From contig NZ_KK214997.1 of the NCBI RefSeq assembly GCF_000633935.1, positions 1-64,000 of the forward strand: a stretch of DNA of 64,000 bases, written 5' to 3'. Positions 1 to 64,000 of this stretch are shown in pieces. The notes under the pieces are model-generated. The model ran no database searches, was not told where the DNA came from, and saw only the letters and a list, made by a program, of their open reading frames with translations. Position numbers and translations under genes: made by a program. The first letter of the stretch is position 1; every line of letters begins with the position of its first letter. This stretch comes from Ectothiorhodospira haloalkaliphila ATCC 51935 (GTDB taxonomy: Bacteria; Pseudomonadota; Gammaproteobacteria; Ectothiorhodospirales; Ectothiorhodospiraceae).

Positions 1-1
1 A

Positions 2-133
2 AATGGAGCCCACTTACGCCAGGACCTGAAGCAGTACTTCGCCTGGTACAACGCAGAGCGGCCCCACCAAGGGCTGGACGATGCAACACCGGATGAGGTC
101 TACTTCAACCAACCTCTGACTCGGGCGGCCTGA
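2..133 (+). mobile_element. C-terminal end of IS3-family transposase (partial)
   Basis: The open frame entering from the left edge encodes 43 residues before a TGA. It carries the typical end of the DDE integrase domain of IS3-type OrfB proteins (YFAWYNAERPHQGL, then ATPDEVYF). The catalytic part lies outside the window, so intactness cannot be judged. The following ~70 bases, to about position 204, probably hold the right end of the element; they end in CA, as IS3-family termini do, but I could not align them with a left end. The next gene starts inside or immediately after this presumed end. Confidence 0.8.
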
Positions 134-189
134 CGCCTGAGAGATACAACCCGGTTAGAGCTTAAACCCCCTGTCAGGTGGTCCAGCAG

Positions 190-612
190 ATGGGGTCCAC
201 TTCAGATACCCTCGAAACCCGAATCCGCGACAAGATCCGCAAAAGCCGTCGGACGGTCTTTCTGCGTGATGACTTCACCTCACTGGCGGGGTACGACCAA
301 GTGGGCAGAGCACTGCGTCAGTTGGAGGCGCAAGGGCGCTTGGTACGGGTTGGCCAAGGGCTGTATGCCAAGGCACGCAAGAACCGCATTACGGGGCAGC
401 CAATGCTGGCAGCTCCAGGTGGCTTCGAGCAGGTCGCCAAGGAGGCATTGAACCGGCTGGGTGTGAAGTGGGAGCCTGCCAGCGCCGAAAAAGCCTACCA
501 GGCGGGAGGCACGCAGGTGCCGGCCAGGGTCGTGGTCAAGGTCAAGGGCCCCTTTCATCGGCGTATTGCCTTCGGCCGCTATCAGCTGGGTGTAGAGCGG
601 GTCACTGCGTGA
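190..612 (+). CDS. AbiEi-type antitoxin (DUF6088-like)
   Basis: This 140-residue protein has the layout of the AbiEi antitoxin of type IV AbiE systems: an N-terminal winged-helix region (TRIRDKIRKSRRTVFLRDDF, then a YDQVGRALRQLEAQGRLVRV segment), followed by a shorter C-terminal domain. Family members repress their own promoter and counteract the AbiEii nucleotidyltransferase. ATG 190 is preceded by AGGTGG at suitable distance; a GTG at 178 is the alternative. Because the IS end lies right here, the first residues and the ribosome site may be supplied by the IS rather than being native. The stop overlaps the next start by GTGA, as is usual in this pair. The toxin partner is broken, so this antitoxin is probably an orphan. 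Confidence 0.75.
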   Translation: MGSTSDTLETRIRDKIRKSRRTVFLRDDFTSLAGYDQVGRALRQLEAQGRLVRVGQGLYAKARKNRITGQPMLAAPGGFEQVAKEALNRLGVKWEPASAEKAYQAGGTQVPARVVVKVKGPFHRRIAFGRYQLGVERVTA

Positions 613-833
613 CGATCGATCCTGGGCTGTTTGCCGATGTAGCCGATGCGCTGGGTATCGACAGTCCGGCCATTGTGGAAAAGGATGTCTATGCGGTGAA
701 GCTGTTGAGCCTGCTCTCACAGCTGAATTCACCTCATTTTGAGCTGGTATTTGCTGGAGGCACCAGCTTGGCGAAGACTCATCGTAGTCTCTACCGTATG
801 TCCGAGGATATCGATATCAAACCGGACAAATTA
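609..833 (+). pseudogene. Truncated AbiEii-type nucleotidyltransferase toxin
   Basis: From the GTG overlapping the antitoxin stop, the frame encodes the N-terminal ~75 residues of an AbiEii/AbiGii-type nucleotidyltransferase. Visible are IVEKDVYAVKLL, the nucleotide-binding FAGGTSLAK segment and SEDIDIK, which holds the metal-binding acidic pair. Homology stops abruptly at about position 828, where a 28-base direct repeat begins; the frame then runs through unrelated sequence to 1130. The rest of the toxin, normally 200 or more further residues, is missing, so the product is almost certainly inactive. Confidence 0.75.
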
Positions 834-855
834 AAGGACACCCACTTTTCGCCGA
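828..855 (+). repeat. 28-bp direct repeat, copy 1
   Basis: The same 28 bases (AAATTAAAGGACACCCAC followed by TTTTCGCCGA) occur again at 2209-2236. This copy cuts off the AbiEii gene; the second lies directly before the start of the Rpn-like pseudogene. Each copy is followed by an Rpn-like fragment, which suggests that this is the left edge of one element present twice. Confidence 0.9.
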
Positions 856-885
856 CCTCCCCCACCCACCCTGAGACCCTCACCC

Positions 886-1038
886 ATGGACGCGGAGGCC
901 TTCATTGCCCACGGCACGAGCCTGTTGCAGGCATTCGGCCACGCCGTGGGCAAGCTGGCGAAGCTGGTGGAACATGCGGCCTGCCGCCAAGCAAAATTCA
1001 AATTCCTGCGCGGGATGGGCACGGTCCACGGATCATGA
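886..1038 (+). other. Short open frame of unknown origin, possible gene fragment
   Basis: A 50-codon frame starts at ATG 886 ([20 protein letters not shown]) between repeat copy 1 and the first Rpn-like fragment. I recognise no family. It has no good ribosome site, and its last codons overlap the Rpn-like fragment in another frame. It is most likely a piece of a gene left by the rearrangements around it, not a functional gene. Confidence 0.2.
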
Positions 1039-1114
1039 CAGCCCGCGGAAGGATGCCCTGGAATCCTGTTTCGAGGAATTCACCCAGCTGCTGTTCCCGG
1101 CAATCAATACGGGG
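1026..1114 (+). pseudogene. Rpn-like nuclease gene fragment (copy A)
   Basis: This stretch is nearly identical to 2263-2351 and encodes the N-terminal part of an Rpn-family PD-(D/E)XK protein ([21 protein letters not shown], shown here only as its start and end motifs DHDSP and [12 protein letters not shown]). It ends abruptly and runs in frame into an rmlB fragment. It lacks the whole catalytic region and is not functional. Confidence 0.75.
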
Positions 1115-1324
1115 CATTATCGAAACCTGATCACCTTCGTGCCGGTGCAGGACCGCCCCGGTCATGACCGGCGCTATGCCATTGATGCCGGCAAGATCGA
1201 GCGGGAGCTGGGCTGGACACCGCAGGAAACCTTTGAATCCGGGCTGGGCAAGACGGTGCAGTGGTATCTGGACAACCCAGCCTGGTGGCAGCGTATGCTG
1301 GATGGCCGCTATCAATCAGGGTGA
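1115..1324 (+). pseudogene. rmlB: 3' fragment of dTDP-glucose 4,6-dehydratase gene
   Basis: About 65 codons encode the characteristic C-terminus of RmlB/Rfb[31 protein letters not shown], then a WYLDNPAWW segment and the YQSG end. RmlB makes dTDP-4-keto-6-deoxyglucose in the dTDP-rhamnose pathway. The N-terminal ~285 residues, with the nucleotide-binding and catalytic parts, are absent. The next step of this pathway that is visible, rmlD, lies 2.8 kb downstream, so an original rmlB-rmlD arrangement was probably split by the toxin-antitoxin segment. The sequence cggggcattatcga(a/g)acctg occurs at this joint and again before rmlD. Confidence 0.8.
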
Positions 1325-1482
1325 GCGATTGGGGGGCGGCGTCGTTGATGTCAATGTGTACTCAAGTCTTGTACACACCCACCAATATGGTGTAGTTTTC
1401 TGGTCAGCTGGTCATGCCATCGGAGGGGAACCCCTTGGCTTAATGACCATTTTATTCAGGACACGGGGCCGGAGTGATCGCA

Positions 1483-1719
1483 ATGCAAACGATGAATGTT
1501 CGGGAAACTCGAGAAAGGCTTTCTCAGCTTTTGGATGCCGTTGCGCAGGGCGAGGAGATTGTCATTCTTCGTCATGGAAAGCCGGCGGCTCGTTTGACAG
1601 CACCGCAATCCAGGCAGGTTCGTTTTCTCGATCGTTCCACGCTCCGGGCTGCCTTGCCTCCATCCAAGGAAAGTGCCGCCGCCGTGGTTCGGCACCTTCG
1701 GAACGAATCACGTTATTGA
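1483..1719 (+). CDS. Phd/YefM-type antitoxin
   Basis: The 78-residue protein begins MQTMNVRETRERLSQLLDAV and continues with GEEIVILRHGKPAARL, the dimeric DNA-binding fold of Phd/YefM antitoxins. Such proteins bind the operator of their own operon and wrap the toxin with their C-terminal tail. ATG 1483 is preceded by GGAG at 8 bases; a GTG at 1474 and an ATG at 1492 are alternatives. The stop codon overlaps the start of the PIN toxin by one base, so the two are translationally coupled. Confidence 0.85.
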   Translation: MQTMNVRETRERLSQLLDAVAQGEEIVILRHGKPAARLTAPQSRQVRFLDRSTLRAALPPSKESAAAVVRHLRNESRY

Positions 1720-2156
1720 TGCTTTACTTCGATACAAGCGCGTTGCTCCCCTATTATCGGCAGGAGCAGGCCAGTGAGCAGGTTCAGGCCCTGCTACTCA
1801 GCCAGTCCGAGCCCGTGCTGATCAGTCACTTGACCGAGGTGGAAGTTGCTAGCGCCTTGGCTCGATGGGTGCGGATGGGAGAGCTGACTGAGCCCGATGC
1901 AAATCGGATTGAAAATGCATTCGGTGATGATGTTCGGCAGGGCCGTTTTATGCGTTGCGCAATTGATATCCTCCACTATCAACGCGCCATCCACTGGATC
2001 GGCATGCGCAAGACAAGCTTGAGAACCCTGGATGCACTTCACCTTGCTTGTGCCGAGTATTACCAAGCCTGCTTGATCACGGAGGATGATGCTTTACTGG
2101 GCGCTGCCTTGTTCTTTGGTCTGGATGCAAGGCGTGCTGCTGATGGGCGGGAATAA
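1719..2156 (+). CDS. PIN-domain toxin ribonuclease (VapC-like)
   Basis: This 145-residue protein is a complete PIN domain. It has the N-terminal MLYFDTSALL strand (Asp5), an acidic pair near Glu40/Glu42, Asp105 in TLDALHLACA, and the ITEDDALLGAA motif (Asp123/Asp124). These acidic residues bind the metal used for RNA cleavage in the family. The partner is the overlapping upstream Phd-type antitoxin. The last codons and the downstream bases (2145-2173) recur, with one mismatch, just before rmlD at 4072-4100, so a second vapC-like 3' end once existed there. Confidence 0.88.
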   Translation: MLYFDTSALLPYYRQEQASEQVQALLLSQSEPVLISHLTEVEVASALARWVRMGELTEPDANRIENAFGDDVRQGRFMRCAIDILHYQRAIHWIGMRKTSLRTLDALHLACAEYYQACLITEDDALLGAALFFGLDARRAADGRE

Positions 2157-2173
2157 AACAAACAGGCCCATGG
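2145..2173 (+). repeat. 29-bp direct repeat (copy 1; second copy 4072-4100)
   Basis: The end of the PIN toxin gene and its flank (GGGCGGGAATAAAAC, then AAACAGGCCCATGG) recur with a single mismatch immediately upstream of rmlD at 4072-4100. In the second copy the reading frame would again end GAA TAA. This fits duplication or recombination of a vapC-like 3' end. Confidence 0.85.
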
Positions 2174-2174
2174 G

Positions 2175-2203
2175 AGCCCCCGCTGATGTTTGAGCGGCGG
2201 GCT
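2175..2203 (+). terminator. Possible terminator hairpin after the Phd/PIN pair
   Basis: AGCCCCCGCT pairs with AGCGGCGGGCT (one bulged C) around a 7-8 base loop, starting 19 bases after the PIN toxin stop. It is followed by an A/T-rich stretch (taattaaatt) rather than a clean T tract, so it may be a weak terminator or only an mRNA end structure. Confidence 0.4.
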
Positions 2204-2208
2204 TAATT

Positions 2209-2236
2209 AAATTAAAGGACACCCACTTTTCGCCGA
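2209..2236 (+). repeat. 28-bp direct repeat, copy 2
   Basis: It is identical to 828-855. Here it ends at the A of the ATG that starts the Rpn-like pseudogene, so it acts as that gene's leader. Confidence 0.9.
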
Positions 2237-2602
2237 TGACCGATCAAGACACCGCCCGGCCCACGGATCATGACAGCCCGTGGAAGGAGGCTCTGGAATC
2301 CTATTTCGAGGAATTCACCCAGCTGCTGTTCCCGGCAATCCATGCCGGGGTGGACTGGTCGCGGGGATATACCCCCATGGACAAGGAACTGCAGCAGATC
2401 ACGGCGGATGCCGACAGTGGCCTGCGCCATGCGGACAAGTTGATCAAGGTCCAGGCCCGTGATGGGGCGGAGACCTGGGTGCTGATCCATGTTGGGGTTC
2501 AGGGTGAGCCGGAAGACGCCTTTGCCGAGCGGATGTACACTTATCAGTTTGGCCCAGGCCCTGCTGGAGCAATTCGGCTATGTTGCGGACAGAAACTGGT
2601 AA
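2236..2602 (+). pseudogene. Rpn-like PD-(D/E)XK nuclease gene with internal deletion (copy B)
   Basis: The first ~105 codons encode the N-terminal part of an Rpn/PD-(D/E)XK transposase-type protein ([21 protein letters not shown], then VLIHVGVQGEPEDAFAERM). After YTYQF the frame shifts: the expected C-terminal end (AQALLEQFGYVADRNW, stop at 2600-2602) follows in another frame. The middle of the protein is therefore deleted. Rpn proteins are RecA-independent recombination-promoting nucleases and are often mobile; this copy and copy A are remnants. Confidence 0.75.
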
Positions 2603-2662
2603 TGATTGATCACCCCTCAAAGCCGTGCCCATTGACTGCTCCATTGCTACGAAGGCAACGAA

Positions 2663-2914
2663 ATGACACACCTAGACCTCGAACTCCCAGAAAACATCTT
2701 TTCGGCCTTGCGCCTGCCCCCGGCTGAATTTGCAAGGGAAATGCGCATCGCCGCTGCAGTGCAATGGTATGCAGAACGGCGCATCTCACAAGAGAAAGCT
2801 GCCGAAATTGCTGGCCAAAGCCGGGCACAGTTCATCGACGAACTACGCCAGCGCAAAGTACCAGCCATTCAGTTAGATGAAGACGAACTGGATGCGGAAC
2901 TCGCCGATGACTGA
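2663..2914 (+). CDS. UPF0175-family antitoxin
   Basis: The 83-residue protein shows the UPF0175 pattern: PPAEFAREMRIAAAVQWYAE, then ISQEKAAEIAGQSRAQFIDEL, a small helix-turn-helix-like fold. In this family it is the antitoxin of a DUF3368 PIN toxin, and that toxin follows with an 8-base overlap. The C-terminal stretch DEDELDAELADD is strongly acidic. The ATG at 2663 lies about 60 bases after the Rpn-like pseudogene. Confidence 0.85.
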   Translation: MTHLDLELPENIFSALRLPPAEFAREMRIAAAVQWYAERRISQEKAAEIAGQSRAQFIDELRQRKVPAIQLDEDELDAELADD

Positions 2915-3377
2915 ACAAAACTGGGTGATCAACGCATCGCCCTTGATTCTGCTGGGCAAAATCAACCAGCTTGAGCTTGTTGAACGGCTGGCATCCCGTC
3001 TGATCGTTCCACAATCTGTCACGGATGAAATTGCCGCCGGCACCCAAGACCGCTCAATACAATCAACCCTGAACTGGGCCCAGCGCCACATCCACCCCGA
3101 TATTGCTGTTCCGGTATCGATCCTCAAATGGGATATTGGCGCGGGTGAGTCACAAGTCCTCGCACAATGTATGCGCCACAATGGCAGCAAAGCGGTACTA
3201 GACGATGGCGAAGCCCGTGCGGCAGCGCAAGCGCACCAAATTCCGTTAGTTGGCACGCTGGGGATCATCCTTCGAGCCAAACAGTCCGGGTTGGTTGCAG
3301 AGGCCAAGCCACTGATCGAACAGTTGCTCGCCAACGGCTCTTATCTATTTGCCCATCGCAAGGAAGCTTACCAATAG
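2907..3377 (+). CDS. DUF3368 PIN-like toxin
   Basis: This 156-residue protein begins with VINASPLILLGKI, the signature start of DUF3368 PIN-like nucleases, and keeps AVLDDGEARAAA and the GTLGIILRAKQ segment. Length fits the family. ATG 2907 overlaps the antitoxin gene by 8 bases; starting further upstream would run deep into the antitoxin gene. It is presumed to be an RNase toxin neutralised by the UPF0175 partner. Confidence 0.85.
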   Translation: MTEQNWVINASPLILLGKINQLELVERLASRLIVPQSVTDEIAAGTQDRSIQSTLNWAQRHIHPDIAVPVSILKWDIGAGESQVLAQCMRHNGSKAVLDDGEARAAAQAHQIPLVGTLGIILRAKQSGLVAEAKPLIEQLLANGSYLFAHRKEAYQ

Positions 3378-3452
3378 AAATTCAGTCAATACATATCTCA
3401 TTGGCCTCACCCTTTCCTCTGTCAACTACCCCTTAATAATTAAATGTTCGGG

Positions 3453-3773
3453 TTAGATCACGCCAACAACCAGTAGTAAGGCCCTATCTACCGCCTTCAT
3501 CCTTTCTTCATCGAGACGACCAAACGGTTCGCTAATTTTGGTGCGCGGCAGCGTCGAAAGTTTGTCCACCATGATCTGCGACAGCGCGCTCAACCCATTG
3601 GCGGGATTCGGCTCCACAGTCACGCGAAATACTGCATCGCGCAGATCGCTTGTGACTGGGCACAGCACGACGCTCTCCAAATCCGTCAAAAGGTCTGATT
3701 GAACGATCAAGGCTGGGCGCGGTTTGCCATAGTTACCTTGCAAAGAAACCGCCACCAAGTCGCCTCGCTGCAT
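3453..3773 (-). CDS. MazF/PemK-family endoribonuclease toxin
   Basis: The 106-residue protein reads MQRGDLVAVSLQGNYGKPRPALIVQSD, a typical MazF beginning (described here only by its motifs RGDLVAV and GKPRPALIVQ), followed by VVLCPVTSDL and the MVDKLSTLPRTKI segment. Family members are mRNA interferases. ATG 3773 overlaps the antitoxin stop (TGATG), giving tight coupling; an ATG nine bases upstream (3782) is also in frame. It is convergent with the DUF3368 toxin, leaving 75 bases between them. Confidence 0.88.
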   Translation of the reverse strand: MQRGDLVAVSLQGNYGKPRPALIVQSDLLTDLESVVLCPVTSDLRDAVFRVTVEPNPANGLSALSQIMVDKLSTLPRTKISEPFGRLDEERMKAVDRALLLVVGVI

Positions 3774-3994
3774 CAATCCCAACGCTCCACGAGCGATGCG
3801 GCCTCTTCAGTGAAGCACAAAACATCGGCTTCTGCCGGGTCCTCCTTCAGGCTTTGGCATTGCTTGCGCAATCGCGCCGTGAACTCTGGCGAGCGGGTAT
3901 CTGGCACCCAAAACTGCACGGGCCGCAGCCCCGCAGCACGCATCCGTTCGCGGTGACGTGCTACCTTGCCAGATGATTCGTTGATTGATGGCAT
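3773..3994 (-). CDS. DUF3018/MazE-family antitoxin
   Basis: The 73-residue protein contains RHRERMRAAGLRPVQFWVPD and ARLRKQCQSLKEDPAEADVL, the hallmark of the DUF3018 antitoxin family that partners MazF. ATG 3994 is chosen because family homology starts there (MPSINESSGKVARH). The upstream bases contain a TTACATGATACC-TTACATGA repeat-like stretch (about 4021-4040) that could be its promoter or operator. Confidence 0.85.
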   Translation of the reverse strand: MPSINESSGKVARHRERMRAAGLRPVQFWVPDTRSPEFTARLRKQCQSLKEDPAEADVLCFTEEAASLVERWD

Positions 3995-4071
3995 GATGCC
4001 CCCATTGGTTTCGTGTCTAGTTACATGATACCTTACATGAAACCTTAACGCACGGGGCATTATCGAGACCT

Positions 4072-4100
4072 GGGTGGGAATAAAACAAACAGGCCCATGG
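4072..4100 (+). repeat. 29-bp direct repeat, copy 2 (leader of rmlD)
   Basis: This is the second copy of the PIN-gene 3' end repeat at 2145-2173. Directly before it, 4053-4072 repeats the joint sequence at 1110-1129 (20 bases, one mismatch). The two repeats together delimit the segment that separates the rmlB fragment from rmlD. Confidence 0.85.
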
Positions 4101-4109
4101 AGCCGACTG

Positions 4110-4991
4110 ATGAATATTCTGATTCTTGGGGCCACCGGTCAGGTGGGTTTTGAGCTGCTGCGGGCGCTGTCTCCATTGGGGTCGTTGATTGCCCCCACCC
4201 GTGCCCAGCTGGATCTGTCCAGTCCGGATGCGGTGGCCGGGGTGTTGCGGGCCGCTCGTCCGGCGTTGATCGTCAATGCTGCGGCCTGGACGGCGGTGGA
4301 TGCGGCCGAGGCGCAGCGCGAGGCGGCCTTTCGCCTGAATGCCGAGTTGCCGGCGCAGTTGGCCTGCTTTGCGGCCATTGCCGGCATCCCGGTGATCCAC
4401 TATTCCAGTGATTATGTCTATCCCGGCGACGGGGATGCGCCCTGGCGGGAGGACAGCCCCACGGGGCCTTTGTCCGTGTATGGGCAGAGCAAGCTGGCGG
4501 GGGATGAGGCGGTGATGGCCAGTGGGGCCGAGCATCTGATCTTCCGGACCAGCTGGGTGTACAGTGCCCGGGGCAGCAATTTCATGAAGACCATGCTGCG
4601 CCTGGGCCAGGAGCGGGACAGCCTGAAGGTGGTGAATGATCAAATCGGCGCCCCAACGCCGGCGCGCCTGATTGCCGAGGTGACGGCCCTGGCGGTGTAT
4701 CGGCAGCGGCTGGGGCGTGGCATCGAGGGGTTGTATCATCTGGCGCCCCATGGGGAGACCAGCTGGCATGGGTTTGCCTGCGAGATCTTCCGGCGGGCGG
4801 CGGAGTCGGGAATGGCGTTGAAGCTCACCCCGGCCCAGGTGGCGGCGATCCCCGGCAGTGACTACCCTACCCCGGCACAGCGGCCCGGTAATTCGCGGCT
4901 GTGTGTGGATAAGCTGGAAGCCGATCTGGGCATCGACCTGCCCCACTGGGAGCCGCAGTTGGTGCTGACGTTGGGGGAGTGCTTTGCCTGA
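4110..4991 (+). CDS. rmlD: dTDP-4-dehydrorhamnose reductase
   Basis: RmlD reduces dTDP-4-dehydro-rhamnose to dTDP-L-rhamnose, the last step of rhamnose donor synthesis. The 293-residue protein has the Rossmann motif GATGQVG (7-13), SSDYVY, the YGQSK motif with Tyr124 and Lys128, and the FRTSWVY segment, all typical of RmlD. Length is normal. ATG 4110 is used because homology begins at MNILILGATG. The gene appears intact although the adjoining rmlB is reduced to a fragment and neither rmlA nor rmlC is in the window. Its product would feed the polysaccharide locus that follows. Confidence 0.92.
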   Translation: MNILILGATGQVGFELLRALSPLGSLIAPTRAQLDLSSPDAVAGVLRAARPALIVNAAAWTAVDAAEAQREAAFRLNAELPAQLACFAAIAGIPVIHYSSDYVYPGDGDAPWREDSPTGPLSVYGQSKLAGDEAVMASGAEHLIFRTSWVYSARGSNFMKTMLRLGQERDSLKVVNDQIGAPTPARLIAEVTALAVYRQRLGRGIEGLYHLAPHGETSWHGFACEIFRRAAESGMALKLTPAQVAAIPGSDYPTPAQRPGNSRLCVDKLEADLGIDLPHWEPQLVLTLGECFA

Positions 4992-5034
4992 GCCCAACCG
5001 CCGGATCATGGCAGCAGCTGAACGGAGACATACC

Positions 5035-5118
5035 ATGCAAGTTGCCATCGACCTGCCCAGCGACCTCGTCACGTTTCAAGGTGCCGCAGACACCCGTCAG
5101 GGGTGGCAGGCTGCCTAA
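5035..5118 (+). other. 27-codon remnant resembling a UPF0175 antitoxin start
   Basis: A short frame (MQVAIDLPSDLV start) sits between rmlD and the MntA-like gene. Its first residues resemble the start of UPF0175 antitoxins, after which similarity ends. It has a GGAGA sequence upstream but is too short for a functional antitoxin. I read it as a decayed gene fragment. Confidence 0.3.
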
Positions 5119-5140
5119 GAACCCGGCCACGAGGATCTGA

Positions 5141-5566
5141 GTGAGAACAACACTGGAACGCTTGACGGAAATGGCATCGGCCGACGGGGAAATTGCCGTG
5201 CTATGGCTTTATGGCTCCCGTGCGAAAAATACCGCTACCGAGACGAGCGACTACGACTTGGCGGTTGCCTTCCACACACCTGAAAAACGTCCTTTGGAGC
5301 GGCGCCTGAGGCCTGAGTTACTGGCTCAGCATTGGCGGAACCAGCTCGACCTTGCGGAGGACATGCTCTCGGTTGTCGATATCAATCAGGCCCCCATACC
5401 GCTGGCCATGGTGATTATTCGCACAGGAAGGGTTCTGCAGGTCAACGATCCCCTGCGTCTGGCTCGTGAAGAGAACCGGATCAGTTCAATGTGGGAGCTT
5501 GATTACCAGTTTCATGTGCGAAAATTTGCCACCTCTGACACCCAGGAGCCTGACTGTGGAAATTGA
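5141..5566 (+). CDS. mntA: MntA-type nucleotidyltransferase antitoxin
   Basis: The 141-residue protein has the minimal nucleotidyltransferase signature GSRAK (Gly25-Ser26) followed by SDYDL (Asp37, Asp39). In MntA/HepT pairs this enzyme adds AMP to the HEPN toxin and thereby silences it. GTG 5141 has GAGG six bases upstream. The stop region overlaps the HepT start by 11 bases. All residues expected for catalysis are present. Confidence 0.88.
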   Translation: MRTTLERLTEMASADGEIAVLWLYGSRAKNTATETSDYDLAVAFHTPEKRPLERRLRPELLAQHWRNQLDLAEDMLSVVDINQAPIPLAMVIIRTGRVLQVNDPLRLAREENRISSMWELDYQFHVRKFATSDTQEPDCGN

Positions 5567-5963
5567 GTACGTGAGCGCCATGCGAGAACATCTGGCCACT
5601 CTGACTGAAGAGCTTGAGCAGCTTCACGCATTGAGCCAGGCGCCACAGGGCCTATCGCCCCTGATATATCGTGCGGCAGAGCGCAACCTGCAACTATTGA
5701 CGGAGGCCTGCATAGGGATTGCAAAACAGAGGTTGAAGTCTCTTGGCACGACTGTCCCAAGCGACGCCCGTCAGGCCTTTGCCAAACTGCAAGCGCTTGG
5801 ACATGACGTCAGCGGCACGCCCTGGACCAAGGTGATCGGGCTGCGCAATGCTCTGGTACATGACTACCTGAATCTGGATGCCAACATCGTGCTGGACATC
5901 ATCCGGCAGCGTCACTACCAGCAGCTCGTCGATTTCGCCTCTGCACAATTGGGAAAACATTGA
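5556..5963 (+). CDS. hepT: HepT-type HEPN ribonuclease toxin (DUF86)
   Basis: The 135-residue protein carries the HEPN signature R-x4-H-x-Y: Arg97, His102 and Tyr104 in GLRNALVHDY. The tyrosine is the residue modified by MntA in studied pairs. GTG 5556 is preceded by AGGAG at 8 bases, which decides the start although the frame is open further upstream. The pair lies at the right edge of the toxin-antitoxin cluster, just before the polysaccharide genes, which run the other way. Confidence 0.88.
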   Translation: MEIEYVSAMREHLATLTEELEQLHALSQAPQGLSPLIYRAAERNLQLLTEACIGIAKQRLKSLGTTVPSDARQAFAKLQALGHDVSGTPWTKVIGLRNALVHDYLNLDANIVLDIIRQRHYQQLVDFASAQLGKH

Positions 5964-5973
5964 ACATCATCCG

Positions 5974-6771
5974 TCAGCGCTTGATATTGGCCAGCAATCG
6001 GAGCACGGAAATATACAGCCAGACCATGGTCACCAGCAGGCCGAGCGCCAAAAACCAGCGCATCCACAGCGGTTGCGGTCGCTGGCATGCCAGATCAATG
6101 CGTCGGAAATCCACGAGCAGGTTCATTGAGGCCACCACCACAATGAAAGCAAACCAAATCATGCCACCCACACCGGTCCCATGCAGGAACGGCAGGGACA
6201 CACCAGTCAATATCAGAACGAATCCCAGCAGATAAACGAGTGCAATGGTTGCCGTCAGCGCATACACAACCACGAACATCCGTCGTGAGACCTGAACCAC
6301 CCGCATGGCATACAGGCTGTAAAGCGATAACATCAGGCAGAGGGTCACAACGATGGATTGTACGGCGATACCCGGGAAACGCTGCTCCATTGCCAGCGCC
6401 AATCCACTCATGAAAAGCCCGCCGGAAAAGCCATAGACAGGCGCTGTGTAGGGGGCCCAATGCCGGTAGAATGCTGTAAGCATGACCAGGCTCAAACCGA
6501 AAACACCGCCGCCAAAGCCAATGTTGCGGGCAAGGTTCGCTGCTTGCTCATTGCCTGCCGCCACACCAGGATAAAACTGTACCAGCATCAGCAAAATAGC
6601 CAGAAGGCTGAGACTGAAAAGCAGCCCTGTGGCACGCACGACGCTGGCGCGCGACAATGGCGCCTCGCGCTGCCGATTCACCGCCACGGAGGCGGAGCGC
6701 ATTCCGGCGGGAAGATTCAGCAGCGGGCTACCCATCCCGCGCATCAACGGCATGCCAATATCCGGAATCAT
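5974..6771 (-). CDS. Bax inhibitor-1/YccA-like integral membrane protein
   Basis: This 265-residue protein has a ~45-residue soluble N-terminus and about seven hydrophobic segments. It matches the Bax-inhibitor-1-like YccA branch: RFPGIAVQSIVVTL in the middle, a DFRRIDLAC acidic loop, and the C-terminal WFLALGLLVTMVWLYISVL-type helix. Members are multi-pass membrane proteins, some of them pH-sensitive Ca2+ leak channels; the substrate here is unknown. Its start overlaps the end of the FkbM/GT4 gene by 4 bases, so it is the last gene of the leftward polysaccharide-export operon, an unusual partner for that pathway. Confidence 0.75.
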   Translation of the reverse strand: MIPDIGMPLMRGMGSPLLNLPAGMRSASVAVNRQREAPLSRASVVRATGLLFSLSLLAILLMLVQFYPGVAAGNEQAANLARNIGFGGGVFGLSLVMLTAFYRHWAPYTAPVYGFSGGLFMSGLALAMEQRFPGIAVQSIVVTLCLMLSLYSLYAMRVVQVSRRMFVVVYALTATIALVYLLGFVLILTGVSLPFLHGTGVGGMIWFAFIVVVASMNLLVDFRRIDLACQRPQPLWMRWFLALGLLVTMVWLYISVLRLLANIKR

Positions 6772-8747
6772 GGTGCCTCGTGTGGCCCGTGGGTGGAAGA
6801 TTTCAACAGTGCCACCAGGCGCTGGGCAGCAGCAGACCAGGTGAAGTCACTCGCCCGCTTGAAGGCTTTTTCCCCCAGGGCATTTCTGCGACCGGGGTTC
6901 TTCATGAGTTCGTGCATGGCCATGAGCCATTGATAGGGGCTGTCGGGTTCACAAAAAATGGCTGACCCTGCCAGCACATCCACCATCGCCGGGCGTCGAC
7001 TGCATATGGATGGCACCCCGAGCAGAGCCGCTTCCAATGGGGGTAAACCAAACCCCTCGTAAAGACTTGGGAATACCATGGCCACTGAACGCTTGATGAG
7101 CCAGGCCGCCTCCTGATCATTCAGCCTGCCGGCAATGGTGACATGATCCTGCGCCAGCGGGGCTTGTTTGAGCTTTTCCACAAAGCCCTCGGTAGGGCCT
7201 ATCAGCACAAGATGAATAAGGCCATCGGACAACGAGAGGGCCTCGAAAAGAACATCCAGGTTCTTGTGCAGGTCGCAGGTTCCGAGGAAAACGAAATACG
7301 GCCGATCGGGCAGTAATACGGGCGGGCGGGCCTCCCCCGCCATGACGGTGACGCCATTCGCTACCACCTCGACTGGCGGTCTACTCTCCGGCAGACGTGC
7401 CTGGATGTCCTTGCTACTGGATTCACTCACGGTCAACAGGCGATCTGCCTGAGCAATCACCCGCTGGAAATCCCCCTCGAATCGCTGGGCGCAATGACCA
7501 AACCGTTCACTCATGAGCAATGGGGTCACATCATGGATCATGACTGCAGAGGGCCTGGGAAGGCTCTCAGGACACCAGTGCAATGTGGAAAACACGTAAT
7601 ACTCCATGGCCGCCGGTGAGGTTTGGTCAGGCCCGGAGGATGAACACAAGCGCCTGAGTTCATACAGCAGCTCCCGGGCATGACGCCCCAAACCACGCCG
7701 ATCACGCAAGGCGCCAAGGTGGAAGTGCAGGGTCAACTCCCCCACGCGCAGCGTTTCATAGGCCTCACCGTCGAACCAGTTCCATTCAGGCTGATAGTGT
7801 GCCGGCAGGCTACCTACATCCAGATCATCGGGTGAGGGTTCTCTACTTAGAGCCCGGGCGAAAGCGGCCTTGAGACTGCCCGGTGAAAGCGGCGCCGAAT
7901 CAGACTGCCTGCCGTTGCGGGCATGTCGCACCCGCTCGACCAAGGCACGCAGTGGCGCCGTCAGCTTCCAGGAGCGGCTCTGATGGAGCGCCTGCAACTC
8001 ACCATGCGCGGCCCATGCTTGATTCTCCGAGCGGATGGCACGCGCATGTGCCTCGAACTCCGTACGGCGTATAAAGCCATCGAATACATTGGGCGGGTAC
8101 GTGAAATGTTCGCCCAGCTGCGCGTGCTCACCGGCCACATAGAATCGATTCAATCCATCGGCATAGACAAACTGATAATCCGCATCCATGAGAATGCTTT
8201 CCCAGGACTCATGACACTCCGTCTGCGACAATGGGACAGTGGCTTCAACAATCACGATCCAGGGCCGCAGACACGCCCAGTCGTGCCCCTTCAGGACCGC
8301 AGTTTCGAGCCCTTCCACATCCACCTTGAGAAAGTGGACGCTCTGACCGGGGGGAACGTACTGCTGCCACAAAGCCTTCAGCGTGATGCATTTTGCCGGG
8401 TGAGTGTCGGCCACGTATCCGGCCTGCTCATGTAGACACACGATACTGGCATCAAGTGAGGATAACCCGGTATGTGGAATGACATGAATCTGCCCTGTCT
8501 GTTCAGCATCCGCGACTGCCATCTTGAGGTTAACGTCCCGCGGCCGCTGTTGGATCAGCTGTTCATGGAGCGCCGGATTCGGCTCTACGTTAATACCTCG
8601 CCATCCCCGCTGGTAAAAGGCATGGGTTACGGAATCCTGTTCCGGCCAGGCGGCACCAATGTCAATATAGAAACCGCTTTCGATCCCTTTCAAGGCCCGC
8701 CAGAGCATGACGTCTTCAAAATTTTCTGCGTAGGAAATGAACTTCAT
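6768..8747 (-). CDS. FkbM methyltransferase / GT4 glycosyltransferase fusion
   Basis: The 659-residue protein fuses two enzymes. Residues ~1-210 form an FkbM-type SAM-dependent methyltransferase (FYIDIGAAWPEQDSVT, then HFLKVDVEGLE and a VIVEAT strand). Residues ~300-650 form a GT-B glycosyltransferase of family GT4, with YFVFLGTCDLHKNLDVL and the FPSLYEGFGLPPLEAALLG donor-binding E-x7-E motif. It probably adds a sugar to a surface glycan and methylates it, perhaps as a capping step. It overlaps both neighbours by 4 bases (ATGA), within an operon that also encodes the Wzm/Wzt-like exporter. Confidence 0.88.
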   Translation of the reverse strand: MKFISYAENFEDVMLWRALKGIESGFYIDIGAAWPEQDSVTHAFYQRGWRGINVEPNPALHEQLIQQRPRDVNLKMAVADAEQTGQIHVIPHTGLSSLDASIVCLHEQAGYVADTHPAKCITLKALWQQYVPPGQSVHFLKVDVEGLETAVLKGHDWACLRPWIVIVEATVPLSQTECHESWESILMDADYQFVYADGLNRFYVAGEHAQLGEHFTYPPNVFDGFIRRTEFEAHARAIRSENQAWAAHGELQALHQSRSWKLTAPLRALVERVRHARNGRQSDSAPLSPGSLKAAFARALSREPSPDDLDVGSLPAHYQPEWNWFDGEAYETLRVGELTLHFHLGALRDRRGLGRHARELLYELRRLCSSSGPDQTSPAAMEYYVFSTLHWCPESLPRPSAVMIHDVTPLLMSERFGHCAQRFEGDFQRVIAQADRLLTVSESSSKDIQARLPESRPPVEVVANGVTVMAGEARPPVLLPDRPYFVFLGTCDLHKNLDVLFEALSLSDGLIHLVLIGPTEGFVEKLKQAPLAQDHVTIAGRLNDQEAAWLIKRSVAMVFPSLYEGFGLPPLEAALLGVPSICSRRPAMVDVLAGSAIFCEPDSPYQWLMAMHELMKNPGRRNALGEKAFKRASDFTWSAAAQRLVALLKSSTHGPHEAP

Positions 8748-9970
8748 GTCTTTTCAATCACAATCCTTGCATTCATCCAGGAGACACCTGAAAAGTCTGG
8801 CTTATCCTTGTTGATGACGGTGAAGAGTAATGCTCGATCACACCACTCGTAATTATTGTTCAGATGGGTGTCCGCACTGGTCAGCGCGGTCTGCACGGAA
8901 TAGGTACCTGGGCCAAGGTTTGCCTCAAAGGTGATCTCAAACTGACATTGGCTGCCGGCTTTCACATGTTCCAGCACCTGTTGGGTGTGATGCGTGTTGA
9001 TCCCGAAAACCACTTGCCCCAGGCGGTCCTTGATCCCATACCCCAGCACGAGTCTTGGCAGGTCAGTCAACGTATCCACCGTGATGGACAGTGTGACCCG
9101 CTGCCCAACGTGGACCACTTTAAGGACATGCCCTGACTCGTCGCACAGGCAGATATCCCGCACGGTCGCCTCGCCTGTACCGGATCGGGTCTGGATCTTG
9201 CCATCGCCTGTCATGTTCTGGTCGATGACCTGGTTCTGGTCTGCCGCGAGCTTGGCATTGTAGTAATCCATGACGGCTTCCGGCTCACCCTCCATGGCGA
9301 TCGCCCCGTTATCCAGAAGGATGGCACGGTCGCATAAGCTCTGGATGGCCTGCTTGTCGTGGCTCACCAGCAACAGTGTTGTGCCCTGCTCTGCCAGGCC
9401 CCGGATATGGTCAAAGCTTTTGTGCTGAAAGTACTGATCCCCAACGGATAGCGCTTCATCAATGATCAGCACATCAGGTCGACGGGCCGTGGCCACGCTG
9501 AACGCCAAGCGCATTTGCATGCCGCTGGAGTACACGCGCAGCGGCTGGTCCATGTAGTCACCGAGGTCGGCAAAGGCTTCGATGGACGGCATCAGTGCAT
9601 CAAGCTCGCGTGCAGTGAGCCCCAGAAGCTGACCCGCCATGTAGGCATTCTGTCGGCCAGTGAAGTCCTTGTGGAACCCCATGCCTAATTCAAGCAACGC
9701 GGCCACCCGTCCGCCGATATGGATGGATCCGGTTGTCGGTCTCGTGGTGCCTGCAATCATCTTGAGCAGCGTACTTTTGCCAGCGCCATTGACCCCGATA
9801 ACGCCTACGGCCTCCCCCGGCTCCACAACAAAATTCAGGTCCCTCAGTACCCAATGCAGGTCGTGGCGTTGGTGGGAAAAGGGGTCTAGCCAGTCCAGGA
9901 GTCGTGCCCAGCGATGAGGATATCGCTTGTAGGCCTTTCCCAGCTCAGTCACCCTGATGCTTCCCCTCAC
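8744..9970 (-). CDS. wzt: Polysaccharide ABC exporter ATPase with Wzt-type C-terminal domain
   Basis: The 408-residue protein has an ATPase domain (Walker A GVNGAGKST, signature YSSGMQMRLAF, Walker B VLIIDEAL, H-loop SHD) and a ~150-residue C-terminal beta-rich domain (from about residue 255) like the carbohydrate-binding domain of Wzt. Such domains read the chain end of O antigen before export. The start is the GTG at 9970, overlapping the permease stop as GTGA. Pairing with a chain-end methyltransferase fusion directly downstream suits a Wzt that recognises a methylated terminus. Confidence 0.92.
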   Translation of the reverse strand: MRGSIRVTELGKAYKRYPHRWARLLDWLDPFSHQRHDLHWVLRDLNFVVEPGEAVGVIGVNGAGKSTLLKMIAGTTRPTTGSIHIGGRVAALLELGMGFHKDFTGRQNAYMAGQLLGLTARELDALMPSIEAFADLGDYMDQPLRVYSSGMQMRLAFSVATARRPDVLIIDEALSVGDQYFQHKSFDHIRGLAEQGTTLLLVSHDKQAIQSLCDRAILLDNGAIAMEGEPEAVMDYYNAKLAADQNQVIDQNMTGDGKIQTRSGTGEATVRDICLCDESGHVLKVVHVGQRVTLSITVDTLTDLPRLVLGYGIKDRLGQVVFGINTHHTQQVLEHVKAGSQCQFEITFEANLGPGTYSVQTALTSADTHLNNNYEWCDRALLFTVINKDKPDFSGVSWMNARIVIEKT

Positions 9971-10761
9971 AGCTCGTCCACCATGTCGTGGCCATGCTTA
10001 CGGTAGAGGTGCATGCCAAGCACACACAGCAGGATGGCCAGGAGGGTGACAGGTAATAAAGATACCCAATCCGGCCAGCTACCCTGGACAAATATGGTTT
10101 GATAGGCACCTATCAGTGGAGCCATGGGATTGAGTTGCATGAGTTGCTGTGCAGCATCGGGGAGTATGGCGACGGGATAGACGATTGGCGTAAGCCAGAA
10201 CCAGAATTGAAGGATCACCGCATAAAGTTGCCCCACGTCACGGAAGAACACGTTGAGCACGCCAAGGGTGACACCCAGTCCTGCGGCCAGCGCCAACTGG
10301 ATCAGGAGTACCGGGATCATCGCCAGGATGACCCACCCTGGGAACTGCCCTACCAGCAACAGAAAGATCAAAAACAGCCCAAGGATGATGGAAAAGTTGA
10401 GCAGCGCCGTGGAGACCACGATCACGGGCAAACACAGCCGGGGAAAGGAGATCTTTTTGAGCAGGTTTGCTTGCTCCAGAAAGACAGCCGTTCCGCGCTG
10501 GGTGATCTCGGCGAACAATCCCCATGTGAGGATCCCTGCGCACAGATAGATGCTGTACCCAAAGCCACTCTCAACCCCCGGGAGCTTGACACTGATGATC
10601 TGGGAGAACACCACCGTATAGACGATGATCAGGGCCAATGGCTGTATGAATGTCCAGGAAATACCGAGCATGGAGCTACGGTATCGGGACTGGAATTCCC
10701 GTTTGACACTGCCAAGAATGAAGCTTCGGTAATCCCAGGCGGCTCGCAGCATGGGCGGCAT
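9967..10761 (-). CDS. wzm: ABC-2 polysaccharide export permease
   Basis: The 264-residue protein has six hydrophobic segments and the ABC-2 pattern of Wzm/KpsM/TagG permeases (YRSSMLGISWTFIQPLAL, NVFFRDVGQLYAVILQFWFW). It forms the membrane channel for a lipid-linked polysaccharide with the Wzt-like ATPase. ATG 10761 or ATG 10752 is the likely start; a TTG at 10788 is in frame but has no better ribosome site. It is the first gene of the leftward operon, and its promoter must lie in the short divergent gap before the gene at 10858. Confidence 0.9.
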   Translation of the reverse strand: MPPMLRAAWDYRSFILGSVKREFQSRYRSSMLGISWTFIQPLALIIVYTVVFSQIISVKLPGVESGFGYSIYLCAGILTWGLFAEITQRGTAVFLEQANLLKKISFPRLCLPVIVVSTALLNFSIILGLFLIFLLLVGQFPGWVILAMIPVLLIQLALAAGLGVTLGVLNVFFRDVGQLYAVILQFWFWLTPIVYPVAILPDAAQQLMQLNPMAPLIGAYQTIFVQGSWPDWVSLLPVTLLAILLCVLGMHLYRKHGHDMVDEL

Positions 10762-10857
10762 TATCAGGACCCGCAAAGGCCAAGGCAAGACTCGACAGAT
10801 CGTTCCCCAAGCTCTAAATTGGCGGCCTACACGGACTTCAAGAGCATTGATGGCAAG

Positions 10858-11202
10858 ATGGAGCGGTTACGCAACTGGAGCAGGTCAGGGTGGCAAGGTG
10901 CCGCGAAACCCCTGCTGCTGGCGGCTGCCGGGCATGCAGCCCGACGGCCTGGAGTGAGGCGGCTGGCGTTGTGGGTACTGCGGCGGATGCCGCGTGTCAA
11001 GCACAAGCTACGGCACTTTCTGATCGTGAATCGCAATCATGATATGATGCGGCACCTCGTCGGTACTGCCACCCGTCTGGACGTACCGGCATACCAGGAT
11101 CCTGCGCAGATCGCTGATCCCGTGCAAAGAACTTACCATCTATCGCGGATCCGGGCTCGCCAGCTGCAACAGGTCAGAAACGCCCGTCACTTTTCCTCTT
11201 GA
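10858..11202 (+). CDS. Small basic protein of unknown function, first in glycosyltransferase operon
   Basis: About 114 residues from ATG 10858, rich in Arg, Leu and Ala (ARRPGVRRLALWVLRRMPRV). I cannot assign a family. The Arg/Leu-rich stretch resembles short linkers found at the ends of some bacterial polysaccharide enzymes. The ribosome site is weak, and TTG 10819 is another possible start. It is followed by a GT4 gene after 22 bases, on the same strand. The frame is open much further upstream, but that part lies antisense to the permease gene and has no coding character. Confidence 0.5.
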   Translation: MERLRNWSRSGWQGAAKPLLLAAAGHAARRPGVRRLALWVLRRMPRVKHKLRHFLIVNRNHDMMRHLVGTATRLDVPAYQDPAQIADPVQRTYHLSRIRARQLQQVRNARHFSS

Positions 11203-11224
11203 AGCCTGAAGAAAGGAACCCTTC

Positions 11225-12274
11225 GTGCGCGTGGTCGTCGCAAACACCCAAATCCCCTTTGTCAGCGGCGGCGCAGAGAGTCATGCCGATAATCTGGTTC
11301 AGGCCCTTCGCCGCGGCGGGCATCAGGCAGAACTGGTGACCCTTCCTTTCAAGTGGTACCCTGCCGAAGTCCTTCTGGACCAGATTCTGATGGCTCGCCT
11401 GGTGTCTCTGGACGAGAGTACTGGGGAACCGGTGGATCGGCTCATAGGGCTGCGATTTCCGGCTTACCTGATCCCGCACCCGAATAAGGTATTGTGGGTG
11501 ATACATCAGTATCGCACCGCCTACGAGCTCTGGGATCACCCCGACTTTGGTGATCTTTTCCAGCAGATCGGAGCTCGCTCCGTTCGAGATGCCATCGCCC
11601 AGGCAGATCGCCAGTATATCCCGGAGGCCCGCGCTGTATTTGCCAACTCCGCTAATGTGGCTTCACGGATGCGGCATTTTTGCGATGTCGAAAGTAAGCC
11701 GCTCTACCATCCCCCACCCCATGCTGAAGAGCTTTACTGCAAGCCGGCCGAGGGTTTCCTGTTTTTCCCGAGCCGGGTCAACGCCATCAAACGTCAGTCA
11801 CTGGTGATTCGCGCGCTTTCCCATTGCAAGCAGGATGTCAAGGTTTTCTTTGCGGGCGCGTTCGAGAGCACGTATATCGAAAAGGAACTCAAGGCACTTT
11901 CAGTGGAGCTTGGCGTTTCCCACAGAGTCCGCTGGCTTGGGTCGATTACCGAGATGGAAAAACTGGATTTCTATGCCCGATGTCTGGGCGTTGTGTTTCC
12001 GCCCTATGATGAAGATTACGGGTATGTGACGTTGGAGGCCATGCTCGCTTCCAAGCCCGTGGTCACCACCCAGGATGCCGGTGGGCCACTGGAATTTGTT
12101 GAGCACGAAGTGACAGGGCTGGTTGCCGAGCCCGAGCCCGTCGCTTTGGCACAGAGCATGGACACACTCTGGAGTGACTTTTCGCGGGCAGCCCGTTGGG
12201 GCCGGGATGGCCGGGAGGCATACCTGAGCCGCGGGATCAGCTGGGACCATGTCGTGAGTACGCTGCTGGCATGA
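11225..12274 (+). CDS. GT4-family glycosyltransferase
   Basis: The 349-residue GT-B enzyme starts with an FVSGGAESHADNLV acceptor-side loop and contains FLFFPSRVNAIKRQSLVI and the ATPase-unrelated donor motif FPPYDEDYGYVTLEAMLASK, the E-x7-E region of GT4 enzymes. It is predicted to add one sugar to the exported glycan at the cytoplasmic face. GTG 11225 is preceded by AAGGAA. It overlaps the next gene by ATGA. Confidence 0.88.
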   Translation: MRVVVANTQIPFVSGGAESHADNLVQALRRGGHQAELVTLPFKWYPAEVLLDQILMARLVSLDESTGEPVDRLIGLRFPAYLIPHPNKVLWVIHQYRTAYELWDHPDFGDLFQQIGARSVRDAIAQADRQYIPEARAVFANSANVASRMRHFCDVESKPLYHPPPHAEELYCKPAEGFLFFPSRVNAIKRQSLVIRALSHCKQDVKVFFAGAFESTYIEKELKALSVELGVSHRVRWLGSITEMEKLDFYARCLGVVFPPYDEDYGYVTLEAMLASKPVVTTQDAGGPLEFVEHEVTGLVAEPEPVALAQSMDTLWSDFSRAARWGRDGREAYLSRGISWDHVVSTLLA

Positions 12275-13560
12275 AACGCATTTTATGGATTTCACCTCTG
12301 CCGCCAGCCAGGACGGATATCGCCAATTACACCCTGCGGCTCGCCCCTGAGCTGATAAAATCCGCTGATGTTCAGTTCTGCACGCCAGCCGCCCTCCCCT
12401 GCGCTACGGATTTACCTTGGCGTAGCCTCGAAAGCCTCTCAGCGCGTGAGCTGAATCAGGCCGATATCTGCATCTATCACATCGGTAACAACCTGACATT
12501 CCACGAAGACATTTTCCGGTTGAGTCGACGCCATCCCGGCTATGTGGTGCTGCATGATCGCTCGATACACGGGCTATATGCAGACTTCCTGAACCTTCGA
12601 AATGGTGCGGCGCAAGCCGAAGAGGTGGTTCAGTATCTGGAGAGCATGGGACAGTGGTATGGTCAGGAAGGATACATCGCGGCACAGAATCTGTTGGGTG
12701 GGGACGCCACGCCTGATGATTTTGCCGCGCACTTTCCACTTTTTGAAGAGGCACTGGATGCCGCGCTGGGAGTGATCACCCATAACCCTTCGGTGACGAA
12801 TGAGGTCAGGACGCGTTTTCCGCTCATGCCATGCCTTCACCTGCCACTGCCCATGGCGGCGGAAGGCGGCTTTGATCCCAGCAAACGTCAAAGAGGCCTG
12901 GAGGAACGTATAAGTCTGGTGGCGTTCGGCTTCATGGGTATGAACCGCCGGCTCTCGGAGTTTATTGAGGCATGGCGTTCCTCTCCCTGGCGTCACCGTT
13001 TCAGCCTCAATATTGCGGGGCAATTGGCGGATTGGCCTTCCCTGCGGGAGCAGCTGCGCAAGGCTGGACTTGCCCAACAGGTTCGCTGGCATGGCTATGT
13101 ATCCGATACGGAGCTCGATGCGCTATTACGCTCCGCTGATCTTGCCCTGAATTTGCGCTACCCCAGCATGGGAGAGGCTTCGGGCAGCCAGCTTCGGCTT
13201 TGGGCCAATGGCGTACCCGCTGTTGTCACGGATACCGACTGGTATGCGGGACTCCCCGATAACGTGGTTTTCAAGGTCCGACCGCCTGAGCAGGAAAGGG
13301 AGGATCTCTTGATCCTGTTGGATAATCTGGCCAATCGGGCACTCCCACTCGACGCCGTGGCGCAGGCAGGCTGGGCGTATCTGCGTACTCAACATGAGCC
13401 AGGCGCCTACATCAGCCAATTGATGCGCTGGCTGGATACGGTAGAGGATGATGCCGTCCGCCAATGGGCCTTGCGGCGGCATCTATGGAGAATCAGCGAA
13501 CAACAGGCGCAATTTTTTCCGGAAACCCTGGCCCCCGGTGTGCCTTCGGGCCTTCAATAG
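12271..13560 (+). CDS. GT4-like glycosyltransferase
   Basis: The 429-residue protein begins MKRILWISPLPPARTDIANY, like GT4 enzymes that open with a PLPP-x-SGIA-type loop. It has a RISLVAFGFMGMNRRLSEFIEAW segment at the second domain and NLRYPSMGEASGSQLRLWANG, where the glutamates of the donor site are expected. Donor and acceptor are unknown. ATG 12271 overlaps the previous stop, so it is co-translated with the upstream glycosyltransferase. Confidence 0.82.
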   Translation: MKRILWISPLPPARTDIANYTLRLAPELIKSADVQFCTPAALPCATDLPWRSLESLSARELNQADICIYHIGNNLTFHEDIFRLSRRHPGYVVLHDRSIHGLYADFLNLRNGAAQAEEVVQYLESMGQWYGQEGYIAAQNLLGGDATPDDFAAHFPLFEEALDAALGVITHNPSVTNEVRTRFPLMPCLHLPLPMAAEGGFDPSKRQRGLEERISLVAFGFMGMNRRLSEFIEAWRSSPWRHRFSLNIAGQLADWPSLREQLRKAGLAQQVRWHGYVSDTELDALLRSADLALNLRYPSMGEASGSQLRLWANGVPAVVTDTDWYAGLPDNVVFKVRPPEQEREDLLILLDNLANRALPLDAVAQAGWAYLRTQHEPGAYISQLMRWLDTVEDDAVRQWALRRHLWRISEQQAQFFPETLAPGVPSGLQ

Positions 13561-13593
13561 ACGCGCCAGGTCTCATCAACGAATGGAGAACTC

Positions 13594-14715
13594 TTGCTCA
13601 AGATCGGCATCGACGCACGTATATTGGCAGGGCCACTCGCGGGCATTGGGCGCTATGCGGATCAATTGGTCCAGCATCTGCTCAGCTACGATGCCCGGTT
13701 TTTTCTTTATGCCCACCGCCCCTTGCATGCCGAGCGTTGGATCACTGAACCCGTCACCCTGCGTTGCGCCTGCCTACGGGGGAGAATGGCCAAGGCCATC
13801 TGGGGGCAGTCCTGGCTTCCCCTGCAAGTACGACGGGATAAGGTCGATGTCTTTTGGGGCCCCGCACACCGACTGCCGCCTCTTCTTCCGGACCGTATGG
13901 GTAAAGTCGTCACCATTCACGACTTGGTATGGAAAGCGGCACCTGATACCATGCCGCGCCTCAACCAGCTTCAGGAACGGGCTTTGATGCCTCCGGCCTT
14001 GCAGCGCGCCGATCGTGTGATTTGTGTCTCACGTTACACGGCCCGGCATCTGTTGGACTGTTTCCCCAAGACACGTGAAAAGGTTCGGGTGATCTATCCT
14101 GGGGCGTCCCACTGGCCACCCCCCGACACCTTCGATTCGTTGGCCCACTTGGGCATTCATCAGCCCTATGCGCTCTTTGTCGGAACGCTGGAGCCCAGAA
14201 AAAACATTGAGCAGTTGCTGATGGCATACTGTGGACTGAGTCAGGAACTGCGCAACCACCATCAACTTGTCATCGCAGGAGCCGATGGCTGGGGTGGCCT
14301 TTCTCGAGCATCGCTCTCAAAACGCTATCCACCATCCACTGGCGTGGTGTTTACCGGCAGGCTCCCGGACTCACAGTTATCCACCCTGTATGAACATGCG
14401 CTTTTTCTGACCATGCCGTCCCTGCATGAGGGTTTTGGTCTCCCAGTGGTTGAAGCAATGAGCTTTGGTAAGCCGGTATTGATTTCTGATCGTGCCTCCC
14501 TTCCCGAGGTTGCGGGCCACGCCGGGTATATGATCAACCCAAACGACCCCAGCGGCCTGACCCGAGGCCTCAAAAGGCTGTTCTGCGACGTCGATCTGCG
14601 ATCCAGGCTGTCCACACAAGCCTCGGCCAGAGCGCAAGCCTTTACCTGGCAAACAGCGGCCGATCAGCTATGGAACATTCTGCGGGCTGAGGCCTCCGCA
14701 CAGGCAAAATCCTGA
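13594..14715 (+). CDS. GT4-family glycosyltransferase (mannosyltransferase-like)
   Basis: The 373-residue protein starts LKIGIDARILAGPLAGIGRY, the beginning usual for GT4 enzymes of the WbdA/mannosyltransferase type. It contains LFVGTLEPRKNIEQLL and FLTMPSLHEGFGLPVVEAMS (E-x7-E). TTG 13594 is the apparent start, with GGAGAA upstream; no ATG lies near the homology start. The donor sugar cannot be read from sequence alone. Confidence 0.88.
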   Translation: MLKIGIDARILAGPLAGIGRYADQLVQHLLSYDARFFLYAHRPLHAERWITEPVTLRCACLRGRMAKAIWGQSWLPLQVRRDKVDVFWGPAHRLPPLLPDRMGKVVTIHDLVWKAAPDTMPRLNQLQERALMPPALQRADRVICVSRYTARHLLDCFPKTREKVRVIYPGASHWPPPDTFDSLAHLGIHQPYALFVGTLEPRKNIEQLLMAYCGLSQELRNHHQLVIAGADGWGGLSRASLSKRYPPSTGVVFTGRLPDSQLSTLYEHALFLTMPSLHEGFGLPVVEAMSFGKPVLISDRASLPEVAGHAGYMINPNDPSGLTRGLKRLFCDVDLRSRLSTQASARAQAFTWQTAADQLWNILRAEASAQAKS

Positions 14716-14725
14716 GGAATTCGTT

Positions 14726-15859
14726 GTGCAACGGAAGATTCGTGTACTGCATGTCTACAAAACCTTCTACCCCATGACCCAAGGAGGAATACAAGAATCC
14801 ATTAGGCAAATTTGCCTCAATACGCATGCCAGGGGCGTTGAAAGCCGGGTGTTGACGCTCACTCCCTCTCCCGTGGGTCACCCTATCCGGGTGGACGACA
14901 TTGAAGTCTATCAGGCCAAGCAGTTATTCGAGCTGGCATCCTGCGGTTTTTCCCTGTCCGCCTTGACGCAATTTGGCCAACTCGCCCGCTGGGCTGACGT
15001 TCTGCATTACCACTTTCCTTGGCCGTTTGCTGATCTGCTGCATTTCTTGCGCCGACCAGACAAACCCTCTGTCGTGACTTATCACTCGGACATTGTTAGG
15101 CAACGCCATTTGAGCAAGGTCTATGCACCACTGATGCACGCTTTTCTTGACGCCACTGATATCATCGTACCGACTTCCCCGAATTACACGCGGAGCAGCC
15201 CGATTCTCAGGCGGTTTCGAAATAAATTACGTGTCATCCCCTTGGGTTTGAATGAATGCAGATATCCTCCCCCTGGCAGGGCATGTCCTCTGCCATTTGA
15301 AGACCGGGAAGAGTTCTTTCTTTTTGTGGGTGTCTTCAGGGCTTACAAGGGTTTACACATCCTGCTCGAGGCTGCCCAAAACGCATCTTTCAAAGTGGTC
15401 ATTGCAGGGCGTGGGCCCATGGAAAAACGGCTCAAGGCCCAGGCCAGGCGCTTGAACCTGGATAACGTTTTCTTTCTGGGTCACATTTCCGATGAGCAGA
15501 AAATCGATTTGATGCGACGCTGCCGCGCAGTGGTTCTACCTTCACATCTTCGTTCCGAAGCCTTCGGTTTGTCCTTGCTGGAGGGTGCCATGCAGGCACG
15601 CCCGCTGATTTGCACGGATCTCCACACCGGTACAAGCTTTGTAAATATTCACGAACAAACAGGCATCGTGGTTCCCAGCGGGGATCCTGAGGCACTGCGC
15701 GCCGCCATGGATCGTCTATGGGACAATCCCAGTCTAGCCAGGTCCATGGGACAAGCCGCACGGAATCGGTTTGAAACTCACTTTTCGGGGACAGTCATGG
15801 GAGAACAGTATTTCGACCTTTACAGCGGCCTGGCCGCACCCCGTGCACATGCAGGATGA
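14726..15859 (+). CDS. GT4-family glycosyltransferase
   Basis: The 377-residue protein has the GT4 layout: RVLHVYKTFYPMTQGGIQE at the N-terminus, VLHYHFPWP in the first domain, FFLFVGVFRAYKGLHILLEA at the second, and LPSHLRSEAFGLSLLEGAM as donor-site motif. The type is close to WbdB/PimA-like mannosyl- or rhamnosyltransferases, but the specificity is open. It starts at GTG 14726, ten bases after the previous gene. Confidence 0.88.
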   Translation: MQRKIRVLHVYKTFYPMTQGGIQESIRQICLNTHARGVESRVLTLTPSPVGHPIRVDDIEVYQAKQLFELASCGFSLSALTQFGQLARWADVLHYHFPWPFADLLHFLRRPDKPSVVTYHSDIVRQRHLSKVYAPLMHAFLDATDIIVPTSPNYTRSSPILRRFRNKLRVIPLGLNECRYPPPGRACPLPFEDREEFFLFVGVFRAYKGLHILLEAAQNASFKVVIAGRGPMEKRLKAQARRLNLDNVFFLGHISDEQKIDLMRRCRAVVLPSHLRSEAFGLSLLEGAMQARPLICTDLHTGTSFVNIHEQTGIVVPSGDPEALRAAMDRLWDNPSLARSMGQAARNRFETHFSGTVMGEQYFDLYSGLAAPRAHAG

Positions 15860-15903
15860 ATGCATTCCTTCCCTTTTGCTGAAGCCTTGCAAGGAGCCCT
15901 TCG

Positions 15904-16695
15904 ATGAACCTGGTGCCCATTTCCCCTATTGAGCACAAGCGCCACCACTGGAGGGCTCCCACCTCCCAGGACTTTGCTCGTGACAAGCCATTGATTCCGC
16001 TGGTGGCGGCAGAACTGCCCAAGGCGGCGCTTGCTGCCCCCATCGTGATGACACGCCACCAAGAGGCCTGGGTTCCACAGATGCTGATGGGGTTCGAGAC
16101 GGGTAGAAACCTCATGATCGCGCGTAACGGCCTGATGATTGCGGACTATACCCCGATCCTCATGCGTCTTTATCCCTTCCGGGCAATGACCTCGGAAAAC
16201 GGGGACACGGTACTGTGCTTTGATGAGGGCAGCGGCCTGATCACGAAGGATGAAGAGGCCACACCCTTCTTTGATGCGCATGGTGTTCTCTCAGCGCCCT
16301 TGCAGCGAATCATGGATTCATTTCGGCGATTCGAAGACAACCGCCTGAAGACAATCGAATCCTGCGCACTGCTGGGCAAGCATGATTTATTCGAGCCCTG
16401 GCCCATGGCCATCCGCAAGACCGACGAGAGCGTACACCTGATTGATGGCCTATTCAGGGTCAACGAACGAGCCCTGAAAGCCCTCAAAGGTCCTCAACTG
16501 GAGGAACTGCATCGGGGGGATGCGCTTGCACTGGCTTATTGCCAGTTGTTGTCCATGAACCGGGTATCTACCTTGGTGGCGTTGGCAGGTGCCCATCAGC
16601 AACTGGATAGAGCCCCTTCTCTGGATGATGTCGGCATGGATACGTTGGCAAAACCGGACGCGATTGTGTTCGACTGGGATGATCAAGGGCAGTAG
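15904..16695 (+). CDS. SapC-family protein
   Basis: The 263-residue protein matches SapC: an N-terminal HHWRAPTSQDFARDKPLIPL stretch, then LMIADYTPILMRLYPF, FDEGSGLI, and the regularly placed LMDSFRRFEDNR-type helix. SapC was first described next to S-layer genes in Campylobacter, but its biochemical role is not established. AAGGAG stands just before ATG 15904. As the last gene of the glycosyltransferase operon it may help attach or assemble surface material; this is inference. Confidence 0.8.
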   Translation: MNLVPISPIEHKRHHWRAPTSQDFARDKPLIPLVAAELPKAALAAPIVMTRHQEAWVPQMLMGFETGRNLMIARNGLMIADYTPILMRLYPFRAMTSENGDTVLCFDEGSGLITKDEEATPFFDAHGVLSAPLQRIMDSFRRFEDNRLKTIESCALLGKHDLFEPWPMAIRKTDESVHLIDGLFRVNERALKALKGPQLEELHRGDALALAYCQLLSMNRVSTLVALAGAHQQLDRAPSLDDVGMDTLAKPDAIVFDWDDQGQ

Positions 16696-16766
16696 TTGAT
16701 CGTATGTAACGCTTGCACGTAAGCTGCATGATGGAACATTCAGGACACTCTGGATATGGCCATACC

Positions 16767-19700
16767 TTAATCCGATCTGCCTGTGACACCCAAGGGCGTC
16801 ACCCGCCAATGCAGTCGATCCAGCGCAACGCACGTCATCGCCCAAGCAAATCCGTACTTCCAACGCGTGGCTGGCTGAAGACGTGGAGAGAACAACACGG
16901 CCCCTCGTTCTGGGAATTGCTGCCCCCGATTCAGTTCCAGCGTACCCCCTGCGCGGATCATCGCGCCCTCCGGCATTCGTTTTCTCCAATACGCCAGTTG
17001 TGTGTCCTTGGCCATTCGCGGAGTCGAAAGGTGAAGCAACTCAACGTCATCCTGTAGCTCTGTCGCAGAGAAAAGCCTCCACCACAGATTAAAAAGAGGT
17101 ATACGGTCGCAGACCAGCATCATTGGATGATCTGCCAGTTTTCCACTGATATATCCGGCTGCAAGCTTGGCAAGTTGCTCGGATCTTAGCAGACGCGGAT
17201 CACTGAGCAGAAGATGTACGAGTCGACGCGCCAAGTTGCGATCTTGCTGTGTCCGCGGAGGTTCCAGCAAAGGGGCCCCGGCACCCCGGGTTGACATTCG
17301 AAAGTGCTCGGGGAGATCTGCCAGCCAAGCCCGCGCAGCATCCAGCTTTCTAGGTGGATAAGGATACACGAAGCCTTCGTCCTGCCCTACTCCATCCACA
17401 CGATGGTTGAGTGCCTCAGTACGGAGTAGCAATTCCTCGTATGCATCCTCAGGAGTACGAAGCAACTTTTGATTCATCGGCTCCGGCCAGGTCAGGCGCT
17501 TGTGGTTGGGTAATGCCGCGTCCCCCAGCGCATCGAGTTGATCGCATACCGATTGTGATTCCATTTCCCGCGCTACGTCGTACACGGTTGAGGGACGTAC
17601 GCCCGCAAGGGCGGCCACCTCTTCAACCCGTAGATCCGGGATTGCGGCCCGAACAGCACGTCCCAGAAGAAGATCGGCGCAGTGTATGTAATGGTTCATG
17701 GTGATGTCGGTTGTGGAGTGGCCAAGGAGCATGCTGATCAGTCTGAGACTGCGTCGCTGTAACTTAGCCTTGCCTAGCAATTGCTCTCGCGTATGGCATG
17801 CTGATTCCAGGCCCAATAGTCGACCGAACCACCCCTGAAAATCGACGTCCCGATCCTGGTTCTCGTAGTACCACAAGCCCATCAACATCCTCTGGGCAAA
17901 GGAATGCCGGAAATGATGAAAACGCAGTGTTCGATCACCACTCATTCTGACCAAGGCCTGCGTCACTGCGTCCAGATCCAGGTCGAACTGTCGCAACTTA
18001 CGCTCGCGGGCACTCTGTAGTTCCGAGGAGAATAGAAGTTTTTCGGATGGCTTCACTCCAGCTTCAACCGCTCTTTCCTTTTGACGTTCAATCCAACCAA
18101 TGAGTAGTTCGAGGTAGTGCTTGGGAACCAGAAATCGAATGGGCAGTACACGGTTGGCATTATCTGTTTTGAGCGATCTCAGCTTGTTGGGGTTGACCAC
18201 CAGTGTATACTCAGGCGGGCCATCAAAGTCCCCCACGCATAAGCCTACGGCTTCACTTCTTCGAAGCCCCGAAAAGTACCCCAAAACCGCGATCAAGATA
18301 CGGATTGTGCCCTTTTCCGGATCATCCACGTGTGTGTGGCGAAGATAACGACAAATCCAGTCAAACGTATCTGGATCAACAAAGTTGGCATCGACTGAGT
18401 GAGGTTGACGGAACATTTGACTGAACATGCCCGACTCATCAAGCGGGGGAACCCCATGCTTTTCGACAAGAAACTCATGAAACGACCGAAGGCCCTTCAC
18501 AATACGTTTTCGCCGTGCCCCTGTTTCTGCTTCATCCAGGACATTGGTATAGATTGCAATAAAATCGTCCTCTGCCTGGATCTCGGTGAAATCTGACCAC
18601 CCCATTTGGCCCACCAGACCAGGGGCAATCGCATATAGGTTGGCACGCAGTTCACGACAATGATCACTTTTTTGCCTGTTTAGCACATAAAGCACCCAAC
18701 CGGACAAGCGAAATACACTCGCTGGGATGTAACGGTTTTCGCCATCCAGGAATCGCTTTGCACCCTCCACCCAGTTGCTGACCCTTGCAATCGATGCCTC
18801 CCTTGACGCATCGTTGATCGCATCGAGCAGTGAAACCAGCGCATGATGCAGAATATTTGGAAACCCATTCCCCTCCGTGTCGCTTTCATCCAGCTCGGAG
18901 TCCGGCGACAGGGCGACCGGGATTTCGGTCTCTTCCCATACCTCCATATTCGCTACATGTTTGGGGGGGTTGAACAGACGATCCAACGTCCTCACCGGCA
19001 GTGAGGCCGAGGCGTAATACCCCTTCGCGAACCCAACGAGATGTGCTGGCACATAAATTGATAGGCGTGTTGTCGCCAGGCTTTTGAGCTCAGCCCAGTT
19101 TTTCGGCATCCGGTTAGCAAATCCCTGGGCATCAGCGTAGGCTATGATATTTCTGTAAAGCGAACGGGTATTCCGGACTTTGAATGGTGATTTTACTGCC
19201 TGCGGGTCCACCAGCAGCCTTCGTTGCCGAAGCAGCAGATGACGAGAGATGGGATCGAGAAAGTAGCGTCGAAAGGTGGCTGGACCTTGATCTGGGTGAT
19301 GAACCGATATATCCAACCAGTAGCCATGCGCAGGCGAATCGAACATTGCCTGGGGCACAGCCAGAAGGGATTTGGAGTCGAACACTCCTGAAAAACTGAT
19401 CAGAGAGAACAACAGCCGACCCCAGCTCAAGGCCTGGCAATGGTCACATTGCTCCAAGCGCTGGACATCCGTAATCGACTCCATGAAGGCGTCGAAAACT
19501 GGCTCTCCGGCAACGAAGGCTTCGAACTTCTGACTTGAAAAGAGCAAGCCGGTGGGGGTGGGCAGTGGTGCCGGGATGCGAGTGACGGGAATATTCCACC
19601 GTCGAAGTCGGTTTCCGGCATCAAGCACCTCCAGAGCTCGCCAGCGAGTTATGAAATTTTTGTACGCCGGGGCCCGAGTGCCGACCTCTGTGATGACGGC

Positions 19701-19982
19701 ACCGAATTCAAAGGGCACCTCTGGGGGGTCTTTCTCTTCAGCAGTTCCGCCGCCCTGGGCAAGCAGCGGGAAACTTCTGTGCAACGCCTTCAGTACCGGC
19801 AAATACTCTGCCGGGGGGGACCAGGACTCAACAGGTTGAAACTGGGGTATGACTGGATCCAGCAGATTCACGTAAGGGGCCCAGAGCTGTCGCCAACGCG
19901 CCCACAAGCGCGCAACATCCACGTCACCTGGCAGGTCAGATGGCCGATTGCCTGCCTCGGGATTATCAGGCTCATCGGTCAT
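16767..19982 (-). CDS. Very large tyrosine recombinase (1071 residues)
   Basis: The catalytic core of a tyrosine recombinase lies at about residues 540-770: GYFSGLRRSEAVG (first catalytic Arg near 573), RFHHFRHSFAQRM (HxxR near 689-692), LLGHSTTDITMNHYIH (His near 755, candidate nucleophile Tyr near 763). The ~530-residue N-terminal part and ~300-residue C-terminal part have no family that I recognise, though VEEVAALAGVRPSTVYDVAREM just after the core looks like a helix-turn-helix. Ordinary integrases have about 300-450 residues. ATG 19982 overlaps the preceding gene by ATGA. It is the last gene of the module, and its 3' end is convergent with the SapC gene 71 bases away. Confidence 0.82.
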   Translation of the reverse strand: MTDEPDNPEAGNRPSDLPGDVDVARLWARWRQLWAPYVNLLDPVIPQFQPVESWSPPAEYLPVLKALHRSFPLLAQGGGTAEEKDPPEVPFEFGAVITEVGTRAPAYKNFITRWRALEVLDAGNRLRRWNIPVTRIPAPLPTPTGLLFSSQKFEAFVAGEPVFDAFMESITDVQRLEQCDHCQALSWGRLLFSLISFSGVFDSKSLLAVPQAMFDSPAHGYWLDISVHHPDQGPATFRRYFLDPISRHLLLRQRRLLVDPQAVKSPFKVRNTRSLYRNIIAYADAQGFANRMPKNWAELKSLATTRLSIYVPAHLVGFAKGYYASASLPVRTLDRLFNPPKHVANMEVWEETEIPVALSPDSELDESDTEGNGFPNILHHALVSLLDAINDASREASIARVSNWVEGAKRFLDGENRYIPASVFRLSGWVLYVLNRQKSDHCRELRANLYAIAPGLVGQMGWSDFTEIQAEDDFIAIYTNVLDEAETGARRKRIVKGLRSFHEFLVEKHGVPPLDESGMFSQMFRQPHSVDANFVDPDTFDWICRYLRHTHVDDPEKGTIRILIAVLGYFSGLRRSEAVGLCVGDFDGPPEYTLVVNPNKLRSLKTDNANRVLPIRFLVPKHYLELLIGWIERQKERAVEAGVKPSEKLLFSSELQSARERKLRQFDLDLDAVTQALVRMSGDRTLRFHHFRHSFAQRMLMGLWYYENQDRDVDFQGWFGRLLGLESACHTREQLLGKAKLQRRSLRLISMLLGHSTTDITMNHYIHCADLLLGRAVRAAIPDLRVEEVAALAGVRPSTVYDVAREMESQSVCDQLDALGDAALPNHKRLTWPEPMNQKLLRTPEDAYEELLLRTEALNHRVDGVGQDEGFVYPYPPRKLDAARAWLADLPEHFRMSTRGAGAPLLEPPRTQQDRNLARRLVHLLLSDPRLLRSEQLAKLAAGYISGKLADHPMMLVCDRIPLFNLWWRLFSATELQDDVELLHLSTPRMAKDTQLAYWRKRMPEGAMIRAGGTLELNRGQQFPERGAVLFSPRLQPATRWKYGFAWAMTCVALDRLHWRVTPLGVTGRSD

Positions 19983-22663
19983 GGCAGTCTTCCATCAAAC
20001 CCCAACTGCTCCATCAGGGCATCGAGCGCGGGACGCACCTCGTTTCGAAACTGCACGGGGTCAAACGCTGAATGGGGTGTCCAAGGCTCTTCTCCGTAGG
20101 ACCAATGTCCCATCTGCGCGTTGATGGCGGTGGCCGCCACGCCCTGGTGAGTCAGGTAGGTGCGAAGAAAGTGGCGACCTGCATTCGCCACGGGCCAGGC
20201 ATCCGGCTCTATCGCATCGCAGTGTTTCTTCAACGTGGCGCCGGTGAATTCCTCGGGATGCCACCTCCCCCGCTCTTGCCAAGCAAGGAAAAAGAGTGTT
20301 CGCCGAAGGTCGAGATGAAAACCGGCCGATCCGTAACGACTTCGATCCCGGTTCTTTGTCGCTGGAACCTTGAGCAGCAAGGGAAAGCTAACGGGAAATT
20401 GCAGGAACAGTTGACTCAAATGTCGACGATAAGCCTTAACCAGCGTCACGAGCGCTTCAGGCAAAACCACAAGCCTGGTATGCCGACCGTCCCACTGATC
20501 CTTTTCGGCGAGAAGCATGGTCTGTGACGCCTCATGGACTGCGGTCAGGTCGGTAACGGGCGTGCGAACAGAGCGGAACCCGGTGCCCAGAGCCAGTGCC
20601 AAGCCGACGTAAAGCGTTCGCCAGTTGTGTTGCTCACATAATCTGCTCATGTCCCTGCGGTGATATGGGCTGCCCACCTGCGGAGCCTTCGCGCGTACTC
20701 GCTCCATAAAGGCTTTGAGATGCTCAACTCGGGGCGCACGGTCATTACCTACCCAGCTCTCATCGATCGTCACACAACTTGCCTTGCTGGCAAACAGTGC
20801 ATGCGTGTTTGAATCCCGACTCGGAAGATCTAACCGCTCTGCCAATCCCCCTAATTCATTGGCATAGTACCCCGCCAACTCAGCACGCTGGAAAGCGGTA
20901 TAATATGCATGTGTCTGTGCCATGGGATCAGGTCTATCGAAAAGCAGACGATTCTCCAGATGCGCCCCTTCTTCTAATCCCGCAAACCAGGATGGTAGGA
21001 CATCGCCCATGTTATCAATTTTCTGCCACCGCCGCTCCAATCCTGCAAGAGCCATCCTTTCAGCAATCTTCTCGTCCCATTTCCTCAGATAAGCTGCTGG
21101 CCTCCAACTTTTTGATCGGAATGGTTGGATACGGGCCCGAGGGTTTATCGAAAATTCAATCAGCTCTTGGACGAACTCATTCTTCAAATGATCTGAAACG
21201 CCCCAGACATCTGGAAATACTACGCGAGGTGACATCTCAACTGCCTGTTTCCCCGACATCTCCTGGCCCATGGGTGCACGTATGGGAGCATAAAAAAGAG
21301 ATCGAATCCACATGTCGTGATCGGGATTAAAAGCCAGGTGTCGGACTTTCTCATGGCGGGTGAGTGAACGTAAAACAACCATCGAACAAACCGATTGATA
21401 AGCAGTGCCTGTGACCAAGGAGACGGCACCCAGCAAGGCCGTCAATCTGAAACTTCGGTCGGACTCATGAAATAGCTCTTCCAGGACGGACATAATGAGT
21501 CGTATCTCACTGAGACGAATCCTGCGCCGCTCTACTGACAGGCGCTGCGCATGCATGGCTACATGGCGGGCTTTTGCACGAGCATTGGCAAAAATCGTGC
21601 TCAGCGGTGGAAGAGGTTCAGATTCCGACGAGATATCCCTATCTTCTTCTCCCAACAGATACCCAATATCCAGTTCCACATTTGACAAGTCATCATACTC
21701 ATCCGGGTCCAGACCTGCTTCTTTCAGTTCAGTTTGAATTTTTTCATCGGGACGATTCAATTTGATTTGTCCCATACGACCACCCCAGGATACCTCGGTG
21801 GCACCATATTCTGACAATACTTGGTAATAGGAATGATCAGGATAGATGTAGTGCTGGATGCGACGGGGGCCGCGTTTACCCTTATTTTTATTTAGCTTCT
21901 TCCCACCCTCAAATTCTGGAGGCCTCATCAGGCCATGGGCGAAAGCAATATTGTTCTTGAATTCTGGAATACCATGTCGCTGTCCAAGCACATCACTCGA
22001 TTGCATACTTCCCATGCGTCGAGGGTCATGATCAGCGGGATTCAGCCATTCTGTGAGCTCATCAAGCGCCCCGATGAGGTATTCGGGTTTACTGATATCC
22101 CCCGCCAAATAATCAAAGACCCAGTCATAACGTGCCTCATGCCAGCAACGAATCCTTCGCGCCGAGTCCTTCCACCCTGGTTTTCTGTCTTTGGAAATGT
22201 GCACCTCATTACGCCGCAGCAGGATGTGGGCCACAACCATGTGGGCCTGGAGCCATTTGTAAATCCCGGGTATGTGCGAGCTATGTGGATCCAGTTGATG
22301 CCTCCACCAGAGGGCGCACCACACTGGATAGGTTCCGTTGTAGCCATGCAGCGGTGATTTGAACGCGCCCGAGGATTCACGGATTCGCGTAAGGGCGGGT
22401 AATTGCCGCAGTTCGGATTCAAGGGGGATACAGCCTACTGCTTCAGCCCAGGCGATCAGGTGAGAGAAATCCTCATCCGCCTGGTTCGCCAGGCATTCGA
22501 TATTCTCTTTGAGTTCGAGCACATTTTCGGCGATGGGGAATAAGCCGCGTGCATCGGGAGGAATGGGGAATTCCTGCTCGAGGTGACTCCACAACTCCCG
22601 ACTGCCAGCGGGCATCTCATCGAGTATGGCGTCAAGGGGCGGTGCTTCTGTGCGTGGCGCCAT
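19979..22663 (-). CDS. Large tyrosine-recombinase-like protein (894 residues)
   Basis: A recombinase-like core lies at the C-terminal end: LALALGTGFRSVRTPVTDL (Arg near 696), NAGRHFLRTYLTHQG (RHxxR near 833) and INAQMGHWSYGEEPW (GHW near 855). No tyrosine stands at the usual nucleophile distance after GHW; the sequence there is TPHSAFDPVQF, so the protein may be a catalytically altered partner. The N-terminal ~600 residues match nothing I know and contain two basic K/R-rich stretches. It sits four bases after the ParB-like gene and overlaps the 1071-residue recombinase gene, so the three are one operon. Confidence 0.7.
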   Translation of the reverse strand: MAPRTEAPPLDAILDEMPAGSRELWSHLEQEFPIPPDARGLFPIAENVLELKENIECLANQADEDFSHLIAWAEAVGCIPLESELRQLPALTRIRESSGAFKSPLHGYNGTYPVWCALWWRHQLDPHSSHIPGIYKWLQAHMVVAHILLRRNEVHISKDRKPGWKDSARRIRCWHEARYDWVFDYLAGDISKPEYLIGALDELTEWLNPADHDPRRMGSMQSSDVLGQRHGIPEFKNNIAFAHGLMRPPEFEGGKKLNKNKGKRGPRRIQHYIYPDHSYYQVLSEYGATEVSWGGRMGQIKLNRPDEKIQTELKEAGLDPDEYDDLSNVELDIGYLLGEEDRDISSESEPLPPLSTIFANARAKARHVAMHAQRLSVERRRIRLSEIRLIMSVLEELFHESDRSFRLTALLGAVSLVTGTAYQSVCSMVVLRSLTRHEKVRHLAFNPDHDMWIRSLFYAPIRAPMGQEMSGKQAVEMSPRVVFPDVWGVSDHLKNEFVQELIEFSINPRARIQPFRSKSWRPAAYLRKWDEKIAERMALAGLERRWQKIDNMGDVLPSWFAGLEEGAHLENRLLFDRPDPMAQTHAYYTAFQRAELAGYYANELGGLAERLDLPSRDSNTHALFASKASCVTIDESWVGNDRAPRVEHLKAFMERVRAKAPQVGSPYHRRDMSRLCEQHNWRTLYVGLALALGTGFRSVRTPVTDLTAVHEASQTMLLAEKDQWDGRHTRLVVLPEALVTLVKAYRRHLSQLFLQFPVSFPLLLKVPATKNRDRSRYGSAGFHLDLRRTLFFLAWQERGRWHPEEFTGATLKKHCDAIEPDAWPVANAGRHFLRTYLTHQGVAATAINAQMGHWSYGEEPWTPHSAFDPVQFRNEVRPALDALMEQLGFDGRLP

Positions 22664-22667
22664 GCCG

Positions 22668-23195
22668 CTACTCCTGGCGGCGGGTTCGGTGCTTGTTCTT
22701 CATGCGGTCCATCTTGCTGTGGGAGATACCAAGGAAGTCAGCGAGTTCGAAAAGGCTGGGTGACTTCGGGAACCCCATCTGTTGGGCGAGGCCACCATCC
22801 AGCATTCCAGCTTCTCGAGCATCCAGCCAGCGCAGGATGGAAAGATCCTCAGACCCGGAGCCTAGCAGAACCGGGCTGAGCAGATCATCCAGGTAAGCCA
22901 GCGAGTCTACGTCGTACCCGGAATCCAGGGAGACGGCAGGAACAAGGATACCAGGGCTCAGCACTGCTCGGGCCAACTGCAATGAACGGTGGCCTGCCCG
23001 AATAATGTATTGGCCCTCATCCGCTGGAGTGACACAGATCGGGTGAGCCAACAGCAAATGACGTACGGCTTCCGGGGTAAATCGAGTGGCGGCAGCAAGA
23101 CAGGAATCGCCAGGAATCCAGCGTCTGACCTCAGCTTCTGAGTTCGCTATCTGGATGGAGTCGAGGGGGATATCAAGGTAGCGCGGCTTGGCCAA
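22668..23195 (-). CDS. ParB/Srx-like protein, first gene of recombinase module
   Basis: The 175-residue protein begins YLDIPLDSIQIAN, followed by a GQYIIRAGHRSLQLARAVL stretch and IPAVSLD-like strand; this is the order seen in the ParB/sulfiredoxin-like nuclease fold, where a G-x-R/H-R-x2-A motif binds nucleotide. The C-terminal FELADFLGISHSKMDRMK looks like a helix-turn-helix. So it may bind DNA and regulate or assist the two recombinases. The start is TTG 23195 with AGGATCC upstream. The assignment rests on motifs only. Confidence 0.5.
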   Translation of the reverse strand: MAKPRYLDIPLDSIQIANSEAEVRRWIPGDSCLAAATRFTPEAVRHLLLAHPICVTPADEGQYIIRAGHRSLQLARAVLSPGILVPAVSLDSGYDVDSLAYLDDLLSPVLLGSGSEDLSILRWLDAREAGMLDGGLAQQMGFPKSPSLFELADFLGISHSKMDRMKNKHRTRRQE

Positions 23196-23217
23196 TTGCG
23201 GATCCTGATGTCGCCAG

Positions 23218-23399
23218 GGTAGTGCTCAGCACTATACCGCAATTTAAGGAATTCTGCGTTGGGCAATCCGAGCCCATGAATTACGCGTTTTGCTGACTAA
23301 GGATGACCTTAAATGCTTTTAAATGATCTTAAGGTCTTGTAATGATTGGTTTTTTCTTTGGCCGGCCCGGCGCTTACCAACCATGTCAAGGTAGTGCTC
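23218..23399 (+). repeat. 10-bp direct repeat GGTAGTGCTC at both ends of the gap beside the module
   Basis: GGTAGTGCTC occurs at 23218-23227, just upstream of the ParB-like gene, and at 23390-23399, exactly where the BCCT coding sequence breaks off. Such a repeat could be the core of a recombination site or a footprint of insertion. Ten bases is short, so chance cannot be excluded. The gap itself holds no gene. Confidence 0.4.
23305..23336 (-). promoter_or_regulatory. Inverted repeat upstream of the recombinase module
   Basis: GACCTTAA (23305-23312) and TTAAGGTC (23329-23336) form a perfect 8-base inverted repeat with a 16-base A/T-rich spacer that contains further TTTAAA-type halves. It lies about 110 bases upstream of the ParB-like gene and between the two GGTAGTGCTC copies. 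It may be an operator or a recombinase binding site. Confidence 0.45.
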
Positions 23400-24519
23400 G
23401 CAGCGCGCTGCCGCCGAAGATGGCCATCCACGCGAACACGAACAACGAGGGCAGCGCCAGCACCCCGAAAATGAACTCGCGGATGGTGCGTCCGCGAGAG
23501 ATGCGGGCGATGAAGATGCCCACAAAGGGCGACCAGGCGATCCACCATGCCCAGTAGAACATGGTCCAGTCCTTCTGCCACTGGGAGCCGCCGATGGCGT
23601 CGGCATACAGGGACATTTCAACCAATTGCTGCAGATAGGCACCGGTGGAGTCCAGAAGGAAACGCAGGATGAACAGGGTGGGACCAGCAAACAGCACGAA
23701 CAACATGAAGACGACTGCCAACCCCAGGTTGAACACGCTCACCCACTTGAGACCCCGATCCAGCCCCGACAACACCGAGAATACGGCCACCAGGGTGATG
23801 CCGGTAATGATCCCCACCTGATACCAGTGGGACACGGGCATGTCGAAAAGCACATTGAGCCCGGTATTGAGTTGCATGGCACCGAAACCCAGCGATGTGG
23901 CCAGACCAAACAGGGTGCCGAATACCGCCAGAATATCGATCACATGACCGATCGGCCCATAGATACGGTCGCCCAGCAGCGGGTAGAAGATCGAACGAAT
24001 CGTCAGTGGCAGACGGTGGCGGAAGCTGAAGTACGCCACCGACAGCCCCAGCACCACATACACAGCCCAGGCGTGAAGCCCCCAGTGGAAGAAGGTGTAG
24101 ACCATGGCCTGGCGCGCGGCCTCCATGGTTTCGCCCTCCCCCGTGGGCGGGTGCTGATAGTGCAGGATGGGTTCGGCAACACTCCAGAAGACCAGCCCGA
24201 TGCCCATGCCGGCCGAGAAAAGCATGGCGAACCAGGCCCCGTAGCCGAACTCCGGACGATCATCCGGCTGACCCAGGCGGATGGACCCGTAGCGGCTGAA
24301 ACCAAGCCAGATCAGGAACACCAGAAACACGGTCACCGCCAGCAGATAACCCCAGCCCAGATACTCGGTGATGAAGCCCTGGATCCCCTCGAACACCTGG
24401 CTGGCGGTGGCGGGAAAACTCACTCCGAAGCCGACGAACGCCAGCACCATGATCGCCGAGGCGATGAAAACCGTGGGATTGACAGTGGCGAAGAATGCTC
24501 CTGGGCGATACGGTCTCAT
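23386..24519 (-). pseudogene. BCCT-family betaine/choline/carnitine transporter, 3' truncated
   Basis: The frame encodes 377 residues of a BCCT transporter with about ten hydrophobic segments. It has the signature GMGIGLVFWSVAEPILHY and WAWWIAWSPFVGIFIARISRG, followed by RTIREFIFGVLALP. Family members have 500-700 residues and end with two more helices and a cytoplasmic tail; here the frame stops right after IFGGSALRALP, at the border of the recombinase module. BCCT carriers import glycine betaine as an osmoprotectant. Start ATG 24519 overlaps the PEBP gene stop by ATGA. Loss of the last helices probably abolishes transport. Confidence 0.85.
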
Positions 24520-24974
24520 GATCCGTGATCCGGCGTTGGCATGCACAGCGCGCCCGTAAGACGGGCTTCGGCCAGCACGTGCCCCGATGCGGCGTGTTCG
24601 AATTGCGAACGGGTGGCACCTGCCTGCAGGTCAAGCTCGGCGTCCAGCGCCAGCAGGCGGAAACGATAATGATGACAACCCTCCGGCGGTACCGGCCCCA
24701 GATAGCCGACCTTGCCGAACGCATCCATGCCGGTCCTTGCCTGGCTGGGCAGATTCAGCGAGTCCACGCGTTGGGTCGTCGGGGGTAAATTCCACACCAG
24801 CCAGTGGGTCACCTCCCCCAGCGGCGAATCCAGGTCCTCCAGGAGCAGCGCCAGACTGTGGGCATCTCCCGGCACATCATGGATCTCCAGCGGAGGGAGT
24901 TCGTTGGCGTGGCGGGCCGAGACATCCACAGGCATGGCACCACCATCCGGGAACGAAGGACTTGTCAGCTTCAT
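24516..24974 (-). CDS. YbhB/YbcL-type PEBP-family protein
   Basis: The 152-residue protein belongs to the phosphatidylethanolamine-binding-like YbhB/YbcL family (Raf kinase inhibitor-like). Visible are LTSPSFPDGG, ALLLEDLDSPLGEVTHWLVWNLPP, the GYLGPVPPEGCHHYRFRLLALD core, and SGHVLAEARLTG near the end. Its ligand in bacteria is not known. ATG 24974 is chosen; an in-frame TTG lies 15 bases upstream. It is coupled to the BCCT gene by a 4-base overlap. Confidence 0.9.
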   Translation of the reverse strand: MKLTSPSFPDGGAMPVDVSARHANELPPLEIHDVPGDAHSLALLLEDLDSPLGEVTHWLVWNLPPTTQRVDSLNLPSQARTGMDAFGKVGYLGPVPPEGCHHYRFRLLALDAELDLQAGATRSQFEHAASGHVLAEARLTGALCMPTPDHGS

Positions 24975-25039
24975 GACTGTTCCGCTCAAGCTGCCCTCTC
25001 AGCCTCGCATCCTCCCCATTCGAGGCTGCCGGGTCAACT

Positions 25040-25684
25040 TCAAGAGCCTTTTTCCAGACGATGGCCGGGCGCCAATTGCTCCACCACCCAATCCACCACC
25101 TCACGACTCAAGACCTCCATGGCCTGGTTCATCGCCTCCACCACCGCCTCGATCTCCTCACCCTCGCTGGGCTGGCGGACCTGAAAACGTCGGCTGGCAA
25201 TGATATTGCGGCTGGCATCCTCCATCAGCTGTACATCCAGTCGAACAAAGGCTTCGGGGGGGCCATCAGCGCCTTGAGACGGGTATTCACTACGCAGGGC
25301 ACCGAGCTGACTCACCAGAGAGACCTGGCTGCGTGCAGAGCTGGAATCGCTGATCACCGAGGCCACTCGGCCATCCTGGCGCAGTGCCTCCACCATGTAG
25401 GCTGCCACCAGCGGGGGCGTGCGATCCGCCCAACGAGCCCCCCCATAGAAGCTGATTTCCTTGCCGCTGGGCGCCACCAGGATGCGGGACGTGGTCAACG
25501 GGAAGGGGGCCTCGGGTTTCTCCACCCTGAGCACCTTGTCGTGCAGGACTTCGTAAGCCGTCTCCTGCTCGGGTGGCGACAGCAGAAACACCCGTTGCGG
25601 TGTCTGTTCGGGCAGCAGGGTGCAGCCCGCCAACCCCAAAAGCCAAAGGGCCGGCACGAGCACGATGAAGAGACGGGATATCAC
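25040..25684 (-). CDS. ABC transport auxiliary lipoprotein (PqiC/DUF330-like)
   Basis: The 214-residue protein has a lipoprotein signal with lipobox LAGC (Cys21) and the auxiliary-lipoprotein fold: RVFLLSPPE at the start, RILVAPSGKEISFYGGARWADRTPPLVA in the middle, and a conserved C-terminal helix with VEAMNQAMEVLSREVVDW. It is the last gene of the Mla/MCE-type operon, overlapping the MCE gene by 4 bases. In related systems the lipoprotein sits at the outer membrane and links the MCE ring to it. Confidence 0.88.
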   Translation of the reverse strand: MISRLFIVLVPALWLLGLAGCTLLPEQTPQRVFLLSPPEQETAYEVLHDKVLRVEKPEAPFPLTTSRILVAPSGKEISFYGGARWADRTPPLVAAYMVEALRQDGRVASVISDSSSARSQVSLVSQLGALRSEYPSQGADGPPEAFVRLDVQLMEDASRNIIASRRFQVRQPSEGEEIEAVVEAMNQAMEVLSREVVDWVVEQLAPGHRLEKGS

Positions 25685-26619
25685 GGGTTGAACTCCTGAA
25701 TGCCATCCTGACCGAGCAGGAAGCGCGCCGGGTTATCTTCCAGTCGACGGATCACGCGGTTAAGGTTGCGCAGGCTGCTCCTGAGATCACGCATGGCCGG
25801 GTCCAGTTCACCAAATGACTGTAGCCCCTGGTCCAGCGAACCCTCATGGGTGGCCAGCAGTTTATCCATGCGCGCCGCCGTGGCCTCCACCGAGGCCATG
25901 GTCTGGCGGGCATGCTCAAGGATGGCCCTGCCCTCCCCGGCCACCAGGATATGCGCCTCATCACCCAATCGTTGCAAGGACACCAAGGTCTTTTCCGCCT
26001 GCAGGCTGGCCTCTGTGATCGCCCCCATGGCACTGGCCAGATCGCCACTTTGACCCGCCAGGGCGGAGGTGACCTGCTCCACATCATCCAGGATACGGGT
26101 CACCCTATCGGCATTATCGGTGGAAACCAGCCGATTGGCGTTGTGCAGCAGTTGCCCCACTGCCTCGATGAGGCTCTCACTCTCGTCCAGCAAGGTATTG
26201 AGCGGAGAGGGGTCCCCCTCGATCCGCGGTGGACTGGAGCGACTGCCCTCCAGCCGCGGGGTATCCGGTGTGCCACCGTATAACTGCACACTCATGGCGC
26301 CGGTGATGTTCACCAGTTTGAGGGTGGCACGGGTATCGGCATGCACCGGGATCTCGCTGTCCACACGAACCAGTACCCGAACCTCGTTGGGATCATCGGG
26401 ATTCAGGCGCAGATCCATCACGTCACCGACGCGAATGCCACTGAACTGCACCATGTTGCCTTCGGCCAGGCCGCTCACTGCCCGCGTAAAGACAATTTCG
26501 TAGTAATCATATTCCCGGTCCGAGGCAGCCTTGTGCAACCACAGCCCGAACACCAGCCCCCCCAGAAAGGTGAGCAGGGTGAATAATCCGATCACTACAT
26601 GATGGGCTCGAGGTTCCAT
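25681..26619 (-). CDS. MCE-domain lipid transport protein (MlaD-like)
   Basis: The 312-residue protein has an N-terminal membrane helix (HHVVIGLFTLLTFLGGLVFG) and one MCE domain at about residues 40-120 (VQFSGIRVGDVMDLRLNPDDP, ATLKLVNITGAMSVQLYGG), then a long predicted helical region. MCE proteins form hexameric rings that hold phospholipid in the periplasm. The long helical tail is typical of the MCE group found with PqiC-like lipoproteins, not of short MlaD. It lies between the ATPase (2 bases upstream) and the lipoprotein (overlapping). Confidence 0.9.
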   Translation of the reverse strand: MEPRAHHVVIGLFTLLTFLGGLVFGLWLHKAASDREYDYYEIVFTRAVSGLAEGNMVQFSGIRVGDVMDLRLNPDDPNEVRVLVRVDSEIPVHADTRATLKLVNITGAMSVQLYGGTPDTPRLEGSRSSPPRIEGDPSPLNTLLDESESLIEAVGQLLHNANRLVSTDNADRVTRILDDVEQVTSALAGQSGDLASAMGAITEASLQAEKTLVSLQRLGDEAHILVAGEGRAILEHARQTMASVEATAARMDKLLATHEGSLDQGLQSFGELDPAMRDLRSSLRNLNRVIRRLEDNPARFLLGQDGIQEFNP

Positions 26620-26621
26620 GA

Positions 26622-27422
26622 TCAGCGATTCTCCAGAACATCCGCCGCTTCACGGGCGGCGCGGCCACGGGGGCCATGGAAATAGTCACGAATCCATTCA
26701 TCAGCGGTGTTCTCCACCACCTCCAGGCGGTCCGCTACCAAAACCCGGCGCTGCGACAGCACGGCCACCCGGTCGCAACTGGTATACAGCGTATCCAGAT
26801 CGTGGGTCACCAGGAATACGCTCAGTCCCAGCGCGTCGCGCAGGGTCATGATGAGCCGGTCAAAGCCCGCGGCGCCGATGGGATCGAGTCCGGCGGTGGG
26901 TTCGTCCAGAAACAACACTTCCGGATCCAGCGCCAGGGCCCGGGCCAGTGCCGCCCGCTTCACCATGCCGCCGGAGAGTTCAGCCGGGTATTTGAGCGCG
27001 GCCTCGCCTGGCAATCCCGCCAGGGCCAGCTTGATGCGTGCCAGATACTCGGCATCCCGCCGCGACAGGCCCGCGTGTTCCATCAGCGGCAGGGCAATAT
27101 TCTCCTGCAGGTTCAGGGAAGTGAACAATGCCCCACCCTGAAACAGCACGCCAAAGCGCCTCTCCACCCGGGATCGCTCTCGATCCGGCAGGCTCTGCAG
27201 TTCCTTGCCAAACACCTCGATGCGCCCCGCCGAGGGCCGCATGAGGCCGACGATGCTGCGCAGGAGCACTGACTTGCCTGTGCCCGACCCACCCACCACG
27301 CCGAGGATTTCGCCGTGGCGGATATCCAGATCCAGCCCATCGTGCACTACCAGGCTTCCGAATCGGTTCTGGAGCCCCCGCACGCGGATTAGCGGCGGCT
27401 GTGTACCCTGATCGTCCGTCAC
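26622..27422 (-). CDS. Lipid transport ABC ATPase (MlaF-like)
   Basis: The 266-residue ATPase has Walker A GGSGTGKSV, signature LSGGMVKRAALARALAL, Walker B VLFLDEPTAGLDP and the H-loop THD. The threonine-for-asparagine Walker A variant and the GMxKR signature are typical of MlaF. It powers the MlaE-like permease encoded immediately upstream, overlapping it by 4 bases. Confidence 0.93.
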   Translation of the reverse strand: MTDDQGTQPPLIRVRGLQNRFGSLVVHDGLDLDIRHGEILGVVGGSGTGKSVLLRSIVGLMRPSAGRIEVFGKELQSLPDRERSRVERRFGVLFQGGALFTSLNLQENIALPLMEHAGLSRRDAEYLARIKLALAGLPGEAALKYPAELSGGMVKRAALARALALDPEVLFLDEPTAGLDPIGAAGFDRLIMTLRDALGLSVFLVTHDLDTLYTSCDRVAVLSQRRVLVADRLEVVENTADEWIRDYFHGPRGRAAREAADVLENR

Positions 27423-28549
27423 CAGCCCATCTCCATGAAGAACAGTGCTGCCAAGGCATTCATGAGAATGACGATGAAAATGGCCTGCACCACGCTGGAG
27501 GTGGTGTGTTCCCCCACCGATTGAGCGCTGCCGCTCACCTTGAACCCTTCCAGGCAGCCCACCACGGCAATCAAAAAGGCAAACACCGGCGCCTTGACCA
27601 TGCCCACCAGGAAATGCTGGAGAGGGATGTCACGTTCGAGAATGATGAAAAACTGGCTGAAGGGGATATCCAGTGACACGGCACACACCACTGCGCCGCC
27701 CATGATGCCACTCATCATGCCGATGAAGGTCAGCAGCGGCAGGCTGATCATCAACGCCATCACCCTGGGCACCACCAGCAGTTCCATGGGGCTCAACCCC
27801 TGGGTGCGAATGGCGTCGATCTCCTCGTTGGCCTTCATGGAGCCGATCTGGGCGGTGAAGGCGCTGGCCGTGCGCCCCGCCAGGAGGATGGCCGCCAGCA
27901 AGACGCCAAACTCCCGCAGGAAGGAATAAGCCACCAGGTCCACGGTGTAAATGGTGGCCCCGAACTCTTCCAGCACCGTGGCCCCCAGAAAGGCCACCAC
28001 GGCACCCACCAGGAAGGTCAGCAAGGCCACAATGGGCACCGCATTCAGCCCTGTTTGATGAAGATGGACCACCAGGGCGGTGAAGCGCCAGCGATGCGGG
28101 CGCGGCAGCAAACGCAGGATGGTCACCAGCGTCATGCCGATAAAGCCCATGAGCAGCCGTTGCTGATGCCACAGGGCTTCCACCACCTGGCCGGTTCCGG
28201 CCAGAAAGTCGCGGATCGGTCGCGACGGGGGTGGCTCGGGCGACCGGGTTGACCCCATGGCGCGGGCCACTGTCTCCAGCAGAGCCCGACGCTCCTCGGG
28301 CAGATAAGCCGCCTCGGAGGCCAGAGCCTCCAGGCGCGCCGCCCCCAGCAACTCCACCAGCAAGGCGGCACCGGCGGTATCCAGTTCCCCCAGGTCCTCA
28401 AGACTGACCGCGCCACCGAACTCGGCAGCGGCTGATCGCTCCACCTGGCCGCGCAGGTGACGGTAATGAGCCAGCACCCAGTCGCCGGCGATGCTCAGGC
28501 GATCTTCTTGCTGGTCAATGCGGCCGGGCGTGGACATCGGGCACATCAT
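27419..28549 (-). CDS. MlaE-family permease with N-terminal STAS-like domain
   Basis: The 376-residue protein combines a ~110-residue N-terminal STAS-like part (LEDLGELDTAGAALLVELLG) with an MlaE permease domain: LIAILTFLVGAVVAFLGA-type helix, FGVLLAAILLAGRTASAF, EIDAIRTQGLSPMELLVVPR and a C-terminal HTTSSVVQAIFIVILMNALA. The fused STAS domain replaces a separate MlaB. The first gene of the operon. Three ATG codons (28549, 28546, 28537) are possible starts; AAAGGA stands directly before the first, which favours 28546 or 28537. Confidence 0.9.
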   Translation of the reverse strand: MMCPMSTPGRIDQQEDRLSIAGDWVLAHYRHLRGQVERSAAAEFGGAVSLEDLGELDTAGAALLVELLGAARLEALASEAAYLPEERRALLETVARAMGSTRSPEPPPSRPIRDFLAGTGQVVEALWHQQRLLMGFIGMTLVTILRLLPRPHRWRFTALVVHLHQTGLNAVPIVALLTFLVGAVVAFLGATVLEEFGATIYTVDLVAYSFLREFGVLLAAILLAGRTASAFTAQIGSMKANEEIDAIRTQGLSPMELLVVPRVMALMISLPLLTFIGMMSGIMGGAVVCAVSLDIPFSQFFIILERDIPLQHFLVGMVKAPVFAFLIAVVGCLEGFKVSGSAQSVGEHTTSSVVQAIFIVILMNALAALFFMEMGW

Positions 28550-28579
28550 TCCTTTGCGTAAAGGTGGGGAATCTGGGAT

Positions 28580-28608
28580 GTTACATTACCGACACCAATG
28601 TATGTAAC
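28580..28608 (+). promoter_or_regulatory. Inverted repeat GTTACAT-N15-ATGTAAC
   Basis: A perfect 7-base inverted repeat lies between the divergent mlaE-like and antenna genes, about 30 bases from the former and about 85 bases upstream of the TTGACA box of the latter. It could be an operator for either gene; I cannot assign a regulator. Confidence 0.4.
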
Positions 28609-28680
28609 CCGCACTCGCAAGCCCTTCCGGGGGCTAAACCTGATCTTGCTCAACTTTCTCATCCATTCACGAAAGTGGAG

Positions 28681-28698
28681 TGTTACGCTTGCTTGACA
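28681..28698 (+). promoter_or_regulatory. PpsR/CrtJ-type site 1 (TGT-N12-ACA)
   Basis: TGTTACGCTTGCTTGACA fits the TGT-N12-ACA consensus of the PpsR/CrtJ repressors of photosynthesis genes. Its right half contains the TTGACA box of the putative promoter. The second site follows after exactly 8 bases. Confidence 0.65.
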
Positions 28699-28720
28699 TC
28701 CAACCCTGTCAACGTAGACT
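28693..28720 (+). promoter_or_regulatory. Putative sigma-70 promoter of the antenna genes
   Basis: TTGACA (28693-28698) and TAGACT (28715-28720) are separated by 16 bases. The -35 box is perfect and the -10 box matches TATAAT in four of six positions. Both hexamers lie within the two PpsR/CrtJ-type sites, so a bound repressor would block polymerase. The expected transcript start near 28727 leaves a leader of about 110 bases, with a CCGGG...CCCGG-type hairpin near 28793-28815. Confidence 0.6.
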
Positions 28721-28724
28721 CACA
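28707..28724 (+). promoter_or_regulatory. PpsR/CrtJ-type site 2 (TGT-N12-ACA)
   Basis: TGTCAACGTAGACTCACA also fits TGT-N12-ACA and covers the -10 box. Paired sites 8 bases apart match the arrangement described for cooperative CrtJ binding at the Rhodobacter capsulatus bchC promoter. Confidence 0.65.
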
Positions 28725-28839
28725 CCCATCGCGACAGGCAAGCCGTTGGAACCAAGGTCACCCCGTCGCAGAGCTTTGAGGTTTTCCATGCTCCGGGTCT
28801 TGGCGAGAGGCCCGGTTACAAACCAAGAGGGTGTTATCA

Positions 28840-29037
28840 ATGAGCGAATACAGAGCAAGCAAGCCGAGCAACCCCAAGGACGACTGGAAGCTGTGGTTGG
28901 TCGTGAATCCTGGCACCTGGCTGATGCCCATCCTGATGGCCGTGCTGGTTGTCGCCCTGGTTGTGCACGCCTTCGTGTACTCCAACGACAACTACAACCC
29001 GCTGACCTATGATGCGTCTGCGGAAGTCTCCGAGTAA
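28840..29037 (+). CDS. Light-harvesting antenna polypeptide, alpha subunit
   Basis: The 65-residue protein has the antenna alpha layout: a polar N-terminus, WKLWLVVNPGTWLMP at the membrane entry, one membrane helix with the bacteriochlorophyll-ligating His43 (ALVVHAFVYS), and a short polar tail. The N-terminal WLVVNP and the VYS after the helix look more like LH2-type than LH1-type alpha chains, but spectral type cannot be read from this. ATG 28840 has AGAGG upstream; a GTG nine bases earlier is less likely. The beta gene follows after 58 bases, the reverse of the usual beta-alpha order. Confidence 0.9.
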   Translation: MSEYRASKPSNPKDDWKLWLVVNPGTWLMPILMAVLVVALVVHAFVYSNDNYNPLTYDASAEVSE

Positions 29038-29095
29038 TCTCGAGCTCCAACCGAGCTTCAGACTGACTTTTGTCCTAACTTAGAGGGTATCTACC

Positions 29096-29233
29096 ATGAA
29101 TGACAGCATTTCCGGTCTGACCGAAGAACAGGCCAAGGAATTCCACGAGCAGTTCAAGACCACGTTCACCGTGTTCATGGTGCTGGCTGCCGCCGCCCAC
29201 TTCCTGGTGTACCTGTGGAGACCCTTCTACTAA
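29096..29233 (+). CDS. Light-harvesting antenna polypeptide, beta subunit
   Basis: The 45-residue protein shows the antenna beta signature: LTEEQAKEFHEQF at the cytoplasmic side, then one helix ending in AHFLVYLWRPFY. His35 is the bacteriochlorophyll ligand, and His17 sits 18 residues before it, the conserved spacing of beta chains. AGAGGG lies 8 bases before the ATG. It is the last gene before a strong terminator. No reaction-centre genes lie in the window, so this is a stand-alone antenna operon. Confidence 0.92.
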   Translation: MNDSISGLTEEQAKEFHEQFKTTFTVFMVLAAAAHFLVYLWRPFY

Positions 29234-29274
29234 GAAGGCGTTTTCCGCTGCATCACTGAAGTAGCGGTATCAAG

Positions 29275-29315
29275 CAGAGGAGGGGTTGGCACTGCCACCC
29301 CTCCTCTGTTTTTTT
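29275..29315 (+). terminator. Rho-independent terminator of the antenna operon
   Basis: CAGAGGAGGGGT (29275-29286) pairs perfectly with ACCCCTCCTCTG (29297-29308), extended by GGC/GCC near the loop, and is followed by a run of seven T. It stands about 40 bases after the beta gene stop. Confidence 0.92.
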
Positions 29316-29399
29316 GTGCCCGTGCTTTTTTGTGCCCGTCCATCCTGACCACGCCCGTTCCAGCGGCCCCCACCTGGGGCATCGACCTCGTGCCGAATC

Positions 29400-31514
29400 T
29401 CAGGCGCGCTCGTTTTCGCCCTCTTCCTGGTCTGCCTGACCCTCCTCGGCTTTTTGCTTGGCAAGACGATCCCGAATGGTGGCAATCGCCCCTTCGGTGG
29501 AATGGAACACGTTGTCTTCGCCCATGAAATCCACCAGGTGGGTGCGCTTCATCACCATCAACACCTGTGGCTTGATGCCGGCAAACACCAGCGTGGTACC
29601 CCGCGCCCGTAGTCGCTGCACCAGTGAACGGATCACCTCCTCTCCGGAGGCGTCGATCTCGTTCACGCCCTGGGTGACCACAATCATGTAGCGGGCGTGG
29701 GGATAGCGGGCGGCCTGCTCCAGCACCGCGTCTTCAAAGTATCCGGCATTGGCGAAATACAGTGAGCGGTCGAACCGCAGCAGGCCGATCTCCTCGTCAG
29801 CCCTGAGGCCGTAGCGACGCGCCTCGCGCAGCGTGCCATCCTCGTAGCGTGTCAACTCGGATACGCGCGGCCGCATGGTGCGGTACAGGAACAGACCTAC
29901 CGCCAGGGCCACACCAATGAGGATGCCCACATCCAGATTCGGTGCCACTGCCAGAGTGGCCACGAAGGTCACAATGGCGGCGATGCCATCATGCCGGCTG
30001 GCCAACCAAGCATGCTGAATGGCCTTGAAATTGATCAACCCCACCACTGCCATGACAATGATCGCAGCCAGGACCGCCTCAGGCAGGTGGTAAAACAAAG
30101 GCGTGAAGAACAGGAGCACCAGCAGGATGAATACCGCGGTGAACACGGAAGACAGACCGGTTCGAGCTCCGGCATTGAGGTTCACGGCCGAACGGGAAAA
30201 GGATCCGCTCACCGGGTAGCCCTGGCTCACGCTGGCCGAGAGGTTCCCCAGCCCCTGGCCAATCAACTCCTGGTTGGGATTGAGCCGCTGGCCGGTTCGT
30301 GCCGCCAGGGCACGGGAAATGGCGATGGCCTCAGTGAATCCCACCAGCGCAATGACAAAGGCCGCGGTAAAAAGCGCCGTCAATGTAGCAGGCGTGAGAT
30401 CCGGCATGGAGATGGACGGCAGACCCGCCGGGATACTGCCGATCACCCGGCCCCCCGCATCCATGCGGATCTGTACCCCATCGACCTGAGTCACTCGCCA
30501 TTTAGGGTGGACCTCCTCCCCCCTCTCATCCAGGGCTTGAGCTGCCACAAAGGCATCCGGCTGCCCGTCTTCTCCGGGAAGGCGAGCAAAACGCACATCC
30601 CGCATTTCTTCCCGGTACAGCTTGAGCACCCGCGACACGTGCTCCTGACGCAAGGAGAGCAGTTCGATCTTATATCTCAGCGCTGCCGCCTCGGTGGAGT
30701 CGGCCGCTTCCAGAAGCGCCTGCTGTTCGCGGATCTGCAGCTCCAGATCGGCCTTCTCTTCCTTGAAGTCGCCCCATTTGAGCAGTTGTTCCGCCACTGC
30801 TGGAGGCGACACCTGATCCAGGTGGACATCCGCCTTGCGCTCAAAGCCCATCAGCCAGCTGATGGCAGTGGCCAGTATCACGGCGGCCAGCACACCAGGC
30901 ACCCGGGGGATGAACCGTTTGAGCCCCACCATGATGAGGATGGCGCCCACGCCGAAGGCCAGGGTGGGCCAATGCAGATAGGCTACATCGCCGAGCATGT
31001 CCCACAGGCCCATGAGGAAATGCCCTCCGGTGTCCACCGGAATGCCCAATAGCTTGTTGAGTTGCGAAAGGCCGATGACCAGCGCTGCTGCATTGGTGAA
31101 GCCCACGATCACCGGATGAGAGATGAAACTCACCAGTGCCCCCATGCGCAGCACACCCATGGATAACTGCACCACCCCCACCAAAAAGGCCAGCGCCACC
31201 GCCAGGGCCACGTATTCGCCGGAACCCGGCGCGGCCAGCGGAATCAATGCCGTTGCCGTGAGCAGCGAGACCACCGCTACGGGCCCCGTGGCCAGCTGAT
31301 TGGAAGAGCCCCATAGGGCCGCCACGATCACGGGCAGGAGGGAGGCATACAGGCCATAGACCGGCGGCATGCCCGCCAACTGGGCATAGGCCATGGACTG
31401 CGGCACCAACACCAGGGCCACGGCAGTGCCCGCCGCCAGATCGCTCTTGAGAATCTCGCGGCTGGGCTTTTGCCAGCGAAGGAAGGGGAACAGTTGGTAG
31501 TGGATGGAATTCAT
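29400..31514 (-). CDS. SulP-family inorganic anion transporter with STAS domain
   Basis: The 704-residue protein has the SulP signature (LKSDLAAGTAVALVLVPQSMAYAQLAG at the start, described by its motif VPQSMAYAQLAG), about 10-12 membrane segments and a C-terminal STAS domain (from about 560; ARYMIVVTQGVNEIDASGEE). SulP proteins carry sulfate, bicarbonate or other anions. A charged insert of ~130 residues at about 220-350, with a predicted coiled coil (EEKADLELQIREQQALLEA), splits the membrane domain. Sulfate or bicarbonate would both make sense in a sulfur-oxidising phototroph; substrate is open. Confidence 0.9.
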   Translation of the reverse strand: MNSIHYQLFPFLRWQKPSREILKSDLAAGTAVALVLVPQSMAYAQLAGMPPVYGLYASLLPVIVAALWGSSNQLATGPVAVVSLLTATALIPLAAPGSGEYVALAVALAFLVGVVQLSMGVLRMGALVSFISHPVIVGFTNAAALVIGLSQLNKLLGIPVDTGGHFLMGLWDMLGDVAYLHWPTLAFGVGAILIMVGLKRFIPRVPGVLAAVILATAISWLMGFERKADVHLDQVSPPAVAEQLLKWGDFKEEKADLELQIREQQALLEAADSTEAAALRYKIELLSLRQEHVSRVLKLYREEMRDVRFARLPGEDGQPDAFVAAQALDERGEEVHPKWRVTQVDGVQIRMDAGGRVIGSIPAGLPSISMPDLTPATLTALFTAAFVIALVGFTEAIAISRALAARTGQRLNPNQELIGQGLGNLSASVSQGYPVSGSFSRSAVNLNAGARTGLSSVFTAVFILLVLLFFTPLFYHLPEAVLAAIIVMAVVGLINFKAIQHAWLASRHDGIAAIVTFVATLAVAPNLDVGILIGVALAVGLFLYRTMRPRVSELTRYEDGTLREARRYGLRADEEIGLLRFDRSLYFANAGYFEDAVLEQAARYPHARYMIVVTQGVNEIDASGEEVIRSLVQRLRARGTTLVFAGIKPQVLMVMKRTHLVDFMGEDNVFHSTEGAIATIRDRLAKQKAEEGQADQEEGENERA

Positions 31515-31523
31515 TGAACAAGC

Positions 31524-31546
31524 ATATCAATATTCGCTTATGATAT
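31524..31546 (-). promoter_or_regulatory. AT-rich inverted repeat just upstream of the SulP gene
   Basis: ATATCA and TGATAT are separated by 11 bases, 10-32 bases upstream of the SulP start. It overlaps the place where a ribosome site or promoter should be, and I see no clear Shine-Dalgarno there. AT-rich palindromes with ATTCG/TTATG cores are used by ArsR/SmtB-type repressors; this assignment is only a suggestion. Confidence 0.35.
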
Positions 31547-31670
31547 ATAGATCCTTGTCATGATTCATGCACTGGGCCGCCCCTCCCTGATCCCATAGCC
31601 ATGCGAGCGGCCAGCGGAACCTGAGTCAAGAAAGGTTGAAACTCGCCGAGGCGAAGGGTGATTGAGGCAG

Positions 31671-32405
31671 TCAACCGCCCACCAGGATCGGTAGCCAGTT
31701 GAACGAGGCGGGTAGCAGGAAGGCTGTGATGATGCCGGCCAGGGCGAGGCCGAGGCCGGCGAACGCCCCGGCTGTGGCACTGATGCCGAAGGCCTGGGCA
31801 GTACCGAACCCGTGGGCTGACAACCCCATGGCGAATCCCTTCACCCGATCATCGCGGATACGCAGCAGCCGGATCAGGCCGGGCGCCAGGATGCAACCGA
31901 TGGCCCCGGTCAGCAGCACCAGGGCGGCCGTCAGCGAAGGCAGGCCCCCCAGTTTCTCGGACACCCCCATGGCAATGGGTGATGTCACTGACTTGGGCGC
32001 CAATGACATCAGCGTGACCCATTCCGCGCCCATCAGATAAGCGATCGTCACCGCACTCAGGGCGGCCGTCGCCGCGCCCGCCAACCCCGATACCAGCAGG
32101 GGCAGCAGCAGTGCCCGGATCTGCTGGCGATTCTCGTAAAGGGGGATGGCCAGGGCCACCGTGGCCGGGCCAAGCAGGAAATGGATGAACTGGGCACCGT
32201 CGAAATAGGTGTCGTAGTCAGTGCCGGTGAGCAACAGGATGCCAATGAGAATGGCCATGGATATCAGCACCGGGTGCAGCACGGGGCTGCCTCCCAGTCG
32301 CTTGTTGATCCAGAGGCTGCCCTGGAACACCACCAGGGTCATGGTGAGCCAGAGCAATGGGCTGGCGGCCAGGAAGGCCCAGATGTCCGTGATCTCTTCA
32401 GCCAT
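31671..32405 (-). CDS. lrgB: LrgB/CidB-family membrane protein
   Basis: The 244-residue protein has about seven hydrophobic segments and the LrgB signature: GPATVALAIPLYENRQ, SLAPKSVTSPIAMGVSE, and GLSAHGFGTAQAF. LrgA/LrgB pairs resemble holin-like systems; related proteins transport pyruvate or glycolate. The start overlaps the lrgA-like gene by 8 bases. Confidence 0.93.
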   Translation of the reverse strand: MAEEITDIWAFLAASPLLWLTMTLVVFQGSLWINKRLGGSPVLHPVLISMAILIGILLLTGTDYDTYFDGAQFIHFLLGPATVALAIPLYENRQQIRALLLPLLVSGLAGAATAALSAVTIAYLMGAEWVTLMSLAPKSVTSPIAMGVSEKLGGLPSLTAALVLLTGAIGCILAPGLIRLLRIRDDRVKGFAMGLSAHGFGTAQAFGISATAGAFAGLGLALAGIITAFLLPASFNWLPILVGG

Positions 32406-32766
32406 CTTCGGCGCGCCGACTCCGCAGCCGGATCAACCGGCTCAGTATCAGCATGGTCACCCCCAGTGCAAGGACCGTGCTCACCACCAGCCCCAGCAGG
32501 ATCGGCGCCCAGTCCCGGGCCACCAGGCCGAAATGGACCATCAGGCCCACGCCTGCCGGAACGAACAACAGGGCCAGGTGACGCAGCAGGGTGTCAGTGG
32601 TCTGTTTGAGATACTCGGGCACGCCACCACGAATCAACAGTGCCCCGAACAGGATGAGCATGCCCAGCACCGGCCCCGGAAAGGGCAAATCCAGCCAGAG
32701 CACAATCACCTCACCCGCCAGTTGGCAGGTGAGCAGGATGATGATGGCGGTAATCAGTGAGCTCAC
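32398..32766 (-). CDS. lrgA: LrgA/CidA-family membrane protein
   Basis: The 122-residue protein has four hydrophobic segments and the CidA/LrgA motifs LPFPGPVLGMLILF and LLFVPAGVGLM. It starts at GTG 32766, overlapping the DUF3617 stop, and partners the LrgB-like protein downstream. Confidence 0.92.
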   Translation of the reverse strand: MSSLITAIIILLTCQLAGEVIVLWLDLPFPGPVLGMLILFGALLIRGGVPEYLKQTTDTLLRHLALLFVPAGVGLMVHFGLVARDWAPILLGLVVSTVLALGVTMLILSRLIRLRSRRAEDG

Positions 32767-33194
32767 TCACATTCGCCGATGCGCTCCCCCGTGATGTCCG
32801 TGCGCATCACCAGCGGACCCATGGGGCTCTCCAGGTTGGCCGTCATGTGACCTTCAATGCGATCACCCATGAACTGCAGCTCGGCACGCATATCCACTTC
32901 CATGCCGTCTTCTACACAGACCATGTCGTAGGTCATGGTGGATGAGGTCATATCCATATTGGACACCTCGCAGTTTTCCTCCACCTGCAGGAAGTCCGGC
33001 CCCCTGGCCACGTCTTCGGCAGTGATGCACTCCGAACTGGTGTGGGTCTGCTCCGGGAACGGGGTATCACCCTCCACACTGGTCACGTTGGTGAATTCCC
33101 ATTGCCCGGGCTGGATATCCAGTTCATCGGCCTGAACGCCCAACGGCAACAGCAAGGCGACGGCGGCGGTCAGGATCAGTGGACGGACGCGCAT
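32763..33194 (-). CDS. DUF3617-family secreted protein
   Basis: The 143-residue protein has a signal peptide (LILTAAVALLLPLGVQA) and the DUF3617 pattern: IQPGQWEFTNVTSVEG, a SSECITAEDV cysteine loop, ENCEVSNMDM, and a second Cys pair, suggesting two disulfides in the periplasm. Function is unknown. ATG 33194 is chosen because GGAGAG stands 5 bases upstream and the signal peptide begins there. It is coupled to the lrgA-like gene. Confidence 0.82.
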   Translation of the reverse strand: MRVRPLILTAAVALLLPLGVQADELDIQPGQWEFTNVTSVEGDTPFPEQTHTSSECITAEDVARGPDFLQVEENCEVSNMDMTSSTMTYDMVCVEDGMEVDMRAELQFMGDRIEGHMTANLESPMGPLVMRTDITGERIGECE

Positions 33195-33265
33195 GAGCTC
33201 TCTCCGATACATGAATGTCGCGCCATGGTAGCAGTGGGGCCAGATACTGGCCACCGAAGCCCCCA

Positions 33266-34564
33266 TCAGGTAATGACCGGATCCGGGTCCTTCTCGATAT
33301 CAAACTGCAGCACCGCCAGTGCCTCGTCGTACTTGTCCAGCATGTCTGTCTGATCGCGCCCGCCGATAAAGACATTGGCGATCTCGAAGCTGTACATATC
33401 CTGCCCCTGCAGGTCCTTGAGGTGCTGACCCGGCTTGACCGGGATCTTCACATGGGTGCCGGGTTGGCGCTGCCGCAGCTTGTCGATGGCCTTGGTGCTG
33501 GGAACCCGCACCACCTTGCCGCTCTCCACGGTACGGAACATGAAGTGGCCGGCCACATTGAACTGACCCTTGCGCTCCATGGGCTTGGGCTTGCGGCCCA
33601 GGGCCAGATCCACCATCACCGACAGATGCGATACACCATGCACCTTCTCGAAGATATCCGTATGGGCCTGGGATACCCGGGGGTTGATCTCCAGGAACCA
33701 CACCTGATCGGATGTTTGATCGTAGAAGAACTCGGCATTGAAAGCGGAATTATCCAGCCCGAACTGCTGCACCACCATGCGTGCCACGTCCATCATGCGA
33801 TGCTGGATCTCCAGCGGCAGTGAGGAGGGGTATTCATAGCGGGCAAAGGATGAGCTGTCCTGCTCGTGAACCGAGTCCACCACTCCGTAGATGTGTACCC
33901 GCCCGTTGTAACTATAGCCCTCCAGGGTGCACTGCCAACCGCCGATGGGGCTCTCGGCCACGAAGCTCTCGGGCATCTCGGCGATTTCCGGCGGGGCGCC
34001 GAAATGACGCATCAGGTAGAGGAAGGGTTCGCCCATGAAACCCACCTTTTCCCGGCACAGGGGCATCACCGCCCTGAACTGACGCTCATCGTTGATCTGG
34101 AAGGCCAGGTAGGAGCGGAAGGACTTGATGGGCTTGATCCAGAACGGCGGCAACAGACCCAGGCCACCATAGGCCTCTTCATCAAAAGGATCGAAGGCCC
34201 GGAACTGGGGAATATGTTCCGGGATCACCTTGCGCTGTTCCAGGCGACTCCAGTACTTGTTCTCGCACTTGAGCACCGACTCCAGGGTGGGCCCGGGCAA
34301 TCCAAAGCGCTCGGCCAGGATGGGCGTCATCACCGTGCCGGGGAAGTCGTAGTAGCTGGTGATCGCATCCACCGTACCGTCAAAGGCTTCCATGGTGCGT
34401 GTGGCCTTGTCGATCAGGTGCTTGATGTCGTACTGATCCACGTTACGGATGTCACTGATATCCAGTGCCGCGTGGAATTCACATTCCTCAGCCTGGGGCA
34501 AGCGTTCGAGCTTGTCCCGGTTGAAGTCGTCCAGACCAATGATGAAGACGTTTTTCTTGGGCAC
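33266..34564 (-). CDS. ATP-grasp domain protein
   Basis: The 432-residue protein has an ATP-grasp fold: FWIKPIKSFRSYLAF as nucleotide-binding lysine strand, FVAESPIGGWQCTLEGY, and the metal-binding FNAEFFYDQTSDQVWFLEINPRVSQAH (described by its motif FLEINPR). ATP-grasp enzymes ligate a carboxylate to an amine or thiol. The substrate is unknown. It stands 29 bases after the CocE-type hydrolase gene, on the same strand, so the two probably act in one small pathway. Confidence 0.82.
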   Translation of the reverse strand: MPKKNVFIIGLDDFNRDKLERLPQAEECEFHAALDISDIRNVDQYDIKHLIDKATRTMEAFDGTVDAITSYYDFPGTVMTPILAERFGLPGPTLESVLKCENKYWSRLEQRKVIPEHIPQFRAFDPFDEEAYGGLGLLPPFWIKPIKSFRSYLAFQINDERQFRAVMPLCREKVGFMGEPFLYLMRHFGAPPEIAEMPESFVAESPIGGWQCTLEGYSYNGRVHIYGVVDSVHEQDSSSFARYEYPSSLPLEIQHRMMDVARMVVQQFGLDNSAFNAEFFYDQTSDQVWFLEINPRVSQAHTDIFEKVHGVSHLSVMVDLALGRKPKPMERKGQFNVAGHFMFRTVESGKVVRVPSTKAIDKLRQRQPGTHVKIPVKPGQHLKDLQGQDMYSFEIANVFIGGRDQTDMLDKYDEALAVLQFDIEKDPDPVIT

Positions 34565-34593
34565 TTGGCTTGTCTCCGCAAAAGCGTTCGTGT

Positions 34594-36609
34594 TTACACC
34601 AGATCACGTGGGAGCGTCTCGTCCCATGTCTTGGAAAAGACGCGCACATCCCCCTCGTAGGCATCCAGTGTGGCACGGATGATGAAGTGGGTCCGGGTGG
34701 ATGTGAGCACCGTCCGGGTGACCGTGCGTGCATCCCAGTCGCCGCGAGCAAACTGGCGCTCGTGCGTCACCTCGCCCCTGAGGGTATCGTAGCGCTCGTT
34801 ACTGTAGCTGTAGCGCTCGCGCACCTGGCGCCCGAACGTCAGATTGATATCATCCAGACGAATTCGTGGATCATTGTTCACCACATCCAGGGCCACCTGA
34901 TTGCTGGCCAGGTTATGCACCACCTGCCACTCACGCTGGGCCGGAGCCATCAAGGTGTTGGGTGGTGTGGGGGCCTGACGGGGCTGCCCAAGGCTGGGCA
35001 GGCTGGCATCGTCGAACTCTGGGCAACGCTGAGGCAGACGCAGGCGGCAACCGGCGGTATGCAGGGTCAACCTCACCGGCTCGGGTGCCGGCCAGGCCAG
35101 TGGCCAGTAGGAGCTGGAGATGGCCAGGCGGATGCGATGCCCCGCATGAAATCGCTGAGCCACTTCATTCAGGCGCACGGTCACCCGGTAGGGGCGCCCC
35201 GGCTCCAGCGCCTGTGGATCTTCATGGCCGTCTCGATGCGTGAGGTTCAGGATACCGAAGGTCACCCGTGTGGCACGGTCATCCGGGGCCAGATCCGAGA
35301 TGCGCACCGCCACCATGGCCACGGGCTTGTCGGCACTGATTTCCAGATCCACCTCGGCGGCCCCCAGCATCTGTAGGTCTTCGTGCAGGGGCTGTGTGTC
35401 GAACACCAACGCGCCGCCGTCCTCCAGACGCTGATCCGAAGGCAGGTCGGTGATCTCGGCATAGGAACACCATTTGCCGGCGAACAGGCCCACGCTCAGG
35501 GGGCTTTGGATGGTGAGCGTCTCCGACTCGCCCGCATCATCCTCTCCCGGGACAAGGCGCCCGTTACTGAGCTGGTATTCCCGGGGGCGAATGGCCGGGC
35601 TGGGCCAGTGTGGCTCGGCCACCCAGCCTCCGGTGGTCTCGGGCAGCAGGGGGTTGCGGCGGTCATGCATCCACACCCGCAGCATCGGATCCTGCTCCAC
35701 CTGCCTGTCGATGCCCTTGAGCCAGTGATCCCACCAGCGCACGCATTCCCCCAGGAAGTCGATGGTGGGTCCTGGACCGCCCATATGGGGATACTTGTGG
35801 CCCCAGGGGCCTACCAGACCGCGACGCGGCCCCTTCAGGTGACGCATGAGACGAAATACGGTATTGGAGTAGCCATCGGCCCATCCGCTGACCGCCATCA
35901 CCGGCACCTGGATGGCGTCATAGTTCTCGCACACCGAGGCATGACGCCAGAAGGCATCCCGGCGTTGATGCTGCAACCAGTTGTGAATCCACAGACCACT
36001 GCCCTCCAGCCGCTCCAGCCACATGTCTCGCCAGCGCTCACCCACCACCTGAGGGTCCGGCGGGCAGGAGTTGAAGCCGAACATGGTCGAGGCCCAGGAG
36101 AGGTTGTCAGTGAGCAGGCAGCCGCCCATGTAATGCACATCATCGGCATAGCGGTCGTCCGAGGAGCACACGGAGATCACGGCGCCCAGTTCCGGAGGCT
36201 GCAAAGCGGCCAGTTGAAGGCCGTTGAAGCCCCCCCAGGACAGCCCGAACAGCCCCACCTTGCCGGAGCACCAGGGCTGGGCAGCAATCCAGCGCAGGAT
36301 CTCCAGCCCATCGTCCAGTTCCTGCTGCAGATACTCGCCCCGCAGGATGCCCTCGGAATCCCCGCTGCCGCGGATGTCCACTCGCACCCCAGCAAACCCC
36401 TGACTGGCAAAGAAACCATGGATTTCCGCATCCCGCAGCGCCTTGTGGTCCCGCTTGCGATACGGGATGTATTCCAGAACCGCCGGCACGGGATTTTCTT
36501 CGGCACCCTCCGGCAGCCAGATCTTCGCCGCCAGACGGCAGCCGTCCGCCATGGTGATCCAGGTGTTTTCGATCAGATGCACTCGGCGCTCGAATGAGGC
36601 GTCGTTCAT
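34594..36609 (-). CDS. CocE/NonD-family alpha/beta hydrolase
   Basis: The 671-residue protein has the X-Pro dipeptidyl-peptidase/CocE layout. The N-terminal alpha/beta hydrolase carries the nucleophile in GLSWGGFNG, the acid in SGWADGYSN and the histidine in GPWGHKYP; a C-terminal jelly-roll domain follows from about residue 330. Such enzymes cleave esters or peptides. ATG 36609, with AAGGAA upstream, is preferred over ATG 36654. The ~150 bases up to the divergent oxidoreductase gene should hold both promoters. Confidence 0.9.
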   Translation of the reverse strand: MNDASFERRVHLIENTWITMADGCRLAAKIWLPEGAEENPVPAVLEYIPYRKRDHKALRDAEIHGFFASQGFAGVRVDIRGSGDSEGILRGEYLQQELDDGLEILRWIAAQPWCSGKVGLFGLSWGGFNGLQLAALQPPELGAVISVCSSDDRYADDVHYMGGCLLTDNLSWASTMFGFNSCPPDPQVVGERWRDMWLERLEGSGLWIHNWLQHQRRDAFWRHASVCENYDAIQVPVMAVSGWADGYSNTVFRLMRHLKGPRRGLVGPWGHKYPHMGGPGPTIDFLGECVRWWDHWLKGIDRQVEQDPMLRVWMHDRRNPLLPETTGGWVAEPHWPSPAIRPREYQLSNGRLVPGEDDAGESETLTIQSPLSVGLFAGKWCSYAEITDLPSDQRLEDGGALVFDTQPLHEDLQMLGAAEVDLEISADKPVAMVAVRISDLAPDDRATRVTFGILNLTHRDGHEDPQALEPGRPYRVTVRLNEVAQRFHAGHRIRLAISSSYWPLAWPAPEPVRLTLHTAGCRLRLPQRCPEFDDASLPSLGQPRQAPTPPNTLMAPAQREWQVVHNLASNQVALDVVNNDPRIRLDDINLTFGRQVRERYSYSNERYDTLRGEVTHERQFARGDWDARTVTRTVLTSTRTHFIIRATLDAYEGDVRVFSKTWDETLPRDLV

Positions 36610-36760
36610 GGTGAGGTTCCTTGACGCTGCGTGTTTGGCCGGCCCGGCAGACAATGACAGGGCGCGTTACAGCGTTATATTATCCATCAAATGACCAGAC
36701 ACAAATGCCTGGAAGCGAAGTTTGTTGTCTTGTTGATCATTCAGCCCGCGGGAGCACCCC

Positions 36761-38005
36761 ATGAGCATTGACGTGGCCATCGTTGGCGGCGGCCTCTCCG
36801 GGCTCGCATGCGCCCTCACCCTGCGTGAACAGGGACGCGAGCCTCTCATTCTTGAAGCCTCCGACAACGTGGGCGGCCGAATCCGCACGGATCATCACGA
36901 TGGATTCCTGCTGGATCGTGGGTTTCAGGTGCTGCAAACCTGGTATCCGGAGGCGCAGCGATTCCTGGACTACGAAGCCCTGGATCTGCGTGCCTTTCAG
37001 ACAGGCGCCCTGGTGAGGATCAATGGGCGCGCCCGCCGTGTGAGTGATGTCTGGCGTCAACCCACCCGGCTACCGGAAATGCTCTGGTCTCCCGTGGGCC
37101 ATCTGAGCGACAAGATCCGGCTGCTGCATCTGCGGCACCGTTGCCTGCAGGGCGATCTGAACGATCTTTATCAGCGCCATGAACGGGATGCGGTCACCCA
37201 CCTGGCGGAACTGGGATTCTCGCAACGGATCATCGATCGTTTCTTCAAACCCTTCTTCAGCGGTGTGTTCTTCGAGCCGGATCTGCATGTCTCATCCCGA
37301 GCCTTCGAGTTCGTGTTCAGGGCGTTTGCCCTGGGCGATACCGCCCTGCCGGCCAAAGGCATGGAACAGATCCCCCAACAGATGGCTGCCCGCCTGCCGG
37401 CGGATACGTTACAACTGCACACCCGTGTGGAGCGAATCGAGAAGAACCTTCTGCACCTGACCTCAGGCGAGGTGCTGCAAGCACGGGTCATCGTCATTGC
37501 GACGGAAGGCCCGGAAACCGCTCGACTGCTGGGGCAGAATGCCGCCGATGTACCCACCCGTGGAACCACCTGCTTTTACTTCTCCGCCAACCGGGCACCC
37601 ATCGACGGCCCCTACCTCATGCTCAACGGGGAAGGCAAGGGCTGCATCAATAACGTGCTCTGTCCATCGGTGCTCTCCGAACACTATGCACCGCCCGGCA
37701 AGACCCTGGTGAGCGTGAACGTGCATGGCGCCGAGCATGATCTTGATGAACTGGAAGCCCGGGTGCGAAGCGGTTTGGCCGCCTGGTTTGGTGACGAAGT
37801 CCTGGACTGGCAACGGCTGACCGTGTACTCCTTGCCCCATGCCCTGCCGGTGCAGTCACCGCCGGTTCAAAACCCGGCCGAAGTGGCGCTCAGGCAAAGC
37901 GAATTCGTGTGGACCTGTGGTGAATACGGGTGTGCCCCCTCCATCCACTGGGCGCTGCACCGGGGCCGGCGCAGCGCACGGGAGATCGCCGCCGCACGGC
38001 ACTGA
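36761..38005 (+). CDS. FAD-dependent oxidoreductase (amine oxidase/desaturase-like)
   Basis: The 414-residue protein has the dinucleotide-binding VAIVGGGLSGLACALTL, the GGRIRT motif that contacts FAD, LDRGFQVL, and a C-terminal WTCGEYG segment where flavin is closed in. The family includes protoporphyrinogen oxidase, amine oxidases and carotenoid desaturases. FFSGVFFEPDLHVSS in the middle matches a subgroup of uncharacterised bacterial enzymes often found near light-related genes. It is followed by SRPBCC and LOV genes on the same strand. Confidence 0.85.
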   Translation: MSIDVAIVGGGLSGLACALTLREQGREPLILEASDNVGGRIRTDHHDGFLLDRGFQVLQTWYPEAQRFLDYEALDLRAFQTGALVRINGRARRVSDVWRQPTRLPEMLWSPVGHLSDKIRLLHLRHRCLQGDLNDLYQRHERDAVTHLAELGFSQRIIDRFFKPFFSGVFFEPDLHVSSRAFEFVFRAFALGDTALPAKGMEQIPQQMAARLPADTLQLHTRVERIEKNLLHLTSGEVLQARVIVIATEGPETARLLGQNAADVPTRGTTCFYFSANRAPIDGPYLMLNGEGKGCINNVLCPSVLSEHYAPPGKTLVSVNVHGAEHDLDELEARVRSGLAAWFGDEVLDWQRLTVYSLPHALPVQSPPVQNPAEVALRQSEFVWTCGEYGCAPSIHWALHRGRRSAREIAAARH

Positions 38006-38085
38006 CCGTACAAGCCTCGGGGTTTTGTCTATACTCGAGGGATCAAGCCCCACGGGAAACCCGCACAGCAGGAAAGGCGCCGCTT

Positions 38086-38556
38086 ATGGTCAAAGCCCAA
38101 TCCAGGACACTCATCAAACGTCCGCTGGAGCAGGTATTCAGTTTCATCGTGGATGATTTCATCCAGAACTATCCGCGCTGGTCACCCGAGGTCAAATCCC
38201 TGCGCGCGCTCACCAGCGGTCCGCTGCGACCGGGTTGGACGGGCCATCAGGTACGCGTGGACCAGGGGCGGCGAACAGAAACGGAGTTTCGCGTGGTGAC
38301 ACTCGAGCCCGGATCACGCGTCTCCTTCCGCGGCATCAAGGATCCTTTCCAGATCGACTATAAGTTCACCCCGCGGGATGGACACACGGAACTGACCTTT
38401 ACCTTTGAACTGGCCAAGCTGGGTTTTGCCATGCGGCCTTTCGAAAAGCTCATCCGCATTGCCGTGCAGGAAGGTACCGACAGGACGGCGCGGAACATCA
38501 AGGGCCTGGCCGAGACCGAACTGGAACCAGCCAGCCCAACCCCGCCCCCACGCTGA
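38086..38556 (+). CDS. SRPBCC-family lipid/ligand-binding protein
   Basis: The 156-residue protein has the START/SRPBCC layout: RTLIKRPLEQVFSFIVDDF, the NYPRWSPEV loop, and a C-terminal helix (LGFAMRPFEKLIRIAVQEG). It probably binds a hydrophobic ligand in the cytoplasm. ATG 38086 has AGGAAAGG upstream. It lies between the flavin oxidoreductase and the LOV gene, 80 and 31 bases away. Confidence 0.82.
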   Translation: MVKAQSRTLIKRPLEQVFSFIVDDFIQNYPRWSPEVKSLRALTSGPLRPGWTGHQVRVDQGRRTETEFRVVTLEPGSRVSFRGIKDPFQIDYKFTPRDGHTELTFTFELAKLGFAMRPFEKLIRIAVQEGTDRTARNIKGLAETELEPASPTPPPR

Positions 38557-38587
38557 CCATCGATTCTCTTACCGGAGTCATCGCACC

Positions 38588-39046
38588 ATGCAGTTCACCG
38601 CTGAAAAAGACCCGGGCCTGATCCCTTCCGTGCTGGCCCAGATTCTGGACACCTGCGTCAACGGCGTCACCCTGTCGGACCCGGATCAACCGGACAACCC
38701 CATCGTCTATGCCAACTCGGTCTTTGAACAGCTCACCGGTTACAGCCAGGAGGAGATCCTGGGCCGAAACTGCCGCTTCCTGCAGGGCGAGGAACATGAT
38801 CAGCCCGGCCTTGACGAGATCCGCAAGGCGCTGGCGGAGCATCGGCAGGTGGAAGTCACCCTGCGCAACTACCGCAAGGATGGCTCCCTGTTCCATAACC
38901 GCCTGAACATCCGCCCGCTGTTCGATTCCGAAGGGAACCTCATCTATTACCTGGGGGTGCAATACGACGTCACCGACCTGGTGGAGGCCCAGGCGGAAGT
39001 CGCCCGCCTGGAGGGCCTGTTGAAGAAGGATACCGGCAAGGCCTGA
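38588..39046 (+). CDS. Short LOV blue-light photoreceptor
   Basis: The 152-residue protein is one PAS/LOV domain with a short helical tail and no output domain. The LOV core motif GRNCRFLQG contains the photoactive Cys62, which forms the flavin adduct in the family. Asn94, Asn104 and Gln125 (in YYLGVQYDVT) match the flavin-contact residues. The C-terminal VEAQAEVARLEGLLK helix may be a dimerising J-alpha. It likely signals by protein contact. Upstream genes for a flavin oxidoreductase and an SRPBCC protein may be its targets. Confidence 0.9.
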   Translation: MQFTAEKDPGLIPSVLAQILDTCVNGVTLSDPDQPDNPIVYANSVFEQLTGYSQEEILGRNCRFLQGEEHDQPGLDEIRKALAEHRQVEVTLRNYRKDGSLFHNRLNIRPLFDSEGNLIYYLGVQYDVTDLVEAQAEVARLEGLLKKDTGKA

Positions 39047-39049
39047 CCC

Positions 39050-42000
39050 TTACACCGGTTCCTCCTGGATCTCACGGGTACGCTGGCCAAAGCCACGGCG
39101 TTCCAGGAAGTTCTCCACCAACGAGTAGGCGATGGGGATCAGCAGCAGGGTGAGCACCAGCGCGGCAATCATGCCGGCGATGATGGCGGCCGCCATGGGC
39201 GCATTGGTCTCCGCCCCTGCCCCAAAACCCAGAGCCGCCGGCAACAGGGCCAGGATCAGGGTCAATGAGGTCATCAACACGGGGCGCAGCCTGATGGGAC
39301 AGGCCTCCTGAAGGGCTTCATCCACGCTCAGGCCCCGATTGCGGCGGTACTGATTGGTGAGATCCACCAACAGGATGCCGTTCTTGGTGACCAGCCCCAT
39401 GAGCAGCACCATGCCGATCATGGAGAAGATGTTGAGGGTGAATCCGCCCACCCATAGCCCGACGATACCGCCCACCAGGGCGATGGGCTGGGCCGCCATG
39501 ATGATCAACGGCTGGGTGAAGGAATTGAACTGACTGGCCAGCACGATATAGACCAGCGAAACCGCCAGGAACAACACGAACAGCATGGCGCCAATGGCCC
39601 GCTGCATCTCCTCGGCCTGCCCCATCAGCTCCACGTTGTAACCCAGAGGCAGCACATCGTCGCCAATGGCCTGGAGTGTTTCCACCGCCTCGCCCAGGGG
39701 CATGCTCGGGCTGCCATAGAACTCGGCTGAATAGTTCAGGTTGTAGCGGTTGATCACCGCCGGCCCGATGCCCGCCTCCATGCTGGCCACGGTATCCAGG
39801 CGCACCAGTTCCCCGTTGCCCGCCCGCAGATACAGTTTTTGCAGATCATCAGGGCGGGTAAAGGCATCCTCACGGCCCTTGAGCCGGATATCATAACGCT
39901 GTCCGCCGCCGTCCGGGTCGTTGAAACGCGCCACGTCGATGCCGCCCACCATCACCTCCACGGCCTGGGCCACCTGACGAGCGGACATACCCAGGTCGCG
40001 GGCCCGTTCACGGTCCACGTTCAAGGCCAGTTCCGGCCGCTCCAGGTCCAGTTGCATGTCCAGACGCCCCATGCCATCCACCTCTTCCAGGCGCGATCGC
40101 ATCTCGCGAGCCAGGCGGGCCACCTCGGTCAGATCGGGCCCGGTGATGGCGAACTGCAGCGGGTCACCCCGCTGCCCGGGCACAAACGGCACCTCGGTGG
40201 CAAAGGCCCGCACACCCGCCAGTTGCCCGAGCTTGGGCGAGATACGGTCAATCACCTCCTGCTGACTGGCGCTGCGCTCATTGCGGGGCACCATGCGAAT
40301 GAATGAGATCCCCTCGTACACCTGCCCCGCATCCCCCAGGCCAATGGCCGCGAACATGCGATCCACCTCGGGTTGATCCAGCACGATTTCTTCAATCTCG
40401 GCCATGCGCCGATCGGTATAATCGATGCTCGACCCCTGCGGGGTCTGGAAAATGACCACGAATTGCCCCGTATCCTCGGAAGGTGCGAACTCCCCGCCCA
40501 CCCGGGGGAAGATCAGGCTGCCCACCACCACCAGGCCCACCAGCGATGCGGCCAGCACCGTCCAGCGCCAGTTCAGACCTGTTGCCAGGCTGCGCCGGTA
40601 AACCGACTCCAGGCCCCGGAAGCCCTTTTCCAGGGCGTTGTACACCGGTCCATGCTCTGTTTGCACCGTCAGGAACCGGGAGCAGAGCATGGGAATCAGG
40701 GTGAGGGCCACAAGGCTGGAGGCCAGCACACCAAAAGTGACCACCACGGCAAAGGATTCAAAGAACCGGCCCACCGTTGCTTCCAGGAAGATCACCGAGG
40801 CAAAGATGGACACCAGGGCCAGGGTGGAGGCGATCACCGCGAAGAACACTTCCTTTGAACCGGAGATGGCTCCCTTCACGGGTCCTTCCTTGTATTGCTC
40901 CCGATGCCGATAGATGTTCTCCAGCACCACGATGGCATCGTCCACCACAATGCCAATGAGCAGCAACATGGCCAGCATGGTGATGGAATTGAGGGTGTAG
41001 CCAAAGAAGTACACCACCGCCACGGCCGCCATCAGCGAGACGGGAATGGACAGGGCAATGATCAGCGTGGACCGCAGGTTCTTCAGAAACAGCCACATGA
41101 CCAGTGCCGAGAACAGTATCCCCAGCGCGATGGTGAGATAGAGCGAGTCGATCTGCTCCAGGATGAACACCGATTCATCGGATGAGATGGTGATCTGCAT
41201 CCCCGGCGGCAACTGAGGGCGAATCTGATCATCCAGGATCTCCTTCACCTCCTCGATGATGGCCACGGTATTGGCACCGGAGACCTTGACGATCCCCAGG
41301 CCCACGGTGGGTTCGCCATTGAAGCGGGCCAGGCCCCGACGATCCGCGAGCCCATCGATGACATCGGCCACGTCCCGCAGGTATACCAGCGAGTCGCCAT
41401 GGGCGCCGATGACCATCTCTTCCAGTTCCTCGGGGCTATGGTATTCCAGGTCCAGCTTGAGTTGATCCTCCCGGTCACCGCCCACCAGGAAGCCCCCGGG
41501 CATCTGCACGTGCTCTTCCTCGAAGGCGGCCATCAGATCCGGGATGGTCACACCGAAGGCATTGAGCCGGTCGGGGTCGATCTCCACACGGATGTTCCGC
41601 TCAAGCCCCCCACCAATGCGCACCTCGCCCACGCCGTTGATGTTCTCGATCTGCTGGCGAATCTCGTTGCGGGCGTAGGTATCCAGTTGCTGTCGGGTGC
41701 GGTCCCCTTGCAGGGCCAGCCACATGATGGGCTGGGCATCGAACTCCACCTTGTCCACCACGGGTTGATCCGCATCGGAGGGCAGCTCAGCCACCACCTG
41801 ACTCACCTGGGCCTGCACCTCGTTGAAGGCCACGTCCACATCCTTTTCCAGGTCAAAGATGATGTTGACGATGGAGGCCCCGGGTACCGATTGGGAGGTG
41901 ATGTTGTCGATCCCGGGCACGGTGTTCACCGCCCGCTCCACCTCGCTGGTGATGGCGGAGTCGATGATCTCCGGGTCCGCTCCGGTCTGGGTGACGGTGA

Positions 42001-42142
42001 CACTGATCACCGGGAAATCGATATTGGGGATGCGGTCAGTGCCCACGTCCTGTAGCGAGATCAAGCCAAACAGCACGATCACGGCACTGATCATCACCGC
42101 CAGCACGTGCCGGCGAATGGAGAGCTCGGAGAGTGTCATCAT
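39050..42142 (-). CDS. RND-family efflux permease (HAE1-like)
   Basis: The 1030-residue protein is a full-length AcrB-type proton-driven exporter: N-terminal SIRRHVLAVMISAVIVLFGL, periplasmic GIDNITSQSVPGAS, the proton-relay helix with GIVVDDAIVVLENIYR, a second half starting after about residue 510 and GFTLNIFSMIGMVLLMGLVTKNG. It exports small lipophilic compounds through the envelope. It overlaps the adaptor gene by 4 bases. No outer-membrane TolC-like gene is adjacent. Confidence 0.93.
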   Translation of the reverse strand: MMTLSELSIRRHVLAVMISAVIVLFGLISLQDVGTDRIPNIDFPVISVTVTQTGADPEIIDSAITSEVERAVNTVPGIDNITSQSVPGASIVNIIFDLEKDVDVAFNEVQAQVSQVVAELPSDADQPVVDKVEFDAQPIMWLALQGDRTRQQLDTYARNEIRQQIENINGVGEVRIGGGLERNIRVEIDPDRLNAFGVTIPDLMAAFEEEHVQMPGGFLVGGDREDQLKLDLEYHSPEELEEMVIGAHGDSLVYLRDVADVIDGLADRRGLARFNGEPTVGLGIVKVSGANTVAIIEEVKEILDDQIRPQLPPGMQITISSDESVFILEQIDSLYLTIALGILFSALVMWLFLKNLRSTLIIALSIPVSLMAAVAVVYFFGYTLNSITMLAMLLLIGIVVDDAIVVLENIYRHREQYKEGPVKGAISGSKEVFFAVIASTLALVSIFASVIFLEATVGRFFESFAVVVTFGVLASSLVALTLIPMLCSRFLTVQTEHGPVYNALEKGFRGLESVYRRSLATGLNWRWTVLAASLVGLVVVGSLIFPRVGGEFAPSEDTGQFVVIFQTPQGSSIDYTDRRMAEIEEIVLDQPEVDRMFAAIGLGDAGQVYEGISFIRMVPRNERSASQQEVIDRISPKLGQLAGVRAFATEVPFVPGQRGDPLQFAITGPDLTEVARLAREMRSRLEEVDGMGRLDMQLDLERPELALNVDRERARDLGMSARQVAQAVEVMVGGIDVARFNDPDGGGQRYDIRLKGREDAFTRPDDLQKLYLRAGNGELVRLDTVASMEAGIGPAVINRYNLNYSAEFYGSPSMPLGEAVETLQAIGDDVLPLGYNVELMGQAEEMQRAIGAMLFVLFLAVSLVYIVLASQFNSFTQPLIIMAAQPIALVGGIVGLWVGGFTLNIFSMIGMVLLMGLVTKNGILLVDLTNQYRRNRGLSVDEALQEACPIRLRPVLMTSLTLILALLPAALGFGAGAETNAPMAAAIIAGMIAALVLTLLLIPIAYSLVENFLERRGFGQRTREIQEEPV

Positions 42143-43320
42143 TGTTCGTCGTCACCCTCTTGGGGTGAGGCGTTCACGGAGGCACCGTCAGTGAGGAACC
42201 CGGCGCCATCCACGGCAACCTTGTCACCGGCTTCGAGACCATCCAGGATCTCCACCCAGTCGGCGGTGCGTTGCCCCACTTCCACGCGTCGGGCCTCCAC
42301 CGTCTCTTCGTCCGCATCCAGCACGTAAACCGTATCCCCGTCGGGTCGCTGCACCAGCGCCTGGCGCGGCACCGTGAGACCTTCTCGCTCCGACAGGACC
42401 AACTCCACGTTCACACTGGAGCCGCTGCGCCAGCCGCCGGGGTTCTCCACCAGGGCGATGGCCCGGATGGCGCGCCCATCCAGGCTGATGGCCGGACGTA
42501 TCTCGCTGATCTCGGTGTCCAGCTCGCTCACCCCGGCGGCGCGGTTGCTCACCTTGAGGGGCATGCCGATCTCCAAATCGTTGGCCAGGGTCTCGGGGAA
42601 GGACACCCGCACCTGCAACATATCCGAGGTGGTCAACCGATACAGGGCGGTGCCGGTCTGAACGTAATCGCCCTCACTGACCAGGCGTTCATCGATCTCG
42701 CCATCAAAGGGGGCCTTCACACGCGTGCGTTCCAGATCCCGCTCCGCGGCACGCAAGGCCAGGCGCGAGGCCGCCAACTCCTCCCGGGTTACATCCAGTT
42801 CCGCCTCCACTTCGTCCAGTTCCTGGGACGACACGTGGTTGTTCTCATGCAACTCCCGATAGCGCACCACCGTGAGTTCCTGCAGGGCTGACCGGGCGTT
42901 GAATCGCTTCACGTCAGCTTCGGCCTGGTCCCGGCGGAGCACGTAGTCCTCCTCATCCAGCTCGGCAATGAGATCCCCGGCCCGGACCCGGTCCCCCTCG
43001 TTCACCAACAGTCGTTTCACCGCACCGGATACCTCGGCGGCCACCCTGGGGTCATTCCTTGACCGCAGTTCCCCCAGGGCCCGTTGTGTACGGGTGACCG
43101 TTTCCGGTTCCAACTCCACATAGGTGATGGTCACGGCCCGGCCCGAGGGGCCCGGCCCTGCACTCTCGTCGTCCTGGGCATCCCCCGAACAGGCAGGAAA
43201 CACCAGGGACGCCAGCAAGGCCAGCGGGAGTGTCCAGCGAGCCAGCGGACTGCGGGCTACGCGGTAAGCGGGAAGGGAGCGAGGAGTGAGGCGGGATTGA
43301 GGGTGATGGTCTGCTGTCAT
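42139..43320 (-). CDS. RND efflux periplasmic adaptor
   Basis: The 393-residue membrane fusion protein has a hydrophobic N-terminus with a possible lipobox (VFPACSG), a lipoyl-like part (SGAVKRLLVNEGDRVRAGDLIAELD), a helical hairpin at about residues 130-200, and a beta-barrel part (GDYVQTGTALYRLTTSD). The start at ATG 43320 gives a long polar leader; a start nearer to the hydrophobic stretch is possible. It links the RND permease to an outer-membrane channel encoded elsewhere. Confidence 0.9.
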   Translation of the reverse strand: MTADHHPQSRLTPRSLPAYRVARSPLARWTLPLALLASLVFPACSGDAQDDESAGPGPSGRAVTITYVELEPETVTRTQRALGELRSRNDPRVAAEVSGAVKRLLVNEGDRVRAGDLIAELDEEDYVLRRDQAEADVKRFNARSALQELTVVRYRELHENNHVSSQELDEVEAELDVTREELAASRLALRAAERDLERTRVKAPFDGEIDERLVSEGDYVQTGTALYRLTTSDMLQVRVSFPETLANDLEIGMPLKVSNRAAGVSELDTEISEIRPAISLDGRAIRAIALVENPGGWRSGSSVNVELVLSEREGLTVPRQALVQRPDGDTVYVLDADEETVEARRVEVGQRTADWVEILDGLEAGDKVAVDGAGFLTDGASVNASPQEGDDEQ

Positions 43321-43630
43321 GTGTCCTGTGACCGTGGTCGGTCCTTGCGGTTCATCGAGTGGGTCGGTCGAACGGGAAGCTCGACGCCTGATCTGTTATA
43401 TGATTTTGCTCATGAGCGCCTAAAACAGGCATGGGATTCACCACGTGCCCTCTTTCACCTTACCGGAGACAAAACCATGATGGCCAGCACCCGCATGGCC
43501 CCTGATGCTGCTTGGGTTATCGCACCGATCTGTTTCATGTTAACAATGTGAGCGCCGCCCACCTGAGTATCTGCCCCGACTGCCGCACCGGCGCCATGGG
43601 CATGACGGCCATGACACCCCCGGAGACCCG
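43321..43630 (+). other. Intergenic region between efflux adaptor and mobB; two tiny frames
   Basis: No recognisable gene lies here. Two short frames have plausible starts: 43478-43552 (24 codons, GGAG upstream) and 43548-43634 (28 codons, SAAHLSICPDCRTG with a CxxC). The second overlaps the mobB start by ATGA, so it could serve translational coupling. Neither resembles a known protein. Confidence 0.3.
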
Positions 43631-44191
43631 ATGACCACGAGCACCCTGCCCTTGCTGGGCTTCGCCGCCTGGAGCGGCACGGGCAAGACGACCCTGCTGG
43701 TACAACTCATCCCCCTGCTCAGGGCCCGGGGACTGCGCATTGCCATGATCAAGCATGCCCACCATGCCTTCGACGTGGACAAGCCGGGCAAGGACAGCTT
43801 CGAACTGCGCAAGGCCGGCGCGGCCCAGATGCTCATCGCTTCCCGTCACCGCTTTGCCCTGATGGTGGACGCGGAAGAACCCCAAGAACCGGATCTCCGG
43901 ACCCTGGTGGAACACCTGGACCCGGCACGTTCAGATCTGATCCTGGTGGAGGGATTCAAGTCGGAGTGCTTCCCCAAGATCGAACTATACCGCCCCTCCC
44001 TGAGCCAGCCACCGCTGCATCCGGACGATCCGGACATCATCGCCGTGGCCACGGATGCGCCCGGCTCCCTCAACACCCCCCTGCCGATTCTGGATCTGAA
44101 CAACCCGGAGGCCATCGCTGAATTCATTCTGGACTGGGCCAGATCAGGGACGCATCCCGCACAACAGTACAGGGCATCGACGCAGCGCTGA
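43631..44191 (+). CDS. mobB: Molybdopterin-guanine dinucleotide biosynthesis protein MobB
   Basis: The 186-residue GTPase has the P-loop GFAAWSGTGKTTLL, KHAHHAFDVDKPGKDS and LILVEGFKSECFPKIELYR, which identify MobB. It binds GTP and supports MobA in attaching GMP to molybdopterin for molybdoenzymes. It ends convergent with the histidine kinase gene, 30 bases away. Confidence 0.92.
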   Translation: MTTSTLPLLGFAAWSGTGKTTLLVQLIPLLRARGLRIAMIKHAHHAFDVDKPGKDSFELRKAGAAQMLIASRHRFALMVDAEEPQEPDLRTLVEHLDPARSDLILVEGFKSECFPKIELYRPSLSQPPLHPDDPDIIAVATDAPGSLNTPLPILDLNNPEAIAEFILDWARSGTHPAQQYRASTQR

Positions 44192-44221
44192 GCGCAGCGG
44201 CAGGATTGTGTTCAAGGGCAA

Positions 44222-46783
44222 CTAGCCAAGCCAGGCATCCACTTCGGCCAGAAAGCCTTCCACGTCCAGGGGCTTGGTGAGATGACCCTGAAATCCCGCC
44301 TCACTGAGCTTGGCCGAGTCCCGCTGGGAAGCGTAGGCCGTCAGGGCCAGCACGGGTATATCGAACGTTTCCGGGTGCTGCTTCAGACGATCGAGCACCT
44401 GAAAGCCGTTCATGTGTGGCATGTTGATGTCCATGAGGATCAAATCCGGTCGTTGCGCACGGGCCAACTCCAGGCCCGTGCCCGAGGTGTGCGCTCCGAT
44501 GAGCCGCACGCCCTGGCGCCGCCGTTTGAGGATCTGTTCCACAAGATTGAGATTGGAGGGGTTGTCATCCACATAGAGCACGGTGTGGCGGATCACCTGA
44601 TCTTCCGTCGTGCCATGCGGATCTGGAGTCCGTGCGGTACTGATCTCTCCTGTGGCTTCCGGATGATCGTCCTCGGGCACGGGGAGTTCAATCCAGAAGG
44701 TGCTGCCCTCGTCCTGCGTACTGATGACACCGATCTGGCCGCCCATGGCCTGGATCATGCTGCGCGACAGGGACAGTCCGATGCCGGTCCCCTCCATCCC
44801 GGTGGCATCAGCCCCCAGCCGGTTGAAGGGTTCGAACAACTGGGCCTGACGGGCCTCGCTGATACCTGGGCCCGTATCCTCAACGCCAATACGCAGTATC
44901 CTTTCGGCCTCCTTGGGCCAATAGTGAAGTTGAACCCGGCCGCCATCCCGGTTGTACTTCACGGCATTGGATAGCAGGTTGATCAGCACCTGCTTGAGTC
45001 GCACCCGGTCGGCCCACACTCGCTGGCCAGCCGGCTCCCCCAGATCCACGACGATGCCTCGCTGATCCGCCAGAGGCATGACCAGTTGCGCACATTCTTC
45101 CACCACCTCTTCCAGCCCCAGATTTTCGGGAGACAGATCCATGCGCCCCGATTCCACCTTGGCCAGATCCAGCACCTGATTGATCAGGGCCAACAGGTGC
45201 CGCCCCCCCTTGAGGATCTCCTGAAGGTTTTCCTGTTGCTCCTCACCCAGGCTGGGATCCGCTTCCAGCAGTTGCGAGAAACCCAGAATGGCATTCATGG
45301 GGGTGCGCAACTCGTGGCTCATGGCAGACAGAAACTCCGACTTGGCCCGGTTGGCATATTCAGCTTCATCCTTGGCCTGACGCATGGCGGTCTCGGCGCG
45401 CTTGATCTCCGAGACATCCACATGACTGACCACCACATGTTCCGGCTGCTCCGTCTCGTGTCGAAGCGATGAGACTCGCAGGATGTAGTAATCATTTCCC
45501 ATGTCATAGTCAGCCTCGTAGGCATCGCTCTCACCCCGCAGCACCTGACGGATACCATCAGCGATCGCCCGAACGCTTTCCTCGCCCTCGGCAATGGCCC
45601 GATCGCAGATTTCCAGGTAATTCACGCCTTCCGCCACACGACCGTTCACCCCGCCGTTGCTGTTGGCAAATTCCCGCCAGGCACGATTAACGGTAATGAT
45701 GTCTCCGCGACGATCCAGGACGCAGATGCTGGACTTGAGGGAATCGATGATGGACTGAGTGAATAGCAGATCCCGGTGTTCGCGATCGCGCAGGGACTGT
45801 TCGGCCCGCCGGCGCCGGGTGATGTCTCGATTGACGGCCCGACGCCCCAGGTATTCGCCGCTCTCAGCCACCACTGGAAGGCATTCATGCTCGATCCAGC
45901 GCTCTTCGCCATTGCGATGGCGGATGCGAAACTCCATCTGATGCCTGGGCAACGAGGCACCATCCGCATTGATTTCGTCCATGTGGGCCTGCCAGCGCGC
46001 GGCGTCCTCGGGAGGCATGAGCCTCTTGAGCAGTTCCGGATCCCTGAGAAAGTCCTTCCGGGTATAGCCGCTCACGGCCTCACAGGCCGGCGAGACATAC
46101 TTGAGGCTGCCATCGGCGCCATACCAGTAATCCCAGTCCGGCGAGTAATCGGCAGCAATGCGGTAGCGCCGCTCACTGGCCTCCAGGGCCTGCAGGGCCG
46201 CCTCCAGACGGGCCTCGGCATCCTTGTGGACGCTCAGGTCCACCAGCACGCAGGCGAAGTCCGAATCCCGCCCGTCTCGCCCCGGGAGCCGATGCACGTG
46301 CAGATCCCCCGGAAAGGCACGGCCCTCCTGATGCCTGAGCTGTATGTCCCTGAGCACGGCCTCACCTTCTCGGCCCGCCTCCTCAAGGGTGCGGTTCACG
46401 TGGTCCAGCCCCTGCACATGAAACAGACGCCTTAGCAGTTGCCCGCGCATCTGTTGAGTGGAGAGCCCGAACTGGTCCACGGCCCTTTGATTGGCATCCA
46501 GGATGATACCGGTCGGGTCCACCACCAGGGCCGCCAGGGGCAGGCCGTGAAACAGGGCGGAATAGCATCCCTGAAGCTTCCAGGAGGTGAGCTGACTCTC
46601 GCGCAGTTCGGCGTTCTGGGTTTCCAGTTCCACCTGATAGGTGCGCAAGGTCTCGGTGAGTCTTGCCAGATCCACGTCGCCCGAAGCCAGCAGGCGTTCG
46701 GCCAGTTCAAAATCCCCTGACTTCAGGGCCTGTGCCGCCTGTTCCCTGACCCGCTTGTCCCGCCTGTCATCGGGTTCGTTCAT
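44222..46783 (-). CDS. Soluble hybrid sensor histidine kinase (PAS repeats, HisKA, HATPase, REC)
   Basis: The 853-residue protein has no membrane segment. After a helical start there are three PAS-type domains (about 75-195, 205-330 and 345-460; one with the GYTRKDFLRDPELL loop). Then follow HisKA with SHELRTPMNAILGFSQLL (His near 490), the ATPase (NLLSNAVKYNRDGG, DTGPGISEA, GTGIGLSLS) and a C-terminal receiver with LILMDINMPHMNG (Asp near 781). ATG 46783 has AAGG upstream. It is the third gene of the luxP-like operon, 90 bases after the cyclase, so it may be the phosphotransfer arm of that system. An Hpt protein or final regulator is not encoded nearby. Confidence 0.9.
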   Translation of the reverse strand: MNEPDDRRDKRVREQAAQALKSGDFELAERLLASGDVDLARLTETLRTYQVELETQNAELRESQLTSWKLQGCYSALFHGLPLAALVVDPTGIILDANQRAVDQFGLSTQQMRGQLLRRLFHVQGLDHVNRTLEEAGREGEAVLRDIQLRHQEGRAFPGDLHVHRLPGRDGRDSDFACVLVDLSVHKDAEARLEAALQALEASERRYRIAADYSPDWDYWYGADGSLKYVSPACEAVSGYTRKDFLRDPELLKRLMPPEDAARWQAHMDEINADGASLPRHQMEFRIRHRNGEERWIEHECLPVVAESGEYLGRRAVNRDITRRRRAEQSLRDREHRDLLFTQSIIDSLKSSICVLDRRGDIITVNRAWREFANSNGGVNGRVAEGVNYLEICDRAIAEGEESVRAIADGIRQVLRGESDAYEADYDMGNDYYILRVSSLRHETEQPEHVVVSHVDVSEIKRAETAMRQAKDEAEYANRAKSEFLSAMSHELRTPMNAILGFSQLLEADPSLGEEQQENLQEILKGGRHLLALINQVLDLAKVESGRMDLSPENLGLEEVVEECAQLVMPLADQRGIVVDLGEPAGQRVWADRVRLKQVLINLLSNAVKYNRDGGRVQLHYWPKEAERILRIGVEDTGPGISEARQAQLFEPFNRLGADATGMEGTGIGLSLSRSMIQAMGGQIGVISTQDEGSTFWIELPVPEDDHPEATGEISTARTPDPHGTTEDQVIRHTVLYVDDNPSNLNLVEQILKRRRQGVRLIGAHTSGTGLELARAQRPDLILMDINMPHMNGFQVLDRLKQHPETFDIPVLALTAYASQRDSAKLSEAGFQGHLTKPLDVEGFLAEVDAWLG

Positions 46784-46873
46784 GTTTCGCCTTCTTGCTC
46801 CGTTCAAATGCCCACTGCAGTCACACAGAAGCCTGCTGCATCGCAGCATTCTGACACCAGCACAAGTTCCAGA

Positions 46874-48472
46874 CTAGCCGGTCTCGAAGAAATGGTAGCG
46901 GTTCTTGCCCGACTCCTTCGCCCGATACATGGCCTGGTCTGCATGTCGCAAAAGCGTATCCGGATCGGCCTGGTCCGTGGGATAAAAGGTCACACCCACG
47001 CTGGCGGAAATCTCCAAGCGTTGACCTTCGATGGTCACCGGCTCTGCCACCGCCTCCAGTAACCGGGAGAGGGCCTGATGCGCCTGCTCCATGGTTCGTA
47101 CGTTGTTAAAAAGGATGACGAATTCATCCCCTCCCAGACGCGCCAGGGTATCATCAACCCGCAGCAGGTTGCGCAGGCGCGCCGTGATGGCCAGCAGCAG
47201 TTGATCCCCCATGGCGTGGCCATGATGATCGTTGATGGGCTTGAAGCCGTCCAGATCCAGGTAGCAGATCGCCAGAGGCCAACCATTGCGCCGGCTGCGG
47301 GCGATGGCCTGGTCCATGCGGTCAGCCAGCAGACGCCGGTTGGGCACCCCGGTCAGAGGATCATAGTGGGCAATCCTGTCCAGTTCCGTCTGATGCTTGC
47401 CGATCCGCTCGATCAGATCGTTGAACGCACCCACCACCTGCCCCAGCTCATCGTAACGATGCATCCGGGGAACTGCCAGGGGGCTGAAGGGCCCCGCGGG
47501 GGATTGTCGCGTCTGCAGGGAGAGATCCCGCATGGGAATGGCGATGGAACGGGTCAGAAACACCAGCAACCCGCCCATCACCAGCAAAATGAGCGCACCG
47601 AGCATGGACACGGTTCGAATGAGGATGGATCCCTCCTCGCCTGCACCCTCTGTACTCATGACGATGCCGACATCGGCCTCCACACTGTCCGGTTCGAGCA
47701 ATCGCCAGGCCACACGGCATTGATTCAGTATCGCGATCTGCTCAGGAGCGCCGATGGGTACATCTTCGAGGTTTGCAATCTGCATGGCCACCTCCGAAGG
47801 GCCGGGAAATAGCTGCCCGTCCAGCACCAGCGCCACACCCGTGAGATTCGCCCGAGCACGAATCTCCGTGAACAGGGAGACCCGTGCCGAAAGCGCCACC
47901 AGGCCGAGTAACTGCCCCACCATCCGACCCGAGTCAGGGTCCCGGAAACTCTCTTGCGTGACCACCGCCATGATGGACTCCCCTTCTCCCGTCTCGACCG
48001 CCACAAGCCGGCTGGGGGTGGCGACGGTGGCCTGTTCCTGATGCGCAAGCCATCGAATCAGGGCGTCACTGTGTCGAAGCGCAAAACCGCCCGCCACCCA
48101 GGGGAGTTCGTCCTCACGGGTGATCACCAGGGCGTCGAACAGGCTGCGCCCCTGCAAGCGATCGTGAAGGTTGATCAGGTGCATGGCGGCTTCAGGGTCA
48201 TCGGCGTACACCGCCTCTCGCAAGGCCGGAAGCCTCACAAGCTCGCTGGCCACCCGCTCGGCGGATTCAATCTCCTTGTCCAGAATCAGGGAGGCAATGG
48301 CGGCACTGCCATCGAAGCTGCGGTGCACCTCCTGCAGGTTGGCCTGACGGGCCCCCTGAATGGTGAGCATCACCGCCAGCCCGGCAATCAGCATCATCGC
48401 CAGGCCCACGGCCAGAATGATGGTTCGGGTGAGTGTGGGGCGACAAAGTTGGGTCCCAAGGGAGGTGAACAT
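46874..48472 (-). CDS. Membrane diguanylate cyclase with LuxQ-like periplasmic sensor
   Basis: The 532-residue protein has a membrane helix at about 17-40, a periplasmic region (~41-290), a second helix (~293-315), a HAMP-like part and a GGDEF domain. The active site RLGGDEFVILF (GGDEF near 446-450) is intact, and the inhibitory RxxD site (RVDD, five residues before) is present. The periplasmic part resembles the LuxQ sensor domain in order and motifs (SFRDPDSGRMVGQLLGLVALS; LTGVALVLDGQLFPG), and the gene follows the LuxP-like gene by 14 bases. It probably makes c-di-GMP under control of the LuxP-like protein; here the kinase of Vibrio LuxQ is replaced by GGDEF. Confidence 0.88.
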   Translation of the reverse strand: MFTSLGTQLCRPTLTRTIILAVGLAMMLIAGLAVMLTIQGARQANLQEVHRSFDGSAAIASLILDKEIESAERVASELVRLPALREAVYADDPEAAMHLINLHDRLQGRSLFDALVITREDELPWVAGGFALRHSDALIRWLAHQEQATVATPSRLVAVETGEGESIMAVVTQESFRDPDSGRMVGQLLGLVALSARVSLFTEIRARANLTGVALVLDGQLFPGPSEVAMQIANLEDVPIGAPEQIAILNQCRVAWRLLEPDSVEADVGIVMSTEGAGEEGSILIRTVSMLGALILLVMGGLLVFLTRSIAIPMRDLSLQTRQSPAGPFSPLAVPRMHRYDELGQVVGAFNDLIERIGKHQTELDRIAHYDPLTGVPNRRLLADRMDQAIARSRRNGWPLAICYLDLDGFKPINDHHGHAMGDQLLLAITARLRNLLRVDDTLARLGGDEFVILFNNVRTMEQAHQALSRLLEAVAEPVTIEGQRLEISASVGVTFYPTDQADPDTLLRHADQAMYRAKESGKNRYHFFETG

Positions 48473-48486
48473 GATCCCCGGTCGTC

Positions 48487-49641
48487 CTAGTGACGCACTA
48501 AGTCGGGCACACCGGAGTAACGGAAGGCGCGCTGCATCAATGCCTCCAGTTCTTCGGCAGGAGTATCCCGTGTCACCAGGTGCATTCCCCCCGAATAGAT
48601 CTGCGGGATCTCGTGCCCCATGCCACGAACCTGGAGTGCGATGGCCTCGGCCATGGCCACACCTGCATCATCGTTCAGGCGCATCACCGTTGCCGACAAG
48701 GTGCCTTCACGGATGGCCTGCAGTTCCGCGCCACCGCCACCCCAACCGGTCACCTGCACATCGGCGCGCGCCTGGGAAACGAGGGTGCGCACCGAGGCCA
48801 GGGCCGTATCCGTGGTGCACGCAAAGATGAACCGCAAATCCCGGTGGCGCGCCAGGGCATCCAGCGTCGCCTGTTCGGCGATATCCACATTCTGATCGGT
48901 CAGATAGGTATCACGCAGTCGTGGCGCCGACGCATCCACAAGGGATCGGGTCAGGGTATCTCCACGGGCGCGACTGACGTAGCCGTCCGTTCCATACAGC
49001 ACCACGATCTCATCGCCTTCCCGGGCCTGGGAACGAATATGGTCCAACAACAGATGCGAGCCCTGAAGATGATCGAAGCCCACATACATCAGGGGCTGCA
49101 GGCCATTCCAGGCGCGCACGGGGGTGGTGATGTTCTGCAGGATGATATGGGGCCTCTCGGCCCCTGGGGCCCGCGCCAGCAACCGATCAATCAAGGCCAT
49201 ATGCGCGGGAGTATCCAGGGTGTAGATGAGAAAGTCCGGTTCATGGGCCAGGGCCTCCCGCAACTGCTGCACCTGCAGAACGGCCTGATCCCGTGCATCA
49301 CCACTGAAAAACACCCGCAAATCCAGAGGTAGATCCAGTTCACGGGCCCGACCTTCGAAGGCCACCAGGTTACGCCGCCAGTAATCGGAGATCTGTAATC
49401 CCGGGTAGATCACGGACACCGTCACCGGGACATCAGGCCTCTGCTCGGCGGGTATCGATCTGCCTGATTCGCTCACCCGGCGTTCAAAGGCGTGCATCAA
49501 CGGACGCTGTTCAGCATGCCTTTCCAGAAAAGCCTCCATCGGCCAGTATTCGCGCAGATCCTGAGCGCTGGCAGGCAAGCCCAACCCCAGCAGCATCAGC
49601 GCCAGGTAACATCGCTCCAGGAGGCCTTTCCCCTTCGGCAT
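48487..49641 (-). CDS. luxP: LuxP-like autoinducer-2 periplasmic binding protein
   Basis: The 384-residue protein has a signal peptide (cut near ASA-QD) and a type I periplasmic binding fold. It matches Vibrio LuxP, not a general ribose-binding protein: YPGLQISDYWRRN, ILQNITTPVRAWNGLQPLMYVGFDH (quoted in part), GYVSRARGDTL, FACTTDTAL, GWGGGGAEL and VMRLNDDAG. The AI-2 contacts known from Vibrio harveyi LuxP (Gln77, Ser79, Trp82, Asn159, Arg215, Thr266, Asp267, Trp289, Arg310) all have counterparts: Gln83, Ser85, Trp88, Asn170, Arg226, Thr277, Asp278, Trp300, Arg321, at constant offsets of 6 and then 11. It is first in an operon with a diguanylate cyclase and a hybrid kinase. Confidence 0.9.
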   Translation of the reverse strand: MPKGKGLLERCYLALMLLGLGLPASAQDLREYWPMEAFLERHAEQRPLMHAFERRVSESGRSIPAEQRPDVPVTVSVIYPGLQISDYWRRNLVAFEGRARELDLPLDLRVFFSGDARDQAVLQVQQLREALAHEPDFLIYTLDTPAHMALIDRLLARAPGAERPHIILQNITTPVRAWNGLQPLMYVGFDHLQGSHLLLDHIRSQAREGDEIVVLYGTDGYVSRARGDTLTRSLVDASAPRLRDTYLTDQNVDIAEQATLDALARHRDLRFIFACTTDTALASVRTLVSQARADVQVTGWGGGGAELQAIREGTLSATVMRLNDDAGVAMAEAIALQVRGMGHEIPQIYSGGMHLVTRDTPAEELEALMQRAFRYSGVPDLVRH

Positions 49642-49797
49642 CGGACTCTTCTCCCCGCAAGGGTGTTGGGTTCACTATCTTAAAGCAACGGTAAGCGTTT
49701 GACAGACCAGCGGAACCTCAAAATGATACGCCGGTCCATGGGCCAGTGGGTCATATCGTGAATCCCGGGATGGGAACAGCTTTGGGGAGGCCTTGAT

Positions 49798-50202
49798 TTG
49801 TCCATCCGTATCTTCGTTTACGGCACCCTGCTCCGGGGGCTGTGCCGTCACGATGCATTGAAAACGGCCCGTTTTCTTGGGCCCGCCCACACCCGCGGGC
49901 AACTCTTCAACCTGGGTAGCTACCCGGGCCTCAAGACGGGCCAGGGCAAGGTCCATGGCGAGGTGTATGAGGTGGATCCACTCACGCTCTCCCGTCTCGA
50001 CCGCATCGAAGACTATGACCCGAAACACCCGGCGCATTCCCTGTATCTGCGGGTTCCCCGCGAAGTCACGCTGCAGGATGGACGTCGATTGCAGGCTCAC
50101 ACCTACCTGTACAACCGCCCTACCCGACCTGCGGATCGCATCCCCCATGGTGACTATCGGGCCCATTGCCTGCCCGCGGCGGGGTCGGGTCAAGACCCAT
50201 GA
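49798..50202 (+). CDS. Gamma-glutamylcyclotransferase-like protein (GGCT/YtfP family)
   Basis: The 134-residue protein starts IRIFVYGTLLRGLCRHD, the substrate-loop signature (YGTL-x-x-G) of the AIG2/GGCT-like family, with GEVYEVDPLTLSRLDRIEDYDP, which supplies the acidic catalytic residue. Members cyclise gamma-glutamyl amines or have unknown substrates. TTG 49798 is the start, with GGGGAGG upstream. It is divergent from luxP; the ~130 bases between should hold both promoters. Confidence 0.85.
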   Translation: MSIRIFVYGTLLRGLCRHDALKTARFLGPAHTRGQLFNLGSYPGLKTGQGKVHGEVYEVDPLTLSRLDRIEDYDPKHPAHSLYLRVPREVTLQDGRRLQAHTYLYNRPTRPADRIPHGDYRAHCLPAAGSGQDP

Positions 50203-50209
50203 TCCCGGC

Positions 50210-51661
50210 TCAGTGCCGCCAGAAGGCCGGCGTCAGCAACACCAGCAAGGTAAAGACCTCCAGGCGTCCAAGCAGCATGGCGAACATGAGCACCCACTTG
50301 GCCAGATCACTGATGGCCGCATAGTTCTCTGCCACTGCCCCCAGGCCCGGGCCCAGGTTGGTGATGGTGGCCGCCACCGCCGAAAAGGCCGTCACCTGAT
50401 CCAGCCCAGTGGCCATCAGGGTCAGCATCATCAAGGCGAACAGGGCAATGTAGGTCGCGAAAAAACCCCAGACTGCATCGATCACGCGATCCGGCACGGG
50501 TTTCCCACCCACCTTGATGGGCACCAGGGCCTGGGGATGCACCAGGCGAATCACCTCCCGATAGCCCTGCTTGATCAACAGCATGAATCGGATCACCTTG
50601 ATCCCACCGCCGGTGGACATGGCGCAACCGCCGATGAAAGCGGCCATGACGAGAAGCACCGGCAGGAAGATCGGCCAATGGGCGAAATCATCGGTGGTGA
50701 ATCCAGCCGTCGTACCGATGGAGACGGCCTGAAAGACGCCATGATGCAGTGCCTCTCCCCAGTGGCCGAAGTGCTGCTGAATGAGCAGGCTGGCAACCAC
50801 CACCATCATCAACGTTCCCATGATACCGAGGAACCAGCGCACCTCGGGTTCCTTGAGGTAATGGGTGAGGGATCGGGTACGCCAGGCCATGAAATGCATG
50901 GCAAAGTTGATGCCGGCAATGAGCATGAAAACCACACAGATCATGGAGATCACCGGGTTGTCAAAATGCCCGATGCTGGCGTCGTAGGTGGAGAACCCGC
51001 CGATGGCCACGGTGGAAAAACTGTGGCCGATGGCGTCGAACCAGTTCATCCCCGCCAGCCAGTAAGCCGACGCACAGGCCACCGTGAGTGACAGATAGAT
51101 ATACCAGAGGGCCTTGGCCGTCTCGGCGATGCGGGGGGTGAGTTTGTTGTCCTTGACCGGGCCCGGGGTTTCGGCACGGTAAAGCTGCATGCCCCCCACC
51201 CCGATCATGGGGAGAATGGCAACGGCCAGCACGATGATGCCCATGCCCCCCAACCATTGCAGTTGCTGGCGGTAAAAGCGGATCGACTCCGGCAGGTCAT
51301 CAATGCCCATCAGCACCGTTGCGCCGGTGGTCGTAAGCCCGGACATGCTCTCGAAGGCCGCATCGGTGAACGAGACGGCAGGGGCCTGGGACAGGCTCAG
51401 AGGCAAAGCCCCGGAGAGGCCCAGCACGGTCCAGAAGAGCACCACAATGAGAAAGCCATCCCGGGTGCGCAGATCCTGGCGGGAACGGCACACCGGCAGC
51501 CAGAGCAGCAACCCCAGCGCAAGCAACACACCAAAGGAGACCACGAACGGCAACAGCCCGCCGTCGTCGTAGATCACGGAGACAATGGCCGGGGGCAGCA
51601 TGGTCCCGCTGAAAAGCATCAGCAGCAGCCCGACAACGCGCAGCACGGAGGCCCAGTGCAT
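50210..51661 (-). CDS. trkH: TrkH-family potassium transporter subunit
   Basis: The 483-residue protein has the fourfold selectivity-filter repeats of TrkH/KtrB (SMSGLTTTGATVL; FSTVAIGGFSTY; VSIGTTAGFTTDD; ATITNLGPGLGAV) and about ten membrane segments. It forms the K+ channel of the Trk system, which works with TrkA; no trkA is next to it. K+ uptake is central to osmotic response in halophiles. The C-terminus is convergent with the GGCT-like gene, 7 bases away. Confidence 0.93.
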   Translation of the reverse strand: MHWASVLRVVGLLLMLFSGTMLPPAIVSVIYDDGGLLPFVVSFGVLLALGLLLWLPVCRSRQDLRTRDGFLIVVLFWTVLGLSGALPLSLSQAPAVSFTDAAFESMSGLTTTGATVLMGIDDLPESIRFYRQQLQWLGGMGIIVLAVAILPMIGVGGMQLYRAETPGPVKDNKLTPRIAETAKALWYIYLSLTVACASAYWLAGMNWFDAIGHSFSTVAIGGFSTYDASIGHFDNPVISMICVVFMLIAGINFAMHFMAWRTRSLTHYLKEPEVRWFLGIMGTLMMVVVASLLIQQHFGHWGEALHHGVFQAVSIGTTAGFTTDDFAHWPIFLPVLLVMAAFIGGCAMSTGGGIKVIRFMLLIKQGYREVIRLVHPQALVPIKVGGKPVPDRVIDAVWGFFATYIALFALMMLTLMATGLDQVTAFSAVAATITNLGPGLGAVAENYAAISDLAKWVLMFAMLLGRLEVFTLLVLLTPAFWRH

Positions 51662-51910
51662 GAAGAAACCCGGATGGTGAGCGGGCGCATAATGTACGCC
51701 ACCCGGGCCGCCCGGGCAAAGCCGACAGCCCGGGCAGCCGCCCCAAACGTCGTGGCCCGCGCTTGACCCCCGAAAAGCACACGACTAGGGTAAGTGCATA
51801 AGACATCGCCTCAATCGCATGCAGACGGGCCGATTTCCTCAGTGATTGTCTTGTGAGCGCGTCGGCCCTCTGACGGCATGCCGGTGGCCCGGTGGCCAAA
51901 GGAGCGTGAC

Positions 51911-52408
51911 TTGCCTCAGTCCTCACGACATTCAGGCCGTTTTTCGCTTACCCTTCGGGTGGCCGTCCCTGCAGTGCTGGCCCTGTTCCTGCTGCCCGTC
52001 CCCATCCTGGCCGAAGCCCCCAAACCCCACCTGGAAAGCACCACGGATCTTGCGCGGGCCGGATATTTCCAGTTGCGCTGGTCTCTCGATGAAGGCGAGG
52101 TGGACCATTTCCGCCTTGAGGAAGCCACGGAGGAGGACTTCTCCGACGCCCAGGTGTTCTACCAGGGGGCCGATGGCGCCACGGTGATCAGCGGGCGCAG
52201 CAACGGCACATTCCATTACCGGGTTCGGGCCCAGCTGGACGATGGCAGCCAGACCGATTGGAGCCAGACACAAAGTGTGGAGGTCAGGCACCACTCTATC
52301 GCCCAGGCCTTCGGGATCTTCACCCTGGGAGGGGTGGTCTTTCTGGCCACCGCCGGCGTCATCGCCTTCGGCACCCGGGCCAACCGGATCATCCCCAAGG
52401 ATTCATGA
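51911..52408 (+). CDS. Fibronectin type III-like exported protein with C-terminal membrane helix
   Basis: The 165-residue protein has a signal peptide (LTLRVAVPAVLALFLLPVPILA), one Fn3-like beta-sandwich (YFQLRWSLDEGEVDHFRLEEA to FHYRVRAQLDDGSQTDWSQ, given by its borders) and a C-terminal membrane helix (IFTLGGVVFLATAGVIAFG). TTG 51911 is chosen because AAAGGAG stands 6 bases upstream; an in-frame ATG at 51878 lacks a site. It precedes an SSS symporter gene by 58 bases. Function is unknown; it may help assemble that symporter. Confidence 0.7.
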   Translation: MPQSSRHSGRFSLTLRVAVPAVLALFLLPVPILAEAPKPHLESTTDLARAGYFQLRWSLDEGEVDHFRLEEATEEDFSDAQVFYQGADGATVISGRSNGTFHYRVRAQLDDGSQTDWSQTQSVEVRHHSIAQAFGIFTLGGVVFLATAGVIAFGTRANRIIPKDS

Positions 52409-52466
52409 CTCCGACTACGGTACATTCAGGGTCCGCCTGCTGGCGGGTCCGGCATGAGGAGCGCCT

Positions 52467-53903
52467 ATGAGCATCCAGGAAACCGCCATCCTGGAGCCAG
52501 GAGTTGCCTGGCTGCTGATTGCCCTGTTCACCGCCCTTTACGTGGGGCTGGGCTGGTATTTCGGTCGAAAGGACAAGGAACTGGACCAGTTCGTCCTGGC
52601 GGGCCGCAAGGTGGGGCTGGCCGTGGGCACCGCCACCGCCATGGCCACCTGGGTGACCAGCAACACCACCATGATGGCCCCGCAACTGGCCTATCAGATG
52701 GGCATCTGGGGCATGGTGGGTTATTCCCTGGGCGCCGTCGGGCTACTGCTGTTTGCCCCGCTGGCCAAGCGCATTCGCACACTCATGCCCCATGGCTATA
52801 CCAGTGGCGACTTCGTGCGCCTGCGCTACGGCAACGTGGCTTGGCGGGTCTTTCTGGGCATCTCCATCTTCTACAGCTTTGGCTGGCTGGTCAGCCTGGG
52901 CATGGCGGGTGGCGTGCTCACACATGCCCTGTCGGGCATCCCCTACTGGCAGGGCATGACCGTGATCCTGGCCGCCTGCGTGGCCTACACCCTCATCGGC
53001 GGTTTCCGGGCGGTCATCGGCACCGATTTCATCCAGTCCATCCTGATCCTGATCGGCCTGGTGGTGTTGGCCTGGATGGTCATTGGCCGCATCGGCTTTG
53101 ACGAGATTCACTTCAGCCTGGAACTGGAACGACCCGAACTGCTGACCCTGATGATGCCCGCAGCCATCATGTTCCTGTTCAACAACCTGCTGTTCGGCAT
53201 GGGGGAGATCTTTCATTCCAATGTCTGGTGGACACGCGCCTACTCGTTCCGTGAGGGCGTCGGGCTGTGGGCCTACCTGCTGGCCGGCCTGTTCTGGGCC
53301 CCGATCCCCATCGTGGCCGGCTTCATCGCCCTGGCCGGACCTGCCCTGGGGACCAACATCCCCGCCGCGGATATGGTGGGCCCCATCATCTCCGCTGAGT
53401 TGCTGGGTCTGGCGGGTGCCATCATCGTACTGATCATGGTCTTCGCCGCCCTGGCTTCCAGTCTGGACTCACTGCTGGCAGCCACCGCCATGCTGGTGGT
53501 GCGTGACATCTATTATCGTCATCTGCGGCCTCAAGCCAGTGCCGATCATCTGCGCACCGCCACCAAGGTCACCATCCTGCTGTTGGGGGTGGTCACGTGG
53601 CTGTTATGTCTGCCCCGCATCACCACCCTGGCGGAACTGCTGCACTTCACCGGTGCGTTCGTGGCCAGCACCATCTGGCCCATTGCCGCCGGTCTGTACT
53701 GGCGTCGTACCAACCGGTGGGGCGCCACACTGGCCATGGTGGCTGGCAGCGCGGCCGGTATCACCGCCTATTTCCAGATCGGGTTCTACGTGGGTGCCCT
53801 GGTGGGAGCCGCGGTGTCCATGGTGATCGTGCTCCTCACCACCTGGCTCAGACCCCAGGAGTTCGACTGGGAACAACTTAAAGAACCCCCGCCAAAACAC
53901 TGA
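52467..53903 (+). CDS. SSS-family sodium:solute symporter
   Basis: The 478-residue protein has about 13 hydrophobic segments and SSS motifs: YFGRKDKELDQFVLAGRKVG, TWVTSNTTMMAPQLAYQMG, the PHGYTSGDFVRLRYG segment and FAALASSLDSLLAATAMLVVRD, where Na+ is bound. Solute is unknown. It is followed after 19 bases by a tiny membrane protein, a pairing known for this symporter type. Confidence 0.9.
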   Translation: MSIQETAILEPGVAWLLIALFTALYVGLGWYFGRKDKELDQFVLAGRKVGLAVGTATAMATWVTSNTTMMAPQLAYQMGIWGMVGYSLGAVGLLLFAPLAKRIRTLMPHGYTSGDFVRLRYGNVAWRVFLGISIFYSFGWLVSLGMAGGVLTHALSGIPYWQGMTVILAACVAYTLIGGFRAVIGTDFIQSILILIGLVVLAWMVIGRIGFDEIHFSLELERPELLTLMMPAAIMFLFNNLLFGMGEIFHSNVWWTRAYSFREGVGLWAYLLAGLFWAPIPIVAGFIALAGPALGTNIPAADMVGPIISAELLGLAGAIIVLIMVFAALASSLDSLLAATAMLVVRDIYYRHLRPQASADHLRTATKVTILLLGVVTWLLCLPRITTLAELLHFTGAFVASTIWPIAAGLYWRRTNRWGATLAMVAGSAAGITAYFQIGFYVGALVGAAVSMVIVLLTTWLRPQEFDWEQLKEPPPKH

Positions 53904-53922
53904 TCCGAATGGGGTTAATCTC

Positions 53923-54042
53923 ATGGCATCTGTCGAAATTCTTTCCATTGTCGTGACGGTGGCAACCATCATCACCACGCTGTGCATCTTTGTGCTCATC
54001 GGCCTCGTGATCAGGGACTGGCGCAACGGCACGCTTTGGTGA
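53923..54042 (+). CDS. Symporter small accessory protein
   Basis: The 39-residue protein has one membrane helix (about residues 6-29) followed by VIRDWRNGTLW. The RDWRxGxLW end is typical of the small accessory proteins encoded right after SSS symporters. It likely binds and stabilises the symporter. The ribosome site is weak, so coupling to the upstream gene is likely. Confidence 0.8.
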   Translation: MASVEILSIVVTVATIITTLCIFVLIGLVIRDWRNGTLW

Positions 54043-54137
54043 GAGGCACGGCGAGCCCCGTCCCGCAGCTTCGATCATGCGGATGGGGCCACAATAATCG
54101 AAATTTCTTTTCCTTGATCGGTGTCATACGGGCACAT

Positions 54138-54153
54138 CCGGCACGCTTTCTGC
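54138..54153 (+). promoter_or_regulatory. Possible sigma-54 promoter upstream of the GGDEF/EAL gene
   Basis: CCGGCACGCTTTCTGC has GG and GC elements 10 bases apart and matches the TGGCACG-N4-TTGC consensus except for two bases. It lies about 100 bases before ATG 54256. An enhancer site was not identified. Confidence 0.35.
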
Positions 54154-54255
54154 GTTAACCTTCACTCGGCAGGGATTTACTGCAACCCAAGTGAAGATGC
54201 GACTCTCCCCGGGCGGCACGGGGTGGACGCGAGGTAACCCAGGAGTGGCCCCAAC

Positions 54256-57240
54256 ATGACGCGCATCCCGCTGCGCTATCTGACGGTTCTGATCCTGCTG
54301 GTGTTTATCGCCCTGAGCAGCTTGCTGGCCTACCGATTCGGCCTCAACGCCGCCGCAAATCATGTGGAAACCTCCGAAGCACGCCACCTCAAGGCACTGA
54401 CCCAGCGCTTGCAGGATCATGCCGCGGATATGCTGGCGCGAGGTGAGCACGCGCGCCTGCAGCAGACATTGCAATCCATGAGCGAGGAACTCGATGTCAA
54501 TCTGGCCGTGATCCTGGGCGCGCAAGGGAAGATCCTTGTCGGCATGGATGACCAACGCCTGGGAGAGCCCTGGGAAAGCCTGATTCCCCATCCCCTGAAC
54601 CCGGCCCTCTATCCCGACCTGTCGATCGCGGCCCTGCTCGACGACACCGGCCGTGTCGGAAAAGTTTTCACCAGTGAATCCCGCAATGCCCTCCTGGCCG
54701 CCTTCACGCTCAATCAGATATCCGACACGCCCAGCCTCTCGGCGCAGGTTCCATCGCAGGGGCTGATGCTGATCCAGCTGAACCTGATACCGGCGAAGGC
54801 AGCAGCCCAGAGCAATGTGCGCGAACTCGTGCTCCGGTTCATCGGCTACCTGGCACTACTGGCCGTCCTGGGGCTGATCTTCTTCCACTGGACAGTGACC
54901 AAGCGTGTCGAGCGTCTGGCCCGGGCCACGCGACAGTTTGCCGAGGGTGATCTGAATACCCGCAGTGGCGTGACTGGAGGCGACGAACTGGCGGATCTTG
55001 GCCGCACCTTCGATCAGATGGTCACCCGCATCGCCGAGACCCAGCACACCCTTGGAGAGCGAGACCGACGGCTGTTACGGGCCCAACGCACCGCCCGCAT
55101 TGGCACCTGGGAGATGCACTTGCCCGAGCGGGCGTTTTACTGGAGCGACGAGATGTCCCGTGTGCTGGGCACCGCCCCTACGGAACGCCACCTCAACTAC
55201 GAGAGCTTCATCGCACGCATCCATCCGGATGACCAGGAAGCCGCGCGACAATCCGACCGCAAGGCCATGGAAGAAGGCATCGCCGGCGAACTGGACTACC
55301 GCATCATCGGGGCCGACGGAAACGTGCGTCACGTCCATGAACAGACGCAGGTGATCCGCCGTCCGGATGGGCAGGTGGGCACCGTGATCGGCACGGTGCA
55401 GGACATCACGGAACGCAAGCGGGCCGAGGAAGCCGTCTTCAATGCCAAGGAGCGCGCCCAGGTCACGCTGGATTCCATTGGCGATGCGGTGGTCACCACC
55501 GATGCCGATGGACGCGTGGACTACCTCAATCCAGCGGCCGAAGCCCTCACCGGCTGGCCCATCCTGGAAGCCCGCGGCAAGCGCCCCGACGAAATGTTTC
55601 AACTGGTCAATGAAACCAGCGGTGCCACGGTGCGCACCCCCTTGGACGCCTGCCTGCGCGAGGGGCGCAATGTGGGTCTGGCCAATCACATCGTCATGAT
55701 CACCCGCGATGGTCGCACCCGTGCCATCGAGGACTCTGCCGCACCGATCCGCGACCGTCAGGGGAACACCATCGGCGCCGTGCTGGTCTTTCATGACGTC
55801 ACCAAGCCCCGACAAATGGCACGCAAGCTGTCATGGCAGGCCACCCATGACCCCCTCACCGGGCTGTTCAACCGGTTTGAATTCGAGCGCCGCCTGCAGG
55901 TGGCGCTCAAGCAGGCCCATGAACTCCAAGCCCACCACGCCCTGCTCTACATGGATCTGGATCAGTTCAAGGTGGTCAACGACACCTGCGGGCATGTGGC
56001 CGGAGATGAACTGCTCAAGCAACTGGCCTTTACCCTCTTGGCGAAGATTCGTGACTCTGACACGCTGGCTCGCCTGGGTGGCGATGAATTCGGGGTCCTG
56101 CTGGAGCATTGCCCTCGCGAAAAGGCCCTGGAGATCGCCAATAACCTGCGTCAGACGGTGCGTCAGTTCCGGTTCGTCTGGCAGGGGCGGGTCTTCGAGG
56201 TGGGCATCAGCATCGGCGCCGTCATGCTCGAATCCACCGCCGAAGACATGACGGCAGTCCTCAGCGCCGCCGACATGGCCTGTTTCGCGGCCAAGGAGCG
56301 TGGTCGCGACCGCATTCATGTTTACCATCCTGACGATCAGGAGCTCATCCAGCGACACGGAGAGATGGAGGCGGTCTCGCGGATCAACCAGGCACTGGCG
56401 GAGCATCGCTTCAGGCTTGATGTGCAGCCCATTGTGCCCGTTACCGATCAGCAACATCCCCCGCACCAGGAGATCTTGTTGCGCATGCTGGATGAGGAAG
56501 GCCGGGTGGTCATGCCCGGCGCCTTCATCCCCGCCGCTGAGCGCTTTGGCCTGATGCCGGCGGTGGACCGCTGGGTGGTGCACCATTTCTTCAGTCAGTT
56601 CGCCCATGTTTTGAGGGAGGATCCCCGCCATGCATCCTCTTCCAGCGGAACCATCTATGCCATCAACCTCTCTGGCGCCTCATTGAACGATGAACAACTC
56701 CCCGGTTTCGTCATCCAGCAACTGGAGCGCTACCAGATCCCTGCCTCGCGCATCTGTTTCGAGATCACCGAGACGGCGGCCATCGCCAACCTGACCCGGG
56801 CCGGGCTGTTCATGAATGAACTGCGCCAACGGGGTTGCCGTTTCGCCCTGGATGACTTCGGCACCGGCCTGTCCTCATTCACCTATCTCAAGCAACTCCC
56901 GGTGGACTACCTCAAGATCGACGGCAGCCTGGTGAGGGATATCGCCCGGGACCCCATCGATCGTTCCATGGTGGACGCCATCGCCCGCATCGGCCGGGTG
57001 ATGGGCCTGCATACCATTGCCGAGTTCGTGGAAGACGATGCGGTGCTGGCCACTCTGGCCGAGCTGGGCGTGGATTTTGCGCAAGGCTACGGCATCGCCC
57101 GGCCCGCGCCCCTGTCCCAGGCCACACCGCTTCAAGGGCCGCCTCGCCAGCCATCGGGGCCCGCATCATCCGATCACTCATACCGCAACACCATGGCGCG
57201 ATCCCGGGTGCGATCCCGTTTGCCAAATTCCGAAGTTTGA
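54256..57240 (+). CDS. Membrane PAS-GGDEF-EAL c-di-GMP enzyme
   Basis: The 994-residue protein has a membrane helix (~8-28), a periplasmic part (~29-190), a second helix (~195-215), HAMP, two PAS domains (~280-395 and ~400-520), GGDEF and EAL. The cyclase site RLGGDEFGVLL (near 608-612) is intact, with an RDSD inhibitory site upstream. The EAL part reads EILLRM (near 739), an accepted variant, and keeps ICFEITETAAIANL, DDFGTGLSSFTYLKQLPVDYLKID (by its motifs DDFGTG and LKID). It may both make and degrade c-di-GMP. GGAG precedes ATG 54256. Confidence 0.92.
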   Translation: MTRIPLRYLTVLILLVFIALSSLLAYRFGLNAAANHVETSEARHLKALTQRLQDHAADMLARGEHARLQQTLQSMSEELDVNLAVILGAQGKILVGMDDQRLGEPWESLIPHPLNPALYPDLSIAALLDDTGRVGKVFTSESRNALLAAFTLNQISDTPSLSAQVPSQGLMLIQLNLIPAKAAAQSNVRELVLRFIGYLALLAVLGLIFFHWTVTKRVERLARATRQFAEGDLNTRSGVTGGDELADLGRTFDQMVTRIAETQHTLGERDRRLLRAQRTARIGTWEMHLPERAFYWSDEMSRVLGTAPTERHLNYESFIARIHPDDQEAARQSDRKAMEEGIAGELDYRIIGADGNVRHVHEQTQVIRRPDGQVGTVIGTVQDITERKRAEEAVFNAKERAQVTLDSIGDAVVTTDADGRVDYLNPAAEALTGWPILEARGKRPDEMFQLVNETSGATVRTPLDACLREGRNVGLANHIVMITRDGRTRAIEDSAAPIRDRQGNTIGAVLVFHDVTKPRQMARKLSWQATHDPLTGLFNRFEFERRLQVALKQAHELQAHHALLYMDLDQFKVVNDTCGHVAGDELLKQLAFTLLAKIRDSDTLARLGGDEFGVLLEHCPREKALEIANNLRQTVRQFRFVWQGRVFEVGISIGAVMLESTAEDMTAVLSAADMACFAAKERGRDRIHVYHPDDQELIQRHGEMEAVSRINQALAEHRFRLDVQPIVPVTDQQHPPHQEILLRMLDEEGRVVMPGAFIPAAERFGLMPAVDRWVVHHFFSQFAHVLREDPRHASSSSGTIYAINLSGASLNDEQLPGFVIQQLERYQIPASRICFEITETAAIANLTRAGLFMNELRQRGCRFALDDFGTGLSSFTYLKQLPVDYLKIDGSLVRDIARDPIDRSMVDAIARIGRVMGLHTIAEFVEDDAVLATLAELGVDFAQGYGIARPAPLSQATPLQGPPRQPSGPASSDHSYRNTMARSRVRSRLPNSEV

Positions 57241-57331
57241 TGTATCTTTGCGCACCTTGTCAGGCGGGGTTTCCCTCCAGCCTGGCAGACACCCTTGTGA
57301 CCCGGACTATCCGGTCAGGGTGACGCACTTT

Positions 57332-57422
57332 GGAGAGGTGGCCGAGCGGTCGAAGGCGCACGCCTGGAAAGTGTGTATACGGTAACCCCGTATCGAGGGT
57401 TCGAATCCCTCCCTCTCCGCCA
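57332..57422 (+). tRNA. tRNA-Ser (anticodon GGA)
   Basis: A 91-base class II tRNA: acceptor stem GGAGAGG pairs with CCTCTCC, the D arm reads GGCCGAGCGG, the anticodon loop is CTGGAAA, a long variable arm (TACGGTAACCCCGTA) is present, and the T arm contains GGTTCGAATCC. CCA is encoded. Serine identity follows from the GGA anticodon and the long variable arm. Confidence 0.97.
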
Positions 57423-57432
57423 AATTGCACCG

Positions 57433-57458
57433 AAAAGCCACCGAAATGGTGGCTTTTT
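57433..57458 (+). terminator. Rho-independent terminator after tRNA-Ser
   Basis: AAAAGCCACC pairs with GGTGGCTTTT around a GAAAT loop and runs into a T tract, 10 bases after the tRNA. Confidence 0.93.
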
Positions 57459-57640
57459 CATTTGTGCCCCCCCCTCATCGCCAAACCTTGATCCCGGGCA
57501 TTAAAAGCCGCAATGCGCCGCTGCTGCCTTGCAACATGCCCCTCGATGTAAGAACATCCGCCCGTTTAATCATTGCACTTATACCCACATAAAAAGCATA
57601 AGGGTATATCCATTCTTCTGTGCACAAAGCGGGAGCATTC

Positions 57641-57949
57641 ATGGACCAAAGCACCATCGACCGCATCAAGGCGGATCCCAACTTCCAGAGGCTGGTGAAA
57701 AAGCGCTCACGCCTCGCCTGGAGCCTGAGCGCCATCATGCTGCTGGTTTACTACAGCTTCATCATGCTGGTGGCCTTCCTGCCTGACGTCCTGGCCATCC
57801 GTCCCTTTGGCGACAGCATCATCACCTTGGGCGTGCCCATGGGCGTAGGCATCATCCTGTTCGCCTTCATGCTCACCGGCATCTACGTGTACAAGGCCAA
57901 CACGGAATTTGACAAGCTTACCGCCGCCGTCAGGGAGAACGCTGAATGA
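57641..57949 (+). CDS. yjcH: DUF485 membrane protein (YjcH-like)
   Basis: The 102-residue protein has the DUF485 pattern: [20 protein letters not shown], two membrane helices and [20 protein letters not shown]. It is the standard partner gene of acetate/cation symporters. ATG 57641 has GGGAG upstream; its stop overlaps the actP start by ATGA. The ~180 bases between the tRNA terminator and this gene contain A/T-rich stretches and probably the promoter. Confidence 0.93.
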
Positions 57950-59601
57950 AACCCTTACTGACCTTCTTGCTGCTGGCCGCCCTGCTGACCGTGGGCGTGG
58001 CCCTGGCCGAGCCCAGCGACATCACCGAGGCCGTGGGTGGCAGCAGCTGGACCTCCAGCATCATGTTCATCGTCTTTGTGGTGGGCACCATGGGTGTGAC
58101 CTACTGGGCCTCCCGCCGCACCAAGACCGCCTCCGACTTCTACACCGCCGGTGGCGGCATCACCGGTTTCCAGAACGGCCTGGCCATCTCCGGCGACTAC
58201 ATGTCGGCGGCCTCCTTCCTGGGGATCACCGCCCTGGTGTACACCTCCGGCTTCGATGGCCTGATCTACTCCATCGGCTTTTTGGTGGGCTGGCCGGTGA
58301 TCATGTTCATCATGTCCGAGCGCCTGAGAAACCTGGGCAAGTTCACCTTCTCCGACGTGGTCTCCTTCCGCTTTCAGCAGATCCCCATTCGGGTGTTCTC
58401 CGCCTTTGCAGGCATCACCATCGTGCTGCTGTACCTCATCGCCCAGATGGTGGGCGCGGGTGCCCTGATCCAGACCCTCTTCGGCATGAGCTTCGAAGTG
58501 GCGGTACTGATCGTCGGCATCCTGATCATCGGCTATGTGACTTTCGGCGGCATGCTGGCCACCACCTGGGTGCAGATCATCAAGGCCGTGCTGCTGCTCT
58601 CTGGTGCCACCTTCATCGCCGGGATGTCGCTTTACTTCTACGGCTTCAGCCTGGAGGGCCTGTTCCAGGGGGCCGCCGATCGTCACGCCCTGGGTGAGGA
58701 CATCTTCAAGGTGGGTGGTCTGGTGAGCGATCCCATCTCCGCCATCTCGCTGGGTATCGCCCTGATGTTCGGTACCGCCGGTCTGCCCCACATCCTGATG
58801 CGGTTCTTCACCGTGCCCAGCGCCAAGGAAGCCCGCAAGTCGGTGTTCTACGCCACCGGTTTCATCGGGTATTTCTACGTGCTGACCTTCATCATCGGCA
58901 TGGGCGCCATCGCCTTCGTCATGGGCAACCCGAACTACTTCGACGAGACCGGGCGCATGTTCGGCGGCGACAACATGCCGGCAGTCCACCTGGCCCACGC
59001 CCTGGGCGGTGACCTCTTCCTGGGCTTCATCTCCGCCGTGGCCTTCGCCACCATCCTGGCGGTAGTGGCCGGCCTGACCCTGGCGGGCGCCTCGGCCATC
59101 TCCAACGACCTGTATGCCAACGTGATCAACAAGAAAGCCACCAGCCAGCAGGAGATGCGTGTCTCCCGGGTGGCCACGATCATCCTGGGCATCATCGCCA
59201 TCCTGCTGGGGATCGCCTTCCAGAGCCAGAACATCGCGTTCCTGGTGGGCCTGGCCTTCACCATTGCCGCCTCCACCACCTTCCCGGTGCTGATCATGTC
59301 CATGTACTGGCATGACATGACCACCCGGGGCGCGGTGATCGGTGGCTCCCTGGGCCTGATCTCCGCCGTGGTCATGGTGGTGCTGAGCCCCAACGTGTGG
59401 GTGCAGGTACTGGGCAATGAAGAGGCCATCGTGCCCTACAGCAACCCGGCCCTGTTCACGGTGGTCATTGCCTTCCTGGGTATCTGGGTCTTCTCCAAAC
59501 TGGACCGCTCCAAGCGGGCTGCCGAAGACCGTCGCCGGTTCGAGGCCCAGTACATCCGTTCCCAGACGGGTATCGGCATCAACAAGGCCGCAGAGCATTG
59601 A
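57946..59601 (+). CDS. actP: ActP-type acetate/cation symporter
   Basis: The 551-residue protein has a signal-like N-terminus, about 13 membrane helices and the ActP-type SSS motifs: [40 protein letters not shown], and [26 protein letters not shown] (by its motifs). It carries acetate or other short carboxylates with Na+ or H+. In a photoheterotroph this supports acetate assimilation. Tightly coupled to yjcH. Confidence 0.93.
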
Positions 59602-59670
59602 TGCCACCGGGCGTCACCTGCCGGTGACGCCACGCCAGGTGGGTGGGAGACATGGCATACTGAACGGGCC

Positions 59671-60102
59671 ATGTCCCTGCCCACCACCTATCAGTTGTAC
59701 ATTCATCTGCGTCGACCCTGCCGGATACAGGCAGGGCGACTTCCCACCCATCGACTGCCGGCCGGCTGGTACATCTACACCGGCAGCGCCCGGCAACATC
59801 TCGATGCCCGTATCGAGCGGCATTTGCGCCGCCAAAAGACCCGACGCTGGCACATCGACTGGCTGCTCACCCGCGCGGACGCCCGCGTGGTTCACGTCAC
59901 ACTGCATCACGAAGCCGAATGCGCTCTCAACGCCCGCATGGGCGGAGACAGCCTGATCCCCGGGTTCGGGGCCAGCGATTGCAGGGCGGGCTGCATCAGT
60001 CACCTACGCTACCTGGGCGAACAGGTTCCACACCCCGTGCCACCCTCCCAGCTCACCCAACGCAATGCCGGCCTCAAGGCCTTTCGTCGTGCGCGCCGGT
60101 GA
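59671..60102 (+). CDS. DUF123 GIY-YIG-like nuclease
   Basis: The 143-residue protein has YQLYIHLRRPC, then GWYIYTGSARQHLDARIERH, in which YIYTGSA corresponds to the GIY-YIG core, and RRWHIDWLLTRADARV. It belongs to the DUF123 group, found alone or joined to endonuclease III. Substrate is unknown, presumably DNA. ATG 59671 is the start. Confidence 0.88.
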   Translation: MSLPTTYQLYIHLRRPCRIQAGRLPTHRLPAGWYIYTGSARQHLDARIERHLRRQKTRRWHIDWLLTRADARVVHVTLHHEAECALNARMGGDSLIPGFGASDCRAGCISHLRYLGEQVPHPVPPSQLTQRNAGLKAFRRARR

Positions 60103-60162
60103 TGTGGATCCCCGGCCACTCAGGCATTACCCTTGACCCCTCATCTGTTGACGAGATCAGCC

Positions 60163-61623
60163 ATGGCCCCACCCAGCAACATGCCCCCCGCCCGCCAACG
60201 GACCGCCCTGATCATTCTGGCGCTGCTCCTGATCCTGGCGGTGATCGTCCTGGGCGCCAACCACCTGGTGCATCGTGCCGCTGCACAACAGGTCGAGGCG
60301 ACGCTTCAGGCCTGGCAGGATCAGGACACCGACACGCCCGGACTGCATCTGCGCTGGGCCGATTACGATCGTGCCACCGGGGAACTCCAATACCGGTTGC
60401 GCTACATCCCTGAGGCACACGGCCCCGTCCGGGAACTGCTGGCCGACCTGCAGGACACCCGCACGCCCCGCCTGGAAACCTCCGGCACCGCCCAGGTCAC
60501 CACGCGGGGACTGGCCGGCCTGCTGGGCACGATCGCCCGCGTGGAGGGCGGCCTCACGCTCTCCGACACCTGGCGATCCATCCTGCCGGACTTTGAGGAC
60601 GATGACTGGCTTCGCTACCAGGTGGACGTGCACACACGGGGCCGGCATCAGGCCGCCCTGAGCGGGATCGCCTACGCCGGTCGTATCCTGGACGCTCAGG
60701 GCGAGCGCACGGGCGAAGCCTCCTGGCGCACCTGGTCCCTGCATGCCCGCCTGGCCAATGAGGACCGACTGGCGCATCTGGAAGCCTCGCTGCCACGCCT
60801 GTGGCTGCGGGAGCAGGACGGGGAACTGGATGCCCTGCTGGAGGACCTGAACCTGTGGCTGGAAGACGCCATGCTGGACGGGGGCCTGTTGATTGTGGGC
60901 GATTCCCGGCTGTCCCTCGGGCATCTCTCCGTGGAGGAACCAGAGGGCACCCTGTCCCTGAAGCAGCTGGCCATGAACTGGAACAACCACCGTGATGGGG
61001 ATCGGTTCCGCGACCGCGTGGCCTTCTCCCTCGGGCGCGTTTCCCTCAATGGCGAACGGGTGGTGGATCAGGCCCAACTTCAGCTCAGCTCTGATCTCGG
61101 CTACGAGGCCCTGCGCGACCTGGCGGCCCTGGCAAACAATCTGGATCCGGAGGCCGACCTGACCCGGCAGGACGAGGAACGGCTGGAACGGGCCGTCACC
61201 GCCCTGCTCCGCCAGGGGGGTGAGATCATTCTGGAGCAGGCGTCAGTGGCCAGGGACGATACCGGCGCCCTCTCGGGCCAGGTCAGCCTCGGCCTCAGGG
61301 AAGACCCCGACTTCGAGCTGGACGGAGAACTCCAGCAGCTGCACAACCTGTATGGCGGCCTGCGGCTCACCTTTGACGAACCTTTGGTCCAGTCCATCAT
61401 GGAGCGCTCCCTTAGGGCCCAATGGCCCCACGTGAGTGAGGCCCATCTGGCGCAGATGGTGGAGCAGCAGTGGCGGGAATGGTCGGTGATCCTGGGCATG
61501 ATGCCCTTCGTCACCGAGTGGGAAGACCAGCGCGTCACCCTGGCCCTGGAACTGGAGGACGGCGTCCTCAAGGTGGAAGGCCGTCAGGTGATGAACCTGC
61601 GCGACCTGATGGGGATGTTCTGA
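60163..61623 (+). CDS. DUF945 (YdgA-like) inner-membrane-anchored protein
   Basis: The 486-residue protein has one N-terminal membrane helix (ALIILALLLILAVIVLGAN) and a long periplasmic part. It shows the DUF945/YdgA pattern: an early LHLRWADYDRATGELQYRLRY repeat unit, glycan-like SGTAQVTT strands, and RVSLNGERVVDQAQL. Function is unknown. ATG 60163 is preferred over TTG 60133 because no ribosome site precedes the latter. Confidence 0.78.
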   Translation: MAPPSNMPPARQRTALIILALLLILAVIVLGANHLVHRAAAQQVEATLQAWQDQDTDTPGLHLRWADYDRATGELQYRLRYIPEAHGPVRELLADLQDTRTPRLETSGTAQVTTRGLAGLLGTIARVEGGLTLSDTWRSILPDFEDDDWLRYQVDVHTRGRHQAALSGIAYAGRILDAQGERTGEASWRTWSLHARLANEDRLAHLEASLPRLWLREQDGELDALLEDLNLWLEDAMLDGGLLIVGDSRLSLGHLSVEEPEGTLSLKQLAMNWNNHRDGDRFRDRVAFSLGRVSLNGERVVDQAQLQLSSDLGYEALRDLAALANNLDPEADLTRQDEERLERAVTALLRQGGEIILEQASVARDDTGALSGQVSLGLREDPDFELDGELQQLHNLYGGLRLTFDEPLVQSIMERSLRAQWPHVSEAHLAQMVEQQWREWSVILGMMPFVTEWEDQRVTLALELEDGVLKVEGRQVMNLRDLMGMF

Positions 61624-61637
61624 GCACCCCTGACGAA

Positions 61638-62501
61638 CTAGCTGAAGACCACCGTCTTGTTCCCATGAATCAGCACACGGTCCTCCAGGTGGTAGCGCAG
61701 CCCCCTGGAGAGCACCGTGCGCTCCACGTCACGCCCCAGGCGGACCAGTTCATCCACCGTATGGTCATGCCGCACCCTGACCACGTCCTGTTCGATGATG
61801 GGCCCCTCATCCAGCTCATCGGTCACGTAATGGCAGGTGGCGCCGATCAGCTTCACCCCCCGCTCGAAGGCCTTGTGGTAGGGGCGGGCCCCCACGAACG
61901 AGGGCAGGAAACTGTGGTGGATATTGATCACCCGCCCGGCAAAGCGCTGGCACATCTCCGGGGGCAGGATCTGCATGTACCGGGCCAGCACCACCACATC
62001 GGCCCGGGCCTCCTCCACCAGGGATGATATCCGCTCGAAGGCGGCTGTCTTGTGCCGCGGATCCACCGGCACATGGTAATAAGGGATGCCATGCCACTCC
62101 ACGTAGTCCCGCATGGTCTCGTGGTTGGAGATCACGCAGGGGATCTCCAGAAACATCTCCTGGCTGCGCCAGCGATACAGCAGATCCGTCAGACAGTGAT
62201 CCTGACGGCTCACCAGCGGCACCACCCGGCGGGGCCGGCTGGCGTCGGTCACCTGCCAGTGCATGCCATAGGCCTCGGCCACGGGCGCAAAGGCGTGCCT
62301 CAGGCCATCGGCATCGAAGGGGAGCGTGCCCGCGTCGATCTCATAGCGCATGAAGAACCAGCCGGTCACCGGATCACAGTGCTGGCTCGCCTCGGTGATG
62401 GACCCCCCATGCCCCGCCAGAAACCCGCTCACGGCGGCCACGATACCCACCCGGTCCGGGCAGGATACCGTCAGGCGAAAACGAACGGGTGTACCAGGCA
62501 C
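61638..62501 (-). CDS. purU: Formyltetrahydrofolate deformylase
   Basis: PurU splits 10-formyl-THF to formate and THF, balancing one-carbon and purine metabolism. The 287-residue protein has an N-terminal ACT domain (LTVSCPDRVGIVAAVSGFLAGHGGSI, by its motif SCPDRVGIV) and a formyltransferase-like domain with ISNHETMRDYVEWHGIPYYHV, LARYMQILPPEMC, NIHHSFLPSFVGARPYHKA and the catalytic Asp in ATCHYVTDELDEGPII. GTG 62501 is chosen: GAGGG stands 7 bases upstream and the family start fits. A TTG at 62528 would overlap the upstream gene. Confidence 0.95.
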   Translation of the reverse strand: MPGTPVRFRLTVSCPDRVGIVAAVSGFLAGHGGSITEASQHCDPVTGWFFMRYEIDAGTLPFDADGLRHAFAPVAEAYGMHWQVTDASRPRRVVPLVSRQDHCLTDLLYRWRSQEMFLEIPCVISNHETMRDYVEWHGIPYYHVPVDPRHKTAAFERISSLVEEARADVVVLARYMQILPPEMCQRFAGRVINIHHSFLPSFVGARPYHKAFERGVKLIGATCHYVTDELDEGPIIEQDVVRVRHDHTVDELVRLGRDVERTVLSRGLRYHLEDRVLIHGNKTVVFS

Positions 62502-62511
62502 CGACAGACCC

Positions 62512-63279
62512 TCAGCAACGTGCACCAAAGGTCAGCTCAGGGCAGGAACGGGTCACCGACTTGCCCGACTCGATCCAGCCCATGATGCCCTCGGTGACAT
62601 TGTGTACGTTCTCATACCCCCCCTGCTCCGCCATGGCCTGGGAGAGGAAGGCCGTGCGGTTGCCCACGCGGCAGATGATGGCAAAGGACTCGTCCCGTTC
62701 AACCAACCGGTTCAGCTCCGCCGGAAAGGCCGGGTTGAAACGCCCCTGCTCATCGAAGGCCGTGAGCAGCACGCTCCCTTCCAACACGCCGGTCTGCTGC
62801 CATTCATCGGGACGGCGGATGTCGATCAGGGTCACACCCGACTCCAGCAGGGCTTCCAACTCAGCATTGCTCACGTTCGAGTAGGCAGGCCCTTCCACGC
62901 GCACCAGTTCCACTTCAAAGCGCAGCGTCGCGTCCGGTGGAATCACACCACCCGCCCCCCGGGACCCGTAGGCCAGGTGCGGCGGGATGACAAGCTCCCG
63001 CTTGCCGCCCTCCTTCATTCCCTCAAGACCCATTTCCCAACCAGGAATCACCTGCCCATGGCCCAGCACAAGGCGCAGCGGCTCGCCCCGGTCGTGACTG
63101 GAATCAAACTGCGTACCATCCTCCAGCCAGCCGGTGTAATGCACATGCAACGTGTGGTGCATCGCTGCCCGATCACCCTCGCCCGCCTCGATCTCCTTGA
63201 TCTGGACCTCTGCCGAAGCATGCCCCGCAGCCAGCAGCAAGAAAGAACACAGCACAGCAAAAAGTCGTGGGATCCGCAT
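62512..63279 (-). CDS. Exported FKBP-type peptidyl-prolyl isomerase fused to rhodanese domain
   Basis: The 255-residue protein has a signal peptide ([18 protein letters not shown]), an FKBP domain (~25-130; [40 protein letters not shown] by motif, [17 protein letters not shown]) and a rhodanese domain (~135-245; [16 protein letters not shown] and catalytic Cys in [10 protein letters not shown]). FKBP speeds proline isomerisation; rhodanese transfers sulfur or binds metal oxyanions. The join in one periplasmic protein is unusual, and may fit sulfur metabolism. Its stop lies 10 bases before purU. Confidence 0.9.
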
Positions 63280-63305
63280 GGTTTCACCTCAAAAACGGGA
63301 CACAA

Positions 63306-63797
63306 TCAGCCAGGGCGCACCACAATACCATCTTCGTCCGCGAACAGCAGATCCCCCGGCCGGAATTCCACGCCCGCAAAGCGCACCGGGATATTCTCCT
63401 GCCCCACCCCCATCTTCCTGCTCTTGAGGGGATGCGTGGCCATGGCCTTCACCCCCAGGGACAATGCCCCGCAGGCCCGGGAATCCCGAATGCAGCCATA
63501 CATCACCACACCGGCCCAGCCATTCTTCACCGCCAGGATGGCCAGCTGATCCCCCAGCATCGCACACCGCATGGAGCCCCCGGCATCCACCACCAGCACC
63601 TTGCCGCGTCCATCGGTGCCCAGCATCTCGCGCACCTTGGAATTGTCCTCAAAGCACTTCAAGGTCACGATCTCGCCGGAGAAGGCCTTCTCCCCGCCAA
63701 AATCCCGAAAGATCGGCTCACACACCTGGATATCGCCGTCCTCGTGTTCATCGCACAAGTCCGCCGTACCCTGAAAATTCAATCGCTCGGATGTCAT
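63306..63797 (-). CDS. rraA: RraA-family protein (RNase E activity regulator-like)
   Basis: The 163-residue protein has the RraA pattern: [25 protein letters not shown] (by its motif DLCDEH), [38 protein letters not shown] and [16 protein letters not shown]. It forms a ring that, in E. coli, binds and inhibits RNase E; related proteins are aldolases. ATG 63797 with GGAGAG upstream is preferred over ATG 63812. It stands 26 bases before the FKBP-rhodanese gene. Confidence 0.93.
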
Positions 63798-63838
63798 GTT
63801 TTTTCTCTCCACTCATGTCAATGGGAGTCGGAATGCAA

Positions 63839-63958
63839 GGGTATCGGGGCCTCGAGGTGGCCTGTAAGCGGGTGTCAGCCGCATGGATGCGGCTGCCAAG
63901 CCTACAAGGACGTATTCACGGCGTCCCGCGGTCAGGACACCTCGAGGCCCCGATGCCC
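63839..63958. repeat. Inverted-repeat element of about 120 bp
   Basis: A perfect 17-base inverted repeat (ATCGGGGCCTCGAGGTG at 63843-63859, its complement at 63938-63954) encloses about 78 bases. The arms extend outward as GGG/CCC with one mismatch. Inside, AGCCGCAT-GG-ATGCGGCT (63877-63894) forms a second perfect hairpin, followed by a GACGTATTCACGGCGTC stretch. The arrangement fits a non-autonomous repeat of REP/BIME or MITE type rather than a simple terminator, as there is no T tract. Confidence 0.85.
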
Positions 63959-64000
63959 GTCGGCCCACTACCTACCCCCCCACAGGGGCCGCATATAATG

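Follow-up and report, generated by a model that had tools for sequence, protein, structure and literature searches.

Many integrative islands can be accounted for by a single integrase plus a directionality factor. Gamma-mobile-trio (GMT) islands consist of a trio linked to cargo islands, and RIT elements carry three adjacent tyrosine recombinases. SE, in the part of its description used here, has four genes (intA, tfp, intB and srap) with two full-signature recombinases, a recombinase-fold protein that is devoid of the catalytic motif (Tfp), and the small gene in the last place (PMC10214605). The GInts carry ginABCD, three integrases followed by the small GinD, of which GinC is without a catalytic residue, and the sites reported for them in the excerpt used include an ABC transporter gene and ssb (PMC5385486). 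For Tn554 and its long-recombinase relatives, the passages at hand give two recombinases, one of them of unusual length (611-828 aa), often with a small third protein (PMC3414803). The PF12167/DUF3596 (IntBPP-1) integrases are a known phage-integrase subgroup according to the portion of the source used (PMC8138268).

In the stretch of 64,000 nucleotides analysed here (the window), three minus-strand ORFs encode, in transcriptional order, proteins of 175, 894, and 1071 aa (P175, P894, and P1071). Our main reading, to which we assign a probability of about one half, takes this trio to be a recombination module seated at the left end of an island that uses tRNA-Val(GAC), and to belong to a new multi-recombinase integrative element. 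As in GMT islands, the trio is tied to cargo islands, but none of the three window proteins matched the GmtY model (NF040693; 441 positions, cut-off 340 bits), and among ten proteins of relatives one reached 14.7 bits against that cut-off. Matches named GmtX or GmtZ were absent from the NCBIfam scan of the window proteins and of the ten proteins of relatives, GmtY being the only one of the three models confirmed in NCBIfam. The earlier note on this DNA could name with certainty no known trio with this composition, which agrees with the scan and with the comparison to RIT, from which the gene set differs because its first protein is ParB-like.

The gene trio and its proteins

P175 (22668..23195, minus strand) has a TTG start and a ParB/Noc-like domain with a helix-turn-helix region, P894 (19979..22663, minus strand) has a recombinase-like C-terminal region, and P1071 (16767..19982, minus strand) is a tyrosine recombinase. 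The gap of 4 bases between P175 and P894 (22664-22667) and the overlap of 4 bases between P894 and P1071 (19979-19982) bear out the coupled three-gene module claimed earlier, and the conserved synteny that was to be looked for was found: the large gene lies directly 3' of the middle gene in 67 of the 80 named relatives' loci, and the two are fused in 2 more. The middle gene is separated, or a gene is split, in 5/80 loci, and it went undetected in 6/80, where only 0-1079 bases were available upstream. After exclusion of middle-gene matches shorter than 600 aa (6 loci), the small-gene family profile gave 57 matches among 5238 ORFs, of which 55 are immediately 5' of a full middle gene and the other two, in L111 and L103, lie at a greater distance upstream of a middle gene. 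The record titles of the family cover Gamma- and Betaproteobacteria, Desulfuromonadales, Nitrospirae, Acidobacteria, and one Flavobacteriaceae bin. Recurring in 67 of the 80 named loci and in several phyla, the arrangement is not due to chance; the independent lineages are fewer than these counts, since near-identical members (e.g., L024/L025 and the Polynucleobacter loci L097/L100/L121/L159) were kept.

P1071 matched Pfam Phage_integrase at 38.4 bits (gathering score 27.1) and carries the full tyrosine-recombinase signature (R574, K605, H689, R692, H755, and Y765, with K605 taken as the catalytic lysine), from which catalysis is predicted. About 450 residues precede the catalytic region and 280 follow it. 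The R, K, R, H, and Y columns were kept in 89/89 relatives and the second-box histidine in 87/89; the residue counts leave out proteins shorter than 700 aa and three loci, L091, L093, and L169, that duplicate L025, L027, and L167. The PHROGs matches of P1071 were confined to integrase families and one family of unknown function, and PHROGs gave nothing for P894 or P175. In the plasmid tblastn searches, P1071 had partial matches in 210 records, none covering 80%, and P894 had a single partial match; a search of viral_contigs for trio relatives confirmed nothing.

P894 has no Pfam match above cut-off, so its recombinase signature is visible only through conserved residues and the weak matches of its relatives. 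R697, K721, R730, R830, G852, and H853 are invariant across 77 relatives, and asparagine replaces the second-box histidine in 72/77. His864 occupies the place expected for the tyrosine, no tyrosine occurs from H+4 to the end of the window protein, and the nucleophilic tyrosine after the GH motif is thus absent from the P894 of the window. Of the two giants in which the earlier note saw tyrosine-recombinase signatures, only P1071 has the full catalytic set. Across the 77 relatives, the H+11 place holds tyrosine in 38, phenylalanine in 14, and other residues in 25, and the neighbouring Ser865 is serine in 74. Since the tyrosine of those 38 proteins is present, one residue past the spacing of the large proteins, the family as a whole cannot be said to have an inactive middle protein. 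Weak links to recombinases were seen at E 0.054 and in 5/47 members (best E 0.0012), and by Foldseek at E 0.13 on a low-confidence structure model (mean pLDDT 55); hhalign found no match between the P894 and P1071 families. P894 appears recombinase-like.

For P175, neither the protein itself (no Pfam match above cut-off) nor any of 39 single family members (no ParB Pfam match) was recognised by Pfam. All 12 Foldseek matches of its AlphaFold model with E<=0.001 were, on the other side, ParB/Spo0J, Noc, or PadC, with TM-scores of 0.29-0.39 by query. VIA-align placed ParB best (Z 9.1 over 95 residues) and also listed sulfiredoxins and other folds with Z up to 7.1, the family profile matched Noc (5e-5) and ParB (0.0023) in the PDB, and a GxR-like motif appears in the family consensus. 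The predicted structure and the family profile point to a ParB-type N-terminal fold, in keeping with the ParB/Srx-like label first given to this gene.

Island ends, the tRNA-Val(GAC) site, and the opposite integrase

In the relatives, direct repeats derived from a tRNA segment border the islands. Their left end, at the trio, joins the 5' half of tRNA-Val (L091/L025, L035, L094, L096, L097, L098, L100, L121, L159, and L160), and an intact tRNA-Val stands at the right; no tRNA half adjoins the trio end in the window, L024, or L027/L093. In G007, a perfect direct repeat of 73 bp has copies 114 kb apart, whereas in the Polynucleobacter locus L100 the copies of a 22-bp repeat are 11.7 kb apart with both trio and integrase between them. 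Half and whole tRNA-Val of G032 are on two contigs, and three sister genomes (G022, G033, and G026) hold the undivided site, a single intact tRNA-Val with the sequences that flank the G032 island on either side of it. Because these empty sites show it, the upstream flank of the right-hand intact tRNA is taken as the right end of the island, which supplies the promoter and 5' part of that gene; the reading of this flank, conserved between genomes, as native chromosome was rejected. Direct repeats of at least 17 bp around the trio were found in three places in 71 loci: those of L100 and L106 lie in tRNA genes, and that of L027/L093 (one genome) is not in any ARAGORN tRNA. Besides the trio, the 8.7-kb interval between the tRNA-Gly repeats of L106 contains a DUF234 ATPase; its ORFs of at least 70 aa include no further recombinase.

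The earlier note had proposed to locate the ends by comparing genomes, and this comparison placed the left end of the window's element at 23399. The terminus GAGCACTACCTTGACATGGT (23380..23399, minus strand) is identical over 20 nt to host tRNA-Val(GAC) genes. The terminal motif GAGCACTACC (consensus GARCACYACC) occurs in two copies at this end, the second being a direct copy 172 bp inward (23215..23227, minus strand; 12/13 bases alike), just upstream of the P175 start. The inner copy was found in 11 of the 12 tRNA-Val-type elements examined, a count that excludes the duplicates L091 and L027 as well as L035, whose trio begins 2.1 kb further in. L055 and L056 have intact BCCT genes, and homology to them ends at the junction 23399..23400, beyond which lies a truncated host BCCT transporter gene (23400..24546, minus strand; profile positions 1-360 of 485). 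Positions 1..23399 probably make up the left part of the island, with a G+C content of 56.4% as compared with 62.1% in 23400-64000; the contig holds the left terminus only, and the right end of the island is on another contig. Taken together, these ends suggest from sequence that the trio lies at the left boundary of an integrative island with tRNA-Val(GAC) as its attachment site.

The BCCT junction itself could have arisen later. G007 has its BCCT gene intact, in the same orientation and 4.7 kb upstream of the joint with tRNA-Val, and neither the BCCT tail present in G007 nor the left tRNA half was found in the window's genome. On account of this layout and of the two missing pieces, a deletion of ~4.7 kb that fused the left end of the island to the BCCT gene is suggested, as judged from this one sister genome, and it fits better than an off-target insertion into BCCT, which we hold less likely.

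Just inside the right end, beside the restored tRNA, the relatives carry an inward-facing PF12167/PF00589 integrase, recognised by Pfam in G000, G007, G024, and L100 and by sequence and tree in G032 and G025. Both domains were found in L195, L197, L198, and L100, and the G000 copy lies on contig C2, outside the window. With a profile built from seven integrases (L100, L028, L029, and L030 among them being trio neighbours), a convergent integrase was detected downstream of the trio in 32/80 loci, and in 27 of the 52 for which 7 kb or more of downstream sequence was available; it was not seen in the other 25 within the sequence fetched, and five loci (L114, L118, L119, L141, and L149) have an integrase upstream instead. 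The trio is hence not the only recombinase in the tRNA-Val islands for which a far end was located, nor in those 27 of 52 loci. The integrase tree puts the seven tRNA-Val island integrases on one side of a branch with support of about 90, not starred, and in the AU test of the site following the large proteins, a tRNA-Val grouping was also possible (p 0.486).

Possible roles of the trio

We infer that the trio has a role in movement. P1071 and P894 would make up a mixed recombinase whose cutting, at least in the window, is done by P1071 alone, while P175 would bind the repeated GARCACYACC motif at the island end and beside its own start. From the proposed binding at both copies, it would follow that P175 organises the end of the island and regulates the trio operon, and the three proteins, together with the integrase, may then excise and integrate the island.

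A different function, possible though rather unlikely, is that the trio keeps or guards the island, with P175 acting in partition or silencing and the giants resolving dimers, excluding competitors, or defending. The ParB-like fold of P175 would suit such a function, and the integrase alone, as a member of the phage-integrase subgroup introduced above, could explain integration. Nevertheless, PADLOC gave no match for any of the three proteins, the operon holds no fourth gene as a possible ParA partner, and L106 has its trio between tRNA repeats with no other recombinase seen. The motif and its second copy, recurring in nearly all tRNA-Val-type elements examined, lie directly at the island terminus, adjacent to the operon, for which reason a role at the island end is better suited.

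Whether trio and integrase form one element at all bears on the main reading. Two elements could instead share one hotspot and form a tandem array, the integrase islands next to the tRNA and, beside them, trio elements that have ends of their own. At one and the same site, G000 and G007 carry almost identical integrases alongside trios that differ greatly, so an integrase may determine the site with no part played by the trio. The trio end in G024 and G025 has no tRNA on its left flank, although the same strand has an intact tRNA-Val 45-48 kb farther downstream. The L106 trio is bounded by tRNA repeats without an integrase. Set against this, trio, integrase, and an HTH gene are common to L120 and L123 as one 8.7-kb block (88.5%) with edges near the outer genes, and the same stretch is common to L128/L136 at 73.9%. 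All 32 downstream integrases are convergent with the trio and none codirectional, and L100 encloses both within one repeat pair. We therefore regard a shared hotspot as unlikely.

Returning to the trio as a recombination module, a more specific form of it, which we consider quite doubtful, pictures the ParB-family P175 as loading on GARCACYACC sites and licensing the mixed recombinase, in which P1071 would cut and P894 would determine in which order or direction the strands are exchanged; the island would couple this machine to the phage-type integrase at its opposite end. P894, as pictured there, keeps an active-site pocket and the near-invariant serine and has no tyrosine in the window.

The trio family joins two proteins of ~750 to 1200 residues with a ParB-like protein and, in part, with a phage-type integrase. 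If the trio is needed for movement, a ParB fold would be tied to recombination control, and the three genes would serve as a marker set for islands left unnamed by the family libraries scanned. With ends mapped, empty sites at hand, and a compact 11.7-kb copy in Polynucleobacter, the idea is directly testable.

Comparison with described multi-recombinase systems

Although SE and GInts show the same design in the parts of their descriptions used (several recombinases, one without catalytic residues, a small protein, and an operon at one end), it is very improbable that the trio is a divergent member of GMT, RIT, SE, GInt, or Tn554, as no GMT model matched the window proteins and the gene number, order, or sizes differ from the other four by description.

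The likeness to SE extends, in that partial description, to a recombinase operon at the left end, a small accessory protein, and Gammaproteobacteria as hosts (PMC10214605). The trio is set apart from it by description, having three genes with the small ParB-like one first and one full-signature and one incomplete giant, and by the phage-type integrase at the far end or convergent in part of its loci. With GInts, the portion of the source used shares a multi-recombinase operon at one end, variable cargo, and high site specificity, and mentions no separate PF12167 integrase (PMC5385486); by that description, gene number and order differ. Tn554 likewise stands apart by description in gene number, order, or sizes, and in the passages used its TnpC is not called ParB-like and neither a tRNA site nor a separate integrase is mentioned (PMC3414803). 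Among the matches listed from the open-licence literature (titles and abstract openings), none was a published description of the trio. The IntBPP-1 integrases, in the source portion used, have the same arm-binding domain as the right-end integrase of these islands, which add a giant trio at the opposite end (PMC8138268). In essence, the trio looks like a new type of mobility module.

A conserved three-gene unit

The three coupled genes singled out in the earlier note were confirmed as minus-strand ORFs, encoding a small protein of 175 residues (P175; 22668-23195), a middle protein of 894 (P894; 19979-22663) and a large protein of 1071 (P1071; 16767-19982), the first two separated by 4 bases and the last two overlapping by 4. 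In our survey, relatives of P1071 were found in 13 of 192 genomes (the window's own genome counted), and all three genes have close relatives in the same order at loci L024 (genome G024), L025 (G032) and L027 (G025). A scan of named genomes with alignment of P1071 relatives confirmed 93 loci, of which 80 were kept. The conserved synteny sought by the note was evident, as the large gene directly follows the middle gene (overlap of at most 300 or gap of at most 150 bases) in 67 of the 80 loci and the two genes are fused in two (L147, L164); the middle gene is separated or a partner split in five, and the middle gene was not found in six, which have 0 to 1079 bases of sequence upstream. An iterated profile recognised the small gene in 55 of 59 candidate ORFs lying immediately ahead of the middle gene; 20 further loci, several of them at contig ends, had no candidate ORF there. 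Among 5238 ORFs of all loci the same profile gave 57 matches, the extra two lying further upstream of middle genes. The trio is thus a stable unit.

A third middle-large fusion (L038) occurs among relatives outside the 80 named loci, and each of the three fusions is one polypeptide, 1807 to 1913 residues long. One contig of Hydrogenovibrio sp. SC-1 (L167/L169) carries two middle-large pairs in divergent orientation.

The three proteins

The recombinase signature previously ascribed to both large proteins is complete in P1071 and only partial (R, K, R, GH) in P894. P1071 scores above the Pfam threshold for Phage_integrase; R574, K605, R692, H755 and Y765 are invariant in 89 of 89 relatives, all with a His-Tyr spacing of 10 residues, and H689 is kept in 87. 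P894 has no accepted Pfam or NCBIfam match, and hhalign found no link between its family and that of P1071. Matches that are weak but agree with one another support a kinship of P894 with recombinases: the sole PDB match of the family profile is a XerC-like recombinase (E 0.054), PF00589 is touched by 5 of 47 relatives (best E 0.0012), and Foldseek, given a poor model, ranked an integrase and two recombinases as its top three matches (E 0.13 to 0.4). R697, K721, R730, R830, G852 and H853 are invariant in 77 of 77 relatives, Asn (N827) occupies the recombinase-box His position in 72, and Ser865 is found in 74. At H+11, the place expected for the nucleophile, the family has Tyr in 38 of 77 members, Phe in 14 and something else in 25; His stands there in the window's protein, and Tyr, Pro, Phe, Asp or His in the proteins closest to it. 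Because of this His, P894 of the window is, by its sequence, probably not a cutting enzyme, but with Tyr in 38 members this is not extendable to the whole family.

P175 likewise has no accepted Pfam or NCBIfam match, and Pfam scans of 39 family members named no ParB family. The ParB-like character proposed for it is, however, borne out by structure and profile comparisons. Its predicted structure (mean pLDDT 75.6, built on four sequences) gave 12 Foldseek matches at E of 0.001 or less, each of them ParB/Spo0J, Noc or PadC, at modest TM-scores of 0.29 to 0.39; in VIA-align, ParB reached Z 9.1 across 95 residues and unrelated folds scored lower. The profile of the 39 relatives retrieved Noc (5e-5) and ParB (0.0023) at the top, ParB or Noc being 10 of the 12 PDB matches listed.

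An island end at tRNA-Val(GAC)

The stretch GAGCACTACCTTGACATGGT (23399 to 23380), which precedes the small gene in the window, shares 20 identical bases with the tRNA-Val(GAC) genes that the host carries on contigs C1 and C2. At L091/L025 (one place), L035, L094, L096, L097, L098, L100, L121, L159 and L160 this end abuts the 5' half of a tRNA-Val(GAC) gene; in the window, L024 and L027/L093 other DNA adjoins it. In G007, of the window's genus, a 73-bp perfect repeat, comprising the tRNA promoter region and 5' part, bounds a 114-kb stretch and at the far end belongs to an intact tRNA. The Polynucleobacter 31A-FELB element (L100) is 11.7 kb long, has a 22-bp repeat and lies between a RelA/SpoT gene and one resembling threonyl-tRNA synthetase; its trio and integrase are separated by two genes, one HTH-like and one of HipA type (L100:13534-15149). 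The comparison of genomes with and without the module, advised earlier for locating its ends, was provided by G022, G033 and G026: there the sequences that flank the G032 island on either side enclose one intact tRNA-Val, so the site is empty. In two of these genomes, G026 (L034) and G022 (L037), short stretches match P1071 over roughly its last 35 residues only and are possible remnants.

The joint follows GGTT, lacking A (L091/L025, L096), AGA (L094, L097, L100, L121, L159, L160), more bases (L098) or none (L035). That the tRNA is restored in full would place the crossover in the D-loop or ahead of it. The terminal motif (GARCACYACY, at most one mismatch) recurs in direct orientation 150 to 185 bases inward, beside the small-gene start (23215-23227 in the window), in 11 of 12 tRNA-Val-type elements examined, several of which are close relatives (L035 left out); L160 has no second copy, and in 1000 mononucleotide shuffles the count averaged 0.4 and peaked at 4 of 12.

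In the window, homology to intact BCCT genes ends at 23400, and about 140 codons of the G007 BCCT gene were not found in the window's genome; in G007, 4.7 kb separate the intact gene, in the same orientation, from the tRNA-Val joint downstream of it. A deletion ending at the island's terminus would be the simplest account. The left end of the island is on contig C3 and the right end on C2, so the island cannot be closed from these contigs. G+C content is 56.4% over the 23.4 kb on the left side of the junction and 62.1% on its right. This low-G+C DNA carries, left of the trio (1-16700), sugar-transferase and ABC-transporter genes (by eye) and a SapC gene (by profile), which may be island cargo. 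Outside the window, C1 and C2 (L196, L197) have about 9 kb in common in two pieces (5.2 and 4.0 kb, 99.9% identity), including an intact tRNA-Val(GAC) and neighbouring genes for tyrosine recombinases that by eye resemble a recombinase-trio (RIT) element. Copies of a 1.5-kb gene family of unknown function stand near the two ends of the G007 island (L074, L195) and at the end of contig C4 of the window's genome (L077).

The far-end integrase and known systems

An integrase gene (PF12167 and PF00589) lies just inside the intact tRNA, facing into the island, at L195 (G007), L197 (the window's genome, C2), L198 (G024) and L100 (by Pfam); those of L200 (G032) and L199 (G025) were assigned by sequence and tree. 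Downstream of the large gene an integrase occurs in 32 of 80 named loci, always convergent with the trio (in 27 of the 52 loci where 7 kb or more of sequence follows), and Halomonas-type L120 and L123 have in common an 8.7-kb block (88.5%) from the small gene to an HTH-like gene past the integrase. A strict partnership is nevertheless argued against: the other 25 of those 52 loci showed none in the fetched stretch; five loci carry an integrase upstream in the same direction; and at L106 an 8.7-kb interval between tRNA-Gly repeats holds the trio and a DUF234 ATPase, with no recombinase beyond the trio among its ORFs.

The integrases of seven tRNA-Val islands cluster together (support about 90), and those of the window's genome and G007 are nearly identical although the large proteins are very far apart, which suggests that the integrase fixes the attachment site. 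Joint grouping of the large proteins by tRNA-Val site was not rejected (p 0.486). Given both results, we infer the trio's own task from where it stands (at the terminus), from its conservation, from the full catalytic site of P1071 and from L106, which has the trio and no other recombinase.

No description of the trio was met in the literature searched. In the proposed comparison with the Gamma-mobile-trio, NCBIfam gave no match to a model of that name, the GmtY model matching none of the window's proteins. The intA-tfp-intB-srap elements (SE; PMC10214605) and ginABCD islands (GInt; PMC5385486) resemble the trio in having several recombinases, one without full catalytic residues, and one small protein, but gene number, gene order and the ParB-like first protein differ. 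We rate the trio as a variant among multi-recombinase integrative elements in general.
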